This document shows, piece after piece, positions 1 to 64,000 of a stretch of DNA of 64,000 nucleotides. The position numbers and the translations under genes were made by a program. The notes under the pieces are model-generated. The model was not told the origin of the DNA and ran no database searches. It saw nothing but the letters and a program-made list of their open reading frames with translations. Within the stretch, counting starts at the first letter, position 1; each line of letters begins with the position of its first letter. The stretch comes from Bordetella sp. H567. Its GTDB lineage: Bacteria; Pseudomonadota; Gammaproteobacteria; Burkholderiales; Burkholderiaceae_B. The stretch lies in assembly GCF_001704295.1 (NCBI RefSeq), contig NZ_CP012334.1:1500084-1564083 (forward strand), written 5' to 3'.

Positions 1-474
1 GTGCCGGGGCGCACGGTCGCGGATATGTCCAATGAAACCGTCCTGCGCCTGGCGCAGGTGCCGGGCATCGTCGGCATCAAGGACGCCACCGGCGATATCG
101 GCCGGGGCGCCTTGCTGCTGCGCGAAGCGCCGGCGGGTTTCCAGGTGTTCAGCGGCGACGATCCCACGGCGGCAGCCCTGATGCTGCTGGGGGGGCGCGG
201 CAATATCTCCGTGACCGCCAATGTCGCGCCTCGCCTCATGCACGATCTGTGCGCGGCGGCGCTGGCGATGGACGTGCCCAAGGTGCGTGAACTCAACGCG
301 CGGGTGGCTCGTCTGAACAAGGCCCTTTTTGTCGAGGCCAATCCGATTCCCGTCAAGTGGGCCCTGTCCCGTCTGGGACGCATGCCCTTGGGCTACAGGC
401 TGCCACTGGTGGAGCTCGGTTCGCAGCACCACGCTACGGTGGAAGCCGCGTTACGGGACGCGGGCCTGCTCTAA
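1..474 (+). CDS. dapA: 4-hydroxy-tetrahydrodipicolinate synthase, C-terminal part
   Basis: This is the end of DapA, which condenses pyruvate with aspartate semialdehyde in lysine and diaminopimelate synthesis in the cytoplasm. The gene begins before the window; the visible 157 residues include GIKDATGD, whose Lys (codon at 79-81) is the Schiff-base lysine of the family, and the usual C-terminal helices that end in a short acidic and hydrophobic tail. The apparent GTG at base 1 is an internal valine codon in the conserved V-P-G-R-T stretch and not the start. bamC follows 21 bp later, the usual dapA-bamC(nlpB) order of proteobacteria, and is probably co-transcribed. Confidence 0.95.
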
Positions 475-495
475 AAGCATTCAATGAGGATACGT

Positions 496-1644
496 ATGAA
501 CAAGCGCCATGCCGGTTTCGCGGCATTGCTTACCCTGGTCATGCTGGCCGGTTGCAGCGACGTCAATCAAATGCTCGGGAAGGAAGAGCCTATCGATTAC
601 AAGAGCGCGAGCAGCCAGCAGGCCCAGCCGCTCAGCATTCCACCCGACCTGACCCAGGCCGCCGCGGACCCGCGCTACAAGGCGCCGCCCAGCGGCACGA
701 CGACCTTCTCGCAATACCAGGCGGAAGGCCAGCAGCAGGCCGTCGCCCAGGCCCAGGGCAAGGGCAGCGACGTGCTGCCCCAGCGTACCGATATGCACGT
801 CGAGCGCGATGGCGATGTGCGCTGGCTGGTGGTCGATCTGCCGCCGGCCCAGATCTTCGGCAAGGTGGTCGATTTCTGGACCAGCAACGGCTTCACCATC
901 CAGACGAACAATCCCACCGCGGGCTTGATCGAAACCGATTGGGCGGAGAACCGCGCCAAGATCCCGGAAAGCTGGCTGCGCCAGGCATTGGGATTCGTGC
1001 TGGAGCAGGCCTACGATAGCGGCGAGCGCGAGAAATTCCGCACGCGCATGGAGCGCGTCAACGGGCATACCGAGATCTATATCAGCCACCAGCACATGGT
1101 GGAAAAGAATGTCGGCCAGCGCGATTCCGGCAATCTGCAGTGGCAGCCCGGTCCGGAAGATCCCGGCTTGAATGCCGCGATGCTGGCCCGCCTGATGGTC
1201 TATCTGGGCACCAGCGTGGACCAGGCCAAGACCATGGTCGCCAAGGCCGAGAACACGCCCGTGCAACCGAAGGTGGTGCGTGATGTACAGGCCGACGGTG
1301 CCCGCCTGAACGTGCAGGAATCCTTCGACCGCGCATGGCGCCGTGTCGGCGTGGCGCTGGATTCGGGCGGCTTCACGGTCGACGACCGCGATCGCTCGGC
1401 CGGCGACTTCTATGTTCGCTACCTGGATACGGATACGGGCGTGCAGCGGGATGAACCGGGCTTCTTCAGCCGCCTGTTCGGTACCGCCCGGCCCAGCCAG
1501 GCCCCGCAATACCGTATCCATGTCGTGGGCCAGGGCGCCAGCACACAGGTCACCGTGCTCGATACGAACGGCAAGCTCGACAGCAGTCCCACGGCCCAGC
1601 GTCTGCTGAGCGTCCTCGCGGACAAGATGTCGGCGGTGCAGTAA
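496..1644 (+). CDS. bamC: Outer-membrane assembly lipoprotein BamC
   Basis: This 382-residue lipoprotein is a subunit of the BAM complex, which inserts beta-barrel proteins into the outer membrane. It has a short signal peptide ending in the lipobox LAGC (Cys about residue 18), an unstructured Pro/Gln-rich segment (LSIPPDLTQA is typical of NlpB/BamC) and two helix-grip-type domains. I chose ATG 496 rather than ATG 484 because GAGGAT lies about 5 bp before 496 and the signal peptide then starts MNKRHAG. It follows dapA closely and is followed by a strong terminator at 1758-1788. Confidence 0.93.
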   Translation: MNKRHAGFAALLTLVMLAGCSDVNQMLGKEEPIDYKSASSQQAQPLSIPPDLTQAAADPRYKAPPSGTTTFSQYQAEGQQQAVAQAQGKGSDVLPQRTDMHVERDGDVRWLVVDLPPAQIFGKVVDFWTSNGFTIQTNNPTAGLIETDWAENRAKIPESWLRQALGFVLEQAYDSGEREKFRTRMERVNGHTEIYISHQHMVEKNVGQRDSGNLQWQPGPEDPGLNAAMLARLMVYLGTSVDQAKTMVAKAENTPVQPKVVRDVQADGARLNVQESFDRAWRRVGVALDSGGFTVDDRDRSAGDFYVRYLDTDTGVQRDEPGFFSRLFGTARPSQAPQYRIHVVGQGASTQVTVLDTNGKLDSSPTAQRLLSVLADKMSAVQ

Positions 1645-1757
1645 ACCGCGTGGGGCGGTTCGTCGCCGTACGGACCGCCGGCCTGCCCATCGCGCGGTGT
1701 TTCAGGGGCGGCGCCTCGGCGCGCCTCGCCTGAAGGCCTATCCACCCGACGGGCAAT

Positions 1758-1788
1758 AAAAAAGGAACGCACAATGCGTTCCTTTTTT
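1758..1788 (+). terminator. Rho-independent terminator after bamC
   Basis: A perfect 14-bp stem (1758-1771 with 1775-1788) closes a 3-base CAA loop. The stem begins with six A and ends with six T, so it can act in both directions: it ends dapA-bamC on the plus strand and can stop read-through from the minus-strand lipoprotein gene. Confidence 0.93.
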
Positions 1789-1879
1789 GTTGCCGGCCGA
1801 CTGGTCGGCGTGGCGGGGGATCTTCCGTCGCCGGCCCTGTCAGGCCCGCGATATCCGGCGATCCCTTACACAGCCACCG

Positions 1880-2083
1880 TTACTTCGTGGTGGTCGTGCC
1901 GCTGCCGGCCGCGCCGGGCGTCGTGGTGGCGCCGCCAGCCGCCGGGGGCGTGGGGGCGGTCGACGGTGCCGTGGTGGACGGCGTGCTGCTGGTCGAACCC
2001 GTCGGGGCGTTGCTGTCATGCTTATTGCAAGCGGTCAGAGAGACGGCCAGAACGCTAGCCAGAAGCAGTGTTTTCGTCATCAT
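1880..2083 (-). CDS. Small low-complexity lipoprotein
   Basis: This is a 67-residue exported lipoprotein of unknown function. It begins MMTKTLLLASVLAVSLTAC, a signal peptide with lipobox LTAC. The mature part is about 48 residues of Ser, Thr, Pro, Ala and Gly and ends in TTTTK. The start at 2083 is supported by AAAGGAG seven bases upstream; a start at 2107 would put eight extra residues before the signal peptide. It stands alone between two minus- and plus-strand units and uses the bidirectional terminator at 1758-1788. Only the lipoprotein nature is shown by the sequence; the low-complexity tail suggests a surface or periplasmic spacer. Confidence 0.7.
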   Translation of the reverse strand: MMTKTLLLASVLAVSLTACNKHDSNAPTGSTSSTPSTTAPSTAPTPPAAGGATTTPGAAGSGTTTTK

Positions 2084-2382
2084 TCGAGATCTCCTTTGTG
2101 ATGGCATCCGTGCGACCCGGCGAGTCTGCCCGCGCAGAGCCCTAGCCGGGATGACGGATCCAGGCTACAGGAGATACCCGAACGATTGAGTATGGAAATT
2201 AAAGCTTGCGAGACCCAAACGAAACAGGCCTTGCTCGGATGTATAGGGTTTTTCCTAATGTGTCGTTTGGGGGGTAAAACCGTCCGAATTGTGTGGTCTG
2301 GAAACTTTTCAGGCTTTTCAGGGTGCTTTTTTATGCGGCCGAGGCGGCGCCCAGCGTGCCTGAGGGCGCGCCACGCGGCGTA

Positions 2383-3585
2383 TTACGCCTCGGGGTCATA
2401 GACCAGCCAGCCATCGTCCAGCCACTGCGTCAGGCATTCCCGTTCTTCTTCCGTCAGGGTGCGGGCCGCCGGCTCCGCGCAGGCCAGGCGGCGGGCATCG
2501 GCCAGCCGGCGCAAGGCCGGGCTGGCCGACACGGGCGCTGTTTCGCCATTGATGAACAGCTGCCGGCCGCGATAGAGGAGACGGGTGCGGCGATCCAGGC
2601 GGAGCATGCCGGTCTCGGGCCATTCGGCCGCGAGGTCCGGGCCATCGGCGGCCGGCGTGTCGAACACGGCCGTGGCGCCCGGTTCCGTCAACCAGCAGCC
2701 CAGGAAGCGATGCGCCAGGGCCTCGTCGAAACGCACGCGGCCCACGGCATCCAGCGCCGCGGCGGCCAGGCCGTCGGGCAATTCTGCGGGATGCGCGGTC
2801 GCGGCCTGGCTCGGGTCGCGGTAGCGCCCCTGCAGGCGCGGGCCGGGGAGGGCGGGTTCGCCATAAGGTCCGCTGGGCTGGCCTGCGCGCGCCAGGACCT
2901 GTTCCGCGGCGGCCTCGAGCATCCCGCGGGCCAGCGTGGCCTGGTCGGGCGCGCGAAAGCCGATCGAAATCGTCATGCAGTCGCCTTGGGCGATGCCGTC
3001 ATGCGCGAGCTGCGGCGGCAGATACAGCATGTCGCCCGGTTCCAGTACGTAGGTGGCTTCGGGTTCGAAGCGGCGCAGGATTTTCAGAGGCAGATCAGGC
3101 TGCAGGCTCAGGTCCCGCTGGCGGCCGATGCGCCATTCGCGCCGCCCCACCGCCTGCAGCAGGAAGACGTCATAGCTGTCGAAGTGGGGCCCCACGCCGC
3201 CGCCATCGGTCGCGATGCTGATCATGATGTCATCCAGCCGCGCGTCCGGAACGAAGCGGAAACGGTGCATCAGTTCGGCCGCGGCATCGTGATGCAGGTC
3301 CACGCTCTGGACCAGCAGCGTCCAGTCCGGCTCGGAAGCCTTGGGCAGCCGAGCGAAGGGGCCTTGCTCCATCTGCCACTGCCCGTCCTCGCGCCAGATC
3401 AGGCGTGACGCCACGTCGTCCCGGCGCGCCATCCGCTTCAGGTCGGCGATGCCCAGCGGCGGCTTGAAGCCGGGGATGGCCTGGCGGATCAACAGCGGCT
3501 TGCGCTGCCAATGGGACTTCATGAATTGGGCCGGGGTACGGCCGCCCAGGAGATCCAGCGGCTGGTTCGGATTCGGAGAGGTCAT
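2383..3585 (-). CDS. roxA: Ribosomal protein uL16 arginine hydroxylase (JmjC cupin)
   Basis: This 400-residue Fe(II)/2-oxoglutarate oxygenase of the YcfD/RoxA family hydroxylates an arginine of ribosomal protein L16. The JmjC domain shows the metal motif H-x-D in GGGVGPHFDSYDVF and the distal histidine in PPQLAHDG. The N-terminal LLGGRTPAQFMKSHWQRKPL is the usual family opening, and the C-terminal winged-helix-like region follows (residues about 290-400). It lies downstream of mutS on the same strand with a 64-bp gap and is probably co-transcribed with it. The family is slightly shorter in enterobacteria (about 373 aa). Confidence 0.88.
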   Translation of the reverse strand: MTSPNPNQPLDLLGGRTPAQFMKSHWQRKPLLIRQAIPGFKPPLGIADLKRMARRDDVASRLIWREDGQWQMEQGPFARLPKASEPDWTLLVQSVDLHHDAAAELMHRFRFVPDARLDDIMISIATDGGGVGPHFDSYDVFLLQAVGRREWRIGRQRDLSLQPDLPLKILRRFEPEATYVLEPGDMLYLPPQLAHDGIAQGDCMTISIGFRAPDQATLARGMLEAAAEQVLARAGQPSGPYGEPALPGPRLQGRYRDPSQAATAHPAELPDGLAAAALDAVGRVRFDEALAHRFLGCWLTEPGATAVFDTPAADGPDLAAEWPETGMLRLDRRTRLLYRGRQLFINGETAPVSASPALRRLADARRLACAEPAARTLTEEERECLTQWLDDGWLVYDPEA

Positions 3586-3649
3586 GGCCGGGATGTCCAG
3601 GTCGGGGTGGGATCGTCGATTCCCGTGCGAGGCCTGTGGTCGGCGGTCG

Positions 3650-6280
3650 TCATGGCAATTGCGCCTTCAGTCGATACAAGGTTTCCAGGGCCTCGCGCGG
3701 GGTCAGGCTGTCCGGATCGACGTCGGCCAGCGCGTCACGCAGGGCCAGCAGCGATTCGCTTTCCTGCGCTGCCGCGGACTGCGCCGCGGAGTGCGCATCG
3801 GCTTGCGCGGCGGCGGCGAACAAGCCCAGCTGTGGCGTGGGCGCGCCCTGGGCCTCCAGCCGTTCGAGTTCGCGGGAGGCCTGGCGGATGACGGCCGCCG
3901 GCACGCCGGCGCGCTGCGCGACCTGGATGCCGTAGCTGCGGCTGGCGGGACCCTCGCGGACTTCGTGCAGGAAGACGATGCCGCCGGCCGATTCCGCCGC
4001 CGCCAGGTGGACGTTGGCGGCCGTGGCCTGTTCCGCGGCCATGCGGGTGATCTCGAAATAATGCGTGGCGAACAAGGTCAGCGCGCGGTTGTGCGTGAGC
4101 AGCCGCAGCGCGATGGCCCAGGCCAGGGCCAGGCCGTCGTAGGTGGAGGTGCCGCGGCCGATTTCGTCCATCAGCACCAGGCTGGCGGGTGTGCTGGCGG
4201 CCAGGATGGCGGCCGCCTCGGTCATCTCCATCATGAAGGTGGAGCGGCCGCCGGCCAGGTCGTCGGCGGCCCCGATGCGCGTGAAGATGCGGTCCAGCCT
4301 GCCGATGCGGGCGCGCGCGGCGGGGACGAAGCTGCCCGTGCGAGCCAGCAGCGCGATGAGCGCGACCTGCCGCATATAGGTCGATTTACCGCCCATGTTG
4401 GGGCCCGTGATCAGTAGCATGCGCCGCGTCGCGTCCAGCTTGCAGCTGTTGGGCGTGAAGCGCTCGATGGCGCGCTCCACGACGGGATGGCGGCCGGCCT
4501 CGATATCGATCTCGGCGTCCTCGGAGAGTTCCGGCGCGTTCCAGTCGTGGCGGCGCGCGTGCTCGGCCAGGGCCGCCAGCGTATCCAGCTCCGCCAGCGC
4601 CGATGCACAGTCCGACAGCGCGCGCACGTGTCCGCCCAATTGTTCCAGGACCTGCTCGTACAGCCATTTTTCCCGGGCCAGCGAGCGGTCCTGCGCGGAC
4701 AGCACGCGGTCTTCCCAGGTTTTCAGTTCCGGCGTGATGTAGCGTTCGGCGTTCTTCAAGGTCTGCCGGCGGCGGTAGTCTTCCGGCACCTTGTCGGCCT
4801 GGCCTTTGCTGACCTCGATATAGAAGCCGTGCACGCGGTTGAATTCGACGCGCAGGTTGGAGATGCCGCTGCGTTCGCGTTCGCGGGCTTCCAGCTGGAT
4901 CAGGAAGTCGCCGCCATCGGTGGCCAGGGCGCGCAGTTCGTCCAGGTCGGCGTCGTGGCCGGGAGCGATGACGCCGCCGTCGCGGATGGCCGCGGCCGGC
5001 TCGGCGGCGATGGCGCCGGCCAGCAGGGCGTGGATCGTGGGATCGGGCGACAGATGCGCGGCCAGGGCCGCGAAGCGGCCGTCGCTGGCCAGGGCCCGCA
5101 CCTGCTCGCACAGGACGGGCAACTCCGCCAGCGCGTCGCGCAGGCTGGCGAGTTCGCGCGGCCGCACGGAGCGCAGCGCGACGCGCGCCGCAATGCGCTC
5201 GATATCCGGAAAGCGCTTCAGCGTATCGCGCAGCGATTCCAGCGGCAGCGCGGCGGCCAGGCCGGCCGAGGTATCCAGCCGGGCCGCCAGCAGGGCGCCG
5301 ATGGCCTGCTGGCGCTCGCGCACCGGCGCGTTGTCGCGTAGGGGGTGATGCAGCCAGCGCCGCAGCAGCCGGCTGCCCATGGGCGTGCGGCAGTTGTCCA
5401 GGATGGAGAACAGGGTGGGCGCTTCCTCGCCGCTGAGGGTCTGCGTCAGCTCCAGGTTGCGGCGCGTGACGGGATCCATCAGCACGTATTGGCCGGGGCG
5501 GTCGACGCGGATCCCTTGCACATGCGACAGTGCCTGCGACTGGGTGCGCGCCGCATAGCGCAGCAGCGCGCCCGCGGCGCGCACGCCGGCGGGCATGTCT
5601 TCCACGTCGAAGCCGGCCAGGGAGTCGGTGCGGAAATGCGCCAGCAGATGCCCCCGCGCCCCATCGCTTTCGAAATGCCAGTCCGGGACACGCGTCTGCG
5701 CGCCTTCGATGGCAACACGCAATTCCACCCCTTCCGGGTAGATGATTTCCGCCGGGGCGATGCGATGCAGTTCCGATTCGATCTGCGCGGGCGCGCATTC
5801 GGTGACGTGGAAATCGCCGCTGGCCAGGTTCAGCCACGCCAGGCCGGCGCGCGACGCGCGCGCGCCGCCGGGGAAAACGGCCGCCAGGCAGCGGTCCGCC
5901 TTGGCGGGCAGCAGCGCGTCGTCCGTGAGCGTGCCGGGCGTGACGATGCGCACGATGCGGCGTTCGACGGGCCCCTTGGATGCGGCCGGATCGCCGATCT
6001 GTTCGCAGATGGCGATCGATTCGCCCAGCGCGACCAGCTTGGCGAGGTATTGCTCCATGGCATGGACAGGCACGCCCGCCATGGGGATCGGGCTGCCGTT
6101 GGAGGCGCCGCGCTTGGTCAGGGTCAGATTGAGCAGCCGCGCGCCGCGCTCGGCGTCTTCATAGAACATTTCATAGAAGTCGCCCATGCGGTAGAACAGC
6201 AGCAGGGGGCCGGCTTCGGCCTTCAGCCTGAGATACTGCTGCATCATCGGCGTGTGGCCGGACAGATCGCTTTTTTCCAT
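3650..6280 (-). CDS. mutS: DNA mismatch repair protein MutS
   Basis: This is the mismatch recognition ATPase of methyl-directed repair, 876 residues. The N-terminal mismatch-binding motif GDFYEMF (Phe-x-Glu) is present. The C-terminal ABC-type ATPase has Walker [10 protein letters not shown] at about residue 625 and Walker B with signature [16 protein letters not shown] at about residue 700. ATG 6280 gives the standard start [17 protein letters not shown]; the open frame runs 73 codons further upstream, but that part is Arg/Pro-rich without homology signs and is not taken as coding. It is followed by roxA. Confidence 0.97.
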
Positions 6281-6603
6281 TAACACCGGGCAAATGACAG
6301 GCGCGGCCGCCGCGGGCGCGCAAAGGTTCGATTGTATCGGGATGGCCGAGTCTGGGGGCGCCCGCCCGCCCCTGCGTTGCCGACTGGAGCCGCGACCGCC
6401 GCGCGCCAGGTGGCGCGAACCTAGGGGAACCCCGCGGCGCACGGGGCAGTGCACCGCAGGGTGCGTCGGGCGATTCGTGGAAGTCGCCGATAAATGCATT
6501 GGATTTTTTAATTTGTGGCCGGGCTGCGTCCTCGCCCATAGTTCAGGAAACGTTCCCGCGGCGCTGGACGGCGGGCCCGACGATAGGATCGCAAGGGGCT
6601 TGG
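6281..6603. other. Divergent intergenic region mutS / Bug receptor
   Basis: These 323 bases separate the starts of mutS (minus) and the Bug receptor gene (plus) and must hold both promoters. An A/T-rich island at about 6498-6515 stands out from the GC-rich surroundings, but no convincing -35/-10 pair can be assigned. The minus-strand frame stays open through most of it, which is common in DNA this GC-rich. Confidence 0.5.
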
Positions 6604-7584
6604 ATGCACGGATCGATACGCATGCTGCTGTCGGCGGCCGCCTGTGCGGCGGCCATGGTCCTGGGCGGCACGGCCGCGCGCGCGGCTTATCCGGATCGTC
6701 CCATCCGCCTCATCATCCCCTGGTCGGTCGGCGGCTCGACCGACATGCTGGGCCGCGTGCTGGCCGACGGCATGGGCAGGCGGCTGGGCGCGCCCGTGGT
6801 CGTGGAAAACAAACCCGGCGCGACCGGCACGATAGGGTATGCGCAGGTCGCCCGCGCGGATCGGGACGGCTATACGCTGCTGCTGGGAACCAATAGCACC
6901 TTCGCGATAGCGCCGCATTTCTACCATGCGCTGCCCTACGATACCGACAAGGATTTCGCCGCCATCGGGATGATAGGCGCCAACCAGCAGGTGCTGTGCG
7001 TGCGTCCGGACGAACCGTTCAAGACCTTGGCGGACCTGGTGGCGGCGGCCAAGGCCAAGCCGGGCGGCACCAGCTATGCGTCCTCCGGCGTGGGCGGTTC
7101 CAGCCATCTGGCCACCGAGCTGCTGATGGCGATGACGGGCATCAACATGCTCCATGTCCCGTACCGTGGCGGCGCGCCGGCCGTACAGGGCATCCTGGGC
7201 GGGCAGACGCAAGTGGGCTTCGTCGACATCAGCGTGGCGGAACCCTTGATCCGCGGCGGCAAGCTGCGCGCGCTGGGGACCAGCGGCACCAAGCGCGCGG
7301 ATCTGTTGCCCGATGTGCCGACGCTGTCCGAAGCCGGCGCGCCCGGCTTCGAATCGCTGACGACCTTCGGCCTGTTCGTGCCGGCGGGCACGCCGCCGGA
7401 AATCGTGAAGAATCTGAACAAGGTATTGAACGACGTACTGCGCGATCCGCAGACACGAGGACAACTGGCCGCGCAGGGTTTCGAATTGAACGGCGGGTCG
7501 CCCGAAGCCTATCGCGGCTATGCCATGACGGAGAGCAGGAAATGGGGAACGCTGATCGAGCAGCGCGGCATCAAGCTGCCCTGA
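6604..7584 (+). CDS. Tripartite tricarboxylate (Bug/TctC) periplasmic binding protein
   Basis: This 326-residue extracytoplasmic receptor of the Bug family binds a small carboxylate or similar ligand in the periplasm. It has a signal peptide ending at [20 protein letters not shown], the family signature after the cleavage site, then the two-lobed fold with YTLLLGTN and [13 protein letters not shown] 6604 has AAGGGG five bases upstream; a shorter start at 6622 is possible. No TctA/TctB membrane subunits are nearby, as is usual for these expanded receptor sets in Bordetella-like bacteria. The downstream Old Yellow Enzyme suggests a catabolic unit; the ligand cannot be read from sequence. Confidence 0.88.
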
Positions 7585-7688
7585 CGCCAATCAAGGCGAA
7601 GCAGGACGCGGACACGGTGCCCGCTGGCACGGCCGGCACCGACACGGCCGCCGCTGTCGCGGCCCATGCCGACACGGCCCACGCTGCC

Positions 7689-8837
7689 ATGGCGCCCGCG
7701 GGCACGGCGCTGCTGTTCACGCCCTACACGCTACGTGGGCTGACGCTGCGCAACCGCGTCGTGGTCTCGCCGATGTGCCAGTACAAGTCGGACGACGGCG
7801 CGGCCACCGACTGGCACCTGGTGCATCTGGGCAAGTTTGCGCTAGGCGGCGCCGGGCTGGTGTTCTGCGAGGAAACCGCCGTGGAGGCACGTGGGCGCAA
7901 GACCTATGGCTGCGCGGGCATGTACGAAGACCGGCACGTGGCCGCGTCGCGCCGCGTCACGGATTTCATCCACGAGGCCTGCGCGGCCGCCGGCATCCAG
8001 TTGGGGCATGCGGGCCGCAAGGCGTCCTGCGGCCCGCCATGGACGGGGTTCAGGCCCTTGACCGACGAGGACGCACGCCACGGCATGCCGCCCTGGCGCG
8101 GCGTGTCGGCCAGCCCCTTGCCCGCCAAGCCGGGCGCGCTCGTCCCCCACGAGATGGACGCGCACGATATCGCCCGCATGATCGAGACCTGGCGCATCGC
8201 GGCGCGCCGCAGCGTGGATGCGGGCTTCGATGTCTGCGAAGTCCATGGCGCGCATGGCTACCTGCTCCACCAGTTCCTGTCCCCCCTGGCCAACCGGCGC
8301 ACCGACGCCTGGGGCGGCGACCTGCAAGGCCGCATGCGGCTGGCGCTGGAAATCGCCGAGACGGTCCGGCAGGAATGGCCCGTCGACAAACCGGTGTTTT
8401 TTCGCGTTTCCGCGGTCGACGGCGAGGGCGGTGCATGGGATATGGACGATACGGTGACGCTGTCGCGGGCCTTGCGCGAACGCGGCATCGATCTGGTGAC
8501 CTGTTCTTCCGGCGGCATCGACGGCCCCTTGAACATGGCGGTCGTGCCGCGCACGCCCGGCTACCAGGTGCCTTATGCCGCGCGCGTGCGCCGCGAGGCC
8601 GGCATGCCCAGTTGCGCGGTCGGCTTGATCACCGAAGCAGCGCACGCGGAAGCCATTCTGCGCGAAGGCAGCGCGGATCTGATCGCCCTGGCCCGGGAGC
8701 TGATGGCGAACCCCAACTGGCCGGTGCAGGCCGCGCGCGAATTGGGCGTGGCGCAGCCCCTGGACCTGCTGCCGGACGACTATGCCTGGTGGCTGAAGCG
8801 GCGCGAGGAAATACGCGCCTTGAATGCGCGGGCGTGA
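7689..8837 (+). CDS. NADH:flavin oxidoreductase, Old Yellow Enzyme family (YqjM-like)
   Basis: This FMN-dependent ene-reductase (382 aa) reduces activated C=C bonds with NAD(P)H in the cytosol. Visible motifs are SPMCQY (active-site Cys and Tyr of the YqjM/xenobiotic reductase class), QLGHAGRKAS, VHGAHGYLLHQFLSPLAN with the two substrate-binding His, and VGLIT...LARELMANPNW at the phosphate end of FMN. The start is uncertain: ATG 7689 begins close to the conserved LLFTPYTLRGLTLRNR, whereas GTG 7617 would add an Ala/Thr-rich stretch of 24 residues. It lies 104 bp after the Bug gene and may process the imported compound or be a stress ene-reductase. Confidence 0.88.
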   Translation: MAPAGTALLFTPYTLRGLTLRNRVVVSPMCQYKSDDGAATDWHLVHLGKFALGGAGLVFCEETAVEARGRKTYGCAGMYEDRHVAASRRVTDFIHEACAAAGIQLGHAGRKASCGPPWTGFRPLTDEDARHGMPPWRGVSASPLPAKPGALVPHEMDAHDIARMIETWRIAARRSVDAGFDVCEVHGAHGYLLHQFLSPLANRRTDAWGGDLQGRMRLALEIAETVRQEWPVDKPVFFRVSAVDGEGGAWDMDDTVTLSRALRERGIDLVTCSSGGIDGPLNMAVVPRTPGYQVPYAARVRREAGMPSCAVGLITEAAHAEAILREGSADLIALARELMANPNWPVQAARELGVAQPLDLLPDDYAWWLKRREEIRALNARA

Positions 8838-8943
8838 AGCGATACGTTCGCGGCACGCGGCGGCACGCGCGCAATGTGGGCCTGTTGCGGGCTTGCCTGT
8901 GGGAGTGCTTGCCGCGCGGGGCCTGCCGTCGGACGGGGTGGCC

Positions 8944-9876
8944 TTACACCTGCGCGATGCCTTCAGGCAGATCGCGCAGCCGCAAGGTCTCCACCAGCGC
9001 TTGCTGCAGGCCCTGCGCGGATGACGACAGCGCGCGCAAGCTGCGCGATACCAGGAATAGCTCGCGATGCAGCACCGGGCCTTCCAAAGGTTGGAACGGC
9101 AGCTTTTCCAGTTGATGCGTCAGCGCGGTCAGCCTGGGCAGGATGCACAGGCGCCGCCCCAGCATCAGCATGGGATAGAGCGAGGTCGAGCTGGACACTT
9201 CCTCGCGATGCTCGGCCAGGTCGAAGTCCTGCAGTGTGCGGCGGTGCAGGCTGCCGATCTGCGTATCCGATGCCAGGCCCACGAGATCCTGGCGGTAGGG
9301 CGATACCTGCGACCAGCCGATCGAACCGGCCGCCTTGGCCAACGGGTGATCGGGGCTGCACACGATGCCGTAGCGGTCGCGCAGCAGCAGGGTGTATTCC
9401 AGGTCCGCGTAGTCGGACAGGCGGCTGGTGATGCCGAAGTCGACCTCGCCATCGCGCACGCGGCGTTCGATTTCCGCGGAGCCCGCCTCCCGTACGGATA
9501 GCGTGACGTGCGGATATTCCGCCTGGAAGCGCGGCAGCGAAGGGATCAGCAGCCAGGCGACGATCGACGGCGCCGCGGCGATGCGCAAGTGCCCGTGCTG
9601 CCGCAAGGCCACCGCGCGCAGGTCGCTGACCATCGCATCGAACTGCAGCAGCAGGGCTTTCGCCTGCTGGTGCAGATGCAGGGCGGCGGGCGTCAGCGTC
9701 ACGCTGCGCGTGGTGCGGTCGAACAGCTTGATGCCGACGTCTTCCTCCAACTGGTGGATGGTAGAGCTGAGCGAGGACTGGGTCAGGAAGAGCCGTTCCG
9801 CGGCGCGCGTGAACGATCCCGTATCGGCGACAGCGACAAAGCTGCGCAAGTGACGCAACGTGATGGTGGTCGACAT
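8944..9876 (-). CDS. LysR-family transcriptional regulator
   Basis: This 310-residue protein has an N-terminal winged HTH (TLRHLRSFVAVADTGSFTRA then LTQSSLSSTIHQLEEDVG) and a periplasmic-binding-like effector domain. It is divergent from hyuA (start 10017) with 140 bp between, so it probably controls the hydantoinase operon and itself. ATG 9876 places the HTH at the usual N-terminal position; an upstream in-frame start at 9933 would add 19 residues. It converges with the Old Yellow Enzyme gene, 106 bp apart. Confidence 0.85.
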   Translation of the reverse strand: MSTTITLRHLRSFVAVADTGSFTRAAERLFLTQSSLSSTIHQLEEDVGIKLFDRTTRSVTLTPAALHLHQQAKALLLQFDAMVSDLRAVALRQHGHLRIAAAPSIVAWLLIPSLPRFQAEYPHVTLSVREAGSAEIERRVRDGEVDFGITSRLSDYADLEYTLLLRDRYGIVCSPDHPLAKAAGSIGWSQVSPYRQDLVGLASDTQIGSLHRRTLQDFDLAEHREEVSSSTSLYPMLMLGRRLCILPRLTALTHQLEKLPFQPLEGPVLHRELFLVSRSLRALSSSAQGLQQALVETLRLRDLPEGIAQV

Positions 9877-10016
9877 GGTGGATACCGGCGCGGTGGACTG
9901 GCCCGCACAGAATATATAGACGGTACGAATCAATCAACCCGAATTTTTCATTTGTAGTCGTTAATGCCGGGTCCTTATCATTTTTTCGGTGCGGCTGGCG
10001 CAGAGGGAGCTGAAGC

Positions 10017-12152
10017 GTGGGAAAAATAGAATCGCAATTCGTCCAGGCCGGCGCGCAGAAGCTGCGCATCGCCGTGGATATCGGCGGCACGTTCACCGAC
10101 GGCGTCGCCACGCGTGACTCGGACGGCTGCATTTGGGTCGGCAAGACGCTGACCACGCCCGACGACCCGGGCGTGGCGGTGTCCGCGGTCATCGCCAATC
10201 TGCTGGCGCAGGCGCGCGACGCGGGCGCCGCCGCCTATGTGCTGGACGAGGTGGTGCACGGCACGACGCTGGTCACCAATACGCTGATCGAGCGCAAGGG
10301 CGTGGACACGGCACTGGTGACCACGCAGGGCATGTGCGATGCCCTGGATATCGGGCGCGAATGGCGCTACGACCTCTACGACCTGGAGCTGGTACTGCCC
10401 CGTCCCCTGATCGATGCCGGCAAGCGCGTGCAGGCCCGGGAACGCCTGAACGCGTCGGGCAAGGTCCTGGTGGCCTTGAACCGGGCGGAGCTGGATCGCA
10501 TCGCCCGCGATGTGCACGCGCTGGGCGTGCGTTCCGTGGCGGTCTCGCTGCTGCATTCCTATCTGAACGACGAACACGAGCGCGAGATCGGCGCGTATCT
10601 GCAGTCCGCGCTGCCCGGCGTGGAAGTTTCCTTGTCCGCCGACCTGGCGCGCGAGGTGAAGGAATTCGAGCGGACCTCGACCGTGGCCGCCAATGCCTAC
10701 GTCAAGCCCATCGTGGCCGATTACCTGCGGCAGCTGGAATCGCGCGTGGACGCGGTGCAGCGCGGGGTGCCCTTGCGCATCATGGTCTCCAGCGGCGGTT
10801 TCACGTCGGCCAGGTCCGCCGCGCACACGCCCATCTTCCTGCTGGAGTCGGGGCCGGCCGCCGGCGTGCTGTCCGCCTTGAACACCGCGCGCGCGCAGGA
10901 CCTGCGGCGGGTGCTGGCCTTCGACATGGGCGGTACCACCGCCAAGGCCTGTGTGGTGGCCGAAGGAGAACCGCCGGTCGCGCACAGTTTCGAGTGCGCG
11001 CGGGTACACCGCTTCAAGCGCGGCTCGGGGCTGCCCATTTTGATTCCCAGCATCGACCTGATCGAGATCGGCGCGGGTGGCGGGTCGATTGCCCACCTGA
11101 ACCGCATGGGGCTGCTGAACATCGGTCCGGAGTCCTCGGGTTCCGTGCCCGGCCCCATCTGCTACGGCAACGGGGGCACAGAGGTCACGGTTACCGATGC
11201 CGACCTGGTGCTGGGTTATCTGAATCCCGACAACTTCCTGGGCGGCGAAATGCGCCTGCGCAAGGACCTGGCCCTGCAAGGCATGCAGCAGCTGGCCGAT
11301 CGCCTGGGCATGGCGCCACTGGACGTGGCCTGGGGCATCCACGATATGGTCAACGAGAACATGGCCAGCGCCGCGCGCATCCACATCGCGGAAAAAGGCC
11401 ACGACCCGCGGGACTTCACCTTTGTCGCCACCGGCGGCGCCGGCCCCGTGCATGCCGCGGAAGTGGCGCGCAAGCTGCGCATTCCGCGGCTGCTGGCCAC
11501 CATCGCGGCGGGCGCCGGGTCCTGCCTGGGCATGCTGGCCGCGCCCGCGCGCGCGGACCGGGCCTGGTCGCAGCCCGCGCTGCTGGACGAGATCGACTGG
11601 CGCGACGTCAACGAGCGGCTGCGCCGCCTGCGCGCCGAGGCGGAGTCGGAGCTGGAAACCGCCGGCGCGCGCACGCAGGACCTGCAGTGGACCATCGGCG
11701 CGGAGATGCGCTACTACGGGCAGGGCGATAACGTACCCGTGTCGCTGCCGTGGCAGCCGTTCGGCGACGATGCCGGACAGACGATGCGACAGCGATTCGA
11801 GCAGCGCTACGAAACCCTGTACGGCCATCTGGTGCCCGGCGCCCGCCCGCAGGTGCTGACCTGGCGCCTTACCGGCAGGTCGGCCTCCGTGGCGCGCACC
11901 TTCCATTGGGGCGGAGGGCGCGGCCATGCCGAGGGCGCCGGCAAGCCGCGCCAACGCGATATCTATCTTCCCCTGACGCGGGCCTTTCATCCCGTCGATG
12001 TCCATGACCGCTATTCGCTGCGCCCCGGTGCGCGCCTGCAGGGCCCGCTGGTGCTGGAGGAACGCGAGTCCACCCTGGTCGTGCCCGTCCGGTCGGAGGT
12101 GGAGATCCTGCCCGACCTGACGGTTTCCGTCACCTTGAAGGAGTTCGAATGA
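10017..12152 (+). CDS. hyuA: Hydantoinase/oxoprolinase A subunit
   Basis: This 711-residue ATP-dependent hydantoinase A-family protein (N-methylhydantoinase A / 5-oxoprolinase alpha-like) hydrolyses a cyclic amide or carboxylates a ketone together with the B subunit. The actin-like ATPase phosphate loop is IAVDIGGTFTDG near residue 25; a second nucleotide segment is AFDMGGTTAKAC. The GTG start at 10017 has AGGGAG about 9 bp upstream. It overlaps hyuB by four bases (ATGA), so the two are coupled. The family also includes acetone and acetophenone carboxylases, so the substrate remains open. Confidence 0.88.
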   Translation: MGKIESQFVQAGAQKLRIAVDIGGTFTDGVATRDSDGCIWVGKTLTTPDDPGVAVSAVIANLLAQARDAGAAAYVLDEVVHGTTLVTNTLIERKGVDTALVTTQGMCDALDIGREWRYDLYDLELVLPRPLIDAGKRVQARERLNASGKVLVALNRAELDRIARDVHALGVRSVAVSLLHSYLNDEHEREIGAYLQSALPGVEVSLSADLAREVKEFERTSTVAANAYVKPIVADYLRQLESRVDAVQRGVPLRIMVSSGGFTSARSAAHTPIFLLESGPAAGVLSALNTARAQDLRRVLAFDMGGTTAKACVVAEGEPPVAHSFECARVHRFKRGSGLPILIPSIDLIEIGAGGGSIAHLNRMGLLNIGPESSGSVPGPICYGNGGTEVTVTDADLVLGYLNPDNFLGGEMRLRKDLALQGMQQLADRLGMAPLDVAWGIHDMVNENMASAARIHIAEKGHDPRDFTFVATGGAGPVHAAEVARKLRIPRLLATIAAGAGSCLGMLAAPARADRAWSQPALLDEIDWRDVNERLRRLRAEAESELETAGARTQDLQWTIGAEMRYYGQGDNVPVSLPWQPFGDDAGQTMRQRFEQRYETLYGHLVPGARPQVLTWRLTGRSASVARTFHWGGGRGHAEGAGKPRQRDIYLPLTRAFHPVDVHDRYSLRPGARLQGPLVLEERESTLVVPVRSEVEILPDLTVSVTLKEFE

Positions 12153-13732
12153 TGCCGTCCGATGTTCATGGCGCGTATGGCGAACCGGCCGGCCAGCTGG
12201 CGCGGCGCTTCGATCCGATCGAACTGGAAATCCTGTGGCGCAGGCTGATCAGCATCGTCGACGAGGCGTCCACCGCTTTCGTGCGCACCTGCTTTTCGAC
12301 GCTGGTCCGCGACGCCAACGATTTCGCGGTCGTGCTGACCGACGCGCAGGGGCGCTCGCTGGCCCAATCGACCATGAGCATTCCTTCCTTCATCGGCAGC
12401 CTGCCCGCGACCGTGAAGCACTTCCTGCGCAAGTATCCGGCGGATACCCTCAAGCCCGGCGACGTGCTGGTCACCAATGACCCCTGGATGGGAACCGGCC
12501 ATATCCACGACGTCAACACCGTCATGCCGATATTCTTTCGCGGCCGGCTGGTGGCGTTCGCGGCGCTGGTGTCGCACCTGCCGGATATCGGCGGCCGCCT
12601 GCGCAGCAATGCCAACCGCGAAATCTACGAGGAAGGCCTGCAGATCCCGCTGCTGAAGCTGATGGACGGGGGCCAGGTCAACGAGACGCTGGTGGACATG
12701 ATCCGCCAGAACATCCGCGTACCGGAGCAGGGCATGGGGGATATCTGGGCGCAGGTCAGCGCCTGCCGGATGATGGAAGAAAGGCTCGCGCCGCTGCTGG
12801 AATCGGTGGACCTGGATGCGCTGGGCGCCGCCATCCGCCTGCGTTCGGAAGCGGCGATGCGCGCGGCGATCGCCGCGCTGCCGGACGGCACCTACGAATC
12901 CGAGGTGCTGCACGACGGCTTCGAGGAACCCATACGCATCCACTGCAAGCTGACCGTGGCGGGCGACACGATCGCCATCGATTATGCGGGCTCCAGCCCG
13001 CAGCAGCCGCGCGCCGTCAATGTGGTGCCCATCTATGCCTTCGCCTATTCGGCCTATCCGATCAAGGCGCTGCTGTGTCCCGAGGTGCCGAACAACGAAG
13101 GCGGCTTCCTGCCCATTACGACGCAGGCGCCGCTGGGGTCCATCCTGAACCCGACCTATCCGGCGGCCTCCGGCGGACGTGGCGCGATTGGCCATATGCT
13201 GTCACCGGCGATCTTCCTGGCGCTGGCCGAGGTGCTGCCCGAACGCGTATGGGCGTCCGGATCGGCGAATTCGTCCGTGACGATGTTCGGACAGTATCGG
13301 AACCGGCCCTTCAACGTGGTGAACTTCATCAACGGCGGACAGGGCGCGACGGCATCGCGGGATGGCTTGTCGGCCATCTCCTTCCCGGCGAACCTGGGCA
13401 ATACGCCGGTGGAAATGATGGAGACCCTGGCGCCCATCCTGGTGCATCGGCGCGAAATCCGGCGCGGCAGCGGTGGCGCGGGGGCGCATCGCGGTGGCGA
13501 TGGCTTGACCTTCGAGTTCGAGATCACGTCAGAGGCCTCCAGCGTGGCGACGTCGTTCCTGATGACGCGGCTGAAGCATCCGCCGCCGGGCTTGCGGGGC
13601 GGCCAGGCGGGGCAGCGGGGCAGGCTGGTGATCAACGGCACGGAAACGGATCCCACGGAGCAGCGGGTACTCAAGCCCGGGGATCGCGTGCTGATGGAAA
13701 CCGCGGGCGGCGGCGGGTTCGGGCAGCGGTAG
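12149..13732 (+). CDS. hyuB: Hydantoinase/oxoprolinase B subunit
   Basis: This 527-residue partner subunit has the HyuB hallmarks DPWMGTGHIHDVNTVMPIFF, then SHLPDIGG and the Gly-rich region GGRGAIGHM. It acts with HyuA on a hydantoin-like ring in the cytoplasm. Its start codon overlaps the stop of hyuA. The gene is followed by a 69-bp gap and the convergent end of a LysR gene. No separate carbamoylase gene is adjacent, which weakly favours an oxoprolinase-like or N-methylhydantoinase-like reaction. Confidence 0.88.
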   Translation: MMPSDVHGAYGEPAGQLARRFDPIELEILWRRLISIVDEASTAFVRTCFSTLVRDANDFAVVLTDAQGRSLAQSTMSIPSFIGSLPATVKHFLRKYPADTLKPGDVLVTNDPWMGTGHIHDVNTVMPIFFRGRLVAFAALVSHLPDIGGRLRSNANREIYEEGLQIPLLKLMDGGQVNETLVDMIRQNIRVPEQGMGDIWAQVSACRMMEERLAPLLESVDLDALGAAIRLRSEAAMRAAIAALPDGTYESEVLHDGFEEPIRIHCKLTVAGDTIAIDYAGSSPQQPRAVNVVPIYAFAYSAYPIKALLCPEVPNNEGGFLPITTQAPLGSILNPTYPAASGGRGAIGHMLSPAIFLALAEVLPERVWASGSANSSVTMFGQYRNRPFNVVNFINGGQGATASRDGLSAISFPANLGNTPVEMMETLAPILVHRREIRRGSGGAGAHRGGDGLTFEFEITSEASSVATSFLMTRLKHPPPGLRGGQAGQRGRLVINGTETDPTEQRVLKPGDRVLMETAGGGGFGQR

Positions 13733-13801
13733 TGGCGGCGATATGGGCGTCGCCGGCAAGGGGCGCCGCCGCGGCGCAAGGGCGGCCCGCCTTCGTCCTG
13801 C

Positions 13802-14698
13802 TCAGAACTGCCGCGCCTGCATGCTGGCTGCCGGTGTTCCGCGGTCGGTCAACCCCATCTTGGCGATCAGCATGTCGAACACGTACCGCGTCAGCGGGTT
13901 GATGGAGTCGCCTCGCATCCACAGGAAGTAGTTGGCGTCCGGCAGCGGTGGCAGGCCGTCTTTTTCGCCCAGCACCCGCATGTCCGGTCCCAGGAACTCG
14001 ATGCTGCGCGCGGTGACGCCCAGGCCGGCGCGCACCGCGGCCCGGATACCCACCAGGTTGGGCGCGACGTAGTTGGTCTGCCACGGTACGCGCGCCTGTT
14101 CCAGCGCGTTCAGGGCCAGCCGGCGGAACAGGCTGGGTTCATCGGCCAGCACCAGCGGCACCGGCGCGCCGGCATCGTGCACATAGGCCGCGGAAGCGAT
14201 CCAGGCGGTGGGCGAAGTGCGCAGGATCACGCCTTCGTATGCTGGATCGAAGCGCGTCGATATGCACAGATCCAGTTCCCCCGCGCGCAGGGCGTTCATC
14301 AGGAACGGGCTGCGATCCACGCGGATCTCCAGCCTGACGCGCGGAGACCAGCGCGTGATGTGGGTCAGCACGGTCGGCAGGATGGTATCGGCCACGTCGT
14401 GCGGCGAGCCCAGGCGCAGTTCGCCTTCCAGCTGGCCGTCCTGCATCGCGCGCATGGCCTCGTCGTTGATGGCCAGCATATGGCGCGCATAATCGACCAG
14501 CTTGCGCCCGTGCGGCGACAGCAGCTTGTTGCGCCCCTGCTTTTCGAATAGCGGCAGCCCCACCAGGCTTTCCAGGCGCTGCATCTGCTGCGTGATCGCG
14601 GATTGGGTCTTGTGCAGGCGCTCGGCCGCGCCCGAGAATGTCTGGGCCTGGTCGATGGCCGCGAGCGTACGCAGCAGGTCGAGATCCAGATTGCGCAT
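13802..14698 (-). CDS. LysR-family transcriptional regulator
   Basis: This 298-residue LysR protein starts MRNLDLDLLRTLAAIDQAQT, with HTH AAERLHKTQSAITQQMQRLE, and resembles the LrhA branch in its opening. It is divergent from the thiol dioxygenase-like gene at 14814 across a 115-bp A/T-rich gap with LysR-box-like dyads, so it is the likely regulator of the sulfur-compound gene run that follows. The C-terminal effector domain is complete. Confidence 0.85.
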   Translation of the reverse strand: MRNLDLDLLRTLAAIDQAQTFSGAAERLHKTQSAITQQMQRLESLVGLPLFEKQGRNKLLSPHGRKLVDYARHMLAINDEAMRAMQDGQLEGELRLGSPHDVADTILPTVLTHITRWSPRVRLEIRVDRSPFLMNALRAGELDLCISTRFDPAYEGVILRTSPTAWIASAAYVHDAGAPVPLVLADEPSLFRRLALNALEQARVPWQTNYVAPNLVGIRAAVRAGLGVTARSIEFLGPDMRVLGEKDGLPPLPDANYFLWMRGDSINPLTRYVFDMLIAKMGLTDRGTPAASMQARQF

Positions 14699-14712
14699 AC
14701 GGCCTCCAACAT

Positions 14713-14750
14713 ATTACGCATGCTAATGAGTTATTAAGGCAAATTAATTT
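14713..14750 (+). promoter_or_regulatory. Likely LysR operator region
   Basis: The gap between the LysR gene and the cupin gene is much richer in A/T than its surroundings. It contains ATTA-N7-TAAT (14713-14727), a 15-bp T-N11-A type dyad as LysR proteins prefer, and 14 bases later the perfect palindrome AAATTAATTT (14741-14750). These could be recognition and activation sites; assignment is from pattern only. Confidence 0.5.
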
Positions 14751-14813
14751 GTCACGCCGCATTCATGGCCGTAGAGTATCCCCGAAATCGCCTCAATAAA
14801 GGAGTATTTCCGC

Positions 14814-15401
14814 ATGGGCAGCCCACATCCGCACCAAAAAGACATCACGCTGGCGATCGAAAACATAAAGGATACTGTACGAACGCAGGGGTTGAACTGC
14901 GGAAGCCTGGACGACGTGCTGCGCACCGTCATCGGCCTGGCCAGCCACCGCGACTGGTGGGCCGCCGACCGCTACGCACCGCCGGAGGGCGACGAACGCC
15001 AGGCGCGCTACCTGATCAGCGAGGAACCCGACCACGGCTACGCGCTGTACCTGAACGTGATGCGGCCCGGCAAGAAGATCGTCCCGCACAACCATACGAC
15101 CTGGGCGTGCATCGCCGCCGTCGAGGGAGTCGAATACAACTACGTCTACGACCGCCTGGATGACGGCAAGGAGCCCGGCGTAGGCCGCCTGGCCAAGAAG
15201 GACACCGTCGTGGTCGAACCCGGTACCGGCATCGCCCTGATGCCCGACGACATACACGCGGTGGAAATCCGCGGCGACGGCGTGATCCGGCACCTGCACA
15301 TGTACGGGCGCGCGCTGGAAACCCTGACGGAGCGGCTGTCCTTCGACCTGGACGCCGGCACCTGCAAGGTCATGCCGATCGGCGTGCAGACGCGCCGCTG
15401 A
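14814..15401 (+). CDS. Cysteine dioxygenase-like thiol dioxygenase (cupin)
   Basis: This 195-residue cupin resembles cysteine/3-mercaptopropionate dioxygenases, which oxidise a thiol to a sulfinate with a three-His iron centre. The metal motif is seen as [15 protein letters not shown] (two His) with the third His in PDDIHAVE. A Cys lies five residues after the second His, as in the Cys that is crosslinked in mammalian enzymes, and a Tyr occurs near HLHMYG. AAAGGAG precedes the ATG. It is the first gene of the run with a MetC-like lyase and a rhodanese, which supports a sulfur role. Substrate is not determined. Confidence 0.75.
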
Positions 15402-15415
15402 CGGGAACCCGCGCC

Positions 15416-16585
15416 ATGGAAGAACGATACAAGCCGGGCACGCGGCTGCTGCGTGCCGGGCGGCCACATCGCGGCTGGGTGAACACGCCGGTGACCCGCG
15501 CCAGCACCTATATATTCGACAGCGTGCGGCAGTGGCGCGATACGCGCGCCCGCCGCGACCAGGAAAGGCTGCTGTCGTACGGCGCGCGCGGGACGGACAG
15601 CACCTATGCGCTGGAAGACGCGCTGGTCGAGCTGGAAGGCGGCTATCGCGCCAAGATGTACCCCACCGGGCAGGCCGCCATCGCGGTGGTGCTGCTGGCC
15701 TATCTGAAGGCTGGCGACCATGTCCTGATCACCGATGCGGTGTACGAACCGGTGCGGCGCTTCTGCGCCGAGCAGCTGTCGCGCTGGGGCATCGAGTTCA
15801 GCTACTACCGGCCGGACGGCAGCGATCTGCCGGATCGCATCCGTCCCAACACCCGCATGATCTACGCGGAGTGCCCGGGTTCGCTGGTCTACGAAATGAT
15901 GGACCTGCCCGCGGTGGCGGAACTGGCGCATCGCCATGACTGCTGGCTGGCGGTGGACAACACCTGGGGATCCGGGCTGCTATACCGGCCCCTGACGCTG
16001 GGCGCCGATATTTCGGTTACCGCCGCGACCAAATACCTGGGCGGCCACGCCGACGTCATGATGGGCACGGTCGTCACGACGGAGCGCGCCTGGGCGCCGC
16101 TGGAACGCGCGACCGTGGACATGGGCCAGACCGTGGGCGCCGACGATGCCTATCTGGTGCTGCGTGGCATGCGATCCATGGCGGCGCGGCTGGCGATGCA
16201 TGGCCGCCACGCGCTGCGCGTGGCCGAATGGCTGCAGGGACGCGCGGAAGTGGCCCGTGTCCTGTGCCCGGCCCTGCCCGACGATCCCGGCCATGCGCTG
16301 TGGAAGCGCGATTGCAGCGGCACCAATGGCCTGCTGTCCATCGAATTCGCGCGCGGCATCACGGACGCCGACGTCGAACGCATGGTCGACGCATTCGGCC
16401 TGTTCGGCCTGGGCGCCTCCTGGGGCGGCTTCGAAAGCCTGTGCGTGCCGGTCAACATGGCGCGCGCCCGCACCGTCTCGGATTGGTCGGGACGCGGGGC
16501 GATCCTGCGCCTGCATATCGGGCTGGAGGATCCGGAAGATCTGCTGGCCGATCTGGACCAGGCCATGGCCGCGCTGAAACGCTGA
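15416..16585 (+). CDS. Cystathionine beta-lyase-like PLP enzyme (Cys/Met metabolism)
   Basis: This 389-residue fold-type I PLP enzyme of the Cys/Met metabolism family probably carries out beta-elimination on a C-S bond and releases a thiol, pyruvate and ammonia. The PLP lysine is K206 in TAATKYLGGHADVMMG, and VDNTWGSGLLYRPL carries the conserved Asp that pairs with the PLP nitrogen. YPTGQAAIAVVLLAYLKAGD is the substrate-phosphate side. It lies 14 bp after the dioxygenase gene. It most resembles MetC of proteobacteria, but the context suits an S-substituted cysteine lyase equally well. Confidence 0.82.
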   Translation: MEERYKPGTRLLRAGRPHRGWVNTPVTRASTYIFDSVRQWRDTRARRDQERLLSYGARGTDSTYALEDALVELEGGYRAKMYPTGQAAIAVVLLAYLKAGDHVLITDAVYEPVRRFCAEQLSRWGIEFSYYRPDGSDLPDRIRPNTRMIYAECPGSLVYEMMDLPAVAELAHRHDCWLAVDNTWGSGLLYRPLTLGADISVTAATKYLGGHADVMMGTVVTTERAWAPLERATVDMGQTVGADDAYLVLRGMRSMAARLAMHGRHALRVAEWLQGRAEVARVLCPALPDDPGHALWKRDCSGTNGLLSIEFARGITDADVERMVDAFGLFGLGASWGGFESLCVPVNMARARTVSDWSGRGAILRLHIGLEDPEDLLADLDQAMAALKR

Positions 16586-16687
16586 GCCGCCGGCGCCGCG
16601 CGCGCCGCGATACGACTACCCATCCCGGCATGCCGCGTCCGCGCGGCGTGAAGGGCACGCTTTTTCCTCGATTTCTTGCAGAGTCAC

Positions 16688-18295
16688 ATGACGCAGCATT
16701 ACACCGACACTTCGTCCATCCCGCGCATCGACGCGCCGACGCTCAAGCGCTGGCTGCATGATGGCGCCGAGATCGGCCTGCTGGATGTGCGCGAGCATGG
16801 CCAGTACGGCGAGGGGCATCCCTTCCTGGCGGTTTCGCTGCCGTACAGCCGCCTGGAAGCCGAGGCGCCGCGCCTGCTGCCGCGCAAGGGCGCGCGGCTG
16901 GTGGCCTTCGATGCCGGCGACGGCGTGGCGCCGCGCGCGGCGGCGGCCCTGCGCGCGCTGGGCTACACGGACGTCCACGTCCTGCAGGGCGGGGCGCCGG
17001 GCTGGCGCGACGCCGGCTATACCCTGTTCGCGGGCGTCAACCTGCCCAGCAAGACCTTCGGCGAACTGGCCGAGCACATCTGCCACACGCCGCGCATCAG
17101 CGCGGCGGACCTGGAAAGCCGCCAGCGCGGCGGCGACAAGCTGGTCGTCCTGGACGGCCGGCCCTATGCCGAATACCGCAAGATGAATATCCCGGGCGGC
17201 ATCTGCTGCCCCAACGGTGAACTGGCCCTGCGCATCCAGGACCTGGTGCCCGATCCGGATACCACCATCGTCGTCAACTGTGCGGGCCGCACGCGCAGCA
17301 TCATCGGCGCGCAGACGCTGATCAACCTGGGCGTGCCGAATCCGGTGCTGGCGCTGGAGAACGGCACGCAGGGCTGGTACCTGGCCGATCTGCCGCTGGA
17401 ACATGGTTCGCGGCGCAAATACGCCGAGGCGGTCTCCGCCGGCGCGCTGCCCGCGCTGCGCGAGCGCGCACAAGCCGTGGCGCGGCAGCATGGCGTCGTC
17501 ACCGTGGACGCGGCACGGGTGCGCGAGTGGCTGGCGGATGCCAGCCGCACCACCTATCTGTGCGACGTGCGCACCGAAGAAGAATACGCGGCCGGCACGC
17601 TGGCCGGCGCGCAGCACACCCCCGGGGGGCAGCTGATCCAGGCCACCGATCAGTACATCGGCGTGCGCAATGCGCGGATCGTGGTCGCGGATGGCGAGGG
17701 CGTGCGCGCGCCCGTGGTGGCGAGCTGGCTGCGGCAGATGGGCTGGGACGTGTACGTGTTGCGCGAGGGCGTGGCGGCGGACGTCGGTGCGCCGGCAGCC
17801 GCCGTCCCGCTGGCGACACCGCCGGCGATCGCGACCGCGGACCTGGCCGCCGCGCGGCGCGATGGCGCCGTGCTGGTGGACGTGCGTCCCGGCATGGCGT
17901 ACCGGAAGGGGCATATCGCCGGCGCGCGCTGGTCGATACGGCCGCGACTCCCTGACTTGGGCATCGCGGCGGATGCGCGGGTGATCCTGTTGGCCGCGGA
18001 CGCCGCCGTGGCCGCGCTGGCCGCGCGCGAGCTGGCCGGCATGGGCATCGACCAGGTGCGGTTGAACATGGACGGCCCCGACGCCTGGCGCGCGGCCGGA
18101 TTGCCCATGGAGGCCAGCGAGAACGAGCCGGCCGACAAGGACTGCATCGACTACCTGTTCTTCGTGCACGACCGCCACGACGGCAACAAGGCCGCCGCGC
18201 GGCAGTACCTGGCCTGGGAAACCAATCTGATCCATCAGATCGACGAACAGGAGCGGTCGATCTTCCGTTTTCCGGTCCGTACGGACCAGGATTGA
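16688..18295 (+). CDS. Rhodanese-like protein with four tandem domains
   Basis: This 535-residue protein has four rhodanese-like units opening with LLDVREHGQY, VVLDGRPYAEYRK, LCDVRTEEEYAAG and LVDVRPGMAYRKGH. Only the second unit keeps an active-site loop with a cysteine (C198 in NCAGRTRS); the loops of units 1, 3 and 4 lack it, so one catalytic site handles the persulfide and the others look structural. A conserved-looking tail (DYLFFVHDRHDGNKAAARQY) follows. ATG 16688 is preferred to TTG 16676. It probably moves sulfane sulfur released by the upstream lyase and dioxygenase. Confidence 0.82.
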   Translation: MTQHYTDTSSIPRIDAPTLKRWLHDGAEIGLLDVREHGQYGEGHPFLAVSLPYSRLEAEAPRLLPRKGARLVAFDAGDGVAPRAAAALRALGYTDVHVLQGGAPGWRDAGYTLFAGVNLPSKTFGELAEHICHTPRISAADLESRQRGGDKLVVLDGRPYAEYRKMNIPGGICCPNGELALRIQDLVPDPDTTIVVNCAGRTRSIIGAQTLINLGVPNPVLALENGTQGWYLADLPLEHGSRRKYAEAVSAGALPALRERAQAVARQHGVVTVDAARVREWLADASRTTYLCDVRTEEEYAAGTLAGAQHTPGGQLIQATDQYIGVRNARIVVADGEGVRAPVVASWLRQMGWDVYVLREGVAADVGAPAAAVPLATPPAIATADLAAARRDGAVLVDVRPGMAYRKGHIAGARWSIRPRLPDLGIAADARVILLAADAAVAALAARELAGMGIDQVRLNMDGPDAWRAAGLPMEASENEPADKDCIDYLFFVHDRHDGNKAAARQYLAWETNLIHQIDEQERSIFRFPVRTDQD

Positions 18296-18346
18296 ACGCA
18301 CCGCCGGTCTACCGGATCCGGCGCCAACCACCAAGGGGAAACAACG

Positions 18347-19165
18347 ATGAGAACCACTCTGTACCTGTTCGCCGCGGCCGCCACGCTGGGTGCCGCCGTG
18401 GCCCACGCCGACGCGCTGGACGACGTGAGGGCGCGCGGCAAGCTGATCTGCGGCACGCAAAGCGCCAGCGTCCCCTATGCCTACCAGGACACGGCCACGC
18501 GCAGCTTCGTGGGCTACGACGTCGACATGTGTGCCGCCCTGGCCAAGGGCCTGGGCGTGGCGCTGGAGCACAAGCCGCTGTCGACCGAGGCGCGCATTCC
18601 GGAACTGAAGATGAATCGCGTCGATGTGGTCGCCGGTTCGATGGCTTACCTGCCCGAGCGCGCGCAACAGGTGGACTACAGCCTGCAGTACCTGCAGGGC
18701 AGCATCAAGGTGCTGGTGCGCAAGGATTCCGGCATCGCGTCGCTGAAGGGCCTGGCGGGCCACAAGGTATGCGCCTCCAAGGGCTCCAGCTCGGCCGCCA
18801 TCGCCGCGCGCGTGCTGCCCGAATCGCAGGTGCTGTCCTTCCAGGACGTGGCGTCCTGCTACCTGGGCCTGCAGAACGACAAGGTGGATGGTTTCACCGC
18901 CGGTGAACTGATCCTGAAGCGATTCGAGCTGGATTCGCAGAAGTCCGGCAGGCCGACGGTCCTGCTGCCCGAGCCGACCTATGTCGAGCATATCGGCGTG
19001 GTCGTCAACAAGGGCAATCCCAAGCTGCTGGCCGCGATCAACAAGGTGATCCAGGACATGGACAAGGACGGCACGCTGAACGCCATGTACGACAGGTGGC
19101 TGGGCGCCAATTCGATCTACAAGCTGACCCGCACCTTCAAGGTCGAGCCGGTCGACGCCGAATAG
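18347..19165 (+). CDS. Amino-acid ABC transporter, periplasmic binding protein
   Basis: This 272-residue solute-binding protein of family 3 has a signal peptide (MRTTLYLFAAAATLGAAVAHA) and the family features GYDVDMCAALAKGLG and VEHIGVVVNKGNPKL. It captures a polar amino acid in the periplasm for the permeases and ATPase that follow directly. AAGGGGAAAC precedes the ATG. Two Cys in the second lobe (KVCASKG and VASCYLG) may form a disulfide. Co-location with Cys/Met-type enzymes suggests a sulfur amino acid or its derivative as ligand. Confidence 0.88.
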   Translation: MRTTLYLFAAAATLGAAVAHADALDDVRARGKLICGTQSASVPYAYQDTATRSFVGYDVDMCAALAKGLGVALEHKPLSTEARIPELKMNRVDVVAGSMAYLPERAQQVDYSLQYLQGSIKVLVRKDSGIASLKGLAGHKVCASKGSSSAAIAARVLPESQVLSFQDVASCYLGLQNDKVDGFTAGELILKRFELDSQKSGRPTVLLPEPTYVEHIGVVVNKGNPKLLAAINKVIQDMDKDGTLNAMYDRWLGANSIYKLTRTFKVEPVDAE

Positions 19166-19181
19166 GGCGGTCGCGAGCGCC

Positions 19182-19877
19182 ATGCATTTCGATTTTGCTT
19201 TCCTCACGAGCGGGAACTACGGCGCCACGCTGCTGGCGGGCGCCGTCACCACCGTGCGCCTGTTCGCGGGCGCATGGGTGCTGGGTCTCGCGATCGCGCT
19301 GCTGCTGGTCGTGCTGCGCGCGATCCCCTGGCGCCCGCTGCAGCTGGTGGTGGCCGCCTTCGTCGAATACCACCGCAACGTGCCGACCGTGGTGCAGATC
19401 ATGGTGTGGTATTTCGGCATGCCGCAGATCCTGCCGGAGGGCCTGCGCCTGTGGATCAACCGCGGGGATACCGAGTTCCTGTTCGGCCTGATCGCGCTGA
19501 GCCTGAATGTCAGCGGCTTCATGTCCGAGGACATCCGCGCCGGGTTGCGCGCCATCCCCGGGACGCAGGTGGAGGCGGCGCGTTCCGTCGGCCTGAGCGC
19601 CTGGGGCGCGCTGCGCCACGTCATGCTGCCGCAGGCGGTACGCATCGCCGTGCCGCCGCTGGTCAACCGCTCGCTGATCCTGTTCAAGGACACCAGCCTG
19701 GCGATGGTGATCGGCGTGGGCGAGCTGACCTACCAGGTCAAGGCGATCGAGAACCAGACTTTCCGGTCGTTCGAAGTCTTCGCCGTGTCGACCGCCCTGT
19801 ACCTGGCCGCATCGCTTGCGCTGATGGGCCTGGGGGCGTGGTTCGGCCGCCGCTATCCGCCCGCTTTCAGGAGATGA
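19182..19877 (+). CDS. Amino-acid ABC transporter permease
   Basis: This 231-residue inner-membrane permease of the HisM/GlnP type has about five membrane segments and the EAA loop EAARSVGLSAWGALRHVMLP, the contact site for the ATPase. It begins 16 bp after the binding-protein gene and pairs with the next permease in a heterodimer. Confidence 0.88.
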   Translation: MHFDFAFLTSGNYGATLLAGAVTTVRLFAGAWVLGLAIALLLVVLRAIPWRPLQLVVAAFVEYHRNVPTVVQIMVWYFGMPQILPEGLRLWINRGDTEFLFGLIALSLNVSGFMSEDIRAGLRAIPGTQVEAARSVGLSAWGALRHVMLPQAVRIAVPPLVNRSLILFKDTSLAMVIGVGELTYQVKAIENQTFRSFEVFAVSTALYLAASLALMGLGAWFGRRYPPAFRR

Positions 19878-19880
19878 GCC

Positions 19881-20573
19881 ATGTGGCAGATTCTGCATGA
19901 CTACGGCCTGATGTTCCTGGTCGGCGCCTGGCCGCAGGGGCCGCTTGGCGGCTTTGCCGCGACGCTGATCCTGGCGGGCGCCGGCCTGGCGATTTCCTTC
20001 CCGCTGGCGATCTGCCTGGGCCTGGCGCGCACGAGCGGCGTGCGGGCGCTGCGCTGGCCGGCCACGGCGTGGGTCTACGCCTTCCGCGGCGTGCCGCTGA
20101 TCATGATCATCTTCTGGGCGTACTTCGTCCTGCCGGTGCTGACCGGCGCCACCGTGCCGGCCTTTGCCACCGCGCTGTGCGCCATCGTGCTGTACGAATC
20201 CGCCTTCCTGGGCGAAATCGTGCGCGCCGGCCTGGAAGGGCTGCCGCCGGGCCAGACCGAGGCGGCGCGCGCCGTCGGCCTGAACTACGCGCAGTCCATG
20301 CGGCACGTGATCCTGCCGCAGGCGCTGGCCAACATGATTCCCTCGCTGGTCAACCAGTTCGTGTCGACCATCAAGGCCACGTCCATCGTGTATGTGATCG
20401 GCGTCCAGGAAGTGACCTTCGCCGCCCAGCAGGTCAACAGCATGGAGATGGCCCATGCGCTGCAGACCTTCCTGGTGCTGGCCGCCCTGTATTTCGTGCC
20501 GTGCTTCGCCCTGTCGCGCCTGGCGGGCCGCCTGGAGCGCGGACTGGCGCGCAAACGGCTGCGCGCCGCCTGA
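19881..20573 (+). CDS. Amino-acid ABC transporter permease
   Basis: This second 230-residue permease of the polar amino-acid importer has the EAA loop EAARAVGLNYAQSMRHVILP and helices typical of the family. It begins three bases after the previous stop, so the two are translated together. Confidence 0.88.
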   Translation: MWQILHDYGLMFLVGAWPQGPLGGFAATLILAGAGLAISFPLAICLGLARTSGVRALRWPATAWVYAFRGVPLIMIIFWAYFVLPVLTGATVPAFATALCAIVLYESAFLGEIVRAGLEGLPPGQTEAARAVGLNYAQSMRHVILPQALANMIPSLVNQFVSTIKATSIVYVIGVQEVTFAAQQVNSMEMAHALQTFLVLAALYFVPCFALSRLAGRLERGLARKRLRAA

Positions 20574-20603
20574 GCGCGCACGGCCATAGCCTTGGAGATT
20601 GCC

Positions 20604-21404
20604 GTGATAGAACTCGACAAAGTACAGAAATGGTATGGAAGCTACCACGCGCTGGACAACGTCTGCGGGCGCGTGGAGGCGGGGCAGGTGGTGGTGGTGT
20701 GCGGTCCGTCCGGGTCCGGCAAGTCGACGATGATACGCACCATCAACCGGCTGGAACCGATACAGGGCGGCGTCATCCGCGTGGCCGGGCAGGACATTCA
20801 TGCGAAGGGCCGTGACATCAATGCGCTGCGGGCCGGCGTCGGCTTCGTCTTCCAGCAGTTCAACCTGTTTCCGCACCTGTCGGTGGCCGAGAACATCATG
20901 CTCTCGCCCGTCCGCGTGCACGGGATGTCGCGGCCACGCGCCGCCGCGCTGGCCCGCGAGCTGCTGGCCAAGGTGGGCCTGGAGCATAAGTTCGACGCGA
21001 TGCCGGCCAGCTTGTCCGGCGGCCAGCAGCAGCGCGTCGCCATTGCCCGCGCGCTGGCGCAGCATCCGCCGCTGATCCTGTTCGACGAGCCGACCAGTGC
21101 GCTCGATCCCGAGATGGTGGGCGAGGTGCTGGCGGTCATGAAGCAGCTGGCCGCCGAGGGCATGACCATGGTGGTGGTCACGCATGAAATGGGATTCGCG
21201 CGCGAGGTCGCCGATCGCATCTGGTTCATGGACGAAGGGCGCATCCTGGAGGACTCCACGCCGGACCGCTTCTTTGCCAACCCGGATCATCCGCGCGCCC
21301 GCAAGTTCCTGTCCGACGTGCTGCGGCCGGGCGCGCCGCTGGCCGTGGCCGCCGGCGCTCCCGCGCCGTCGCCGCGCTCCGGCCTGTCGGCATCGGCGGC
21401 CTAG
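20604..21404 (+). CDS. Amino-acid ABC transporter ATPase (GlnQ-like)
   Basis: This 266-residue ATPase energises the importer: Walker [10 protein letters not shown]-loop [11 protein letters not shown], signature LSGGQQQR and Walker [12 protein letters not shown] are all intact. GTG 20604 is chosen because TTGGAG lies about 7 bp upstream and it gives the usual start [12 protein letters not shown]; a TTG at 20592 would add four residues. It closes the four-gene transporter set. The C-terminus carries a short Ala/Pro/Ser tail. Confidence 0.9.
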
Positions 21405-21504
21405 CGCGACCGGCCCCGGACGCGGCTGCGCGCCATACGTCAACCTACCGTTTCATCAACACGGCCGCTCAGCTAGTACATCGCGGCCGACAAGGGGAAG
21501 TACC

Positions 21505-22470
21505 ATGCCATTCAAACGAATCGCCGCCTGCGGCGCCGCCGCGCTCTGCGCGCTGTCCATCTCCACCGCCCAGGCGGCCTATCCGGAATCGGGCACGCCG
21601 GTCCGCATCGTGGTCGGCTTTCCGCCCGGCGGCGGCGCCGACGTGTTGGCGCGCGCCGCCGCGCTGGGCGTGTCCAAGGCCCTGAACGCCAACGTCATGG
21701 TCGAGAACCGGCCCGGCGCCAGCGGCATCATCGCCACCGACTACGTGTCGCGCGCCAAGCCCGACGGCTACACGCTCTACATCGCCACGCCGGGTTCGCT
21801 GACCATCCTGCCCAATCTGCAGAAGGTGCCCTACAACCCGGCCAAGGACTTCACGCCGATCTCGCTGCTGGTCACCATGCCCAACGTCCTGGTCACCAGC
21901 CCGAATTCCGGCATCAACAGCATCAAGGACCTGATCGAGCGCGCGAAGTCGAAGGACGTAACCTATGCATCCGGCGGCAACGGCACCATCGGCCAGATGG
22001 CGGCGGAGCAGTTCAACATGATGGCGGGCGTGCATATGCGGCACATCCCGTACAAGGGCACCACGCCCGCCCTGACCGACGTGGCCGGCGGGCTGGTGGA
22101 AGTGACGTTTTCCGATCCCTCGGTCAAATCGCTGGTGCAATCCGGCAAGCTGAAGGCCCTGGGGGTGACGACGGTGAAGGGCTCCGACGAGTTCCCCGGC
22201 GCGCCACCCATCGGGCAGGCCGGGGTGCCGGGCTACGAGCTGACCAACTGGTACGGCGTCATCGCGCCGGCCGGGGTGCCGCAGGACATCGTGGAAACGC
22301 TCAACCGCGCCTTCGCGCAGGCCATGGCCAATCCCGATATCGTCAAGACGCTTGCCGCTTCCGGCATGACGGCCACCTCCGACACGCCCGCCCAGTTTGG
22401 CGAGCTGATGACCAAGGAGCGCGCCAAATGGGCGGATCTGGTCAAGAAGGCCAACATACGGCTGGATTGA
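21505..22470 (+). CDS. Tripartite tricarboxylate (Bug/TctC) periplasmic binding protein
   Basis: This 321-residue Bug receptor has a signal peptide ending AQAAYPESG and the hallmark RIVVGFPPGGGADVLARA and HIPYKGTTPALTD. AAGGGGA precedes ATG 21505. It lies between the ABC importer and the molybdoenzyme on the same strand, 100 bp after the ATPase gene, and may deliver a further acidic intermediate of the same pathway. The ligand is unknown. Confidence 0.86.
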   Translation: MPFKRIAACGAAALCALSISTAQAAYPESGTPVRIVVGFPPGGGADVLARAAALGVSKALNANVMVENRPGASGIIATDYVSRAKPDGYTLYIATPGSLTILPNLQKVPYNPAKDFTPISLLVTMPNVLVTSPNSGINSIKDLIERAKSKDVTYASGGNGTIGQMAAEQFNMMAGVHMRHIPYKGTTPALTDVAGGLVEVTFSDPSVKSLVQSGKLKALGVTTVKGSDEFPGAPPIGQAGVPGYELTNWYGVIAPAGVPQDIVETLNRAFAQAMANPDIVKTLAASGMTATSDTPAQFGELMTKERAKWADLVKKANIRLD

Positions 22471-22513
22471 TGAAGGGAATCGGCGGCGGCATGCGCCGCC
22501 GCGGGAGAGCGAT

Positions 22514-24790
22514 ATGACATCCATTGCGTCGAACGAGCGCCGCTATCCGCAGCTGGCGCACTGGGGCGCGTTCACGGCCGTGGTGCGCGACGGGCGGCTG
22601 GTCGCCTGCGAACCCTTCCAGCAGGATCCCGCCCCATCGCGGCTGCTGGAAGCCATCGCGCCCATGGTGTATTCACCGCATCGCATCGCGCGGCCGGCGG
22701 TGCGCAAATCGTGGCTGGCCTCGCGCGGCGCGGCGGGCGGGGCGCTGCGCGGACGCGATGAGTTCGTGGAAGTCGACTGGGACGCGGCGCTGGACCTGGT
22801 GGCGGGGGAGATCGCCCGCACGCGCGCCGAGCACGGCCCGGCCGGGCTGTTCTGCGGCTCCTATGGCTGGTCGTCCGCCGGGCGGCTGCACCACGCCCGT
22901 TCGCTGATCCGCCGTTTCTACTTCGCGGGCGGCGGCGGCGTCGACCAGCTGGGAAACTACAGCTGGGGCACGGCGCAATTCCTGCTGCCGCACGTGATCG
23001 GCACCTATACGCCCTTGACGGGGCGGGTGACGTCCTGGCCCAGCATCATCGCGCATACCCAGGTATTCCTGGCCTTCGGCGGGCTGGCGCTGAAGAACGG
23101 CCAGGTATCGTCGGGCGGCGCGGCCGAACACACGCAGGAATACTGGCTGCGGCAGCTGGCGGCCAAGGGAGCGCGGGTGATCAACGTAAGCCCCACGCGC
23201 GACGACTGCCCCGATTTCCTGAACGCCGAATGGATACCGATACGGCCGAACACCGACGTCGCGCTGATGCTGGCGCTGGCGTACGAATTGCGCCGCGCGG
23301 ACGCGCACGACCGCGCTTTCCTGGCCACTCACTGCGTGGGCTACGAAGCGCTGGAAGCCTACTTCACCGGCGCGGCAGACGGCGTGGCCAAGGATGCCGA
23401 TTGGGCCGCCGGCATCACGGGCATCCCGGCGCCGCGCATACGCGAGCTGGCACGCGCCCTGCACGGCACGCGCAGCTATCTGACCTGTTCGTTCGCCGTG
23501 CAGCGCGCGCAGCATGGCGAGCAGCCCTACTGGATGGTGATCGCGCTGGCCGCGATGCTGGGGCAGATCGGGCTGCCGGGCGGCGGCTTCGGTTTCGGCC
23601 ACGGGTCCATGAACGGCGTGGGCAATCCCCGCATCGCCACGCCGGGTCCGGAAATGCCCGTGGGGCGCAACCCGGCGGACCTGGCGATTCCGGTCGCCCG
23701 CCTGACCGAGATGCTGGAAAAACCTGGGCAGCCGTACCCGTTCCAGGGGGAAACCCGCCATTATCCCGACATCCATTTCATCCACTGGGCGGGCGGCAAT
23801 CCTTTCCACCACCATCAGCAATTGAACCGCCTGCTGGCGGCGTGGCGCAGCAAGCCCCGCACGATCGTGGTCAATGAGATCTGGTGGACGCCGGTGGCGC
23901 GGCATGCCGATATCGTGCTGCCCATCACCACATCGCTGGAGCGCAATGATATCGGCGGCTCGTCGCGCGATCGCTATGCGCTGGCGATGCATCGTGCTAT
24001 CGAGCCGCTGGGGCAGGCCCGCAACGACCTGGACGTGTTCGCGGCGCTGGCACAGCGCCTGGGCTACGGCGAACGCTATACCGAAGGCCGCGACGAGATG
24101 GACTGGATCCGGCACATCTATGCGCAGTTCGCGCAAACGCACGAACGGGCCGGCGTGCCGCTGCCGCGGTTCGAGGACTTCTGGGCGCAGGGCCACGTCA
24201 AGCTGCCGCCGCCCAGTCGGGACTTCATCCTCTTCGAGGACTTCCGCAAGGACCCGGCCGCGCATCCCTTGCGCACGCCCAGCGGGCGCATCGAACTCTA
24301 TAGCGAAACACTGGCCGCCTATGGCTGCGCCGACTGCGGACCGCATCCGCGCTGGATACCGCCCGGCGAGTGGCTGGGCGCGGACAGCGCACGGGACTAT
24401 CCGCTGCACCTGCTGACGGTGCAACCGGCCGACCGCCTGCACAGCCAGCTGGACGCGGCGCCGCTGGCGCAGTCCAACAAGGTGGGTGGCCACGAAGCCG
24501 TGCGCATCCACCCCGACGACGCGGGCGCACGGGGCCTGCGCGACGGCGATGTCGTGCGTTTGTACAACGCGCGCGGTGCCTGCCTGGCCGGCGCGCAGCT
24601 GGACGCGGGGCTGCTGCCCGGCACGGTTGTCATGTCGACCGGGGCCTGGTTCGCGCCCGGTGCGCAAGACGATGCCCCCGAAACCGCGGGCACCGCGAAC
24701 GTACTGACGCTGGATGTGGGTACTTCCACGCTGACGCAGGGACCGAATGCCATGAGCTGCCTGGTACAGGCCGAGCGCTGGCAAGGATAG
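22514..24790 (+). CDS. Biotin sulfoxide reductase-like molybdopterin oxidoreductase
   Basis: This 758-residue enzyme belongs to the DMSO reductase family, and its closest recognisable relatives are BisC/TorA-type enzymes that reduce S- or N-oxides. The region GSYGWSSAGRLHHARS resembles BisC around its Mo-ligating Ser. It has no N-terminal Fe-S Cys motif and no Tat leader, which fits a cytoplasmic BisC-like enzyme. The bis-MGD binding C-terminal domain (about residues 620-758) is complete. It sits with sulfur-amino-acid genes, so a sulfoxide substrate is attractive, but N-oxides are possible. Confidence 0.82.
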   Translation: MTSIASNERRYPQLAHWGAFTAVVRDGRLVACEPFQQDPAPSRLLEAIAPMVYSPHRIARPAVRKSWLASRGAAGGALRGRDEFVEVDWDAALDLVAGEIARTRAEHGPAGLFCGSYGWSSAGRLHHARSLIRRFYFAGGGGVDQLGNYSWGTAQFLLPHVIGTYTPLTGRVTSWPSIIAHTQVFLAFGGLALKNGQVSSGGAAEHTQEYWLRQLAAKGARVINVSPTRDDCPDFLNAEWIPIRPNTDVALMLALAYELRRADAHDRAFLATHCVGYEALEAYFTGAADGVAKDADWAAGITGIPAPRIRELARALHGTRSYLTCSFAVQRAQHGEQPYWMVIALAAMLGQIGLPGGGFGFGHGSMNGVGNPRIATPGPEMPVGRNPADLAIPVARLTEMLEKPGQPYPFQGETRHYPDIHFIHWAGGNPFHHHQQLNRLLAAWRSKPRTIVVNEIWWTPVARHADIVLPITTSLERNDIGGSSRDRYALAMHRAIEPLGQARNDLDVFAALAQRLGYGERYTEGRDEMDWIRHIYAQFAQTHERAGVPLPRFEDFWAQGHVKLPPPSRDFILFEDFRKDPAAHPLRTPSGRIELYSETLAAYGCADCGPHPRWIPPGEWLGADSARDYPLHLLTVQPADRLHSQLDAAPLAQSNKVGGHEAVRIHPDDAGARGLRDGDVVRLYNARGACLAGAQLDAGLLPGTVVMSTGAWFAPGAQDDAPETAGTANVLTLDVGTSTLTQGPNAMSCLVQAERWQG

Positions 24791-24820
24791 CCAATCGAAA
24801 TTCAAGCAAGGAGCATGACG

Positions 24821-25831
24821 ATGGGCATTATTGGAGAATTCCTGGCGGGCCGCGATGGCGCCGCCCGTCGCCACGGCGAGATCGCGGTCGGGTCGATGTC
24901 GTCCGGCATGGCGGTCGCATTGCCGTACGTCGCGGTGCGCGGCGCCCGGCCAGGCAAGACGCTATGGCTGCACGGGCAGGTACACGGCGACGAGATCAAC
25001 GGGATGGTAGCCGCGTTGCGGTTCGCCGCGCGGCTGGATTCGCAGTCCATGCAGGGCAACGTGGTGGTCACGCCGACCGGCAATCCGCATGCGTTGGATA
25101 GCCGGCGCAAGCGCAATCCCTATGACGATCTGGACCTGGATCAATGCTACCCGGGCAACCCGCGCGGGCTGATCTCCGAACGGCTGGCACATGCGTTGAT
25201 GAACGAGATTCGCGGCACGGCGGATTGGTTGATCAATCTGCATACGATGAATGCGCTGTTCGATTCGAAGCCGTATGCGGTGTACAAGCTGCATCCGGAC
25301 AGCGGTGTTTCGGAAGCCGGTTTGCTGCGTGCCATCGCCTTGTTCGAGCCGCATGTTGCCTGCCGCATGGATGTGGGTGGCAAGGGCGAGCTGCCGGGCA
25401 ATATCGCCGGCGCGCTGGACTACCAATGCCTGGCCGCGGGCATTCCGGCCTTCATGCTGGAACTGGGCGGCGGTAGCCGCTATGAAGCCGCCAATGTCGC
25501 GCTGGCGGAACGGGGGTTCGAGCGTTTGGCCATTCAGATGGGGATCCTGGAAGGGGCGGTCGATGCGGCGCGGAAGGTGCGGCGGGTGACGCGCCGCGGC
25601 TGGGTCACCTTCGATCGCGGGGGGCTGTTCGTGCCGCAGGTGCAGGCGGGGGATACGGTGTCGGTCGGGGCGGCGTTGGGTACCTCCATGGATATCCATG
25701 GCAACGCGCTGGAGGAAATCTGCGTGCCTGGGGATGGGATCGTCATCGGATTGCGTCGTGATCCTGTCGTGCATACGGGGGAGCGGGCGGCTTTCGTGGG
25801 GTATGAGTGGGATAGTTTCGATCTCGCTTGA
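24821..25831 (+). CDS. Aspartoacylase / succinylglutamate desuccinylase-like amidohydrolase
   Basis: This 336-residue zinc hydrolase of the AstE/AspA (M14-like) family removes an acyl group from an amino acid or amine. The metal ligands are seen in LHGQVHGDEIN (His and Glu) and INLHT (third His), and the likely catalytic Glu is in FMLELGGG. The C-terminal beta domain (RRGWVTFDRGG to the end) matches the family. ATG 24821 is chosen over 24815 because AAGGAG is then 7 bp upstream instead of two. It is the last gene of the plus-strand run and follows the molybdoenzyme by about 30 bp. Confidence 0.8.
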   Translation: MGIIGEFLAGRDGAARRHGEIAVGSMSSGMAVALPYVAVRGARPGKTLWLHGQVHGDEINGMVAALRFAARLDSQSMQGNVVVTPTGNPHALDSRRKRNPYDDLDLDQCYPGNPRGLISERLAHALMNEIRGTADWLINLHTMNALFDSKPYAVYKLHPDSGVSEAGLLRAIALFEPHVACRMDVGGKGELPGNIAGALDYQCLAAGIPAFMLELGGGSRYEAANVALAERGFERLAIQMGILEGAVDAARKVRRVTRRGWVTFDRGGLFVPQVQAGDTVSVGAALGTSMDIHGNALEEICVPGDGIVIGLRRDPVVHTGERAAFVGYEWDSFDLA

Positions 25832-25925
25832 TCGGGTTGGGGGTGCGGTGATTTGGGGGATGTTGGGCTAGGCGGCAATCCGGTTATCGCTCGGTTCTCT
25901 TGGGGTTTATGTTGTTGCTAGGGCC

Positions 25926-26253
25926 GTCCGCCGGGGGTGAGGCCTACCGGGCCCGGCCCGGAGGAGCCGGTCCGCCGCCTTCGCGGCGGACTTCCGCGTC
26001 GTCATCCTCGTCCGGCGGCCGAACCTCGTTTGCGTTCTTGCGGGTTTTTTGCCCGGCCGTCCTTCCTTCGGATTCCCTCGCGCGGCTCCTACGGGCCGGA
26101 CCCGGCAGGCCTCACCCCCGGCGGACTCCGTTGTGCCTTAATCACGGTCGCTGGGGCGGGCGGGTTTCTTGCGCTTCGTGGGTGATGTGATTCGCCGATC
26201 GAAGATATTGTGTTGCCCGTCGTTTCGGGTCCGCCCAGCGCGGCCCCGAAACG
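25926..26253 (+). repeat. Hairpin-rich intergenic repeat, copy A
   Basis: This is about 328 bp of non-coding DNA in three parts. First, a long inverted repeat (25926-25969 with 26083-26126, 41 of 44 positions complementary) encloses a smaller hairpin with stem GTCCGCCGC and loop CTTC at 25970-25991. Second, a middle part (26126-26220) resembles the matching part of copy B. Third, a tail hairpin (26221-26234 with 26240-26253, one mismatch, loop CCAGC). The element sits after the aspartoacylase-like gene in the gap between convergent operons. Confidence 0.75.
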
Positions 26254-26336
26254 CCTACGCGTTGCGTCATGCCACGGTTGTCGGCGTGCGTGGATCGGAG
26301 TGGCCAAGTGAAATCCGATGCCTGCGCAAATCGGAT

Positions 26337-26344
26337 CATCGCTG
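26337..26344. repeat. Target-site duplication, left copy
   Basis: CATCGCTG precedes the left end of the IS element and recurs at 27727-27734 immediately after its right end. An 8-bp duplication is what IS256-family transposition makes. Confidence 0.88.
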
Positions 26345-27726
26345 GGGACTGTCAGGATTTTTGTGTTTGAGGCATTTGAACGTCGTCGTGTTTCTGACTC
26401 TCCAGGTTCATGCTACTTCAGTGATATGGGTCGGTGAAGCGTTCTGCATAGATGATGGCAAACTGGTTCATGGCCAACCTCCAGTCGTGCGTGGCGCAGC
26501 CCCAGGTGCCCGTGATATTGCGCAGGACTAACCACAATAACTTGGTTGCGGCGTCGTCACTGGGGAAGTGTCCACGGGTCTTTACCGATCGGCGCAATTG
26601 CGCATTCAAGCTCTCGATGGCATTGGTGGTGTAGATGATCTTTCGGATCGCCGGGGGAAACGTAAAGAACGGGATCACGCGGTCCCAGGCGCGATGCCAG
26701 GTCTGGGCGATGGTCGGATATCTTTGGCCCCAACTGCCTTGCTCGAACACTGCCAGCGCCGCTTGCGCAGCCTCCACGGTCGGTGCGGTGTAGATCGGCC
26801 TGAGAGCCGCAGCCACTATCCGGCGCTCCTTCCAGCTCGCATATTCGACGCTACTGCGCATCAGATGCACGATGCACGTTTGCAGTGTGGTGCTTGGAAA
26901 TACCGCGTTCAGCGCCTGCTCCATTCCCTTTAAGCCGTCGGTGACCGCGATCAGGATATCCAGCGTGCCCCGAGTCTTGAGTTCGTTGAACACCTTCATC
27001 CAGAACTTCGATCCCTCGGTCTGCTCGATCCACAGGCCCAGGATGTCACGAGTGCCGTCCGGCAGGATCGCCAGCGCCAGGTACACCGCCTTGTTGCGTA
27101 CCACGCCATCTTCGCGGATCTTCACCCGCAACGCGTCGAAGAACACCACCGGATACATGGTCTCCAAAGGGCGGTTCTGCCAGGCGATCACCTCTTCCAT
27201 AACCGCGTCGGTCACCGAACTGATGAACTCGGGCGAGACTTCCGTGCCGTACTGCTCAAGCAGAAAACCTTGGATCTCGCGCACCGTCATCCCCCGGGCG
27301 TACATGGCGATGATCTTGTCATCAAATCCCGTAAATCGACGCTTGTGCTTGGGAATCAGGATCGGCGCAAAACTGCCTTGCCGGTCCCGGGGAATGTCCA
27401 CGCGTAGCGGCCCATCGTCGGTTATCACCGTCTTGCCACTGGTGCCGTTGCGATGGTTAGTGCTGCCTTCGGGCGGGTCCGTGCCGGCGCCATAGCCCAG
27501 GTGCTGGCCCATTTCCGCGCCCAGCGCCCGTTCGATCAGGGCCTTCTTGAACGCCATCGAAAGGTCCTGCACCGACTCCGGCGTCATCGGACCTTTGACG
27601 AACTCATCCATCAGATTTGCAGGAATCGATGGCAATTCCCTCGGAGGTGCCTTTTGCTTGGTAGCCATAATGTGCTCCTCTGGAGCAGCTATGTTAGGCC
27701 TCAAACACAAAATTTATGACACTCCC
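26345..27726 (-). mobile_element. IS256-family insertion sequence, complete
   Basis: This is a 1382-bp element bounded by inverted terminal repeats beginning GGGACTGTCA (left) and GGGAGTGTCA (right, read inward); the first 29 bases of the two ends agree at 25 positions. It carries one intact transposase gene and is flanked by an 8-bp direct repeat (26337-26344 and 27727-27734). Intact ends, gene and duplication point to a rather recent and possibly still active insertion. Confidence 0.93.
26418..27668 (-). CDS. IS256-family (mutator type) transposase
   Basis: This is a 416-residue DDE transposase. The three acidic residues are visible in VVFFDALRVKI, AVTDGLKGM and TTNAIESLN, the usual layout of the family. 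ATG 27668 (MATKQKAPPREL) has AGAGGAGC upstream; a longer frame to 27710 lacks such a site. The gene fills the element between the inverted repeats. Confidence 0.95.
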   Translation of the reverse strand: MATKQKAPPRELPSIPANLMDEFVKGPMTPESVQDLSMAFKKALIERALGAEMGQHLGYGAGTDPPEGSTNHRNGTSGKTVITDDGPLRVDIPRDRQGSFAPILIPKHKRRFTGFDDKIIAMYARGMTVREIQGFLLEQYGTEVSPEFISSVTDAVMEEVIAWQNRPLETMYPVVFFDALRVKIREDGVVRNKAVYLALAILPDGTRDILGLWIEQTEGSKFWMKVFNELKTRGTLDILIAVTDGLKGMEQALNAVFPSTTLQTCIVHLMRSSVEYASWKERRIVAAALRPIYTAPTVEAAQAALAVFEQGSWGQRYPTIAQTWHRAWDRVIPFFTFPPAIRKIIYTTNAIESLNAQLRRSVKTRGHFPSDDAATKLLWLVLRNITGTWGCATHDWRLAMNQFAIIYAERFTDPYH

Positions 27727-27734
27727 CATCGCTG
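27727..27734. repeat. Target-site duplication, right copy
   Basis: CATCGCTG, identical to 26337-26344. Joining the two flanks at this octamer restores the pre-insertion site. Confidence 0.88.
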
Positions 27735-27767
27735 GCGCTGGCCGCCGCAGCCGGCGAAAGATCTCGC

Positions 27768-28106
27768 CATGCCCGTCGCTTCGAGGCCGCCCAGCGCGGC
27801 CTCGAAGCGACGGGCATGCCAAACGCTTCCATCGGCCAACGGAGCGTACCTACGAAGTGCCAAGCACACCGTCCGTCCCAGCGGCCCGTGGCTGAGGCAC
27901 GGCGGAGTCCGGTGGGGTAGTGGCCTGTTGGCGCCAGCCTGTTGAGGGCGAACGAGCGGGCGCCGTAGGGAGCCGAGGCGCGGATGCCCTGAGCAAGGAC
28001 GCGCACAGTCAACGCCCGGCGGACGAGGTCAGCGACGTGGTGTCCGGCCCCCGCGGGCCGGACCGCCCGATCAGGCTGGCGCCAACAGGCCACTACCCCG
28101 CCGGAC
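27768..28106 (-). repeat. Hairpin-rich intergenic repeat, copy B (inverted)
   Basis: This second copy of the element at 25926-26253 lies in opposite orientation and is about 339 bp. Its long inverted repeat is 27908-27941 with 28073-28106 (33 of 34 complementary), enclosing a hairpin with arms GTCCGGCCC / GGGCCGGAC at 28042-28062. Its tail hairpin is a perfect 23-bp stem (27768-27790 with 27796-27818, loop CCAGC). Read on the minus strand, the middle part shares blocks such as GGACTCCG, GTGCCT and CTTCGT with copy A. Confidence 0.75.
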
Positions 28107-28222
28107 GGCACGAGCACTACGATCTACGCTCACTACGACCCACGCTGAGTCCTGACCCACGTTCGCCACGATCCGCGCGCAATGCGATTCCCCAGCGGAT
28201 ATCACACAAGCGAACAAAACCA

Positions 28223-29464
28223 TCACGCCCCGACGGACGTGCCGAAAGCCTTCCGCCGCAGCATCTCCTGGAAGGCAGCGAAAATGCGCCGCATGTAGGC
28301 GGGCTTGTAGGGATACAGGTCCTCTGGATCCATGGCGTGGATCACCCCGCAGGTATCGCCTTCGAACACCAGCAATCGCCCATCCTGCGTCTCCGCGCAA
28401 TCCATCACCAGATAATCCAGCCCCACGCGCCGGTGAATATCGGCGAAGGCCGCGGTGTGCCGGGCGCCGAAGCCGCTGTCGAAGTCGCGCATCTGTTCCG
28501 CTTCTTCCGCGCGGTTGGCGGCGTTCTCCGCCATGTCGGCGTTCAGGTAATGCACCATCCAGCGCGGCGAAATCCCCAAGTGGCCCAGGTAAGGTTTCCC
28601 ATCGACCAGCACCACGCGGTACTTGCGATAGCGGCCGTCCGCGCTGCGGTATTCGACGAAGCGCGTCAGGTAGAAGTCGGTCGCTTCGCTGCCGGCCAGG
28701 TATTGCGCCATGCCCGCCGCATCGTCGATTTTTGCCAGGCCGTTGCCCGCGTGCGTATCGATGGGACGAACCAGCACGGGGTAATCGACGCCGGGCAACA
28801 CCGTGGACGGCGTCGCGCTGCCGTCCGCGATGGCGGACAAGGCCGCGCGCGCGATGCGTGCGATGTCCGGCACCACGATGCCCTGGGCGCCGCGCAGGGC
28901 GGCGGACAGGCCGTCCCGTGACGTGTTCAGCACGTGTTCGGGCCGGTTCACCACAGGCTTGTGCCACGCGCCTACCGGGCCCGTCAGCGCTTGCAGCAGC
29001 GGACGGTTCGCGGCGGATTCGCCGATGGCGATCATCAAGGCGTCGTGCTCCGGCAGCGTGGCCGGCGCCGGCACCCCTTCGCCCACGTACAGGATGTCCA
29101 GCGACACGTCGGAATCGGCGATCAGGAATTCCAGCGGCGTGTTGGCCAGGAAGTCGCCGCAGGATACCAGCGCAAGCAGGCGCAGCGTGGCGGGGCGTGC
29201 CGCGGGCATGTGATACAGCGGCTGGCTTTGCACCGCGTGGCGTTGCAATGCCAGCGCGGTGTCGCGCTGGCCCAGCAGCAGCAGCGTCATGGAAAGATCC
29301 AGCGCGGCGTTGGCGTCATCGGGGTCCTGCCGGGCGCGCGCCAGCAGTTCCTGGCGCAGGGCTTCCAGGTCGCCCTGCTGGAACGCCAGGGTGATCAGCC
29401 GCGCCTTGCCGATCAGCGGCGGATGTTCGATGTGCCCGTCGGCGGGGGAGGCGATGTCGTTCAT
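28223..29464 (-). CDS. TPR-like / ATP-grasp domain protein
   Basis: This 413-residue protein is of unknown specific function. Residues about 15-75 look like TPR helices (GDLEALRQELLARARQDPDD, ALDLSMTLLLLGQRDTALAL). The C-terminal half resembles an ATP-grasp ligase: YPVLVRPIDTHAGNGLAKID for the nucleotide loop, KYRVVLVDGKPYLGHLGIS, and DYLVMDCAETQDGRLLVFEG near the metal site. ATP-grasp enzymes join a carboxylate to an amine or thiol. It starts 10 bp after the decarboxylase gene stop, so the two are one operon; its start codon lies in a 14-bp tandem repeat (TGAACGACATCGC twice). Confidence 0.68.
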   Translation of the reverse strand: MNDIASPADGHIEHPPLIGKARLITLAFQQGDLEALRQELLARARQDPDDANAALDLSMTLLLLGQRDTALALQRHAVQSQPLYHMPAARPATLRLLALVSCGDFLANTPLEFLIADSDVSLDILYVGEGVPAPATLPEHDALMIAIGESAANRPLLQALTGPVGAWHKPVVNRPEHVLNTSRDGLSAALRGAQGIVVPDIARIARAALSAIADGSATPSTVLPGVDYPVLVRPIDTHAGNGLAKIDDAAGMAQYLAGSEATDFYLTRFVEYRSADGRYRKYRVVLVDGKPYLGHLGISPRWMVHYLNADMAENAANRAEEAEQMRDFDSGFGARHTAAFADIHRRVGLDYLVMDCAETQDGRLLVFEGDTCGVIHAMDPEDLYPYKPAYMRRIFAAFQEMLRRKAFGTSVGA

Positions 29465-29474
29465 GCGATGTCGT

Positions 29475-30977
29475 TCACGGTATGGGCTGGGGTTCGGGCG
29501 TGGAGATGGCCGCCAGTTCGGCGCCGATCCGCAAGACCGCGTCGCACAGGCGATCGACATCCGCGGGGGCGGTGCGATGGTTGACGATGGCCGCGCGGAT
29601 GGCCAGCCTGCCATGCACGCGCGTGGTCGATGGCGCGGCGATGCCGGATTCCTGCACGGCCAGCACGATGGCGGCGTTCAGGCGGTCGTCGGCGGCCGCG
29701 TCGTGGCCGGCCGCGCGGTAGCCGAAGCAAACGATGTTCAGGGCGACGGGAGCCAGCAGTTCCAGCGCCGGTTCGGCGTTGACGCGGCGCGCGAGGTGAC
29801 GCGCGACATCGCAGGTGCGCGCGATGGCGGCGCCCAGCCGGTCGGCGCCGTAGACGGTCAGCGTGAACCAGGTCTTCAAGGCCCGAAAGCCGCGCGACAG
29901 GTCCGGACCGTAGTCGCAGGGCCAGGGCGAGCCCGCCGCCATTCCGCGGGTTTCCCGGCTCAGGTAGGCGGCGCTGGCGTCGAAGGCGGCGCGATGGGTT
30001 TCGCCGTCACGCACCAGGATGAAGCCGGCGTCGTAGGGCACCTGGCCCCATTTGTGGAAATCGAAAGCGATGGAATCGGCGCGTTCGATGCCGGCCAGCA
30101 GGGGGGCCAGGGCCGGCGACAGCATGGCCAGGGCGCCGTACGCGCCATCGACGTGAAACCACAGCCCTTCGTCGGCGGCAACGTCGGCCAGGGCGTCCAG
30201 CGGGTCGACGGCCCCGACATCGACGGTGCCCGCGGTGCCGGCCACCAGGAAAGGCTGGAAGCCGGCGTGCCGATCGGCCGCGATGGCTGCGCGCAGGGCG
30301 GCCATGTCCATCCGGAAATCGCCGTCCACCGGAATCAGCCGCAGCGCATCGGATCCAAGTCCAGTGATGTCCATGGCCTGCGCGATGCAGTTATGGGCGC
30401 AGGCCGACGTATAGGCCGTCAGCCGGGTCGCTTGCGCCGCCACGCCGGTGCGCCGTACCGGCCGGCCCAGCGCCGCGGCGCGCGCGACCAGGACACCGAC
30501 CAGGTTGGCCATCGACGTGCCGGTCACGAACAGGCCGCTGGCGGCTTCCGGGAAGCTGAACAGTTCGCGCATCCAGCGCGTGATCTGCCGTTCCACTTCC
30601 ACCGGCACCTGATTGCGGCCGCCCAGATTGGCGTTCAGGCCCGCGGCCAGCGTTTCGGCCAGCATGCCGATCGCCGTGCCGCCGCCGTGCACCCAGCCCA
30701 TGAAGCCCGGATGGGCGTTGCCGACGGCATAGGGCAGGATGTCGCGCATGAAGCGTTCATGCGCCGCCTCCAGGCTGGACGGCGCGCGCGGCAGGGCCTC
30801 ATGGAAGCCGGCGCGGATTTCGGCGGGCGCGGGCTGCCAGACCGGGCGCTCGCGCAGCGTGGACAGGTAGTCGAACATGTCGTCGAGCATCCTGTGGCCT
30901 TGCGCGCGCAGGTCCGTCCAATCGTCGGGATCCAGCGAACCGTCGGGCAAGGGCGGCGCGGCGGGGGAATGGGTCAT
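29475..30977 (-). CDS. PLP-dependent group II amino-acid decarboxylase
   Basis: This 500-residue enzyme of the aromatic-L-amino-acid / diaminobutyrate decarboxylase family makes an amine from an amino acid. The PLP lysine is in FDFHKWGQVPYDAG, HVDGAYGALAML has the conserved Asp, and TGTSMANLVGVL is the phosphate-side region. ATG 30977 (MTHSPAAPPLPDG) is chosen; the frame is open 20 codons further. It is the first gene of a two-gene minus-strand operon with the ATP-grasp protein and is divergent from an MFS transporter gene. The substrate may be aromatic or diamino. Confidence 0.85.
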   Translation of the reverse strand: MTHSPAAPPLPDGSLDPDDWTDLRAQGHRMLDDMFDYLSTLRERPVWQPAPAEIRAGFHEALPRAPSSLEAAHERFMRDILPYAVGNAHPGFMGWVHGGGTAIGMLAETLAAGLNANLGGRNQVPVEVERQITRWMRELFSFPEAASGLFVTGTSMANLVGVLVARAAALGRPVRRTGVAAQATRLTAYTSACAHNCIAQAMDITGLGSDALRLIPVDGDFRMDMAALRAAIAADRHAGFQPFLVAGTAGTVDVGAVDPLDALADVAADEGLWFHVDGAYGALAMLSPALAPLLAGIERADSIAFDFHKWGQVPYDAGFILVRDGETHRAAFDASAAYLSRETRGMAAGSPWPCDYGPDLSRGFRALKTWFTLTVYGADRLGAAIARTCDVARHLARRVNAEPALELLAPVALNIVCFGYRAAGHDAAADDRLNAAIVLAVQESGIAAPSTTRVHGRLAIRAAIVNHRTAPADVDRLCDAVLRIGAELAAISTPEPQPIP

Positions 30978-31123
30978 GCGTGTCTGCTGGGTAAAGTGGC
31001 GCCAAGGCGCGCCCGTATCGGGCACGGCCGCAGGCATGTTGCCATTGCCGGTGCCGGCGGGGATATCCGATCAGCGGGCGAGTACCGGGCCATTTTGGGC
31101 TTTTGCCCCGGGCAAGCCCGGCG

Positions 31124-31149
31124 GGCGGGTTGTATTTACAATTCCCGCC
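31124..31149 (+). promoter_or_regulatory. Dyad overlapping a -10-like box upstream of the MFS gene
   Basis: GGCGGG and CCCGCC (31124-31129, 31144-31149) flank the perfect palindrome TTGTATTTACAA (31130-31141), which overlaps TACAAT (31137-31142), a good -10-like hexamer for the plus strand. No clear -35 is seen. The position suits a repressor operator between the divergent decarboxylase and transporter genes. Confidence 0.45.
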
Positions 31150-31213
31150 GTCCCGTACCGTCGCGCTGCGCCATCCCGGCGTAGCGAAACGGCGCCACGC
31201 AGCAGGAGACACC

Positions 31214-32746
31214 GTGAGCATCGCGAAGCATGAGGCTAGCCCCGGAAACGCGGAATCATCCGCAAGCGGCCACGGGACATCCGCTGGCGGCCCGGGGCCA
31301 TCCGGGGCGGGCGAGGGCGCCTCGGGCGCCGCCGGCGGGGGCCAGGGCATGCCCGGCGGTGGACAGGGCGTCGCATGGCTGGTGGCCGGCGCATTCTTCA
31401 TGGAAATGCTGGACGCCACGGTCATCACCACGGCCTTGCCGGAGATGGCGCGCAGCTTCGGGGTACGGCCGGCCGATATGTCGATCGGGATGAGCGCCTA
31501 CCTGCTGGCGCTGGCGGTGTTCATTCCCGTCAGCGGCTGGGTGGCGGACCGTTATGGGCCACGGCGGGTGTTCGGTGGCGCGCTGGCGCTCTTCACCGTG
31601 GCGTCCATCCTGTGCGGCCTTTCGCAATCGCTGACGCAGTTCACGGCCGCGCGCATCCTGCAGGGCCTGGGCGGGGCGATGATGGTGCCCGTCGGCCGGC
31701 TGGCCGTGTTGCGGGTCACACCCAAGCAAGACTTGGTCAAGGCGATCGCCATCATCACCTGGCCGGGCCTGGCGGCGCCCGTGATCGGGCCCTTGGTCGG
31801 CGGCATCGTGACGTCCACGCTGAGCTGGCATTGGATTTTTTTCCTGAACGTACCGCTGGGCCTGATCGCGCTGGTGGCCAATGCGCGCCTGGTACGCGGC
31901 GCGGCGGGCGGCCCACGGCCTTTCGACGTCATGGGCTTCGTGCTGACCGGCGTGGGCTGCAGCGTGCTCATGTATGCCGTCGACCTGTGCGGCAAGCTGG
32001 ACGTGGACGTCGGCCAGGTGCTGGGCCTGATGGCGCTGGCCGTGGTGTCGCTGGCCTTGGCCGCGCGCCATCTGCGGCGGACGCGGCATCCCCTGGTGGA
32101 TCTGTCGCCCATGCGCTACCAGACCTTCGCGGTCACGATGTATGGCGGGTCGCTGTTCCGCATCGCCATCGGCAGCGCCCCATTCCTTTTGCCCTTGATG
32201 TTCCAGGTGGGCTTCGGCCTGTCGCCGGTGCAGGCCGGCTCCTTGATGCTGGCCCTGTTCGGCGGCAATCTGGCGATGAAGCCGGCGACCAGCTGGGTGA
32301 TGCGCACGTATGGCTTCCGGCGTGTCCTGGTGGTCAATGGGCTGCTGGTGGCGATGGGCTTCGCGCTGTGCGCCACCCTGACCGCGGGGACGCCGGTGTG
32401 GTGGACATCGGCCTTGCTGTTCGTCGCCGGCCTGAGCCGGTCCATGCAGTTCACGGCGCTGAATACCCTGGGGTTCGCCGACGTGCCCAAGCCGGCCATG
32501 ACGGGCGCCACGACGCTGTTCAGCGCGTGCCAGCAGCTCAATGCCGGGCTCGGTATCGCGTTCGGCGCGGTGGCGCTGCGCGCCGCCGAATGGGTCAGCG
32601 GCAACGGCCAGGCCGCGCCCGGACCCTTGCAGTTCAGGATCGCCTTGCTGCTATCCGCGGCGCTGGCCGCCGCGGCCGTCATCGACAGTGTGCGCCTGCC
32701 CGCCAATGCCGGCGCGGACATCAGCGGCCATCGGCGTCCCGCGTGA
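31214..32746 (+). CDS. MFS drug/metabolite exporter (DHA2-like)
   Basis: This 510-residue inner-membrane transporter of the major facilitator superfamily has motif A-like GWVADRYGPRRVFGGAL, motif C-like PVIGPLVGGIVTSTLSWHWI and many further helices, fitting the 14-helix DHA2 exporters. GTG 31214 with AGGAGA just upstream is the start. Its first about 50 residues are Gly/Ser/Ala/Pro-rich and unlike the rest, probably a disordered cytoplasmic head. It is divergent from the decarboxylase operon and may export its amine or amide product; this is inference from position. Confidence 0.85.
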   Translation: MSIAKHEASPGNAESSASGHGTSAGGPGPSGAGEGASGAAGGGQGMPGGGQGVAWLVAGAFFMEMLDATVITTALPEMARSFGVRPADMSIGMSAYLLALAVFIPVSGWVADRYGPRRVFGGALALFTVASILCGLSQSLTQFTAARILQGLGGAMMVPVGRLAVLRVTPKQDLVKAIAIITWPGLAAPVIGPLVGGIVTSTLSWHWIFFLNVPLGLIALVANARLVRGAAGGPRPFDVMGFVLTGVGCSVLMYAVDLCGKLDVDVGQVLGLMALAVVSLALAARHLRRTRHPLVDLSPMRYQTFAVTMYGGSLFRIAIGSAPFLLPLMFQVGFGLSPVQAGSLMLALFGGNLAMKPATSWVMRTYGFRRVLVVNGLLVAMGFALCATLTAGTPVWWTSALLFVAGLSRSMQFTALNTLGFADVPKPAMTGATTLFSACQQLNAGLGIAFGAVALRAAEWVSGNGQAAPGPLQFRIALLLSAALAAAAVIDSVRLPANAGADISGHRRPA

Positions 32747-32778
32747 ACGAAACGGGCCGATGGCCGGGCGCCGGGGCC

Positions 32779-33531
32779 CTAGTCGCCGTCTTCGCTCGCC
32801 GTCACGTGGTCCTGCCCCGCTTCCAGGAAGCGCTTGAGCCGCAGCAGGTCGTCGCGCGCCTGCACGCCCGGACTTTCTCCCCATAGCTTGGCCACGATGC
32901 GGCCGAGCTCGCCGGCCGGCGGCTCGTAGGCGATGATGGCCTGCACCTCCGTACCCAGCCCGACCACGTCGCTGAAGTTCAGCGAGCCCGTGTGCCGTAT
33001 CGGCGATTCGGGCGTGGATTCCCACGCGATGCGGGTGTCCGGCACGTCCTCGGTGACGACCGTATCCCACTCCAGGGTCCTGCCCAGCGGTGCTTCGATG
33101 GTCCAGTGGCTGTGCCGCTCATCGACCACGTCCACCCGCTTGATGTGCTGCATGAATTGCGCCACGTTCTGGAACTCGCGGCAGAAGGCGTAGACCTCGT
33201 GGATGGGCCGCTGTATGACGATGCGTTGCGACGATGCCGCCGCCGTCTGCCAGCCGCGTTCCGCCGCCACCAGCCGTTCGTGCGGCGTCTTGGCAAGCCG
33301 CGCCTTGACCGCACAGCGGCCGGACAGCCCGCGGCTGACCAGCGCGCCGCCGGCAAGCGCGGACAGAACGCCAATGATGCCGCCTCGCCGCAGGCCGGCC
33401 AACACCAGGGCACCGCCGCCGACGCCGGAGATCCAGCGTTCCTTGTCGTTCAGGTTCATCGGCCCGATCTGCGGCTTGGCGGACAGGAAGGACAGCAACT
33501 GCGACACGTTCTTGGACGTTGTGGATGCCAT
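32779..33531 (-). CDS. SRPBCC-domain protein with N-terminal membrane region
   Basis: This 250-residue protein has an N-terminal Gly/Ala-rich membrane-like segment (GGGALVLAGLRRGGIIGVL) resembling DUF2892 inner-membrane proteins, followed from about residue 103 by an SRPBCC/polyketide-cyclase-type START fold (QRPIHEVYAFCREFQNVAQF, SLNFSDVVGLGTEVQAIIAY). The role is unknown; related proteins are often found with general stress genes, as here next to a histone-like protein and dodecin. It begins 18 bp after the histone-like gene on the same strand, likely one operon. Confidence 0.72.
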   Translation of the reverse strand: MASTTSKNVSQLLSFLSAKPQIGPMNLNDKERWISGVGGGALVLAGLRRGGIIGVLSALAGGALVSRGLSGRCAVKARLAKTPHERLVAAERGWQTAAASSQRIVIQRPIHEVYAFCREFQNVAQFMQHIKRVDVVDERHSHWTIEAPLGRTLEWDTVVTEDVPDTRIAWESTPESPIRHTGSLNFSDVVGLGTEVQAIIAYEPPAGELGRIVAKLWGESPGVQARDDLLRLKRFLEAGQDHVTASEDGD

Positions 33532-33549
33532 GGGTTTCTCCGCGCCGGC

Positions 33550-34062
33550 TCAATGGGCATGCTGCGCGTGCCGGTTGGCGGCGCGGGTGCGGGCCGCCTT
33601 GCGCGCGGCGGCGGAGCGGCCGGCGGCGCCCTTGGTTTGCGCGGCCTTGCGCGCTGCCGCCGAGCGGTCGGACGCGGTGCGCTTGCGGGCCGCGGTCTTG
33701 GCCTGTCCCGACAGCGCGCGCTTGGACGCGCCGGCGGTGCTTTCGCGCTTCAGGGCGCGGGTGGTGGCTGCAGAGCGCTTGGCGGACTTGGGGCCGCCCT
33801 TGTCGGTCTTGGCCTTGGCCTCGTCCTGGCTGGCCTTTTTCTTGGTGGCCTTGGAGGCGGTGGACTTGGTTGGCACCTTGACGCCGGACCGCCGCGCTTC
33901 CGACAAGCCGATCGCGACGGCCTGCTTGGCCGACCGCACGCCATGCTTGCCTTCGCGTACGTGTTCGATCTGTTCGCGGACGAATTCGCCGGCCTGGGTG
34001 GACGCCGACTTGCCTTGTTTCTTGTCGCGCTCCGCGCGGGCGAGGGTTTTGCGTTCGGGCAT
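33550..34062 (-). CDS. Histone H1-like Lys/Ala-rich basic protein
   Basis: This 170-residue protein begins with an ordinary part (MPERKTLARAERDKKQGKSA to about residue 68, with EFVREQIEHVREGKHG) and continues in a long Lys/Ala/Arg/Ser/Thr-rich tail with repeated SAAARKAA blocks, the composition of bacterial H1-like DNA-binding proteins. It may bind nucleic acid and be stress-induced. GGAGG lies about 6 bp before ATG 34062; GTG 34068 is less likely. The next gene on the strand is the SRPBCC protein. Confidence 0.68.
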   Translation of the reverse strand: MPERKTLARAERDKKQGKSASTQAGEFVREQIEHVREGKHGVRSAKQAVAIGLSEARRSGVKVPTKSTASKATKKKASQDEAKAKTDKGGPKSAKRSAATTRALKRESTAGASKRALSGQAKTAARKRTASDRSAAARKAAQTKGAAGRSAAARKAARTRAANRHAQHAH

Positions 34063-34201
34063 GATCACCTCCGTCGTAGAGCGGGCTCAGGTTGGGCCCG
34101 ATGGGTGTCGGTTCGCGCAGCAAACCCCATGCCGTGCATCGCGCCGGTAGATGCCGTGGACCGCGGTGTCCGCGTGGCGCGCACGGCATTTGCGGACGGC
34201 C

Positions 34202-34229
34202 TGAGCGGGGTCCGTCCGGACCCCGCTCA
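34202..34229 (+). repeat. Strong perfect hairpin in the dodecin gene leader
   Basis: Bases 34202-34213 and 34218-34229 form a perfect 12-bp GC-rich stem with loop GTCC, ending 31 bases before the dodecin start codon. There is no T-run, so it is not a simple terminator for the plus strand. It may stabilise the dodecin mRNA or mark the end of an upstream transcript. Confidence 0.65.
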
Positions 34230-34260
34230 TTGCCGTGCGCGGCGATCAAGGAGAACTCAC

Positions 34261-34476
34261 ATGGCCAATCACGTATACAAGCAGATCGAGCTGGTCGGTT
34301 CGTCGACCAGCTCCAGCGACGACGCGATTTCGCGCGCCATCGAGCGGGCATCATCGACCCTGCGCAATATCGAGTGGTTCGAGGTGACGAACGTCCGCGG
34401 GCACATCGAACAGGGCAAGGTCGCCCATTGGCAGGTATGCCTGAAAATCGGCATGCGCATCGAGGACACGGATTGA
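34261..34476 (+). CDS. Dodecin family flavin-binding protein
   Basis: This 71-residue protein has the dodecin pattern: MANHVYKQIELVGSSTSSSD at the start, AISRAIERASSTLRNIEWFE (with the conserved Trp that stacks on flavin) and WQVCLKIGMRIED at the end. Dodecins form dodecamers that store or buffer flavin or CoA-type ligands in the cytosol. AAGGAGA sits 6-7 bp before ATG 34261. It is probably its own transcript, with the leader hairpin noted separately. Confidence 0.9.
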   Translation: MANHVYKQIELVGSSTSSSDDAISRAIERASSTLRNIEWFEVTNVRGHIEQGKVAHWQVCLKIGMRIEDTD

Positions 34477-34492
34477 CCGCGTCCGCGCCTTT

Positions 34493-35041
34493 CTACGCCG
34501 CCTGTTTTTCCACCCACGCGACATACCGGTCCACCCAACCCTGCAGGAAGGCGCGGGTGTCGGTATTCGCGATGGCGCCGTCGGCGTCGAAGAAGCCCTC
34601 CTTCATCTGCAGGAAGACCTCCGGCAGCGTCAGGATCACCGACCCCTCCGCCGCCAGGATGTTGCGCAGGTGCTGCTGGGCCATCGCGGTGCCCGCAGGG
34701 CTGGGCGAGATGCCGACCATGCCGCCAGGCTTGCCGGCCCACACGTTCTGGCCGTAGGGCCGCGTGCCCCAATCGATGGCGTTCTTCAGCGCGGCGGGAA
34801 TGGAGCGGTTGTGTTCCGGCGTCACGAACAGCACACCGTGCGATTGGCGGATCTGGTCCTTGAAGGCGGTCGCGGGTGCGGGCATGGATTGGTCCAGATC
34901 CTGGTTGTACAAGGGAAGATCCAGGTTGGCGTGGGTCAGCTTGAAGTGCGAGGGCATCAGCTTTTCCAGCGCGTGGGCCAATTGCAGGTTGAACGAAGCC
35001 TTGCGCAGGCTGCCGACGAGGACGGCGATCTGGTAGTCCAT
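34493..35041 (-). CDS. NADPH-dependent FMN reductase / quinone reductase
   Basis: This 182-residue flavodoxin-fold reductase of the ChrR/YieF group uses NAD(P)H to reduce quinones or other acceptors in two-electron steps. It begins MDYQIAVLVGSLRKASFN (phosphate-binding loop) and has the signature TPEHNRSIPAALKNAIDW and GKPGGMVGISPSPAG. ATG 35041 is chosen because the conserved fold starts there; the frame is open for 59 more codons. It converges with the dodecin gene, 16 bp apart. Confidence 0.9.
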   Translation of the reverse strand: MDYQIAVLVGSLRKASFNLQLAHALEKLMPSHFKLTHANLDLPLYNQDLDQSMPAPATAFKDQIRQSHGVLFVTPEHNRSIPAALKNAIDWGTRPYGQNVWAGKPGGMVGISPSPAGTAMAQQHLRNILAAEGSVILTLPEVFLQMKEGFFDADGAIANTDTRAFLQGWVDRYVAWVEKQAA

Positions 35042-35399
35042 GATTACGCTCCCTGAACAGGTGATGGGGTCCCCCAGTGTAGGGGACCACGCGTCGCGCG
35101 AGTAAGGCAAAACACGGGCCAGGCGGCGCGGGGGCCGCGCCCCTGCGCTTGTGCGCACGCCGCGCCTGCGGGCCGGCATGGACTGCCGTGCCGGGCGGGC
35201 TTGCGGGATGATGTGCACCGCCGTGGTGCCTGAGCGCGGGTTTTCACTAGGGCAGGGAATTGTGCGGTGCAGAAAATGCCTTCATCCTCCCCAAGTAACC
35301 CGGGTGAGGGGCGGATATTGCACTGCAAAAATTGGCACGCATATTGCTCTACTTGAACTTGCCAGCGCCGTATCTGGCCAGACCCAGGAGCAGTACGCC
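35042..35399. other. Divergent intergenic region, FMN reductase / ABM protein
   Basis: These 358 bases hold the promoters of both flanking genes. An A/T-richer part (35260-35370) contains two similar stretches, GGTGCAGAAAATG near 35266 and GCACTGCAAAAATTG near 35320. No -10/-35 pair can be set with confidence and no further gene is supported. Confidence 0.4.
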
Positions 35400-36008
35400 A
35401 TGTCCGCCACCGCCATGCCAGCCCCCGTCACCCTGCTGATCACGCGCCAGATCGCGCCGGAACGCTACAGCGATTTCCTGTCATGGCTGCGCCAGGGAGA
35501 GATCCTGGCGGCGGGCTTTCCCGGCTTCCTGGGCTCCGGCGTGCTGCAGCCGCCGGAAGGGGGAGATCAATACCAGATCGTCTTGCGTTTCCATGACGAG
35601 GACAGCCTGGCCCGCTGGGAGCACTCGCTACCGCGCAGGATGTGGCTGGAACGCGGGCGCGAACTGGTGCGCGAGAGCCGTGTGCACCGGGCAACCGGCA
35701 TGGATGCCTGGTTCGGTTCGCCCCGGCGCGCGCCCCCGCGCTGGAAGCAGGCATTCAGCATCTGGGTGGTCTATTGTCCGTCGCTGCTGTTGTTCAACGT
35801 CGTTTTCCAGGACCTGCTGGCGTCGCTGTCGCTCTTCTGGCGGGTGTTGGTGACGACGTCGACCATGAGTCCCATCCTTTCCTTCTTCCTCATTCCCTTC
35901 ATCAGCCGGGTCCTGCACGGCTGGCTGCATCCGGCCACCGGGCGGGCGGACGGGATGCGGTCGGGATCCGCCCGATACACGCGTTGCCTGGGTGCGCGAT
36001 CGCGATAG
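35400..36008 (+). CDS. Antibiotic biosynthesis monooxygenase-like membrane protein
   Basis: This 202-residue protein has an N-terminal ABM (dimeric alpha/beta barrel) domain (VTLLITRQIAPERYSDFLSW to RFHDEDSLARWEHSLPRRMW) followed by two likely membrane helices (VVYCPSLLLFNVVF and SPILSFFLIPFISRVL). Such ABM plus two-helix proteins are widespread in proteobacteria and have no settled function. AGGAG lies about 9 bp before ATG 35400. It is followed by the mscS-like gene 76 bp later. Confidence 0.75.
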   Translation: MSATAMPAPVTLLITRQIAPERYSDFLSWLRQGEILAAGFPGFLGSGVLQPPEGGDQYQIVLRFHDEDSLARWEHSLPRRMWLERGRELVRESRVHRATGMDAWFGSPRRAPPRWKQAFSIWVVYCPSLLLFNVVFQDLLASLSLFWRVLVTTSTMSPILSFFLIPFISRVLHGWLHPATGRADGMRSGSARYTRCLGARSR

Positions 36009-36084
36009 CGCACCGTGGCTTCTGATAAAGTCCGGCTGGTTTTCGGCGGCGGTGCCGCCGGCCATGGATATTCAGGAGCCCCGC

Positions 36085-36921
36085 ATGATCCTCAACCTGG
36101 ACGGCTTTGCCGCCATGATTCCCACCGCCGTCGATATCGGGCTGAACCTGCTTTGGGGCGTGGTGATACTGGGCCTGGGCTGGTGGGCGGCGGGCCTGCT
36201 GGGCCGCTGGGTGCGGCGCCTGGCGCAGCGGTCCGAGCGTGTCGACCGCACCGTCGTTCCGATGTTCTGCACGACCGTCGTGTGGTCCGTGCGCGTCTTC
36301 ACGCTGATCGCGGTGCTCGCGCAATTTGGCGTGCAGACGGCCAGCATCATCGCCGTGCTCGGCGCCGCCGGCCTGGCCGTGGGCCTGGCACTGCAGGGCA
36401 CGCTGCAGAACATCGCCGCCGGCATCATGCTGCTGATGCTGCGCCCCATACGCGCGGGCGAGTATGTGGCGCTCAGTTCCGGCAGCGAGGGCACCGTGGA
36501 GGAAGTCGGCCTGTTCCTGACGCGGCTGGTGCAAGGCGACGGCATCCACGTGACCTTGCCCAACAGCACGATCTGGAACGCCACCATCACCAACTACAGC
36601 CGCAACGCCACGCGCCGTTTCGACATGGCGGTTGGCATACGCTACGGCGACGACCTGGACCTGGCGATCGCCACGCTGCGCGATACGGTAAGCGCCCACC
36701 CCCTGGCGCTGCAGTCGCCCGCGCCGGACGTGCGCGTCTTCGAATACCGCGACAACGTCGTTATCGTGAACGTACGGGTATGGGCGGAGTCCGCGCGCTA
36801 TTGGGAATTTCGCTGGGATCTGCTGCACAAGACGCGCCTGGCGCTGGATGCCGCCGGCCTGCGTCCGCCCGTGCCGGTGCGCGAAGTGGTCAACCTTGCA
36901 GGCGCGCCAGTTCAGCCTTGA
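36085..36921 (+). CDS. Small-conductance mechanosensitive channel (MscS family)
   Basis: This 278-residue MscS-type channel opens on membrane tension to release solutes during osmotic downshock. Three membrane helices precede the beta and alpha/beta cytoplasmic domains; the pore helix shows GLALQGTLQNIAAG with the Gly/Ala packing pattern and the next segment is VALSSGSEGTVEEVGLFLTR. CAGGAG precedes ATG 36085. Its last 32 bases overlap the end of the convergent IclR gene. Confidence 0.9.
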   Translation: MILNLDGFAAMIPTAVDIGLNLLWGVVILGLGWWAAGLLGRWVRRLAQRSERVDRTVVPMFCTTVVWSVRVFTLIAVLAQFGVQTASIIAVLGAAGLAVGLALQGTLQNIAAGIMLLMLRPIRAGEYVALSSGSEGTVEEVGLFLTRLVQGDGIHVTLPNSTIWNATITNYSRNATRRFDMAVGIRYGDDLDLAIATLRDTVSAHPLALQSPAPDVRVFEYRDNVVIVNVRVWAESARYWEFRWDLLHKTRLALDAAGLRPPVPVREVVNLAGAPVQP

Positions 36922-37690
36922 TCCAGCCGGCGATTTCCCGTTGCCGCTGGGCCGGCATGCGGTCGATGATGGCCGTGACGCTGATCGCCAGCGACGGGAC
37001 GCCCTCGTCATCGAGCAGCGCGCATCCGACGCCCAAGGCGCCGCGCACGGCATGGTTGCCCACCACGGAATAGCCGCGCGACCGGGTGTTTTCGATCAGG
37101 CGCAGCATTTCGTGCGAGGTCATCCCGCCGTATTCGTCCAGGTGCGCCGCGTTGCGCTCGACGATGCCGCGGGCCTCGTCGTCAGGCAGCGCCGCCAGCA
37201 GCGCCATGCCGCCGGAGCCGACGCCCAGCGGCTGCCGCTTGCCGGCATAGGTGGCAAGGATCTGCACCGGATAGCCGCCGATCTCGCGGTGCAGGCTGAC
37301 CGACTCGTCGCCCTCGCGCACGACCAGGAACACCGCATCGCCGGTGCGTTCGGCCAGCCGTCGCAGCGCCGGCAACGTCTGCCGCAGGCGGGGATCCGCC
37401 TCCGCCACGCCGGCCTCCTGCGCCAATTGGGCGCGATACCGCTTCGTGCCGGCGATGGGGTGGGCAAGTCCGGCTTCCATCAATGCCGCCATCAGGCGAT
37501 AAATCGTAGGACGCTGGATACCGGTGTAGCGCGCCAGGTCGGTAACGCCCAGGCCGTTCGCGCCATGGTCGCGCAGTGCCGCCAATACCTGCAGCCCGCG
37601 GCGTAGCGTGCGAGGTCCGACCGCGTGGGACGTGGCATCTTCCGTGATGCCGGGCGGCGCATGGCCGCTGAGGGCTGGCGAGGTATGCAT
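36890..37690 (-). CDS. IclR-family transcriptional regulator
   Basis: This 266-residue regulator has an N-terminal winged HTH (TLRRGLQVLAALRDHGANGL and YTGIQRPTIYRLMAALMEAG) and the C-terminal IclR effector domain (GYPVQILATYAGKRQPLGVG). ATG 37690 gives a normal family length; a TTG at 37771 would add 27 residues. It is divergent from the Bug receptor gene at 37859, and paired operator repeats lie between, so it probably controls that gene. Confidence 0.87.
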   Translation of the reverse strand: MHTSPALSGHAPPGITEDATSHAVGPRTLRRGLQVLAALRDHGANGLGVTDLARYTGIQRPTIYRLMAALMEAGLAHPIAGTKRYRAQLAQEAGVAEADPRLRQTLPALRRLAERTGDAVFLVVREGDESVSLHREIGGYPVQILATYAGKRQPLGVGSGGMALLAALPDDEARGIVERNAAHLDEYGGMTSHEMLRLIENTRSRGYSVVGNHAVRGALGVGCALLDDEGVPSLAISVTAIIDRMPAQRQREIAGWIKAELARLQG

Positions 37691-37792
37691 GGCAGGAAAC
37701 CAGAACGGAAACGTCCGCGGGGCGGACGATATATGCGGGATTTGTTGCAAATGTAGCGGGATTGCGGACAATCCTGCGGCAAAAAGAATACT

Positions 37793-37841
37793 AAACGTCC
37801 ACTACCCGGACAGCATAATCGAAACGTCCATTACCTGGACA
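37793..37841 (+). promoter_or_regulatory. Double operator, probably for the IclR regulator
   Basis: Two 20-bp direct repeats, 37793-37812 and 37822-37841, share AAACGTCC, TACC and GGACA and differ at two positions. Each contains a GTCC/GGAC inverted pair. They start 29 bp apart and lie just upstream of the Bug ribosome-binding site, where a bound repressor would block transcription. Confidence 0.75.
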
Positions 37842-37858
37842 CTTTTGGAGTGAGACAG

Positions 37859-38845
37859 ATGAGTCAAAAGCTTGCCCTGTTCCGTCGCGCCGCCGCTACG
37901 CTCGCCAGCGCCGCCGCCCTGTTCGCCGCCAGCGCCCCCGCGCAGGCCGCCTACCCAGACAAACCCGTGCGCATCGTGGTCGGTTTCTCCGCCGGCGGCA
38001 CCACCGACGTGATCGCGCGCATCATGGCCAAGGAGCTGACGGAATCCCTGCACCAGTCCTTCGTCATCGAGAACAAGCCCGGTGCCGGCAGCAATATCGG
38101 CGCCGAGTACGTTGCCCGTGCCACGCCGGACGGCTACACGCTGTACTTCGTGGCGGTGACCAGCGCCATCAACCAGACTTTGTATTCCAAGCTGAACTTC
38201 GATTTGGTGAAGGATTTCGCGCCCATCGCCCTGGCCGCCAAGGTGCCCAACGTGCTCGTGGTGAACCCGCAGCTGCCGGTCAAATCCGTCAAGGAGCTGA
38301 TCGACTACGCCAAGGCCCACCCCGGCAAGCTGGCCTTCGCGTCGTCGGGCAGCGGTACGTCCATACACATGGCCGGCGAGCTCTTCAAGCTGCAGGCGGG
38401 CGTCGATGTGCTGCACGTGCCGTACAAGGGCAGCGCGCCCGCGCTGACGGACTTGATCGGCGGACAGGTGCAGTTCATGTTCGATAACATGCCGTCGTCC
38501 TGGCCGCATGTGCAATCGGGCAAGCTGCGCGCCCTGGCCGTCACGACCAAGGAACGTTCGCCGACGGCGCCAGACCTGCCCACCATGGCCGAGTCGGGCT
38601 TCCCCACCTTCGATGTGTCGTCCTGGTTCGGACTGATCGCGCCCAAGGGCACGCCTCCAGACGTCATCAAGACGCTGAACGCGGCGATGGAAAAGGCGCT
38701 GGACAAGCCCGAGGTGAAGGATGCCTTCGACAAACTGGGCGCGGTCCCGTCCAAGACCACGCCCGCGCAGTTCGGCGAGTTCATCCAGTCGGAAGTCAAG
38801 ACCTGGGCGACCGTGGTGAAGGCGTCCGGGGCCCGCGTCGACTGA
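37859..38845 (+). CDS. Tripartite tricarboxylate (Bug/TctC) periplasmic binding protein
   Basis: This 328-residue Bug receptor has a signal peptide ending PAQAAYPDKPVRIVVGFSAGG and the core motifs YTLYFVAVTSA and HVPYKGSAPALTD. TGGAG lies about 8 bp before ATG 37859; GTG 37850 is a less likely start. It stands alone, divergent from an IclR gene with the double operator at 37793-37841, a typical regulated receptor gene. Ligand unknown. Confidence 0.88.
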   Translation: MSQKLALFRRAAATLASAAALFAASAPAQAAYPDKPVRIVVGFSAGGTTDVIARIMAKELTESLHQSFVIENKPGAGSNIGAEYVARATPDGYTLYFVAVTSAINQTLYSKLNFDLVKDFAPIALAAKVPNVLVVNPQLPVKSVKELIDYAKAHPGKLAFASSGSGTSIHMAGELFKLQAGVDVLHVPYKGSAPALTDLIGGQVQFMFDNMPSSWPHVQSGKLRALAVTTKERSPTAPDLPTMAESGFPTFDVSSWFGLIAPKGTPPDVIKTLNAAMEKALDKPEVKDAFDKLGAVPSKTTPAQFGEFIQSEVKTWATVVKASGARVD

Positions 38846-38905
38846 AGGACGGGGGCGTCCCGCGGCTACGCGGTGGGGCGGCCAGCAGTGTTGCCCGCCC
38901 GGCCG

Positions 38906-39703
38906 CTATTCCGCGGGCTTGGCGGTCTTCAGCATGGCCGTGCACACGCCGCGCAGCATATCGACTTCGTCGCGGGTCAGGGCGCTGCGGCTGAACAGGT
39001 GGCGCATGCGCGGCATCAGCTTCTTGGGATGCTTCGGGTCCAGGAACTTCACGGCCACCAGGGCTTCTTCCCAATGCGCCAGCAAGGCATGCACGGCTTC
39101 CACCGGGGCCGGCGCCGCGCCGGGGTCGGGCGCCTGCGCCGTCGTGGCCGGCAGCAGGCTGCCGCCCTGCGCGGAGATCAGCGCATAGCGCAATTCCCAC
39201 GCGGCCAGCTGCAGGGCCTGCGCGACGTTCAGCGAGCTGTATTCGGGATTGGCGGGGATGTGGCAGATGCGGTGGCAGGCGGCGATCTGGGCATTGGTCA
39301 GCCCGGCGCGTTCCGTTCCCAGCACGATCGCCACGCCGCCCGTTTCGTGGCTGTCCAGGTGCTCCCGCGCCAGGACCGCGGCTTCGCGGATATCGCAGGG
39401 CGGCGGCCCCAGGTCGCGCACCCGTGCCGTCAGCGCGAAGGCCAGCGTGACCGGTCCCAGGGCGTCTTCCAGCGTATCGTGCACGCTTGCGCGCGCCAGC
39501 ACGTCGCCGGCGCCGCTGGCCAGGGCCACCGCTTCCGGCTGCCCCACCATATCCTCCAGCCGCGGCGCCACCAGCGCCAGGTCGGAAAATCCCATGGTTT
39601 TGATGGCGCGCGCGGCAGAGCCCACATTGCCCGGATGGCTGGGCGCCACCATGACGAAACGTACCCGGGCGTATGCCGGTTCGGTTGTCGATGCCTGAGT
39701 CAT
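38906..39703 (-). CDS. trmJ: tRNA (cytidine/uridine-2'-O)-methyltransferase TrmJ
   Basis: This 265-residue SPOUT methyltransferase modifies position 32 of tRNAs. SPOUT motifs are VMVAPSHPGNVGSAARAIKT, VLGTERAGLT and SSLNVAQALQLAAWELR, the last forming the knot that binds S-adenosylmethionine. The C-terminal helical extension (about residues 195-265) matches TrmJ length. It is divergent from suhB with 82 bp between, as is common in this bacterial group. Confidence 0.93.
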   Translation of the reverse strand: MTQASTTEPAYARVRFVMVAPSHPGNVGSAARAIKTMGFSDLALVAPRLEDMVGQPEAVALASGAGDVLARASVHDTLEDALGPVTLAFALTARVRDLGPPPCDIREAAVLAREHLDSHETGGVAIVLGTERAGLTNAQIAACHRICHIPANPEYSSLNVAQALQLAAWELRYALISAQGGSLLPATTAQAPDPGAAPAPVEAVHALLAHWEEALVAVKFLDPKHPKKLMPRMRHLFSRSALTRDEVDMLRGVCTAMLKTAKPAE

Positions 39704-39785
39704 TTAAAATGCCACGTTTGGCGCTGTGGAGCCGGCCGTCCGGCGGGCTACCGACCGCGCATTAGCGAAAATCGTACGGAATTTT

Positions 39786-40568
39786 ATGCACCCGATGCTC
39801 AACATCGCCATCAAGGCGGCCCGGCGTGCCGGCACCATCATCAATCGTGCCAGCCTCGACCTGGAAAGACTGAACGTGGCTCGAAAGGGGCCGCGGGATT
39901 ATGTCACGGAAGTCGATCAAGCCGCGGAGACGTCCATCGTGGAGACGCTGCGCACGGCGTATCCGGACCATGCCGTCATGGGCGAGGAATTCGGGCTGCA
40001 GGGCGATGAACACGCCGAATTCCGCTGGATCATCGATCCCCTGGATGGCACGACCAACTTCATCCACGGCTTGCCCAACTACGCCGTATCGATCGCCCTG
40101 ATGCAGCGCGGCGTGGCAGTGCAGGCGGTGATCTACGACCCGTCGCGCAACGAAATGTTCACCTCCAGCCGGGGCGGTGGGGCCTTCCTGAACGATCGCC
40201 GCGTGCGCGTTTCCGGGCGTACACGCTTACACGAGGCCTTGCTGGGCGCGCATTGGCCGGGTTCGGCCGAGCCCGACCAGGGCGGCGGCAAGTTCAAGCA
40301 GATGGCGCAGGGCAGCGCCGGCGTGCGCCGCATGGGCGCGACGGTACTGGACCTGGCCTACGTGGCCTGCGGCCGGCTTGACGGTTTCTGCGGCGTGGCG
40401 CTCAAGTCCTGGGACATGGCGGCGGGCAGCCTGCTGGTGCAGGAAGCCGGCGGCCTGGTGGCGGATTTCACCGGCGAACAGGGCTGGCTGGAATCGGGCA
40501 ATGTGCTGGCCGCCAGTCCCAAGATCTTCACGCAGATGCTGGGCGTGCTGCAGGGGTCGGCCGGCTAG
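39786..40568 (+). CDS. suhB: Inositol-1-monophosphatase SuhB
   Basis: This 260-residue Mg-dependent phosphatase is also known as a factor in ribosomal RNA transcription. Metal motifs are EEFG, DPLDGTTNFIHGLP and WDMAAGSLLVQEAGG, with LDLAYVACGRLDGF between. ATG 39786 gives the standard opening MHPMLNIAIKAARRAG. It is divergent from trmJ. Confidence 0.94.
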   Translation: MHPMLNIAIKAARRAGTIINRASLDLERLNVARKGPRDYVTEVDQAAETSIVETLRTAYPDHAVMGEEFGLQGDEHAEFRWIIDPLDGTTNFIHGLPNYAVSIALMQRGVAVQAVIYDPSRNEMFTSSRGGGAFLNDRRVRVSGRTRLHEALLGAHWPGSAEPDQGGGKFKQMAQGSAGVRRMGATVLDLAYVACGRLDGFCGVALKSWDMAAGSLLVQEAGGLVADFTGEQGWLESGNVLAASPKIFTQMLGVLQGSAG

Positions 40569-40974
40569 GACGATCTCAACGCCGGGCAGGTGAACCGGCT
40601 GTTGCCCGCCACCGCCTTTCGCCTTGGGCGCGCCCGGCGGGGACGATGTCCCCTGTGCCCGCCCGGTGAACGGCGCGTCGCACCGTGCCCGGTAAATGGT
40701 CAGACCCGTCGGGCCTGGCCTTGCGCGCGCGGGGCCAACTTGTGGGTAGGCCGGGGGAGAGGGGGCCGCGGGCGCTCGGGCAGGGGGCCGATCGGGTCTG
40801 TGTATCTATTTCAACGCCTGCCCGGTGAACGCACCATCGTCCACACGGACTAAGGCCCTGCCCGCGCCTGGGCATACGGTCCAAGGCGCCTGGCGAATTT
40901 CCCCGCCTTTGCGTGACCGGCGTGTAGCGGGTTTTCCATGTACGATTACCGGTCCCTCACTGCTGGAGTTGCCA
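40569..40974. other. Intergenic region without supported gene
   Basis: These 406 GC-rich bases lie between suhB and the TerC/CBS gene. A short hairpin GGGGAC-GAT-GTCCCC is at 40639-40653, and the motif GCCCGGTGAACG occurs twice (near 40659 and 40820). Open frames on the minus strand here are Arg/Pro-rich and unconvincing. The promoter of the next gene is presumably at about 40850-40960. Confidence 0.4.
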
Positions 40975-42564
40975 ATGGAGTGGCTGCTGGACCCCGCTGC
41001 CTGGGTCGGCTTGCTTACCCTAGTCATCCTCGAAATCGTCCTCGGGATCGACAACCTTATCTTCATCGCCATCCTGGCGGACAAGCTGCCCCCCGCGCAA
41101 CGCGACCGCGCGCGCCTGATGGGTTTGTCGATGGCGCTTGTCATGCGGCTGGTGCTGCTGTCCGTCATGTCCTGGCTGGTCACGCTGACCGAGCCGCTCT
41201 TCTCCATCGGTCTCCTGCATCCCTCGGCACGCGATCTCATCCTGATGGCCGGCGGTTTCTTCCTGCTCTTCAAGGGCACGATGGAACTGCACGAACGCCT
41301 GGAAGGCGGCATGCAGGTCAGTTACGGGCCACGCGTCTATGCCAGTTTCTGGGTCATCGTCACGCAGATCGTCGTGCTGGACGCCGTGTTTTCGCTCGAT
41401 TCCATCATCACGGCCGTGGGCATGGTGGATCACCTGGTCATCATGATGATGGCGGTGATCATCGCCATCGGCATCATGCTGGTGGCGTCCAAGCCGTTGA
41501 CGCGCTTCGTCAACGCGCATCCCACGGTGGTCGTGCTGTGCCTGGGATTCCTGCTGATGATCGGCTTCTCGCTGGTGGCCGAGGCCTTCGGCTTTAAGGT
41601 GCCCAAGGGCTACCTGTACGCCGCCATCGGCTTCTCGGCGCTGATCGAGGCCCTGAACCAGGTCGCCCGCCGCAACCTGCTCAAGCTGGACTCGCGCCGG
41701 CCCATGCGCGAACGCACGGCCGAGGGTGTGCTGCGCATGCTGGGCAAGCGCCCGCCGCAACCCGTCATGGACGAGCCCGAGGCCGCGGAATCCCGGGAAT
41801 CGGGGGAAGCGCCGGCCTTCGGCGTGGAGGAACGCAATATGGTCAGCGGCGTGCTGACGCTGGCCGAGCGTTCCATCCATTCCATCATGACGCCGCGCAC
41901 GGATATTTCCTGGATCGATATCAACGATGACGCGGCCACCATGCGCGGGCAGATCGAGGCGGCGCCGCATACCTTCTTTCCGGTGTGCCGCGGCAGCCTG
42001 GACGAAGTGCTGGGCATCGGCCGCGCCAAGGAAATGGTGGCGGACTTGATCACCGAAGGCAACATCCGCCCCAACCGGCTGCGCGATCCCATCATCGTCC
42101 ATGAGTCCATCGGCATCCTGCGCCTGATGGACACGCTCAAGCGCGCGCGCGGACAGTTGGTGCTGGTGGCCGACGAATTCGGCGCCATCGAAGGCCTGGT
42201 GACGCCCATGGACCTGTTCGAGGCCATCGCCGGCGAATTCCCCGACGAGGACGAACTTCCGGACATCGTCCACGAGGGCGACGGCAGGTGGAAGATCGAC
42301 GGCGCGGCGGACCTGCGACACGTCGAGCAGGTACTGGAAACCGATGGCCTGGTGGACGAAGCGCAGGACTACGCCACCCTGGCGGGCTACCTGTTGTCGC
42401 GCTTCGGCCATCTGCCGCAGCCGGGCGACAGCTGCGAGTTCGTGGCGCCGCACCAGCGCTACCGTTTCGAGGTGCTGCAACTGGACGGACGCCGTATTGC
42501 CTCCGTCGGCGTGGAGCGCCTACCCTTCGAGCTTTCGTCGCCCGACGAAAGCGCTTCATCCTGA
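40975..42564 (+). CDS. TerC-family membrane protein with CBS and CorC domains
   Basis: This 529-residue inner-membrane protein of the YoaE/YegH type has a TerC domain (residues about 1-235, with GIDNLIF and SLDSIIT carrying the conserved Asp), a pair of CBS domains ([17 protein letters not shown] and [20 protein letters not shown]) and a C-terminal CorC/HlyC transporter-associated domain. It may export or sense a metal ion such as Mn2+. ATG 40975 has TGGAG upstream. uppP follows 29 bp later. Confidence 0.87.
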
Positions 42565-42593
42565 GCGCCCTACCTGACTGACCGAGCCGCACC

Positions 42594-43460
42594 GTGACCG
42601 ACTACACCTTGTACCTGATCAAGGCCTTCTTCCTGGGCATTATCGAGGGGCTGACGGAGTTCATCCCCGTCTCCAGCACCGGCCATCTCATCCTGATCGG
42701 CGACTGGATCAATTTCCAGTCCAGCTCGGCCAAGGTGTTCGAGGTGGTCATCCAGTTCGGCTCCATCCTGGCCGTGATGTGGATCTTCCGCGCACGCCTG
42801 TGGCAGTTGATCCAGGGCACCTTCACCGGCGTGCGCAGTGAAATAATGTTCACGCGCAACCTGCTGCTGGCCTTCCTGCCGGCCGCGGTCATCGGCGCCA
42901 TCTTCATCCACGCCATCAAGAATCTGTTCTACCACCCCGCCGTCGTGGCGACGACCCTGGTACTGGGCGGCCTGATCATGCTGTACGTGGAACGCCATAC
43001 GCATCGCACGCGCGGCGCTGCGGCCGGCGCGGGCGGGGACGACAGCGCGTCGGAGACCCACGCGACCGCGCACCGGCTGGAGCAAATCTCGTGGAAGCAG
43101 GCGCTGGGCGTGGGCGCGGCGCAATGCCTGGCCATGGTCCCGGGCGTTTCGCGATCCGGGTCCACCATCATCGGGGGCATGATCGCCGGCATACAGCGCA
43201 AGACGGCGACGGAGTTTTCCTTCTTCCTGGCCATGCCCACCATGCTGGGCGCCGCGGTGTACGACTCCTACCGCAACATGAGCGTGCTCAGCCAGCATGA
43301 CGTCGTCGGGATCGCGGTGGGGTTCATCGCGGCCTTCCTGAGCGCCCTGGTGGTGGTTCGCGCTGTGCTGCGTTTCGTCGCCAATCACACCTACCGGGTT
43401 TTCGCCTGGTATCGCATCGCGCTGGGCATTCTCGTCGCCGTGGTGTTGTTCGCGCACTGA
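42594..43460 (+). CDS. uppP: Undecaprenyl-diphosphatase UppP (BacA)
   Basis: This 288-residue membrane phosphatase recycles the lipid carrier of peptidoglycan synthesis. The two signature loops EGLTEFIPVSSTGHL and PGVSRSGSTIIGGM are present among seven to eight helices. GTG 42594 gives the standard N-terminus. A non-conserved Ala/Gly/His-rich loop (about residues 138-162) lies between the two halves. It follows the TerC/CBS gene closely. Confidence 0.95.
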   Translation: MTDYTLYLIKAFFLGIIEGLTEFIPVSSTGHLILIGDWINFQSSSAKVFEVVIQFGSILAVMWIFRARLWQLIQGTFTGVRSEIMFTRNLLLAFLPAAVIGAIFIHAIKNLFYHPAVVATTLVLGGLIMLYVERHTHRTRGAAAGAGGDDSASETHATAHRLEQISWKQALGVGAAQCLAMVPGVSRSGSTIIGGMIAGIQRKTATEFSFFLAMPTMLGAAVYDSYRNMSVLSQHDVVGIAVGFIAAFLSALVVVRAVLRFVANHTYRVFAWYRIALGILVAVVLFAH

Positions 43461-43477
43461 GCGCATCGCGCATCCGG

Positions 43478-43496
43478 CGCCGGCGTGGTGCCGGCG
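43478..43496. terminator. Possible bidirectional hairpin, uppP / lpxH
   Basis: CGCCGGC and GCCGGCG (43478-43484, 43490-43496) form a 7-bp stem with a 5-base loop between the convergent uppP and lpxH stops. There is no T-run, so factor-independent termination is doubtful. Confidence 0.35.
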
Positions 43497-43500
43497 TCCC

Positions 43501-44274
43501 TCAGGCGACTTCCAGGTCGAACAACTGCAATCCGTCCCGGTCGATGGACAGCCAGCCCCCGCGGGGCGGCTGCGCATGATCGCAGTCCCAGTCCGGCAGG
43601 ACCCATCGTTCCCGGCGTTTGCCGGCCACATCCAGCACATGGCGATCCGGGCGGTGGGTATGGCCATGTATCAACGTGGCCACGCCGGTATCGCGGAACA
43701 GGGCCTCGACCGCGTCCGCGTTCACGTCCATGATGTCCGCGTGCTTGGCCTGCGTGGCCGCCTTGCTTTCGCCGCGCGCCTGTTGCGCCAGGGTCAGCCG
43801 CTCCGGGATGGATTTGCCCAGGAATTCCTGTTGCCAGGCGGGATCCCGCACCATGGCGCGAAACGTCTGGTAGGCCTCATCGTCCAGGCACAGCTCATCG
43901 CCGTGCGTCAGCAGGATCACGCCGTAGTCCGTATCCAGCAGGGCGGGCTCCGGCAGCAGGTGCGCGCCCACGGTCTGCGCCAGTTCCGCGCCCATCAGGA
44001 AATCGCGGTTGCCGCGTCCCAGCCAGACGGGAATGGCGGCGGTCGTGCGCTGCAGCGCCTGCAGGACCGACGCCAGCCAGGGCGGCGCCTGGCGTATGAC
44101 GTCGTCGCCTATCCATGCGTCGAAGATATCCCCCGGCAGCAGGAGCGCGGACGCTTCGGCCGCCGCTGCTTCCAGAAAACCCAGGAAGGCTTCGGACGTG
44201 GCCGGCGTGGCCGGCCCCAGATGCATGTCCGACGCTACCCAGATCGTCCCGGGCAGCGTGATCTTATTCAACAA
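43501..44274 (-). CDS. lpxH: UDP-2,3-diacylglucosamine diphosphatase LpxH
   Basis: This 257-residue metallophosphatase makes lipid X in lipid A synthesis. All metal motifs are visible: [36 protein letters not shown] and HGHTHRP. The start must be TTG at 44274 (or the adjacent TTG at 44271), since no ATG or GTG lies before the first motif. It overlaps the end of the peptidyl-prolyl isomerase gene by 11 bp, so translation is coupled. It is the last gene of the TPR-ppi-lpxH operon. Confidence 0.93.
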
Positions 44275-44911
44275 CTTCGGCCTTCTCGATGATGACGTCC
44301 TGCGCGGGGACGTTCTGGTGAAAGCCGCTGTTGCCGGTCTTCACGGCCTTGATCTTGTCGATCGTGTCCGTGCCTTCGGTGACCTTGCCGAACACCGTAT
44401 AGCCCCAGCCGTTGGCCGTGGGGGCGGTGAAGTTCAGGAAGTCGTTGTCCGCGACGTTGACGAAGAACTGCGCCGTTGCCGACTGCGGGTCGCTGGTGCG
44501 TGCCATGGCGACCGTGTATTTGTCGTTTTTCAACCCGTTGTTGGCCTCGTTTTCCACGGGCGCGTGGGTCTGCTTTTGCTTCATGCCCGGTTCGAAGCCG
44601 CCGCCCTGGATCATGAAGCCGTCGATGACGCGATGGAACACGGTGTTGTTGTAGAAGCCTTCCTTGACGTAGGTCAGGAAGTTCGCCACCGTCTTCGGCG
44701 CCTTGTCGGCATCCAGGGTAATGACAAAGGCGCCGTAGTTGGTCGTCATCTTGACGCGGGGGGAAGAAGCCATGGAATGTTTGCCCTCGGTAGTGTTGGT
44801 GGAGGTCGCGCCGGTGGGCGCGGCGCCGGCGGTCGCCGGCAGGATCGCGGCGAACGCCACGCCGCATGCCGCATAGCGCAGCACGCGCAGTACAGAAGCT
44901 GAGAACGTCAT
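44264..44911 (-). CDS. Cyclophilin-type peptidyl-prolyl cis-trans isomerase
   Basis: This 215-residue cyclophilin catalyses proline isomerisation. [15 protein letters not shown] and [16 protein letters not shown] are the active-site segments. Residues 1-30 are a signal peptide (ending [10 protein letters not shown]), so the full product is periplasmic; the domain proper starts at [16 protein letters not shown] (Met 47, ATG 44773), which has GAGGG upstream and could give a second, cytoplasmic form. Its start overlaps the stop of the TPR gene by four bases. Confidence 0.92.
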
Positions 44912-45603
44912 TGTTTACTCGGTTCCTTCAACAGATTGTCGACGGCGCGGGCTTTGTTGCCGCTGCCCGTGACGCCCAGTTTGGCGGCTTCGCCATAGGA
45001 CCGACGCGCCTGGAGCAATTGGACGTCGGCCAGGTTGGCGCGTGCCGCCGCGTAGTCGGGGTCGGCGCGCAAGGCATTGCGCAAGGCCGTTTCGGCCCGG
45101 TCGATCTCGCCCCGCTTGGCATAGATGACCGCCATGTTGTTCCAGGGTTCCGGCAATTCGGGGAAGCGGGACGTCATGTCTTCATAGATATCCAACGCTT
45201 CCTGTTCGCGGCCCAGGGCCGCCAGCACGCGCGCATGCTGGAATTCGAGCTGGACATCGGTGCCGCCCGGCGGGGGCGGATTGGCGGTTTGGGCCAGGCG
45301 CTTTTCGATCATTGCAAGCGCCTCCTCATTGCGGCCGGTACTGATCAACTGTTCGATTTTGTCGGTGATCTGCGAAGGCGTGGGTTGCAAGCGCGTGTCC
45401 ACGCCCGGCTTGGCCGCTTCGAGCAGGCGCGCCAGCGCATCCCAGCCGCCTTCGGGCGGGGGCTCGTCCAGCGTGGTCGCATTGTTGCTGCGGCCGGGGC
45501 TGGCGGAGCCGCCGGGCATGCCCTGCGCTTCAGCCGCGCCTATGGGCAGCCACAGCAGGGCGGCTGCCAGCAGGGCCGGAATGAGTCGTGTCTTGATGGT
45601 CAC
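44908..45603 (-). CDS. Exported TPR protein
   Basis: This 231-residue protein has a signal peptide ([18 protein letters not shown], cut near AAEAQG), a Pro/Gly-rich linker and about three TPR units ([54 protein letters not shown]). TPRs serve as protein-binding scaffolds; function here is unknown. It is the first gene of the operon with ppi and lpxH (ATGA overlap), a conserved arrangement in this group. Confidence 0.82.
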
Positions 45604-45838
45604 TCGGGTTTCCAGTGTAAGCCTGGCCGGCCGCGCGTCATGCGCGCGCGGTCAGGCCGCTTGCTATACTTGACGACCGCCATTTTAGCCTTGTCCGGGG
45701 CAACCCGTGGCGCGCCGCCGGGGCGTGGCCGCCAGGACACGGTATGCCGGTCATCCCATCCATGCGACACGGCCGTCCCCGGTCGGCGGGCCGCGGCGAT
45801 GGCGGCAGTCCCGATACCGGCTCATCCATCTTATTTCT

Positions 45839-47287
45839 ATGCTGCACATCTACGACACGCTATCGCGCACGAAAGTCCCTTTCAACCCCGTCGAAGCCGG
45901 CCGGGTGCGCATGTACGTGTGCGGCATGACCGTCTACGATTACTGCCACCTGGGCCACGCGCGGATGCTGGTCGGTTTCGACATCATCCAGCGCTGGCTG
46001 CGCGCCAGCGGACTGCAGGTGGACTACGTCCGCAACATCACCGATATCGATGACAAGATCATCCGCCGCGCCGTGCAGACCAACCGGCGCATCGGCGAGG
46101 TCACTGCCTTCTTCATCGACGCCATGCACGCGGACGAGCGCGCGCTGGGCGTGCAGGCGCCGGATCACGAACCGCGCGCCACGGCGTACATCGGCGATAT
46201 GCTCGACATCATCGGCAAGCTCGAGGCCAACGGCCTGGCCTATCGGGCGCAGGACGGCGACGTCAATTTCGCGGTGCGCGGCTTTGCCGGCTACGGCAAG
46301 CTGTCGGGTAAATCCCTGGACGACCTGCGCGCCGGCGAGCGCGTGGCGGTCGCCGCGGGCAAGCGGGATCCCCTGGATTTCGTGCTCTGGAAGGCGGCCA
46401 AGGCGGAGGAGCCGGACGATACCAAATGGCAGTCGCCCTACGGATTGGGCCGGCCGGGTTGGCATATCGAATGTTCCGCGATGAGCAAAAGCCTGCTGGG
46501 CCTGCCGCTGGATATCCATGGCGGCGGTCCGGACCTGAAATTTCCGCACCACGAAAACGAAATCGCCCAGACCGAAGGTGCTTACGGCGGCGTCCTGGCC
46601 AATGTGTGGATGCATTGCGCCCCGCTCATGGTCGACGACGACAAGATGTCCAAGTCGCTCAACAACTTCCGCACCATCCGCCAGACCGTGGCGGCGGGCG
46701 AGCTCGACGACAGCAAGGCGGATTACGCCTTCAATCCGCGCGAAGCGGAAATGGTGCGCTTCTTCATTGCGCGCAATCACTATCGCAGTCCGCAGAACTA
46801 CACCCCGGACAATCTGAACGACGCGCAGAACGCGCTGGACCGCCTGTACCAGGCCCTGGCGAACACGGCGCCGGACGGGCAGGGCGTGGACTGGGACGAA
46901 CCCCAGGCCCAGGCTTTCAAGGCCGCGATGGACGACGATTTCAATACCTCCGGCGCGATGGCCGCGCTGTTCCAGCTGGCCGGCGACGCCAACCGTACCG
47001 GCAGCGCGCGCACGGCGGGCCAGCTGAAGGCGCTTGGCGCCATCCTGGGCCTGCTGCAGCAGGATCCGCAGGCCTACCTGCGCACGCCCACCCGCTACAA
47101 GCTGGGCACGGCCGCCCCGTCGGCCGCCATGGACGACACCACCATCCAGAACCTGATCGACGCGCGCGCCGCCGCCAAGCGCGACCGTGACTTCGCCGAA
47201 GCCGACCGCATCCGCGGCGCGCTGCGCGAAGCCGGGATCGAGCTCGAAGACAAGCCGGGCGGCGTCACCAACTGGCGCCGGGTTTGA
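45839..47287 (+). CDS. cysS: Cysteinyl-tRNA synthetase
   Basis: This 482-residue class I synthetase charges tRNA-Cys. The catalytic motifs are HLGHAR and DKMSKSLNN; zinc ligands are in [16 protein letters not shown] and HHENE. ATG 45839 gives the standard start [12 protein letters not shown]. The gene is divergent from the TPR operon across about 235 bp and heads a plus-strand run of core genes. Confidence 0.97.
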
Positions 47288-47310
47288 GCCGCATCCAGGA
47301 GCCGCCCGTC

Positions 47311-47949
47311 ATGCCGACCGTCGATACCACCGTCAGCAAGCCGCACTATTGGGAAGATGCCGTCTCCCACCTGGTGCGCCGCGACCGCATTTTGAAAAAA
47401 CTCATCCCGCAGCATCCGGAAGTCTGGCTGACGCCGCTGGGCACGCCTTTCGTGACGCTGGCGCGTTCCATCGTCGGCCAGCAGATCTCGGCCAAGGCGG
47501 CCGAAGCGTCCTGGCAGCGCTTCGTGCAGGCGGCCGGCGCACGGCCCTCGCCCACGTCGGTGCTGCGCGTCGGCGTGGAAGGGCTGCGCGAAGCGGGCCT
47601 GTCCAAGCGCAAGGCCGAATACGTGCAGGACCTGGCGGCGCATTTCAGCGAACGCAAGGTCCACCCGGACCGCTGGCCCCTGATGGAGGACGAGGCCGTC
47701 ATCGAGGAACTGGTCGCCATCCGCGGCATCAGCCGCTGGACGGCGGAAATGTTCCTGATCTTCAATCTCCAGCGGCCGGACGTCCTGCCGCTGGACGACC
47801 TGGGATTGCTCAAGGCGATCTCGCTACACTATTTCAGTGGCGAACCCGTCTCGCGCTTCGAGGCGCGGGAAGTTTCGCTGGCCTGGCAACCCTGGCGTAC
47901 CGTGGCAACCTGGTATCTGTGGCGCAGCCTGGACCCGCTCTCGGTCTAG
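47311..47949 (+). CDS. DNA-3-methyladenine glycosylase II (HhH-GPD)
   Basis: This 212-residue base-excision glycosylase of the AlkA/Mag type removes alkylated purines. The helix-hairpin-helix motif is IRGISRWTAEM and the catalytic Asp is in VLPLDDLGLLKA. ATG 47311 has CAGGAG about 10 bp upstream; TTG 47284 would add nine residues. It lacks the N-terminal domain of E. coli AlkA, as do most short family members. It follows cysS by 23 bp. Confidence 0.9.
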   Translation: MPTVDTTVSKPHYWEDAVSHLVRRDRILKKLIPQHPEVWLTPLGTPFVTLARSIVGQQISAKAAEASWQRFVQAAGARPSPTSVLRVGVEGLREAGLSKRKAEYVQDLAAHFSERKVHPDRWPLMEDEAVIEELVAIRGISRWTAEMFLIFNLQRPDVLPLDDLGLLKAISLHYFSGEPVSRFEAREVSLAWQPWRTVATWYLWRSLDPLSV

Positions 47950-47994
47950 GCCACGCCCCGATGCCGCATGGCCCAACAACGGAACCACACCTAC

Positions 47995-48960
47995 ATGCGC
48001 AATACCTTCCTGGACTTCGAACAACCGCTGGCCGAGCTCGACAACAAGATCGAACAGCTGCGTTTCGTGCAAGCCGACTCCGCGGTCGACATCTCCGACG
48101 AAATCGCACGCCTGCAGCAGAAAAGCCAGGCCCTGGCCAAGGAGATCTACGGCAAGCTGACGCCTTGGCAGACCGCGCTGGTCGCCCGGCATCCGCAGCG
48201 TCCTTACACCATGGACTATGTCCGGGAAATCTTCACCGATTTCCATGAACTGCACGGCGACCGCATGTACGCCGACGACCAGTCCATCATTGGCGGGCTG
48301 GCGCGCTTCAACGGCACGTCGTGCATGGTCATCGGCCACCAGAAGGGCCGCGACACCAAGGAACGCGCGATGCGCAACTTCGGCATGCCGCGCCCGGAGG
48401 GCTATCGCAAGGCGTTGCGCCTGATGCGCCTGGCGGAAAAATTCGGCGTTCCGGTCTTCACCTTCGTCGACACGCCGGGCGCCTATCCGGGCATCGGGGC
48501 GGAAGAGCGCGGGCAATCGGAAGCCATCGGCCACAACCTGTACGCCATGGCCGAACTGCGGGTTCCCATCATCGCCACCGTCATCGGCGAAGGCGGGTCC
48601 GGCGGCGCGCTGGCCATTGCCGTCGCCAACGCGGTCCTGATGCTGCAGTACGCCACGTACTCCGTGATCTCGCCCGAAGGCTGTGCGTCCATCCTGTGGC
48701 GCAGCCCCGACAAGGCCCCCGAAGCCGCCGAAGCGCTGGGCATCACCGCGCCGCGGTTGAAGGACCTGGGGCTGATCGATCGCGTGGTCAACGAACCCGT
48801 GGGCGGCGCGCACCGCGATCCGCGCGTCATGGCACGCCTGCTGCGCCGTTCCTTGGGCGATACCATGCGCCAGCTGTCCGGCATGACCGCCGACCAGCTG
48901 GTGGAGCAACGCCTGCAACGCGTCCTGGGGTATGGCCGCGTCCAGGAAGCGCGCGCCTGA
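47995..48960 (+). CDS. accA: Acetyl-CoA carboxylase carboxyltransferase subunit alpha
   Basis: This 321-residue subunit transfers the carboxyl group from biotin to acetyl-CoA in the first step of fatty acid synthesis. It begins [20 protein letters not shown] and has the crotonase-fold motifs [19 protein letters not shown] and [16 protein letters not shown]. Its start at 47995 matches the family length; ATG 47968 is less likely. Partner accD is not in the window. Confidence 0.96.
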
Positions 48961-48980
48961 CATCTTCGCGACCTGGCATC

Positions 48981-50309
48981 ATGGCCCCCGCCGACGATCC
49001 CGACAGCGAGGGCTTCCGCAAGCCGGCGGGAACCGGACGTCCGGCTGGGCCGGGCAAACCGGCTGCGTCGGGCAATCCGGCTGGGCCGGGCAATCCAGCT
49101 GGGCCAGGCAATTTAGCTACGCCGGGCAATCCAACGCCCGGCAATCCAGCTGCCCCGGGCGATCCAGCTGCGCCGGCCAATCCAGCTGCGTCCGGCAATC
49201 CATCGCCAGATAGCAATCCAGCGCGACGTGGCGGTCCTGCTGCTCCTGCATCGTCGGCGCGCGTGCGCTCGGCGCCTGACCAGCCCGCGACAGGGTCCGG
49301 GGATACGCGCAGCGCACTGATGCGTCCCCTGCGAGATGCCTTGGCCCCGGCGCGGGCCGATTCCCAACCCGTCGGCGTGGCCGTCAGCGGCGGGGCCGAT
49401 TCCGTCATGCTGGCCGTGCATGCCGCCGCGGCGGCCCGGGATCTGGGCATCCCGCTGCATCTCCTGCACGTCCACCATGGCCTGTTCGAACAGGCCGACG
49501 GCTGGGCGGATGCCGTGCGCCGGCTGGCGGACGCGCTGCAAACCCCTGTGCACATCCTGCGCGTGCAGGTTGCCGTCAGCGACGGCAGCGGCATCGAAGC
49601 GGCTGCCCGACAGTCGCGCTATGCGGCGCTGGGTCAGGCGGCGGCCGATCTGGGCCTGCGCCATATCCTGCTGGCCCATCACCGCGACGACCAGGCGGAA
49701 ACCGTGCTGCTGCGCCTGCTGCGCGGTGCCGGGCCGACCGGGTTGGCGGCCATGTCGCCGTGCATGACGCGCGACGGCGTGGTCTACCTGCGCCCCTGGC
49801 TGGACATCCCGCGCGCCGCCATTCGCGACGCCGCGGCCGCCTATGCCGCCGGGCACGGCTGGATGCCGGTGCAGGATCCTTCCAATGCCGACGAGCGCTA
49901 CACGCGGGCTGCCTTGCGCACCCTGCTGGTCCCGGCCCTGGATGCGCGCTGGCCGGGCTGGCAGGCGATCGTGGCTCGCCATGCGCGCCTGGCGGGGGAG
50001 AGCGCCCAGATCCTGGACGAGGTCGCTGCCGGCGATTTCGCCGGGCTGGAGCCCTCCGCCCTGGGCGACAGCTTCTCCCTGGCCTCCTGGCGACGCCTGT
50101 CGTCCGCGCGGCAGGCCCACGTCCTGCGCTACTGGCTGGCGCGGCAGGGCGCCCGCATGCCGACCGAAGCGCGCCTGGCCGAGCTGCTGAAACAATTGCG
50201 GCAGCTGCACAGCCTGGGGCACGACCGCCACCTGGTCTGGAACCACGCCGCCCATTGCGTGCGCTGCATCCGCGGAAGAGTCAGCGTCGCGCCGCGGGAA
50301 AAATCCTGA
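48981..50309 (+). CDS. tilS: tRNA(Ile)-lysidine synthetase with repetitive N-terminal extension
   Basis: TilS changes C34 of the AUA-reading tRNA-Ile to lysidine. The PP-loop ATPase motif SGGADSVMLA starts near residue 135, followed by HVHHGLFEQADGWADAVRRL and LAHHRDDQAETVLLRLLRG. ATG 48981 gives 442 residues, of which the first about 113 are a Pro/Gly/Asn/Ala-rich extension built of GNPA-type units, absent from typical TilS. If translation starts at ATG 49320 (MRPLRDALAP) the protein has a normal length of about 329; neither start has a good ribosome-binding site. Confidence 0.9.
   Translation: MAPADDPDSEGFRKPAGTGRPAGPGKPAASGNPAGPGNPAGPGNLATPGNPTPGNPAAPGDPAAPANPAASGNPSPDSNPARRGGPAAPASSARVRSAPDQPATGSGDTRSALMRPLRDALAPARADSQPVGVAVSGGADSVMLAVHAAAAARDLGIPLHLLHVHHGLFEQADGWADAVRRLADALQTPVHILRVQVAVSDGSGIEAAARQSRYAALGQAAADLGLRHILLAHHRDDQAETVLLRLLRGAGPTGLAAMSPCMTRDGVVYLRPWLDIPRAAIRDAAAAYAAGHGWMPVQDPSNADERYTRAALRTLLVPALDARWPGWQAIVARHARLAGESAQILDEVAAGDFAGLEPSALGDSFSLASWRRLSSARQAHVLRYWLARQGARMPTEARLAELLKQLRQLHSLGHDRHLVWNHAAHCVRCIRGRVSVAPREKS
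49036..49224 (+). repeat. Coding minisatellite in tilS
   Basis: This degenerate tandem repeat has an 18-bp unit around GGGCAATCCAGCTG, about ten units, each coding six residues of the type P-G-N-P-A-(A/G/S). One unit is partly deleted around 49135. The unit is a multiple of three, so gain or loss of units keeps the frame. Confidence 0.85.
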
Positions 50310-50433
50310 TCGCCGCGGATTTCCTGGATGGGGTCGTGCCCAGACACGGCACTGCATGGTCCCAGCCAGGCCAGCGGCATGGGCCGATACAGGCAGCGCC
50401 CGATGTGCGCCCAGCGTTTTTTTCACGGCACGC

Positions 50434-50439
50434 TAAAAT
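50434..50439 (+). promoter_or_regulatory. Possible -10 box for lysC
   Basis: TAAAAT at 50434-50439, 52 bp before the lysC start, resembles a sigma-70 -10 hexamer. No convincing -35 is at the right distance. No lysine riboswitch-like leader is seen. Confidence 0.35.
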
Positions 50440-50490
50440 ACCCAGCTTTGCCTGCCGGGCATGACGGCAGATTTCCAGCCAGAGTACGAG

Positions 50491-51756
50491 ATGTCCCTGA
50501 TCGTTCATAAGTATGGCGGTACTTCGATGGGCTCGGTCGAGCGCATCAAGAACGTGGCGCGCCGCGTCGCGAAGTGGCATGCCGCCGGTCACAAAGTCGT
50601 GGTCGTGCCATCCGCCATGGCGGGCGAGACCAATCGCCTGCTGGGCCTGGCCCGGGAAATCACGCCGCAGCCCGATGGCCGTGAACTGGACATGATCGCC
50701 GCCACCGGCGAACAGGCCTCCAGCGGCCTGCTGGCCGTGGCGCTGCACGCCGAAGGCGTGGACGCGCGCAGCTACGCCGGCTGGCAGGTGCCCGTGCGCA
50801 CCGATTCCGCCTACACCAAGGCCCGCATCACCTCGATCGACGACGAGCGCATCCGCGCCGACCTGGACGCCGGCCGCGTCGTCATCGTGACGGGTTTCCA
50901 GGGCATCGACGAGGACGGGCATATCACCACGCTGGGCCGCGGTGGTTCCGATACGTCCGCCGTTGCCGTGGCCGCCGCCATCAAGGCCGATGAGTGCCTG
51001 ATCTACACCGACGTGGACGGCGTATACACCACCGACCCGCGTGTCGTGCCGGAAGCGCGCCGCATGCCCGTGGTGTCCTTCGAGGAAATGCTGGAAATGG
51101 CCTCGCTGGGATCCAAGGTGCTGCAGATCCGCTCGGTCGAATTCGCCGGCAAGTACCGCGTGCCCACGCGCGTCCTGTCCTCGCTGACCGACCCCATGAT
51201 TCCGCTCGACGAAGAAATGCGCTCGGGCACGCTGATTACCTTTGAGGATGACGAAAAAATGGAAGCCGCCGTTGTCTCCGGCATCGCCTTCAGCCGCGAC
51301 GAAGCCAAGATCACCCTGCTGGCCGTGCCGGACAAGCCCGGCGTGGCCTATTCCATCCTGGGCCCTGTCGCCGCCGCCAACATCGACGTGGACATGATCG
51401 TCCAGAACCAGTCGGTCGCCGGCACCACCGACTTCTCCTTTACCGTCAACCGCAACGAGTTCCTGCGCACCATCGACGTGCTCAAGCGCGATGTCATGCC
51501 CGCCGTGCACGCCCGCGAACTCGTCACCGACGACAAGGTCTGCAAGGTGTCCATCGTCGGCATCGGCATGCGCTCGCACGTCGGCGTCGCCAGCCTGATG
51601 TTCCAGACCCTGTCGAACGAAGGCATCAACATCCAGATGATCAGCACCAGCGAAATCAAGACCTCGGTGATCATCGACGACAAGTACATGGAATTGGCCG
51701 TCCGCTCGCTGCACAAGGCCTTCGGGCTGGACCAGGCGCCCGGCGCAAAGGCGTAA
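50491..51756 (+). CDS. lysC: Aspartate kinase
   Basis: This 421-residue aspartokinase opens the aspartate pathway for lysine, threonine and methionine. It begins MSLIVHKYGGTSMGSVERIK, with the kinase motifs TTLGRGGSDTSAVAV and IYTDVDGVYTTDPR, then two ACT domains (AKITLLAVPDKPGVAYSILG; SIVGIGMRSHVGVASLMF) for feedback control. ATG 50491 is preferred to ATG 50461 because it matches the family opening. It is followed by a hairpin and tRNA-Ser. Confidence 0.96.
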   Translation: MSLIVHKYGGTSMGSVERIKNVARRVAKWHAAGHKVVVVPSAMAGETNRLLGLAREITPQPDGRELDMIAATGEQASSGLLAVALHAEGVDARSYAGWQVPVRTDSAYTKARITSIDDERIRADLDAGRVVIVTGFQGIDEDGHITTLGRGGSDTSAVAVAAAIKADECLIYTDVDGVYTTDPRVVPEARRMPVVSFEEMLEMASLGSKVLQIRSVEFAGKYRVPTRVLSSLTDPMIPLDEEMRSGTLITFEDDEKMEAAVVSGIAFSRDEAKITLLAVPDKPGVAYSILGPVAAANIDVDMIVQNQSVAGTTDFSFTVNRNEFLRTIDVLKRDVMPAVHARELVTDDKVCKVSIVGIGMRSHVGVASLMFQTLSNEGINIQMISTSEIKTSVIIDDKYMELAVRSLHKAFGLDQAPGAKA

Positions 51757-51873
51757 GGTTTTCCGTATCGGGTCGCTTCCAGGCTCTGATTGGAATAGCC
51801 GGGTTTTCCGGTGCGATCAGGAAGAGATCCATGCTTTGGGAAGCTGCGATACCGGGCGTTAAACCCTGGCCGC

Positions 51874-51898
51874 CATCCGGCCCTGTTGCGGCCGGATG
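51874..51898 (+). terminator. Hairpin after lysC
   Basis: A perfect 9-bp stem, CATCCGGCC (51874-51882) with GGCCGGATG (51890-51898), loop of 7. It lies between lysC and the tRNA promoter. There is no T-run, so it may be a processing or pause hairpin. Confidence 0.5.
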
Positions 51899-51941
51899 AC
51901 AGCGAAACCGCGGTTCTTTATGCTAGAATCGCGAATTCTTC

Positions 51942-52034
51942 GGAGACGTGCCCGAGAGGCTGAAGGGGCTCCCCTGCTAAGGGAGTATGTGGCTAAAAAC
52001 TGCATCGTGGGTTCGAATCCCACCGTCTCCGCCA
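51942..52034 (+). tRNA. tRNA-Ser (anticodon GCU)
   Basis: This 93-base tRNA ends in an encoded CCA. The acceptor stem GGAGACG (51942-51948) pairs with CGTCTCC (52024-52030). The anticodon stem CTCCC/GGGAG (51969-51973, 51981-51985) encloses CTGCTAA, with GCT at 51976-51978. It has the long variable arm typical of tRNA-Ser and a T-arm with GGTTCGAATCC. TAGAAT at 51924-51929 is a likely -10 box. Confidence 0.97.
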
Positions 52035-52066
52035 AGAGCTTTCATAGGCTTGGTTCGAATTACTCA

Positions 52067-52099
52067 AAAACCCGCACAGCGTCAGGCTCTGCGGGTTTT
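52067..52099. terminator. Bidirectional terminator after tRNA-Ser
   Basis: AAAACCCGCA (52067-52076) pairs with TGCGGGTTTT (52090-52099), with a loop of 13 bases. The T-run follows the stem in both directions, so it can end the tRNA transcript and also the minus-strand small gene that stops at 52101. Confidence 0.88.
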
Positions 52100-52100
52100 G

Positions 52101-52340
52101 TCATCTTGCGATCATCGCATTCTTCGCGATATCGATTCCGGATCTTGGCACCATCATCGTCAGTGTGACCGACGTGCCGACCGCAACTTCCATTGCATAT
52201 TTCGCTGCCACAGCGAAGAGAGCCGTAGCCGCCGTGATGTGGGCGAACAGCGAACGTTGAATGCCGTGGGGCGACATGGCAAGCGGGGATGCGAATCGGA
52301 CCGCATCTTGTTGAACGACCTGCGCCAGCGATGCACTCAT
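52101..52340 (-). CDS. Small protein, possible membrane protein
   Basis: This is a 79-residue open frame of unknown function. It begins MSASLAQVVQQDAVRFASPL and has a hydrophobic stretch SLFAHITAATALFAVAAKYA. It uses common high-GC codons, and its stop is one base from a terminator hairpin that has its better T-run on this strand, which supports it as a real gene. It is divergent from the 347-aa protein gene with 38 bp between. No clear ribosome-binding site is seen before ATG 52340. Confidence 0.4.
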   Translation of the reverse strand: MSASLAQVVQQDAVRFASPLAMSPHGIQRSLFAHITAATALFAVAAKYAMEVAVGTSVTLTMMVPRSGIDIAKNAMIAR

Positions 52341-52378
52341 TCACGCATTGCTTCCGATGCGCGATCAGGAGTTCACTT

Positions 52379-53422
52379 ATGTCTATTGACACACTCGGCG
52401 CTATTCAGAGTCACCCCTACCTGGGGCCCGTACATACGGGGCTAGACCAAAACCAATCCGAGGCATTTCGAGAATATGCCTTGCTCAAAGCCAGGGAGAT
52501 CGCCGCAACGGCCATCGCCGACCATCCGGGTGGCGCGCAGGCCGGCCCCGTGCCCTGGTTGACGTGCGACGTTCCCGCTGCCAAGGACGCGTCCTTGCAG
52601 GAAAAGGTCTTGGGGATCACCAAGGCCGAGAACGAGGTGAAGACCCTGGTCGAGCGCATGCGAAACGATCCATCGCTGGGGCCCCGTTCCGAAAGGGCGG
52701 AGCGTGTCGGAACGCTGGAGGGCGCCCTGGACTATATCGTCTCCGAAACCAAGAAGAGCGGGCTCTATGGCAACTTGCAGCAGGCTGCCGTCGAAAGGTT
52801 GAAGGCCTCCGGCAACTACGAAGACCTGATCCGGAAAATACTGGAGAAGGAAGCGTCCATGGGCAGCACGCGGGATCGCGCCTGGGCCGAAGATTGGATT
52901 GAAGGCCAGTTCGACTACGATCGCGTCGACGCCAATCATGACCAGGGCATGCCTTACTTCGAATTGCGCGCCACCTATGGAGAGGTTCGGCCGCGTCCTG
53001 GCAACCAGGGTTCCGCTGCCTTCTTTGGCAACAAATCCGATGTCCACGCGCAGGGGGCGTTTGCCATTGAGTTCAGCGGCAGCACCGAACGGCCCCTCTA
53101 TACCGTCGAGAACAGGCTCACGGGCGAAAAATCCGCCCCGCGTCCCTTCGATGTCCGCGGTACGGTGATAGAAGCGGACGGCCTGCGCGCCGAAATGTTC
53201 GGTGCTCCGGCGCCGGGCGATGTGTTCTCCATCTTCAAGCCGTCCCGAGGCGCTTCGCAGGAATCCGACTATTACGTCGGTTATCCCGATTCCATGTTCA
53301 CGTCGTCGGCCCACAACCGTAAAGTAGACCTGTTCAACAACCTCTTCGCGCCGTCCACGGGTGCGGACGGGGAGAAGTCGCCCATCTCCATCGTCCGCCA
53401 ATTCCTCTATACGCCGGTGTGA
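52379..53422 (+). CDS. Unrecognised 347-residue protein
   Basis: I recognise no family. The protein begins MSIDTLGAIQSHPYLGPVHT; there is no signal peptide and no membrane segment. The first 150 residues look helical and charged (LQEKVLGITKAENEVKTLVE), and the rest is richer in beta and aromatic segments (PYFELRATYG, DYYVGYPDSMFTSSAH). The G/C content is visibly lower than in the neighbouring core genes, and it sits next to a tRNA-Ser gene between two similar terminators, so it may be acquired. CAGGAG lies about 7-8 bp before ATG 52379. A secreted effector is one thought but nothing shows it. Confidence 0.6.
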   Translation: MSIDTLGAIQSHPYLGPVHTGLDQNQSEAFREYALLKAREIAATAIADHPGGAQAGPVPWLTCDVPAAKDASLQEKVLGITKAENEVKTLVERMRNDPSLGPRSERAERVGTLEGALDYIVSETKKSGLYGNLQQAAVERLKASGNYEDLIRKILEKEASMGSTRDRAWAEDWIEGQFDYDRVDANHDQGMPYFELRATYGEVRPRPGNQGSAAFFGNKSDVHAQGAFAIEFSGSTERPLYTVENRLTGEKSAPRPFDVRGTVIEADGLRAEMFGAPAPGDVFSIFKPSRGASQESDYYVGYPDSMFTSSAHNRKVDLFNNLFAPSTGADGEKSPISIVRQFLYTPV

Positions 53423-53510
53423 TATTCGCTGGCAGCCCGTCCCATCATGTCCGCGCGGCCGGTTTCCGGCACGTTTTCATGAACATGGGCACGTAAAGAG
53501 CGATAAAGCA

Positions 53511-53543
53511 AAGACCCGCATGGCGTAGCGCTGTGCGGGTCTT
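53511..53543. terminator. Bidirectional terminator after the 347-aa gene
   Basis: AAGACCCGCA (53511-53520) pairs with TGCGGGTCTT (53534-53543), loop of 13. It resembles the hairpin at 52067-52099 in stem and loop size. It lies between the convergent 347-aa and VanX-like genes. Confidence 0.8.
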
Positions 53544-53646
53544 CATGCGTCTTCAGGTGTCTTTGGGCTTGCGGCTGCGAGCCTGGCGACGCGGGCGGTC
53601 TTCGATTCCCTGCGTGCGCCGACGAAGCGTTGGCCCCTTCCCGAGG

Positions 53647-54369
53647 CTATTCGATCGGAAAATCGAAGTAGGTTGCCGGATAGGGTTCTTCTGCCAGCTG
53701 GAAATGCCACCATTCGGTTTCGATAGACCGAAAGCCCGCCTGTACCATCAATGTACGAAGCAACAGCCGATTGGCTTTCTGCTGCGCGGTCAAGGCCGGG
53801 TACGAGGGGTGCGATTCCGGGCCGAAGTAGTCGTAAGGCGTGCCGAAATCCAGGTCCTGTCCGGCGGCCCCAATGATGGGGGCGATCACGACGTCCATGG
53901 CGCTGCCGCGGCTGTGGCTCGATCTGGCGGCCAGATAGCCGTCCCTGATCAAGTGCCGCTTATCGATGTCGGGATAGAACGCCGCTTTCATCTCGTCTTC
54001 GTCCGGCTTGTTCATCCAGGCGATGAAGTCCTCCACCGCGCGTTGCGGGCGATAGGCGTCCAGGAACCTTAAGGTCAGCCCGAAAGGCGATAGCCTGTCG
54101 ATCACCTGGATGGCGGCTCGCGCAGCGGCTTGCGTCAGCAGGCACTTGTTGGCCTTGTATCCCGCGACCGGCCGGCCGATGAAGTTGTTGCACGTGGCGT
54201 AGCGGATATCGATATGGACGTGCCGCTTCTTATCCTGCCGCGCGAACTCGGCCAGATCCACGAAATCATCTGGTCGCTGCAGGCGCGTTTCGACAGTCGC
54301 CGCCGGGCCAGGGGCCAGGGCGGTCAAGCGGCAAGGCAAGGTCGATCTCATGGAAGGTACAAGGCGCAT
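53647..54369 (-). CDS. D-alanyl-D-alanine dipeptidase, VanX/DdpX type
   Basis: This 240-residue zinc dipeptidase of peptidase family M15D cleaves D-Ala-D-Ala. Family residues are visible: DAYRP (Arg), SSHSRGSAMDV (zinc His and Asp) and TEWWHF (catalytic Glu and zinc His). ATG 54369 or 54351 could be the start; neither yields a clear signal peptide, so location is uncertain. In Gram-negative bacteria such enzymes usually serve cell-wall dipeptide use and not vancomycin resistance; no vanA/vanH partner is present. It lies 46 bp downstream of the GNAT gene on the same strand. Confidence 0.85.
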   Translation of the reverse strand: MRLVPSMRSTLPCRLTALAPGPAATVETRLQRPDDFVDLAEFARQDKKRHVHIDIRYATCNNFIGRPVAGYKANKCLLTQAAARAAIQVIDRLSPFGLTLRFLDAYRPQRAVEDFIAWMNKPDEDEMKAAFYPDIDKRHLIRDGYLAARSSHSRGSAMDVVIAPIIGAAGQDLDFGTPYDYFGPESHPSYPALTAQQKANRLLLRTLMVQAGFRSIETEWWHFQLAEEPYPATYFDFPIE

Positions 54370-54415
54370 GTCGTGTTCACGGGTGCGGGTGCGGTACGTA
54401 TGCCAGCCTGATTGC

Positions 54416-55892
<1,477 letters not shown>

Positions 55893-55958
55893 GCCGTGCA
55901 GGCGTCGGGGCGCCGGCGTGCTGTGCCCCGATGCAAGACAATGCGCCCGGTCCTGGGC

Positions 55959-56285
55959 TTACGCGTGCGCTTCTACGTCGCGGACCTCCAGGCTGACGCC
56001 CAGCCGTCGCGTGATAACGCTGAAGATCACGGCAAGGTTGTCCATGCTGGGATTGCCGGCTCGGGATAGCATCCGGTGAAGGCTTTTGCTCGGGCGGGCC
56101 GACTCTCGGGCAAGTTGTTCGAAGCCAACGGTCGCATTGACCAGGTCGCGCAGTATCAGGCGCGCCGTTTCAGCCTCGCCATTGAGGAACAACGTTGCTG
56201 CTTCATCAAGCAGCGCCTTTGCGAAGTCGGGGTCGCGTTCCACCCGCTCGACGATGGTTGCTTTGAAGTCGCGCGTTAGGGCCAT
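55959..56285 (-). CDS. HigA-type antitoxin
   Basis: This 108-residue antitoxin/regulator of the HigA-2 type (family of putative addiction-module antidotes) begins MALTRDFKATIVERVERDPD and has a helix-turn-helix in GFEQLARESARPSKSLHRML. It should neutralise the toxin encoded directly upstream and repress the operon through the palindrome at 56665-56686. AGGTGAT precedes ATG 56285; GTG 56294 is an alternative. It follows the toxin stop by 22 bp. Confidence 0.8.
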   Translation of the reverse strand: MALTRDFKATIVERVERDPDFAKALLDEAATLFLNGEAETARLILRDLVNATVGFEQLARESARPSKSLHRMLSRAGNPSMDNLAVIFSVITRRLGVSLEVRDVEAHA

Positions 56286-56307
56286 GGTTATCACCTATAT
56301 GGATCGC

Positions 56308-56651
56308 TTACCTTCCGGGCGGCCGGCATAGGGCCTTTTTACGTGCCTTGTACTCGGCATGAAGCTGCTTGACCTGATCGATATCTTTCTGCTGACCGCG
56401 TTTGGTGCCGCCGCCGAATAGCACGATCAAGGTGTTGCCATCGCGTGCGAGGTATATCCGATATCCTGGACCCCAATCGATGACGTATTCGCCTATACCT
56501 TCAAACCATTTGACTCGTGACGTATTGCCAAGCTCCAGTCGCAGCTTGGCGGTAACGATTTTCGCCGCGGCTTGTGGATCCAACTGGTCAAACCTTTCTT
56601 GTACGGGCACGAGCCATCTGGCCGTAGGTACTCTTCAACTTTCAGGCTCAT
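56308..56651 (-). pseudogene. HigB/RelE-type toxin gene with a frameshift
   Basis: The toxin of this module (RelE superfamily, Gp49-like addiction killer, an mRNA interferase) is split in two frames. ATG 56651 opens MSLKVEEYLRPDGSCPYKK, the normal start of this family; after the two Lys codons (56600-56595) the homologous rest continues in another frame as FDQLDPQAAAKI ... GPGYRIYLARDG ... LLHAEY-type end. One inserted base (expected to restore a W codon before FDQL) would make a normal protein of about 114 residues. A downstream start at GTG 56610 gives only the truncated 100-aa part. Confidence 0.75.
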
Positions 56652-56664
56652 GGCGAATAGCATT

Positions 56665-56686
56665 ATGGTAACACAAAAGTTACCAT
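56665..56686. promoter_or_regulatory. Palindromic operator of the toxin-antitoxin locus
   Basis: ATGGTAAC (56665-56672) and GTTACCAT (56679-56686) form a perfect inverted repeat with a 6-base A-rich spacer, 14 bases upstream of the toxin start. This is the expected place for autoregulation by the HigA-type protein. Confidence 0.8.
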
Positions 56687-56912
56687 GAGAAAAAGGGGGG
56701 TGCGGAATTGTCCTGGCGGACGCCGTTCGTTTCAGCAACGTCCGCCGTGCGGTTGTGTACGTAGGCCGTCCTTTTGATAGGTTCGGCCAGGCAGTGATAA
56801 AGCGCTCATTGCGGAGCGCCACACGCGTTAGATGGCACGGGATTTGTGTCCCGGGGCGTTGGTCGGCTCCATACTTGCCGCCGTGATGACGGCGCGGATG
56901 CGTGATGGCGGC

Positions 56913-57818
56913 TTAGCGGGCCGCTTCTTCCATCTGCCCGGTTTCCTGGACGATCCATTCCTCGAATGCGCGGATCATCGGCGTATCCTGGCGACCCTTC
57001 GGGTAGGCCAGGTAGTAGGCATTGTCGGTGTGCACGCGCAATGGCAGCGGGGCAAGCAGGCGGCCGGTGCGCAGATCGTCTTCGACGAAAGCGCGCTGCG
57101 CCATGACGATGCCCAGTTCGTCGGTGGCCGCCTGGTAGGCCAAGGCGGAGTTCTCGAACTTCAGGCCGCTATTGCCGTCTATCGTCGTCACCTGCGCCGC
57201 GGCGAGCCAATCCGGCCAGTCCGACGCGCGATGCATGGAGCACAACAGCACGAAACGGGACAGGTCCGCCGCATCGCGCGGGGGATCGGCATTCTTGAAC
57301 AGGCCGGGGCTGCAGACGGGCAGCAGGATTTCGCCGAAGAGCTTGCGGCATATCGCGCCCGGAATGGGCGCCGGCCCTGAATGGATGCACAAGTCGACCT
57401 CGTCGCGCTCGAATTCCACCTGCTGGTGCGAGGTGGTGATGTGCACGTCGATGTGGCGATGCAGGGCATGAAAGCGCGCCAGCCGAGGCACGAACCAGCG
57501 GATGGCGAAGGTGGGCGGCAGCTTGATGCGGAGGATGTTGTCCGTCGGGCGCGTGCGCAACTGGCGCGTCTGGGTTTCGATCAGGTCGAATGCGGCGCGC
57601 AGGGTGGCGGCGTAGGTGGCGCCCTCCGGCGTGGCCTCGATGCCGTGGCGCAGGCGCAGGCACAGCGGGATGCCCAGCCACTCTTCCAACTGGCTGACCT
57701 GGCGGCTGACGGCGCCCTGGGTGACCGAAAGTTCCTGGGCGGCGCGGGTCAGGCTGCCGTGGCGCGCGGTGGCCTCGAAGGCCCGCAGCGCATTCAAGGG
57801 AGGGAGGCGTCTGGCCAT
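56913..57818 (-). CDS. LysR-family regulator (GcvA-like)
   Basis: This 301-residue regulator opens MARRLPPLNALRAFEATARH with HTH AAQELSVTQGAVSRQVSQLE, the style of the GcvA branch. It is divergent from the leuC-like gene at 57990, so it probably controls the operon that follows. The intergenic gap has CCGCT-N8-AGCGG at 57898-57915, a possible binding dyad. The frame is open 21 codons upstream of ATG 57818 but without homology to the family. Confidence 0.87.
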   Translation of the reverse strand: MARRLPPLNALRAFEATARHGSLTRAAQELSVTQGAVSRQVSQLEEWLGIPLCLRLRHGIEATPEGATYAATLRAAFDLIETQTRQLRTRPTDNILRIKLPPTFAIRWFVPRLARFHALHRHIDVHITTSHQQVEFERDEVDLCIHSGPAPIPGAICRKLFGEILLPVCSPGLFKNADPPRDAADLSRFVLLCSMHRASDWPDWLAAAQVTTIDGNSGLKFENSALAYQAATDELGIVMAQRAFVEDDLRTGRLLAPLPLRVHTDNAYYLAYPKGRQDTPMIRAFEEWIVQETGQMEEAAR

Positions 57819-57989
57819 CTGCTCTGAGTTTTTCTCAAGGGAGCCTGCATAAATTTCGGTTTGAAGCGCCGGGGCTTCCAATTATCCTAACGCAAAACCG
57901 CTGCGAATAAAGCGGAAAACCGGGCGCCGAGGGTGCGCGGTCACGGATAAGCCGGGATGCGGTGCAGCATCCCTGGAGGAGAAAAAATC

Positions 57990-59396
57990 ATGCCACGGAC
58001 CGTCTTCGACAAGATCTGGGACGCGCATCGCATTACCTGCCTGGATGACGGCCGCGAACTCGTCTTCGTCGATCGCCATGTCCTGCAAGAAACCACCAGC
58101 GCCGTCGCGTTCGCGGGCTTGAAGCGGGAAGGCCGCACCGTCCGGCATCCCGAACTGACCATCGCCACCCAGGATCACATCGTGTCCACGGCGCCGGGCC
58201 GCGACGAGGAAAGCTATCCGGGGGGCCGTGAGCTGCTGACGCTGATGCGTGCCAACGCCTTGCAAGGCCATATCCGGCATTTCGGCATCGAGGACCCGCG
58301 CCAGGGCATCGTCCACGTCATTGCGCCGGAGCTGGGGTTCGCGCTGCCGGGCTGCATCCTGGCCTGTGGCGACAGCCATACGTCCACGGCGGGGGGCCTG
58401 GGCGCCCTCGGAATCGGCGTCGGCACCAGCGAGGTCGAACACGTCCTGGCCACGCAGACGCTGGCGTTGGCGCGGCCCCGCAATATGCGCGTGCGGTTCG
58501 AGGGGCGTCCCGGCGCCGGCATCACCGCCAAGGACCTGATCCTGCTTGCCATGGGCGCGCTGGGCGTGGCCGGCGGGCGTGGCTGCGCCGTCGAGTACGC
58601 CGGCGATGCCGTGCAGGCGCTGCCGGTGGAAGCGCGGTTGACGCTGTGCAATATGTCCATCGAGCTGGGCGCCCGCCTGGGCCTGGTGGCGCCGGACGAG
58701 CAGACCTTCGAGTACGTCCGCGGACGCGAGTTCGCGCCCGTGGGCGCGGCCTTCGAGCAGGCAGTGCGGGCGTGGCGCGCCCTGCGCAGCGATGCGGACG
58801 CGGAATTCGACCGCGACGTCGTGGTCGATTGTGCCGGTATCGCGCCGCAGGTAACGTGGGGCACGACGCCGGCCCATGTCGGCGGGGTGGACGGCCGCGT
58901 GCCGGATCCCGCCGGCTATGCGGACGCCAGGCAGCGCGACAGCGTGGCCGCGGCGCTGAACTACATGGGCCTGACGCCCGGCATGCCGCTGGAAGGCATC
59001 CCCGTCGATGTGGCGTTCATCGGTTCCTGTACCAATTCGCGCCTGTCCGATCTGCAGGCCGCCGCGGCGGTGGTGCAAGGGCGGCACGTCGCGCCCGGCG
59101 TCCGGGCGCTGGTGGTGCCAGGCTCCATGGCCGTCAAGCGCGAGGCCGAGGCGCTGGGCCTGCATCGCGTTTTCCGCGAGGCCGGATTCGAATGGCGCGA
59201 AGCGGGCTGTTCGATGTGCGTCAGCATCAACGACGACATGGTCCCGGCCGGCGCACGCTGCATCGCCACCAGCAATCGCAATTTCGAGAACCGCCAAGGG
59301 CAGGGCAGCCGCACCCATCTGGCCAGCCCCGCCATGGTGGCGGCCGCCGCGCTGCGTGGCCACATCACGGACGTGCGCAAGGAGATGCGGCCATGA
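57990..59396 (+). CDS. 3-isopropylmalate dehydratase-like large subunit
   Basis: This 468-residue subunit of the aconitase superfamily isomerises or hydrates a substituted malate or maleate with a [4Fe-4S] cluster. The cluster Cys lie in PGCILACGDSH, IGSCTNSRLSD and GCSMCVSIN. GGAGGAGA sits about 9 bp before ATG 57990. It is coupled with the small subunit and a lyase of the isocitrate lyase superfamily, and not with leuB, so its job is probably not leucine synthesis; see finding. Confidence 0.88.
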   Translation: MPRTVFDKIWDAHRITCLDDGRELVFVDRHVLQETTSAVAFAGLKREGRTVRHPELTIATQDHIVSTAPGRDEESYPGGRELLTLMRANALQGHIRHFGIEDPRQGIVHVIAPELGFALPGCILACGDSHTSTAGGLGALGIGVGTSEVEHVLATQTLALARPRNMRVRFEGRPGAGITAKDLILLAMGALGVAGGRGCAVEYAGDAVQALPVEARLTLCNMSIELGARLGLVAPDEQTFEYVRGREFAPVGAAFEQAVRAWRALRSDADAEFDRDVVVDCAGIAPQVTWGTTPAHVGGVDGRVPDPAGYADARQRDSVAAALNYMGLTPGMPLEGIPVDVAFIGSCTNSRLSDLQAAAAVVQGRHVAPGVRALVVPGSMAVKREAEALGLHRVFREAGFEWREAGCSMCVSINDDMVPAGARCIATSNRNFENRQGQGSRTHLASPAMVAAAALRGHITDVRKEMRP

Positions 59397-59473
59397 GCGT
59401 ACCGCTGCGTCCGCAACGGGACACGGACATTGAGCAACCAGTGCGCGGATGCGCAGGGGAGACCAGGGCATGA
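59393..59473 (+). other. Possible 26-codon bridging frame between the two subunit genes
   Basis: ATG 59393 overlaps the stop of the large-subunit gene (ATGA), and the frame ends in a TGA that overlaps the ATG of the small-subunit gene at 59470 (ATGA again). The product would be MSVPLRPQRDTDIEQPVRGC and six more residues. It may serve translational coupling or be chance. Confidence 0.3.
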
Positions 59474-60129
59474 GGAAAGCCGTGAAAGAGATCGCCGGCG
59501 TCATGGCCGTCATGCCCATGGCCGACATCAATACCGACGCCATCATTCCGTCGGTGTGGCTGCGCACCGCCACCGCCGATATGGGCAAGGGCCTGTTCGG
59601 CGGCTACCGGTACGACGAGCAAGGCCGCGAACGCCCGGATTTCGTGCTGAACCGCGAGCCCTATCGCCATGCCCGCATCCTGCTGGCGGACGAAAACTTC
59701 GGCTGCGGCAGTTCGCGCGAAGCCGCGGTGTGGGCGCTGGCGCAGTTCGGCATTGGTTGCGTGCTGGCGCCCAGCTTTGCCGATATCTTCTACGAGAACG
59801 CATTTCGCAATGGGCTGGTGGCGGCCATTATCGAGCCGCGCAGCTATCAGGCGCTGCGCGCCGCGGCGCAGGCTTGTGAAGATGCAGCTCCAGGCCGCGG
59901 CGCGCCCCTATGCCGCGTGGACCTGGCCACCGCCACCGTCACCGGCCCCGACGGTGCCGTGCATACCTTCACGATCCCGGCCTCGCGCGCGCAGGCGCTG
60001 ATGCGCGGTGACGACGAGATCGCCATGACACTGTCCCACCTGCCGGCCATCGAGGCGCACTACGAGCGCATGCGCGCCGAAGCCGGCTGGCTGTTTCCCT
60101 CCGCGCTGCAAAGGAGTTCCGCATCATGA
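59470..60129 (+). CDS. 3-isopropylmalate dehydratase-like small subunit
   Basis: This 219-residue swivel-domain partner of the large subunit has the LeuD motifs ADINTDAIIPSVWL and LADENFGCGSSREAAVWAL. GGGGAGA about 10 bp before ATG 59470 supports this start. It overlaps the following lyase gene by four bases, so the three genes are coupled. Confidence 0.88.
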   Translation: MRKAVKEIAGVMAVMPMADINTDAIIPSVWLRTATADMGKGLFGGYRYDEQGRERPDFVLNREPYRHARILLADENFGCGSSREAAVWALAQFGIGCVLAPSFADIFYENAFRNGLVAAIIEPRSYQALRAAAQACEDAAPGRGAPLCRVDLATATVTGPDGAVHTFTIPASRAQALMRGDDEIAMTLSHLPAIEAHYERMRAEAGWLFPSALQRSSAS

Positions 60130-61010
60130 CCCGTCCCAGCCTACGCGATGCGCTCAAGCGCGAAACGCCGCTGGTCACCCCGCTGGCGCACGATGCGCTG
60201 TCGGCCCGCCTGATCGAACAGGCAGGCTTTCATGCGTTCGCCGTCGGCGGTTCCGCCATGCTGGCGGCGCGCCATGCCTATCCGGACATCGGGCTGATCG
60301 GCTTGACCGATATGGTCCAGGGCCTGCGCGACATCGCGGCGGCCTCCAACCTGCCCTTCGTGGCCGATGCCGACGACGGCTATGGCGACGTCAAGAGCGT
60401 GGCGCGGCTGGTGGCCGAGTACGAAGCCATCGGCGTCAGTGGCTTCCTGGTGGAGGACCAGAGCCGCGACCACAAGCAGCAGCGCGCCGACAAGGCCGCG
60501 CTGGTGGTGGACGAGGCCGTCATCGAAGCCAAGCTCAAGGCCGCCATGCAGGCCCGCCGCAATCCCGAAACCTTCATCATCGGCCGCACCGACGCCTACG
60601 GCCCGCTGGGGCTGGATGCGGCGTTGCGGCGCGCCGAGCGCTTTCTTGCGCTGGGCGTGGACGGCGTCTTCATCGCCGGCCTGCGCCGGGAAGAAGACTA
60701 CCGACGCGTGGGCGCCGCCTTGAAGGGCGCCTATCTGTCGGCGGCCATGTTTGAAGGAGGCGATACGCCGTGGCTCAGTCCCGCGGAATTGGGCGCGATG
60801 GGGTTCACCCAGGTGTCGTATCCCGCCAGCTTGATCCTGCGGGTGGTCCAGGGCCTGCGGGATGGCCTGTCGGCCCTGCGGCGCCATGCCGACGGGGTCG
60901 AACCGATGAACCCCATGCCACAAGGCGGCGAGTTGCGCCAGGTGCTGGATCGTGCAACGGATCTGGCGGGGTGGCGGGCCATCGAAGCCGGCCAGCCCGG
61001 AAATTCATGA
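60126..61010 (+). CDS. Isocitrate lyase / PEP mutase superfamily lyase
   Basis: This 294-residue enzyme has the superfamily fold with the Mg-binding DADDGYGDV and GFLVEDQSRDHKQQ. The Cys-containing KKCGH loop of isocitrate and methylisocitrate lyases is not present; the corresponding region reads QQRADKAALV, so cleavage of a 2,3-substituted malate or oxaloacetate decarboxylation is more likely. It overlaps the small-subunit gene by four bases. Similar pairs occur in dimethylmalate breakdown (Dml with DmdAB), which fits this operon. Confidence 0.8.
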   Translation: MTRPSLRDALKRETPLVTPLAHDALSARLIEQAGFHAFAVGGSAMLAARHAYPDIGLIGLTDMVQGLRDIAAASNLPFVADADDGYGDVKSVARLVAEYEAIGVSGFLVEDQSRDHKQQRADKAALVVDEAVIEAKLKAAMQARRNPETFIIGRTDAYGPLGLDAALRRAERFLALGVDGVFIAGLRREEDYRRVGAALKGAYLSAAMFEGGDTPWLSPAELGAMGFTQVSYPASLILRVVQGLRDGLSALRRHADGVEPMNPMPQGGELRQVLDRATDLAGWRAIEAGQPGNS

Positions 61011-61145
61011 CGCGTTGCGAGGATACGGGCGTTCGCGGCCTGGGTACCTGGCCCTGGTGCATGCGTCCGAAGAAGTCGGTACCAGCCTGACCGCCCAGGA
61101 ACGACGGCGCATCGACGCCATCAAACGAGAAAAACGGAGGAGACC

Positions 61146-62150
61146 ATGCAGAGAACATTCAACAGGATCGCGCTGATGCGCTGCGCCGGCGCGGCCGTAC
61201 TGGGCCTGGCGCTGGCCGGCGCCGCCCAGGCCGAGGACATCGTCGTCAGCAATTACGGCGTCTCCGCCAACGGCATGCCCTTCGCCGTCGCCATGGCCAA
61301 GGGCTTCTTCAAGCAGGAAGGCGCCAATGTCACCGGCATCCTGACCTCGGCCGGCGGCGGCACCACGCTGCGCAACATGCTGGCCGGCAACGCGCCGTAT
61401 GCGGAGGTCAATCCCAACGCCGTCATCGCCGCTGCCCAGCAGGGCGCCGACATCAAGATCGTCAGCGACAACGTCCTGACGGTGGCCGAGTTCGTGTGGG
61501 CGGTGAAGAAGGATTCACCCATCCAGTCCGTGAAGGACTTGAAGGGAAGGAAGATGGGCTACACCAACCCGCGATCCACCAGCCAGGCGCTGGCCACGCT
61601 GGTGCTGCAGTCCGGCGGCCTGAAGACGGAAGACGTCGAACTGGTCAAGACCGGCGGCTTCGGCGAAGGCGTCGCCGCCCTGGATACCGGCCTGGTGGAC
61701 GCCACGCCGATGCCGGAACCGCTGTGGTCCAAGTATCGCGACAAATACCGTGCCATCGCCGTGGCGCAGGACATGCTGCCGCCCATCGCCAACGTTATCG
61801 GCATCGCGGCGGGTTCGGGCGTGTCGCCGGAACGCGAAGCCTTCATCAAGGGCGTGATCCGCGCACGCCGGCTGGCGGTGGAATACATGGAGAAGCACCC
61901 CGACGAATCGGGCGACATCGTCGCCAAGGTCTACAACCTGGAGCCCGCCGTGGCGCGGGCCGCCGTGCGCAACCTGGTGGCCAGCCGCACCAGCGGCATT
62001 CCCTACTGGGGCGCGGGCGAAATCCACATGGACGGCCTGAAGCGCGCCGTCGACGTGCAGAAAATGGTGGGCGCCATCAAGGGCGACGTCGACCTGGACA
62101 AGCTTGTCGACACGCGTTATCTGCCTGACGATCTGAAGAAGGTGAAGTAG
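61146..62150 (+). CDS. ABC transporter binding protein (SsuA/THI5-like)
   Basis: This 334-residue periplasmic binding protein has a signal peptide ending GAAQAEDIVVSNYG and the NMT1/THI5-type fold (GFFKQEGANVTGILTSAGGG, FGEGVAALDTGLVDA). GGAGGAGA lies immediately upstream of ATG 61146. It supplies the permease/ATPase genes that follow and presumably binds the substrate of the upstream enzymes. A 135-bp gap without gene separates it from the lyase gene. Confidence 0.87.
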   Translation: MQRTFNRIALMRCAGAAVLGLALAGAAQAEDIVVSNYGVSANGMPFAVAMAKGFFKQEGANVTGILTSAGGGTTLRNMLAGNAPYAEVNPNAVIAAAQQGADIKIVSDNVLTVAEFVWAVKKDSPIQSVKDLKGRKMGYTNPRSTSQALATLVLQSGGLKTEDVELVKTGGFGEGVAALDTGLVDATPMPEPLWSKYRDKYRAIAVAQDMLPPIANVIGIAAGSGVSPEREAFIKGVIRARRLAVEYMEKHPDESGDIVAKVYNLEPAVARAAVRNLVASRTSGIPYWGAGEIHMDGLKRAVDVQKMVGAIKGDVDLDKLVDTRYLPDDLKKVK

Positions 62151-62152
62151 CC

Positions 62153-63043
62153 ATGTCTCCCGTCGCCCAAGTCTATCCGCATGCCTTGCCTGGCCGGCGG
62201 GCCGGGGATCCGAAGCCTGGCACGCCGGCCGTCGCGCACGTTGCCATGCGCGGCGTGGACAAGTTGTTTACCCGTCCGGGCGGCAATCCCGCGGATGCCG
62301 TCCATGCGCTGGGGCCGATCGACCTGGAATTGCGCCAGGGCGAGTTCTTCGCCGTGGTGGGCCCGTCCGGCTGCGGCAAGACCACGCTGCTGGAGCTGGT
62401 GGCGGGCTTGTCCACCGCCACGCGCGGCGAGGTGGCCTTCGAAGGCGAGCCCATCGTCGGCCGCATCCCGGACGGCGTCGGCGTCGTGTTCCAGGAAGAC
62501 GCTTCCTTTCCCTGGCTGACGGTGCGCGAGAACATCGCCTTCGGCTTGCGGCGCCAGCGTATCGACGCCGCGGAAAAAAACCGCCGCGTGGACCGGGCGC
62601 TGGCGATGATGGGGTTGGCGCCATTCGCCGGCAGCTATCCTGCCCAGTTGTCCGGCGGCATGCGGCAGCGCGTATGCATCGCCCGCACGCTGGTCACGGA
62701 GCCGCGGCTGATCCTGCTGGACGAGCCGTTCGGCGCCCTGGACCAGCAGACCCGGCTGCTGATGGGCGACGAGGTCCTGAACCTGTGGCGCAAGACCGGC
62801 GCCACGGTTTTCCTGATCACGCACGCGCTGGATGAAGCAGCGATGCTGGCCGATCGCATCGGCGTCATGTCGGCACGGCCGGGGCGCCTGATCGATATCG
62901 TCGAAACGGGCTGGCCGCGCGAGCGCGACAGCCGCATCGTGCAGGACGAGCGCTTCGGCGCCATCACGGCGCGGCTGTGGGGCTCGCTGCGCGAGGAGTC
63001 CATGAAGTCCATCGGTGCCATGGCGCCGGGAGCCCAGCCATGA
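62153..63043 (+). CDS. ABC transporter ATPase (SsuB/TauB-like)
   Basis: This 296-residue ATPase has Walker A GPSGCGKTT, Q-loop VFQEDASFPWLTVRENI, signature LSGGMRQR and Walker B LILLDEPFGALD, of the nitrate/sulfonate/taurine type. It starts two bases after the binding-protein stop and overlaps the permease gene by four bases. Confidence 0.9.
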   Translation: MSPVAQVYPHALPGRRAGDPKPGTPAVAHVAMRGVDKLFTRPGGNPADAVHALGPIDLELRQGEFFAVVGPSGCGKTTLLELVAGLSTATRGEVAFEGEPIVGRIPDGVGVVFQEDASFPWLTVRENIAFGLRRQRIDAAEKNRRVDRALAMMGLAPFAGSYPAQLSGGMRQRVCIARTLVTEPRLILLDEPFGALDQQTRLLMGDEVLNLWRKTGATVFLITHALDEAAMLADRIGVMSARPGRLIDIVETGWPRERDSRIVQDERFGAITARLWGSLREESMKSIGAMAPGAQP

Positions 63044-63792
63044 AGCGCGCCCGCGTCTGGCGCCTGGCTATCGTGGTGGCGTGCGTGGCCTTGCTGGAGG
63101 TCCTGTGCCTGGCCGGCGTCATCGACAAGCTGACCATGCAGCCGCCGCATCGCATGATCGTCGACCTGGTCAACATGCTGGTGTCGGGCTCGCTGAACGG
63201 CGCCATCGCCAAGACGCTGGGCAATGCCGCGGTGGCCTTCGTCGCGGCGGTCGTGCTGGGGGTGTCGGGCGCCATCGTGATCCACCGCATGCGCCGTGTG
63301 CGCGACACGCTGGAGCCGCTGTTCGCCACCTACTACGCCATACCGGTTTTCGCCTTCTATCCGCTGCTGATCATCGTCTTCGGCCTGAACGCGGCGCCGC
63401 AGATTTTCATCGGCGCGATGCTGGGCGTGGTGGCGGTGATCGTCAATACCCTGAACGGGCTGGACCGCGTGCCCAACGTGCTGCTGAAGACGGCGCGCGT
63501 CCAGCACATGGGCGTGCGCGAAACCGCCTGGCGCATCACGCTGCCGTATGCCGCCCCCTATATCCTGACCGGCGCGAAGCTGGCGGTGGCGTATTCGCTG
63601 ATCGGCATCATCGGCGCCGAATTCATCATGTCCAACGGCGGCATGGGCTACGAGATCAGTTTCGCCTACAACAATTTCGACAACAAGACGATGTACCCGC
63701 TGATCCTGTTGATCCTGCTGGTGTCCGTGTCGATCAATATGCTGTTCGCGCGTTGGGAAAAAGCGATCCTGGCGCGAAGGGGCCTGCGATGA
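63040..63792 (+). CDS. ABC transporter permease (SsuC-like)
   Basis: This 250-residue inner-membrane permease has several helices and an EAA-like loop (TARVQHMGVRETAWRITLPY). ATG 63040 overlaps the ATPase stop (ATGA). A second permease gene starts at 63789, so the complex may use a permease heterodimer. Confidence 0.88.
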   Translation: MKRARVWRLAIVVACVALLEVLCLAGVIDKLTMQPPHRMIVDLVNMLVSGSLNGAIAKTLGNAAVAFVAAVVLGVSGAIVIHRMRRVRDTLEPLFATYYAIPVFAFYPLLIIVFGLNAAPQIFIGAMLGVVAVIVNTLNGLDRVPNVLLKTARVQHMGVRETAWRITLPYAAPYILTGAKLAVAYSLIGIIGAEFIMSNGGMGYEISFAYNNFDNKTMYPLILLILLVSVSINMLFARWEKAILARRGLR

Positions 63793-64000
63793 ACCGCCGC
63801 ACATCCATAACGCGCAATACCCTGACGCTGCTGGTCGCGATCGTGGCGGTCTGGCAGGTGCTGTATTGGCTGGTGGGCGACGTGGCGCTGCGCTCGCCGG
63901 CACAGACGCTGGAGTTCACGCTGCGCTTCGTGACGACGGCGCAGTTCGCCGCGCATCTGGCCGAGACGGCCAGGGCCTTCGGCATGGCGCTGGTGCTGGC
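63789..64000 (+). CDS. Second ABC transporter permease, truncated by the window end
   Basis: This frame starts ATG 63789, overlapping the previous stop (ATGA), and runs off the window. The visible 70 residues open MNRRTSITRNTLTLLVAIVA with one clear helix, followed by a periplasmic stretch and the start of the next helix. It probably encodes the second permease of this importer. Confidence 0.8.
   Translation, partial: MNRRTSITRNTLTLLVAIVAVWQVLYWLVGDVALRSPAQTLEFTLRFVTTAQFAAHLAETARAFGMALVL

Follow-up and report, generated by a model that had tools for sequence, protein, structure and literature searches.

An extended mercaptosuccinate dioxygenase gene cluster in Bordetella sp. H567 and its possible role in cysteine S-conjugate catabolism

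The gene cluster and its products

The genome of Bordetella sp. H567 (5.53 Mb, a single contig) carries a set of eleven genes within the 64,000-nucleotide stretch of DNA analyzed here, hereafter the window. All 11 genes named in a preliminary description of the region were confirmed by ORF listing and family scans; one, for a LysR-type regulator, lies on the minus strand, and the other ten lie on the plus strand with intergenic gaps of 3 to 102 bases (Table 1). Eight of the 11 genes follow, in order, a published cluster from Advenella mimigardefordensis DPN7 (MIM_c37410-37480), which comprises LysR, mercaptosuccinate dioxygenase (Msdo), cystathionine beta-lyase (CBL), rhodanese, and a four-gene amino-acid ABC importer (PMC5373536), so the earlier statement that no described pathway has such a gene set fails for these eight. 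The LysR-msdo-CBL-rhodanese context is present in the window, and the nearest named loci, judged by the cupin, belong to Achromobacter and Bordetella. The published cluster differs in that Bug, BisC, and AspA are unnamed in the figure legend of that report and the CBL is given no role there. The gene arrangement of the window exceeds chance: its core is the known mercaptosuccinate cluster, and the extended gene set is a real, recurrent variant.

Table 1. Genes and other features in and around the cluster (positions are those of the window)
Feature	Position	Strand	Evidence or remark
Hydantoinase/oxoprolinase A and B genes	10017-13732	+	
LysR regulator, MIM_c37410 kind	13802-14698	-	PF00126/PF03466; LysR at 40/50 usable family Msdo loci
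Candidate LysR box ATTACGCATGCTAAT	14713-14727	.	Aligns with related stretches; putative function
Candidate promoter TTGTCA-17-TAGAGT	14749-14777	+	Consensus scan: 2 sites found vs 1.5 expected
Mercaptosuccinate dioxygenase-like cupin	14814-15401	+	8vni 2e-73; His92, His94, His148 in 117/117
CBL-like Cys/Met PLP enzyme, cluster-specific kind	15416-16585	+	TIGR01324; Ala57; tree
Terminator-like site	16645-16661	+	CBL-rhodanese gap
Four-domain rhodanese, single Cys-bearing catalytic-type loop (Cys197)	16688-18295	+	PF00581, four stretches; loop conservation
Polar amino-acid ABC importer binding protein, solute-binding family 3	18347-19165	+	PF00497
ABC importer permease 1	19182-19877	+	PF00528
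ABC importer permease 2	19881-20573	+	PF00528
ABC importer ATPase, GlnQ/TcyN-like	20592-21404	+	PF00005; NCBIfam matches under cut-offs
Bug/TctC periplasmic receptor	21505-22470	+	PF03401 4.6e-65
BisC-like S-oxide reductase, DMSO reductase type	22514-24790	+	PF00384/PF01568/PF18364
AstE/AspA-type zinc hydrolase (predicted deacylase)	24815-25831	+	PF24827 80.3 bits
Mutator-family transposase	26418-27665	-	PF00872

The label of thiol-dioxygenase-like cupin given to the second gene stands as far as dioxygenase kinship is concerned, the solved mercaptosuccinate dioxygenase 8vni being its sole strong solved relative (over residues 15-195), although no Pfam model was reached at an E-value of 0.001 (the best was Cupin_2, at 0.089). 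Identity as a cysteine dioxygenase was rejected, since solved chains named cysteine dioxygenase or 3-mercaptopropionate dioxygenase matched the cupin at 4e-7 or weaker. The protein is 59-68% identical to Variovorax cupins, and its three conserved histidines presumably form a three-His iron site. Gln63, Cys99, and Arg159 are likewise invariant among the 117 Msdo-like copies; in 15 cupin paralogues, Gln63 and Cys99 occur in none and Arg159 in four, and it may be guessed that the three residues hold the second carboxylate of the substrate. (For residue counts of the cupin, rhodanese, BisC, and AspA, copies with internal stops and exact duplicates were removed.) Mercaptosuccinate activity is predicted for the window cupin from kinship.

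The rhodanese is indeed composed of four domains, as first described, but it has a single catalytic-type Cys loop. Specifically, Cys197 in the domain 2 loop CAGRTRS is Cys in 114/114 aligned copies, while the window has no Cys in the corresponding loops of domains 1, 3, and 4, where Cys reaches at most 30% of copies in any column. With Cys thus restricted to one of four domains, and with the published Msdo product being sulfinosuccinate, which decomposes to succinate and sulfite (PMC5373536), the persulfide end point envisaged in the preliminary description is not supported.

For the ABC importer, the best NCBIfam match of permease 1 was a cystine-importer model, and the same kind of model ranked second for both the binding protein and the ATPase, all below cut-off. 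These matches, together with the presence of the rhodanese at 46 of 50 Msdo loci, are what might be expected if cystine were imported and split by the CBL, acting as a cystine lyase, to thiocysteine, with the rhodanese and cupin handling the resulting persulfide and cysteine. Such a route is nonetheless improbable: the top match of the binding protein is a lysine/arginine/ornithine model, likewise below cut-off, the cupin is Msdo-like rather than cysteine dioxygenase-like, and the scheme leaves BisC and AspA with no role.

The BisC-like protein has DMSO-reductase-type Pfam domains and aligns to 1eu1; against TIGR00509 it scores 935.1 bits, under the curated cut-off of 1017.55. Its Ser150, Tyr117, and Trp119 are kept in 12/12 copies, and we take Ser150 to be the Ser ligand which, with Tyr117 and Trp119, typifies the DMSO reductase type. 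A sulfite-oxidizing molybdoenzyme has been suggested for V. paradoxus, and this identity is not favored for the BisC-like protein, which is of the DMSO-reductase type with Ser150. The last gene product belongs with AstE/AspA proteins, its score against PF24827 far exceeding the cut-off of 25, and His57, Glu60, His143, and Glu216, which presumably serve as zinc/catalytic residues, are found in 11/11 copies. Its match to the DoeB model TIGR02994 (89.1 bits versus a curated cut-off of 402.7) places it outside DoeB.

The gap between the LysR and cupin genes could be aligned for 23 stretches, including that of the window, out of 102 divergent LysR-cupin pairs in the fetched loci. The left arm of the candidate LysR box, ATTAG, recurs in 14 of the 22 other stretches, and the TTGT of the candidate promoter is present in all 23. 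The terminator-like site in the CBL-rhodanese gap is one of 11 such sites in the region, where 4.9 were expected, and the same scan found no plus-strand terminator-like site in the other plus-strand gaps. A single transcript for the plus-strand run is plausible on these signals.

The cluster is flanked by genes of other kinds. Downstream of the AspA gene lies a transposase gene, presumably IS256-type, which possibly marks the edge of an island. Directly upstream of the LysR gene are the hydantoinase/oxoprolinase genes, whose membership in the Msdo cluster was rejected because no match to them was found near Msdo in three loci from the same genus (L034, L035, and L037); hydantoinase genes are present, however, in a paralogous cluster (L191).

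Retention of the extended gene set in related genomes

Among 151 genomes of the family, matches at E-values up to 1e-30, paralogues included, were found in 73 genomes for the rhodanese and in 59 for the cupin. Seventy-three family loci were fetched and 71 analyzed, of which 21 were excluded (17 without a cupin of at least 53% identity and four with short flanks), leaving 50 Msdo loci. A second set of 80 named loci was reduced to 76 by removal of four short ones. The two sets overlap in part (L044/L129 and L053/L127 are apparently the same contigs), and their counts are kept separate. At the 50 family loci, rhodanese occurred at 46, LysR at 40, CBL at 35, importer at 19, and BisC and AspA at 7 each; at the 76 named loci, the counts were rhodanese 73, LysR 70, CBL 66, importer 9, AspA 6, and BisC 3. 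Importer loci were spread over 9 of 21 genera, and BisC and AspA loci over 5 of 21 each.

Linkage of the added genes to the Msdo cluster is borne out by comparison of the family and named neighborhoods. The preliminary description, which took the genes to belong together, would have been refuted had the set been dispersed in relatives; it proved to be retained in them. Window-like importers at the family loci accompany the CBL in 19/19 cases and are found at none of the 15 loci that lack it (Fisher p 0.00024, ancestry ignored). The same holds for BisC and AspA (7/7 each with CBL, none at the 15 CBL-less loci), at p 0.087 each with small numbers and ancestry ignored, and the two genes occur together at six of the eight family loci with either (p 3e-6, ancestry ignored). 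At the named loci, importer (9/9), AspA (6/6), and BisC (3/3) also occurred with the CBL, and the association was not significant (p 0.6, 1, and 1, respectively, ancestry ignored); this test is uninformative because most named loci have a CBL. More distant importer genes, below the identity thresholds, do occur at CBL-less Msdo loci, namely L053/L127 (ATPase 52%, binding protein 29%) and Ottowia L116 (ATPase 51%, permease 35%), so the restriction of importers to CBL-bearing loci applies to window-like importers. As BisC and AspA are each found at only 7 of 50 loci and the CBL is missing from 15 of 50, this front end of the cluster is optional.

Genome-wide searches showed AspA-like genes (E-values up to 1e-60) in 10 of the 151 family genomes, and eight of them, including that of the window, lie within 10 kb of Msdo. 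Of the remaining two, one (G027) adjoins BisC on a 9.3-kb contig and the other (G092) belongs to a diverged second cluster in the order LysR-CBL-AspA-Bug-cupin-rhodanese, at approximately L185:3700-10300. BisC-like genes (E-values up to 1e-100) were more widespread, with 74 matches in 57 of the 151 genomes and eight within 10 kb of Msdo; all five with at least 72% identity, including that of the window, are within that distance.

This distribution bears on two other ways of reading the cluster. It could be that the published cluster serves free mercaptosuccinate only, and that the CBL, importer, BisC, and AspA are loose scavengers of sulfur or nitrogen with no common substrate. Absence of the CBL from 15 of the 50 family loci is in keeping with this, as is the finding that growth of Advenella requires msdo and lysR and not the importer (PMC5373536). 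We consider it unlikely, if by no means negligible, given that the CBL is kept at 35/50 family and 66/76 named loci, that window-like importers, BisC, and AspA are found solely with it, that AspA is nearly confined to Msdo loci (8/10 genomes), and that the cluster CBL is unlike the housekeeping enzyme (see below). The second concerns BisC loci away from Msdo, six of 24 examined having a CBL-family gene nearby (L234, L236, L239, L241, L246, and L247; four of the six in genus g43). The 24 were L180, L188, L189, L190, and 20 others. These pairs, along with the deacylase, S-oxide reductase, and beta-lyase classes encoded in the window, would suit a route for alliin- or mercapturate-type compounds, that is, plant or xenobiotic S-alkyl cysteines in sulfoxide or N-acetyl form. 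Yet no Msdo-like cupin accompanies those BisC-CBL pairs in the stretch fetched, and the window cupin groups with an enzyme of published mercaptosuccinate specificity, for which the expected thiol is mercaptosuccinate; the alliin- or mercapturate-like substrate first proposed for this locus therefore has little probability. The pairing of BisC with a CBL-family gene at these sites also fits the cysteine-conjugate route proposed below. Counting against that route, the CBLs beside BisC carry Arg rather than Ala at the marker position described below in all four of the six that were readable.

Several other neighbors of Msdo deserve mention. An arylmalonate decarboxylase/Asp-Glu racemase family gene lies between Bug and AspA at one Msdo locus (L045:9680-10438) and was seen at three loci, two of which (L044 and L129) are apparently one contig; it could encode a pathway isomerase or racemase. 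In Diaphorobacter, an M20-family peptidase/deacylase gene (L119:16574-17602) sits beside AspA-like genes at an Msdo locus, a second pointer to N-acyl substrates. Achromobacter and Sheuella loci share further genes next to Msdo, for GidA, GidB, ParA, ParB, an acetyltransferase, and an asparaginase, which were judged to be chance neighbors. An Msdo locus is also on record, through PMC5373536, for Variovorax paradoxus B4; it resembles the window in having msdo with CBL and rhodanese. Most of the Variovorax loci fetched here read LysR-cupin-rhodanese-Bug-CBL; they differ from the window in gene order and in having Bug in place of the ABC importer, and no BisC or AspA match was found in the loci fetched.

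Clusters of related composition are also built around paralogous cupins. Eight of 12 such loci (L191-L194, L198, and L200-L202, among L191-L202) combine a cupin of 37-46% identity with a CBL-family enzyme of 43-50% identity and amino-acid importer genes; the other four (L195-L197 and L199) do not. This recurrence suggests a modular scheme of importer, beta-lyase, and thiol dioxygenase, in which each module might handle a different conjugate.

The cluster beta-lyase-like enzyme

The window CBL scores 414.1 bits against TIGR01324 (cystathionine beta-lyase), above the cut-off of 365.9, and is of the same family as the E. coli enzyme 1cl1 (5.5e-97), the two agreeing in the PLP lysine stretch and over most of the alignment. 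A second CBL in the same genome is 46% identical to it, and this second copy, used as a query against 61 family genomes, found matches in 52, of which 49 were at least 57% identical; these matches were taken as housekeeping copies. In an alignment from which copies under 340 residues and duplicates were excluded, position 57 is Ala in 90/90 cluster copies, whose collection at 51% or greater identity to the window CBL biases columns toward uniformity, whereas it is Arg in 30/30 housekeeping copies. Arg44, Arg58, and Arg352 were rejected as cluster-only residues, since each is also Arg in the E. coli enzyme, and Ala57 was kept as the sole marker.

Ala57 aligns to Arg58 of the E. coli enzyme, which, according to PMC5025676, binds the PLP phosphate and also, with reference there to Lodha 2010, the distal carboxylate of cystathionine. 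The cluster CBL lacks this distal-carboxylate contact and, with Arg58 replaced throughout the cluster copies, it is here called CBL-like rather than a cystathionine enzyme. The change from Arg58 to Ala indicates that the distal pocket has changed, though by itself it does not point to a particular new specificity. A quick tree sets the cluster copies apart by a branch with SH-aLRT support of 90 and the housekeeping copies by one with support of 100. Judged from alignment and tree, the cluster CBL is distinct from the housekeeping CBL.

A proposed route from cysteine S-conjugates to mercaptosuccinate

Previous work on A. mimigardefordensis provides the experimental basis for any reading of the cluster. 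Deletion of msdo or lysR abolished growth on mercaptosuccinate, and the Msdo enzyme has a Km of 0.2 mM (PMC5373536). Protein spots were increased on mercaptosuccinate for the binding protein (22.7-/5.6-fold), the ATPase (7.0-/6.8-fold), and Msdo (10.9-fold), and, as the table is read here, the importer also rose on dithiodipropionate, 3.1- and 8.6-fold, an induction thus not confined to mercaptosuccinate (PMC5373536). Deletion of the importer left growth on mercaptosuccinate like that of the wild type; the deletion is given as 37450-37480 in the strain table and as 37430-37480 in the legend of Fig 5, and the CBL and rhodanese genes were possibly included (PMC5373536). An importer that is induced on mercaptosuccinate yet dispensable may be read as a sign that mercaptosuccinate is an intermediate and inducer, with the importer and CBL serving a precursor.

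Taken as a whole, the locus would be a LysR-controlled catabolic island in which the Msdo core has been extended by preceding steps, so that the cell itself produces the thiol from a cysteine S-conjugate that it imports. The ABC importer, perhaps with the Bug receptor, would capture the conjugate; where it is masked, an N-acyl group would be stripped off by the AspA-like hydrolase, and a sulfoxide would be reduced by the BisC-like enzyme. Beta-elimination by the cluster CBL would then yield mercaptosuccinate, pyruvate, and ammonia, and Msdo would convert mercaptosuccinate and O2, via sulfinosuccinate, to succinate and sulfite; the rhodanese might deal with the sulfur or sulfite. The preliminary description had anticipated uptake, removal of the masks, cleavage of the C-S bond, and oxidation of the thiol, and each is consistent with the anatomy of the genes. 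The Msdo step and the requirement for LysR and Msdo are backed by experiment, in another species (PMC5373536). For the whole sequence of import, unmasking, CBL cleavage to mercaptosuccinate, and Msdo oxidation, the case is evenly poised, and the reading could equally well prove right or wrong.

If Msdo keeps its published substrate, the conjugate would be S-(2-succino)cysteine (2SC). This compound is the product of fumarate and cysteine. It is tempting to suggest that the cluster encodes a third, cysteine-destroying route for 2SC and its N-acyl or S-oxide forms, in which the dedicated CBL clade would release mercaptosuccinate for Msdo; this more specific proposal is tentative. In the known routes (YxeK; 2SL), 2SC is first acetylated, after which the succino moiety is removed and cysteine is regained (PMC9706529, PMC12757645). 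They resemble the proposal in dealing with the same damaged amino acid and in involving N-acyl chemistry, and they differ in that cleavage in the proposed pathway would fall on the other C-S bond, at the cost of the cysteine. No report of a mercaptosuccinate route for 2SC was found among the matches listed in a search of the open-licence literature.

Mercaptosuccinate breakdown has been studied with the compound as a polythioester precursor (PMC5373536), a context that leaves unexplained why many Burkholderiales keep a dedicated mercaptosuccinate cluster. Were the proposed pathway correct, Msdo would gain a natural source of its substrate, and the cluster would be one of several parallel modules of importer, beta-lyase, and thiol dioxygenase. 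Its chemistry would be distinct from both published 2SC routes, and if the cluster CBL does make mercaptosuccinate from 2SC, the cluster would dispose of a general fumarate-damage product.
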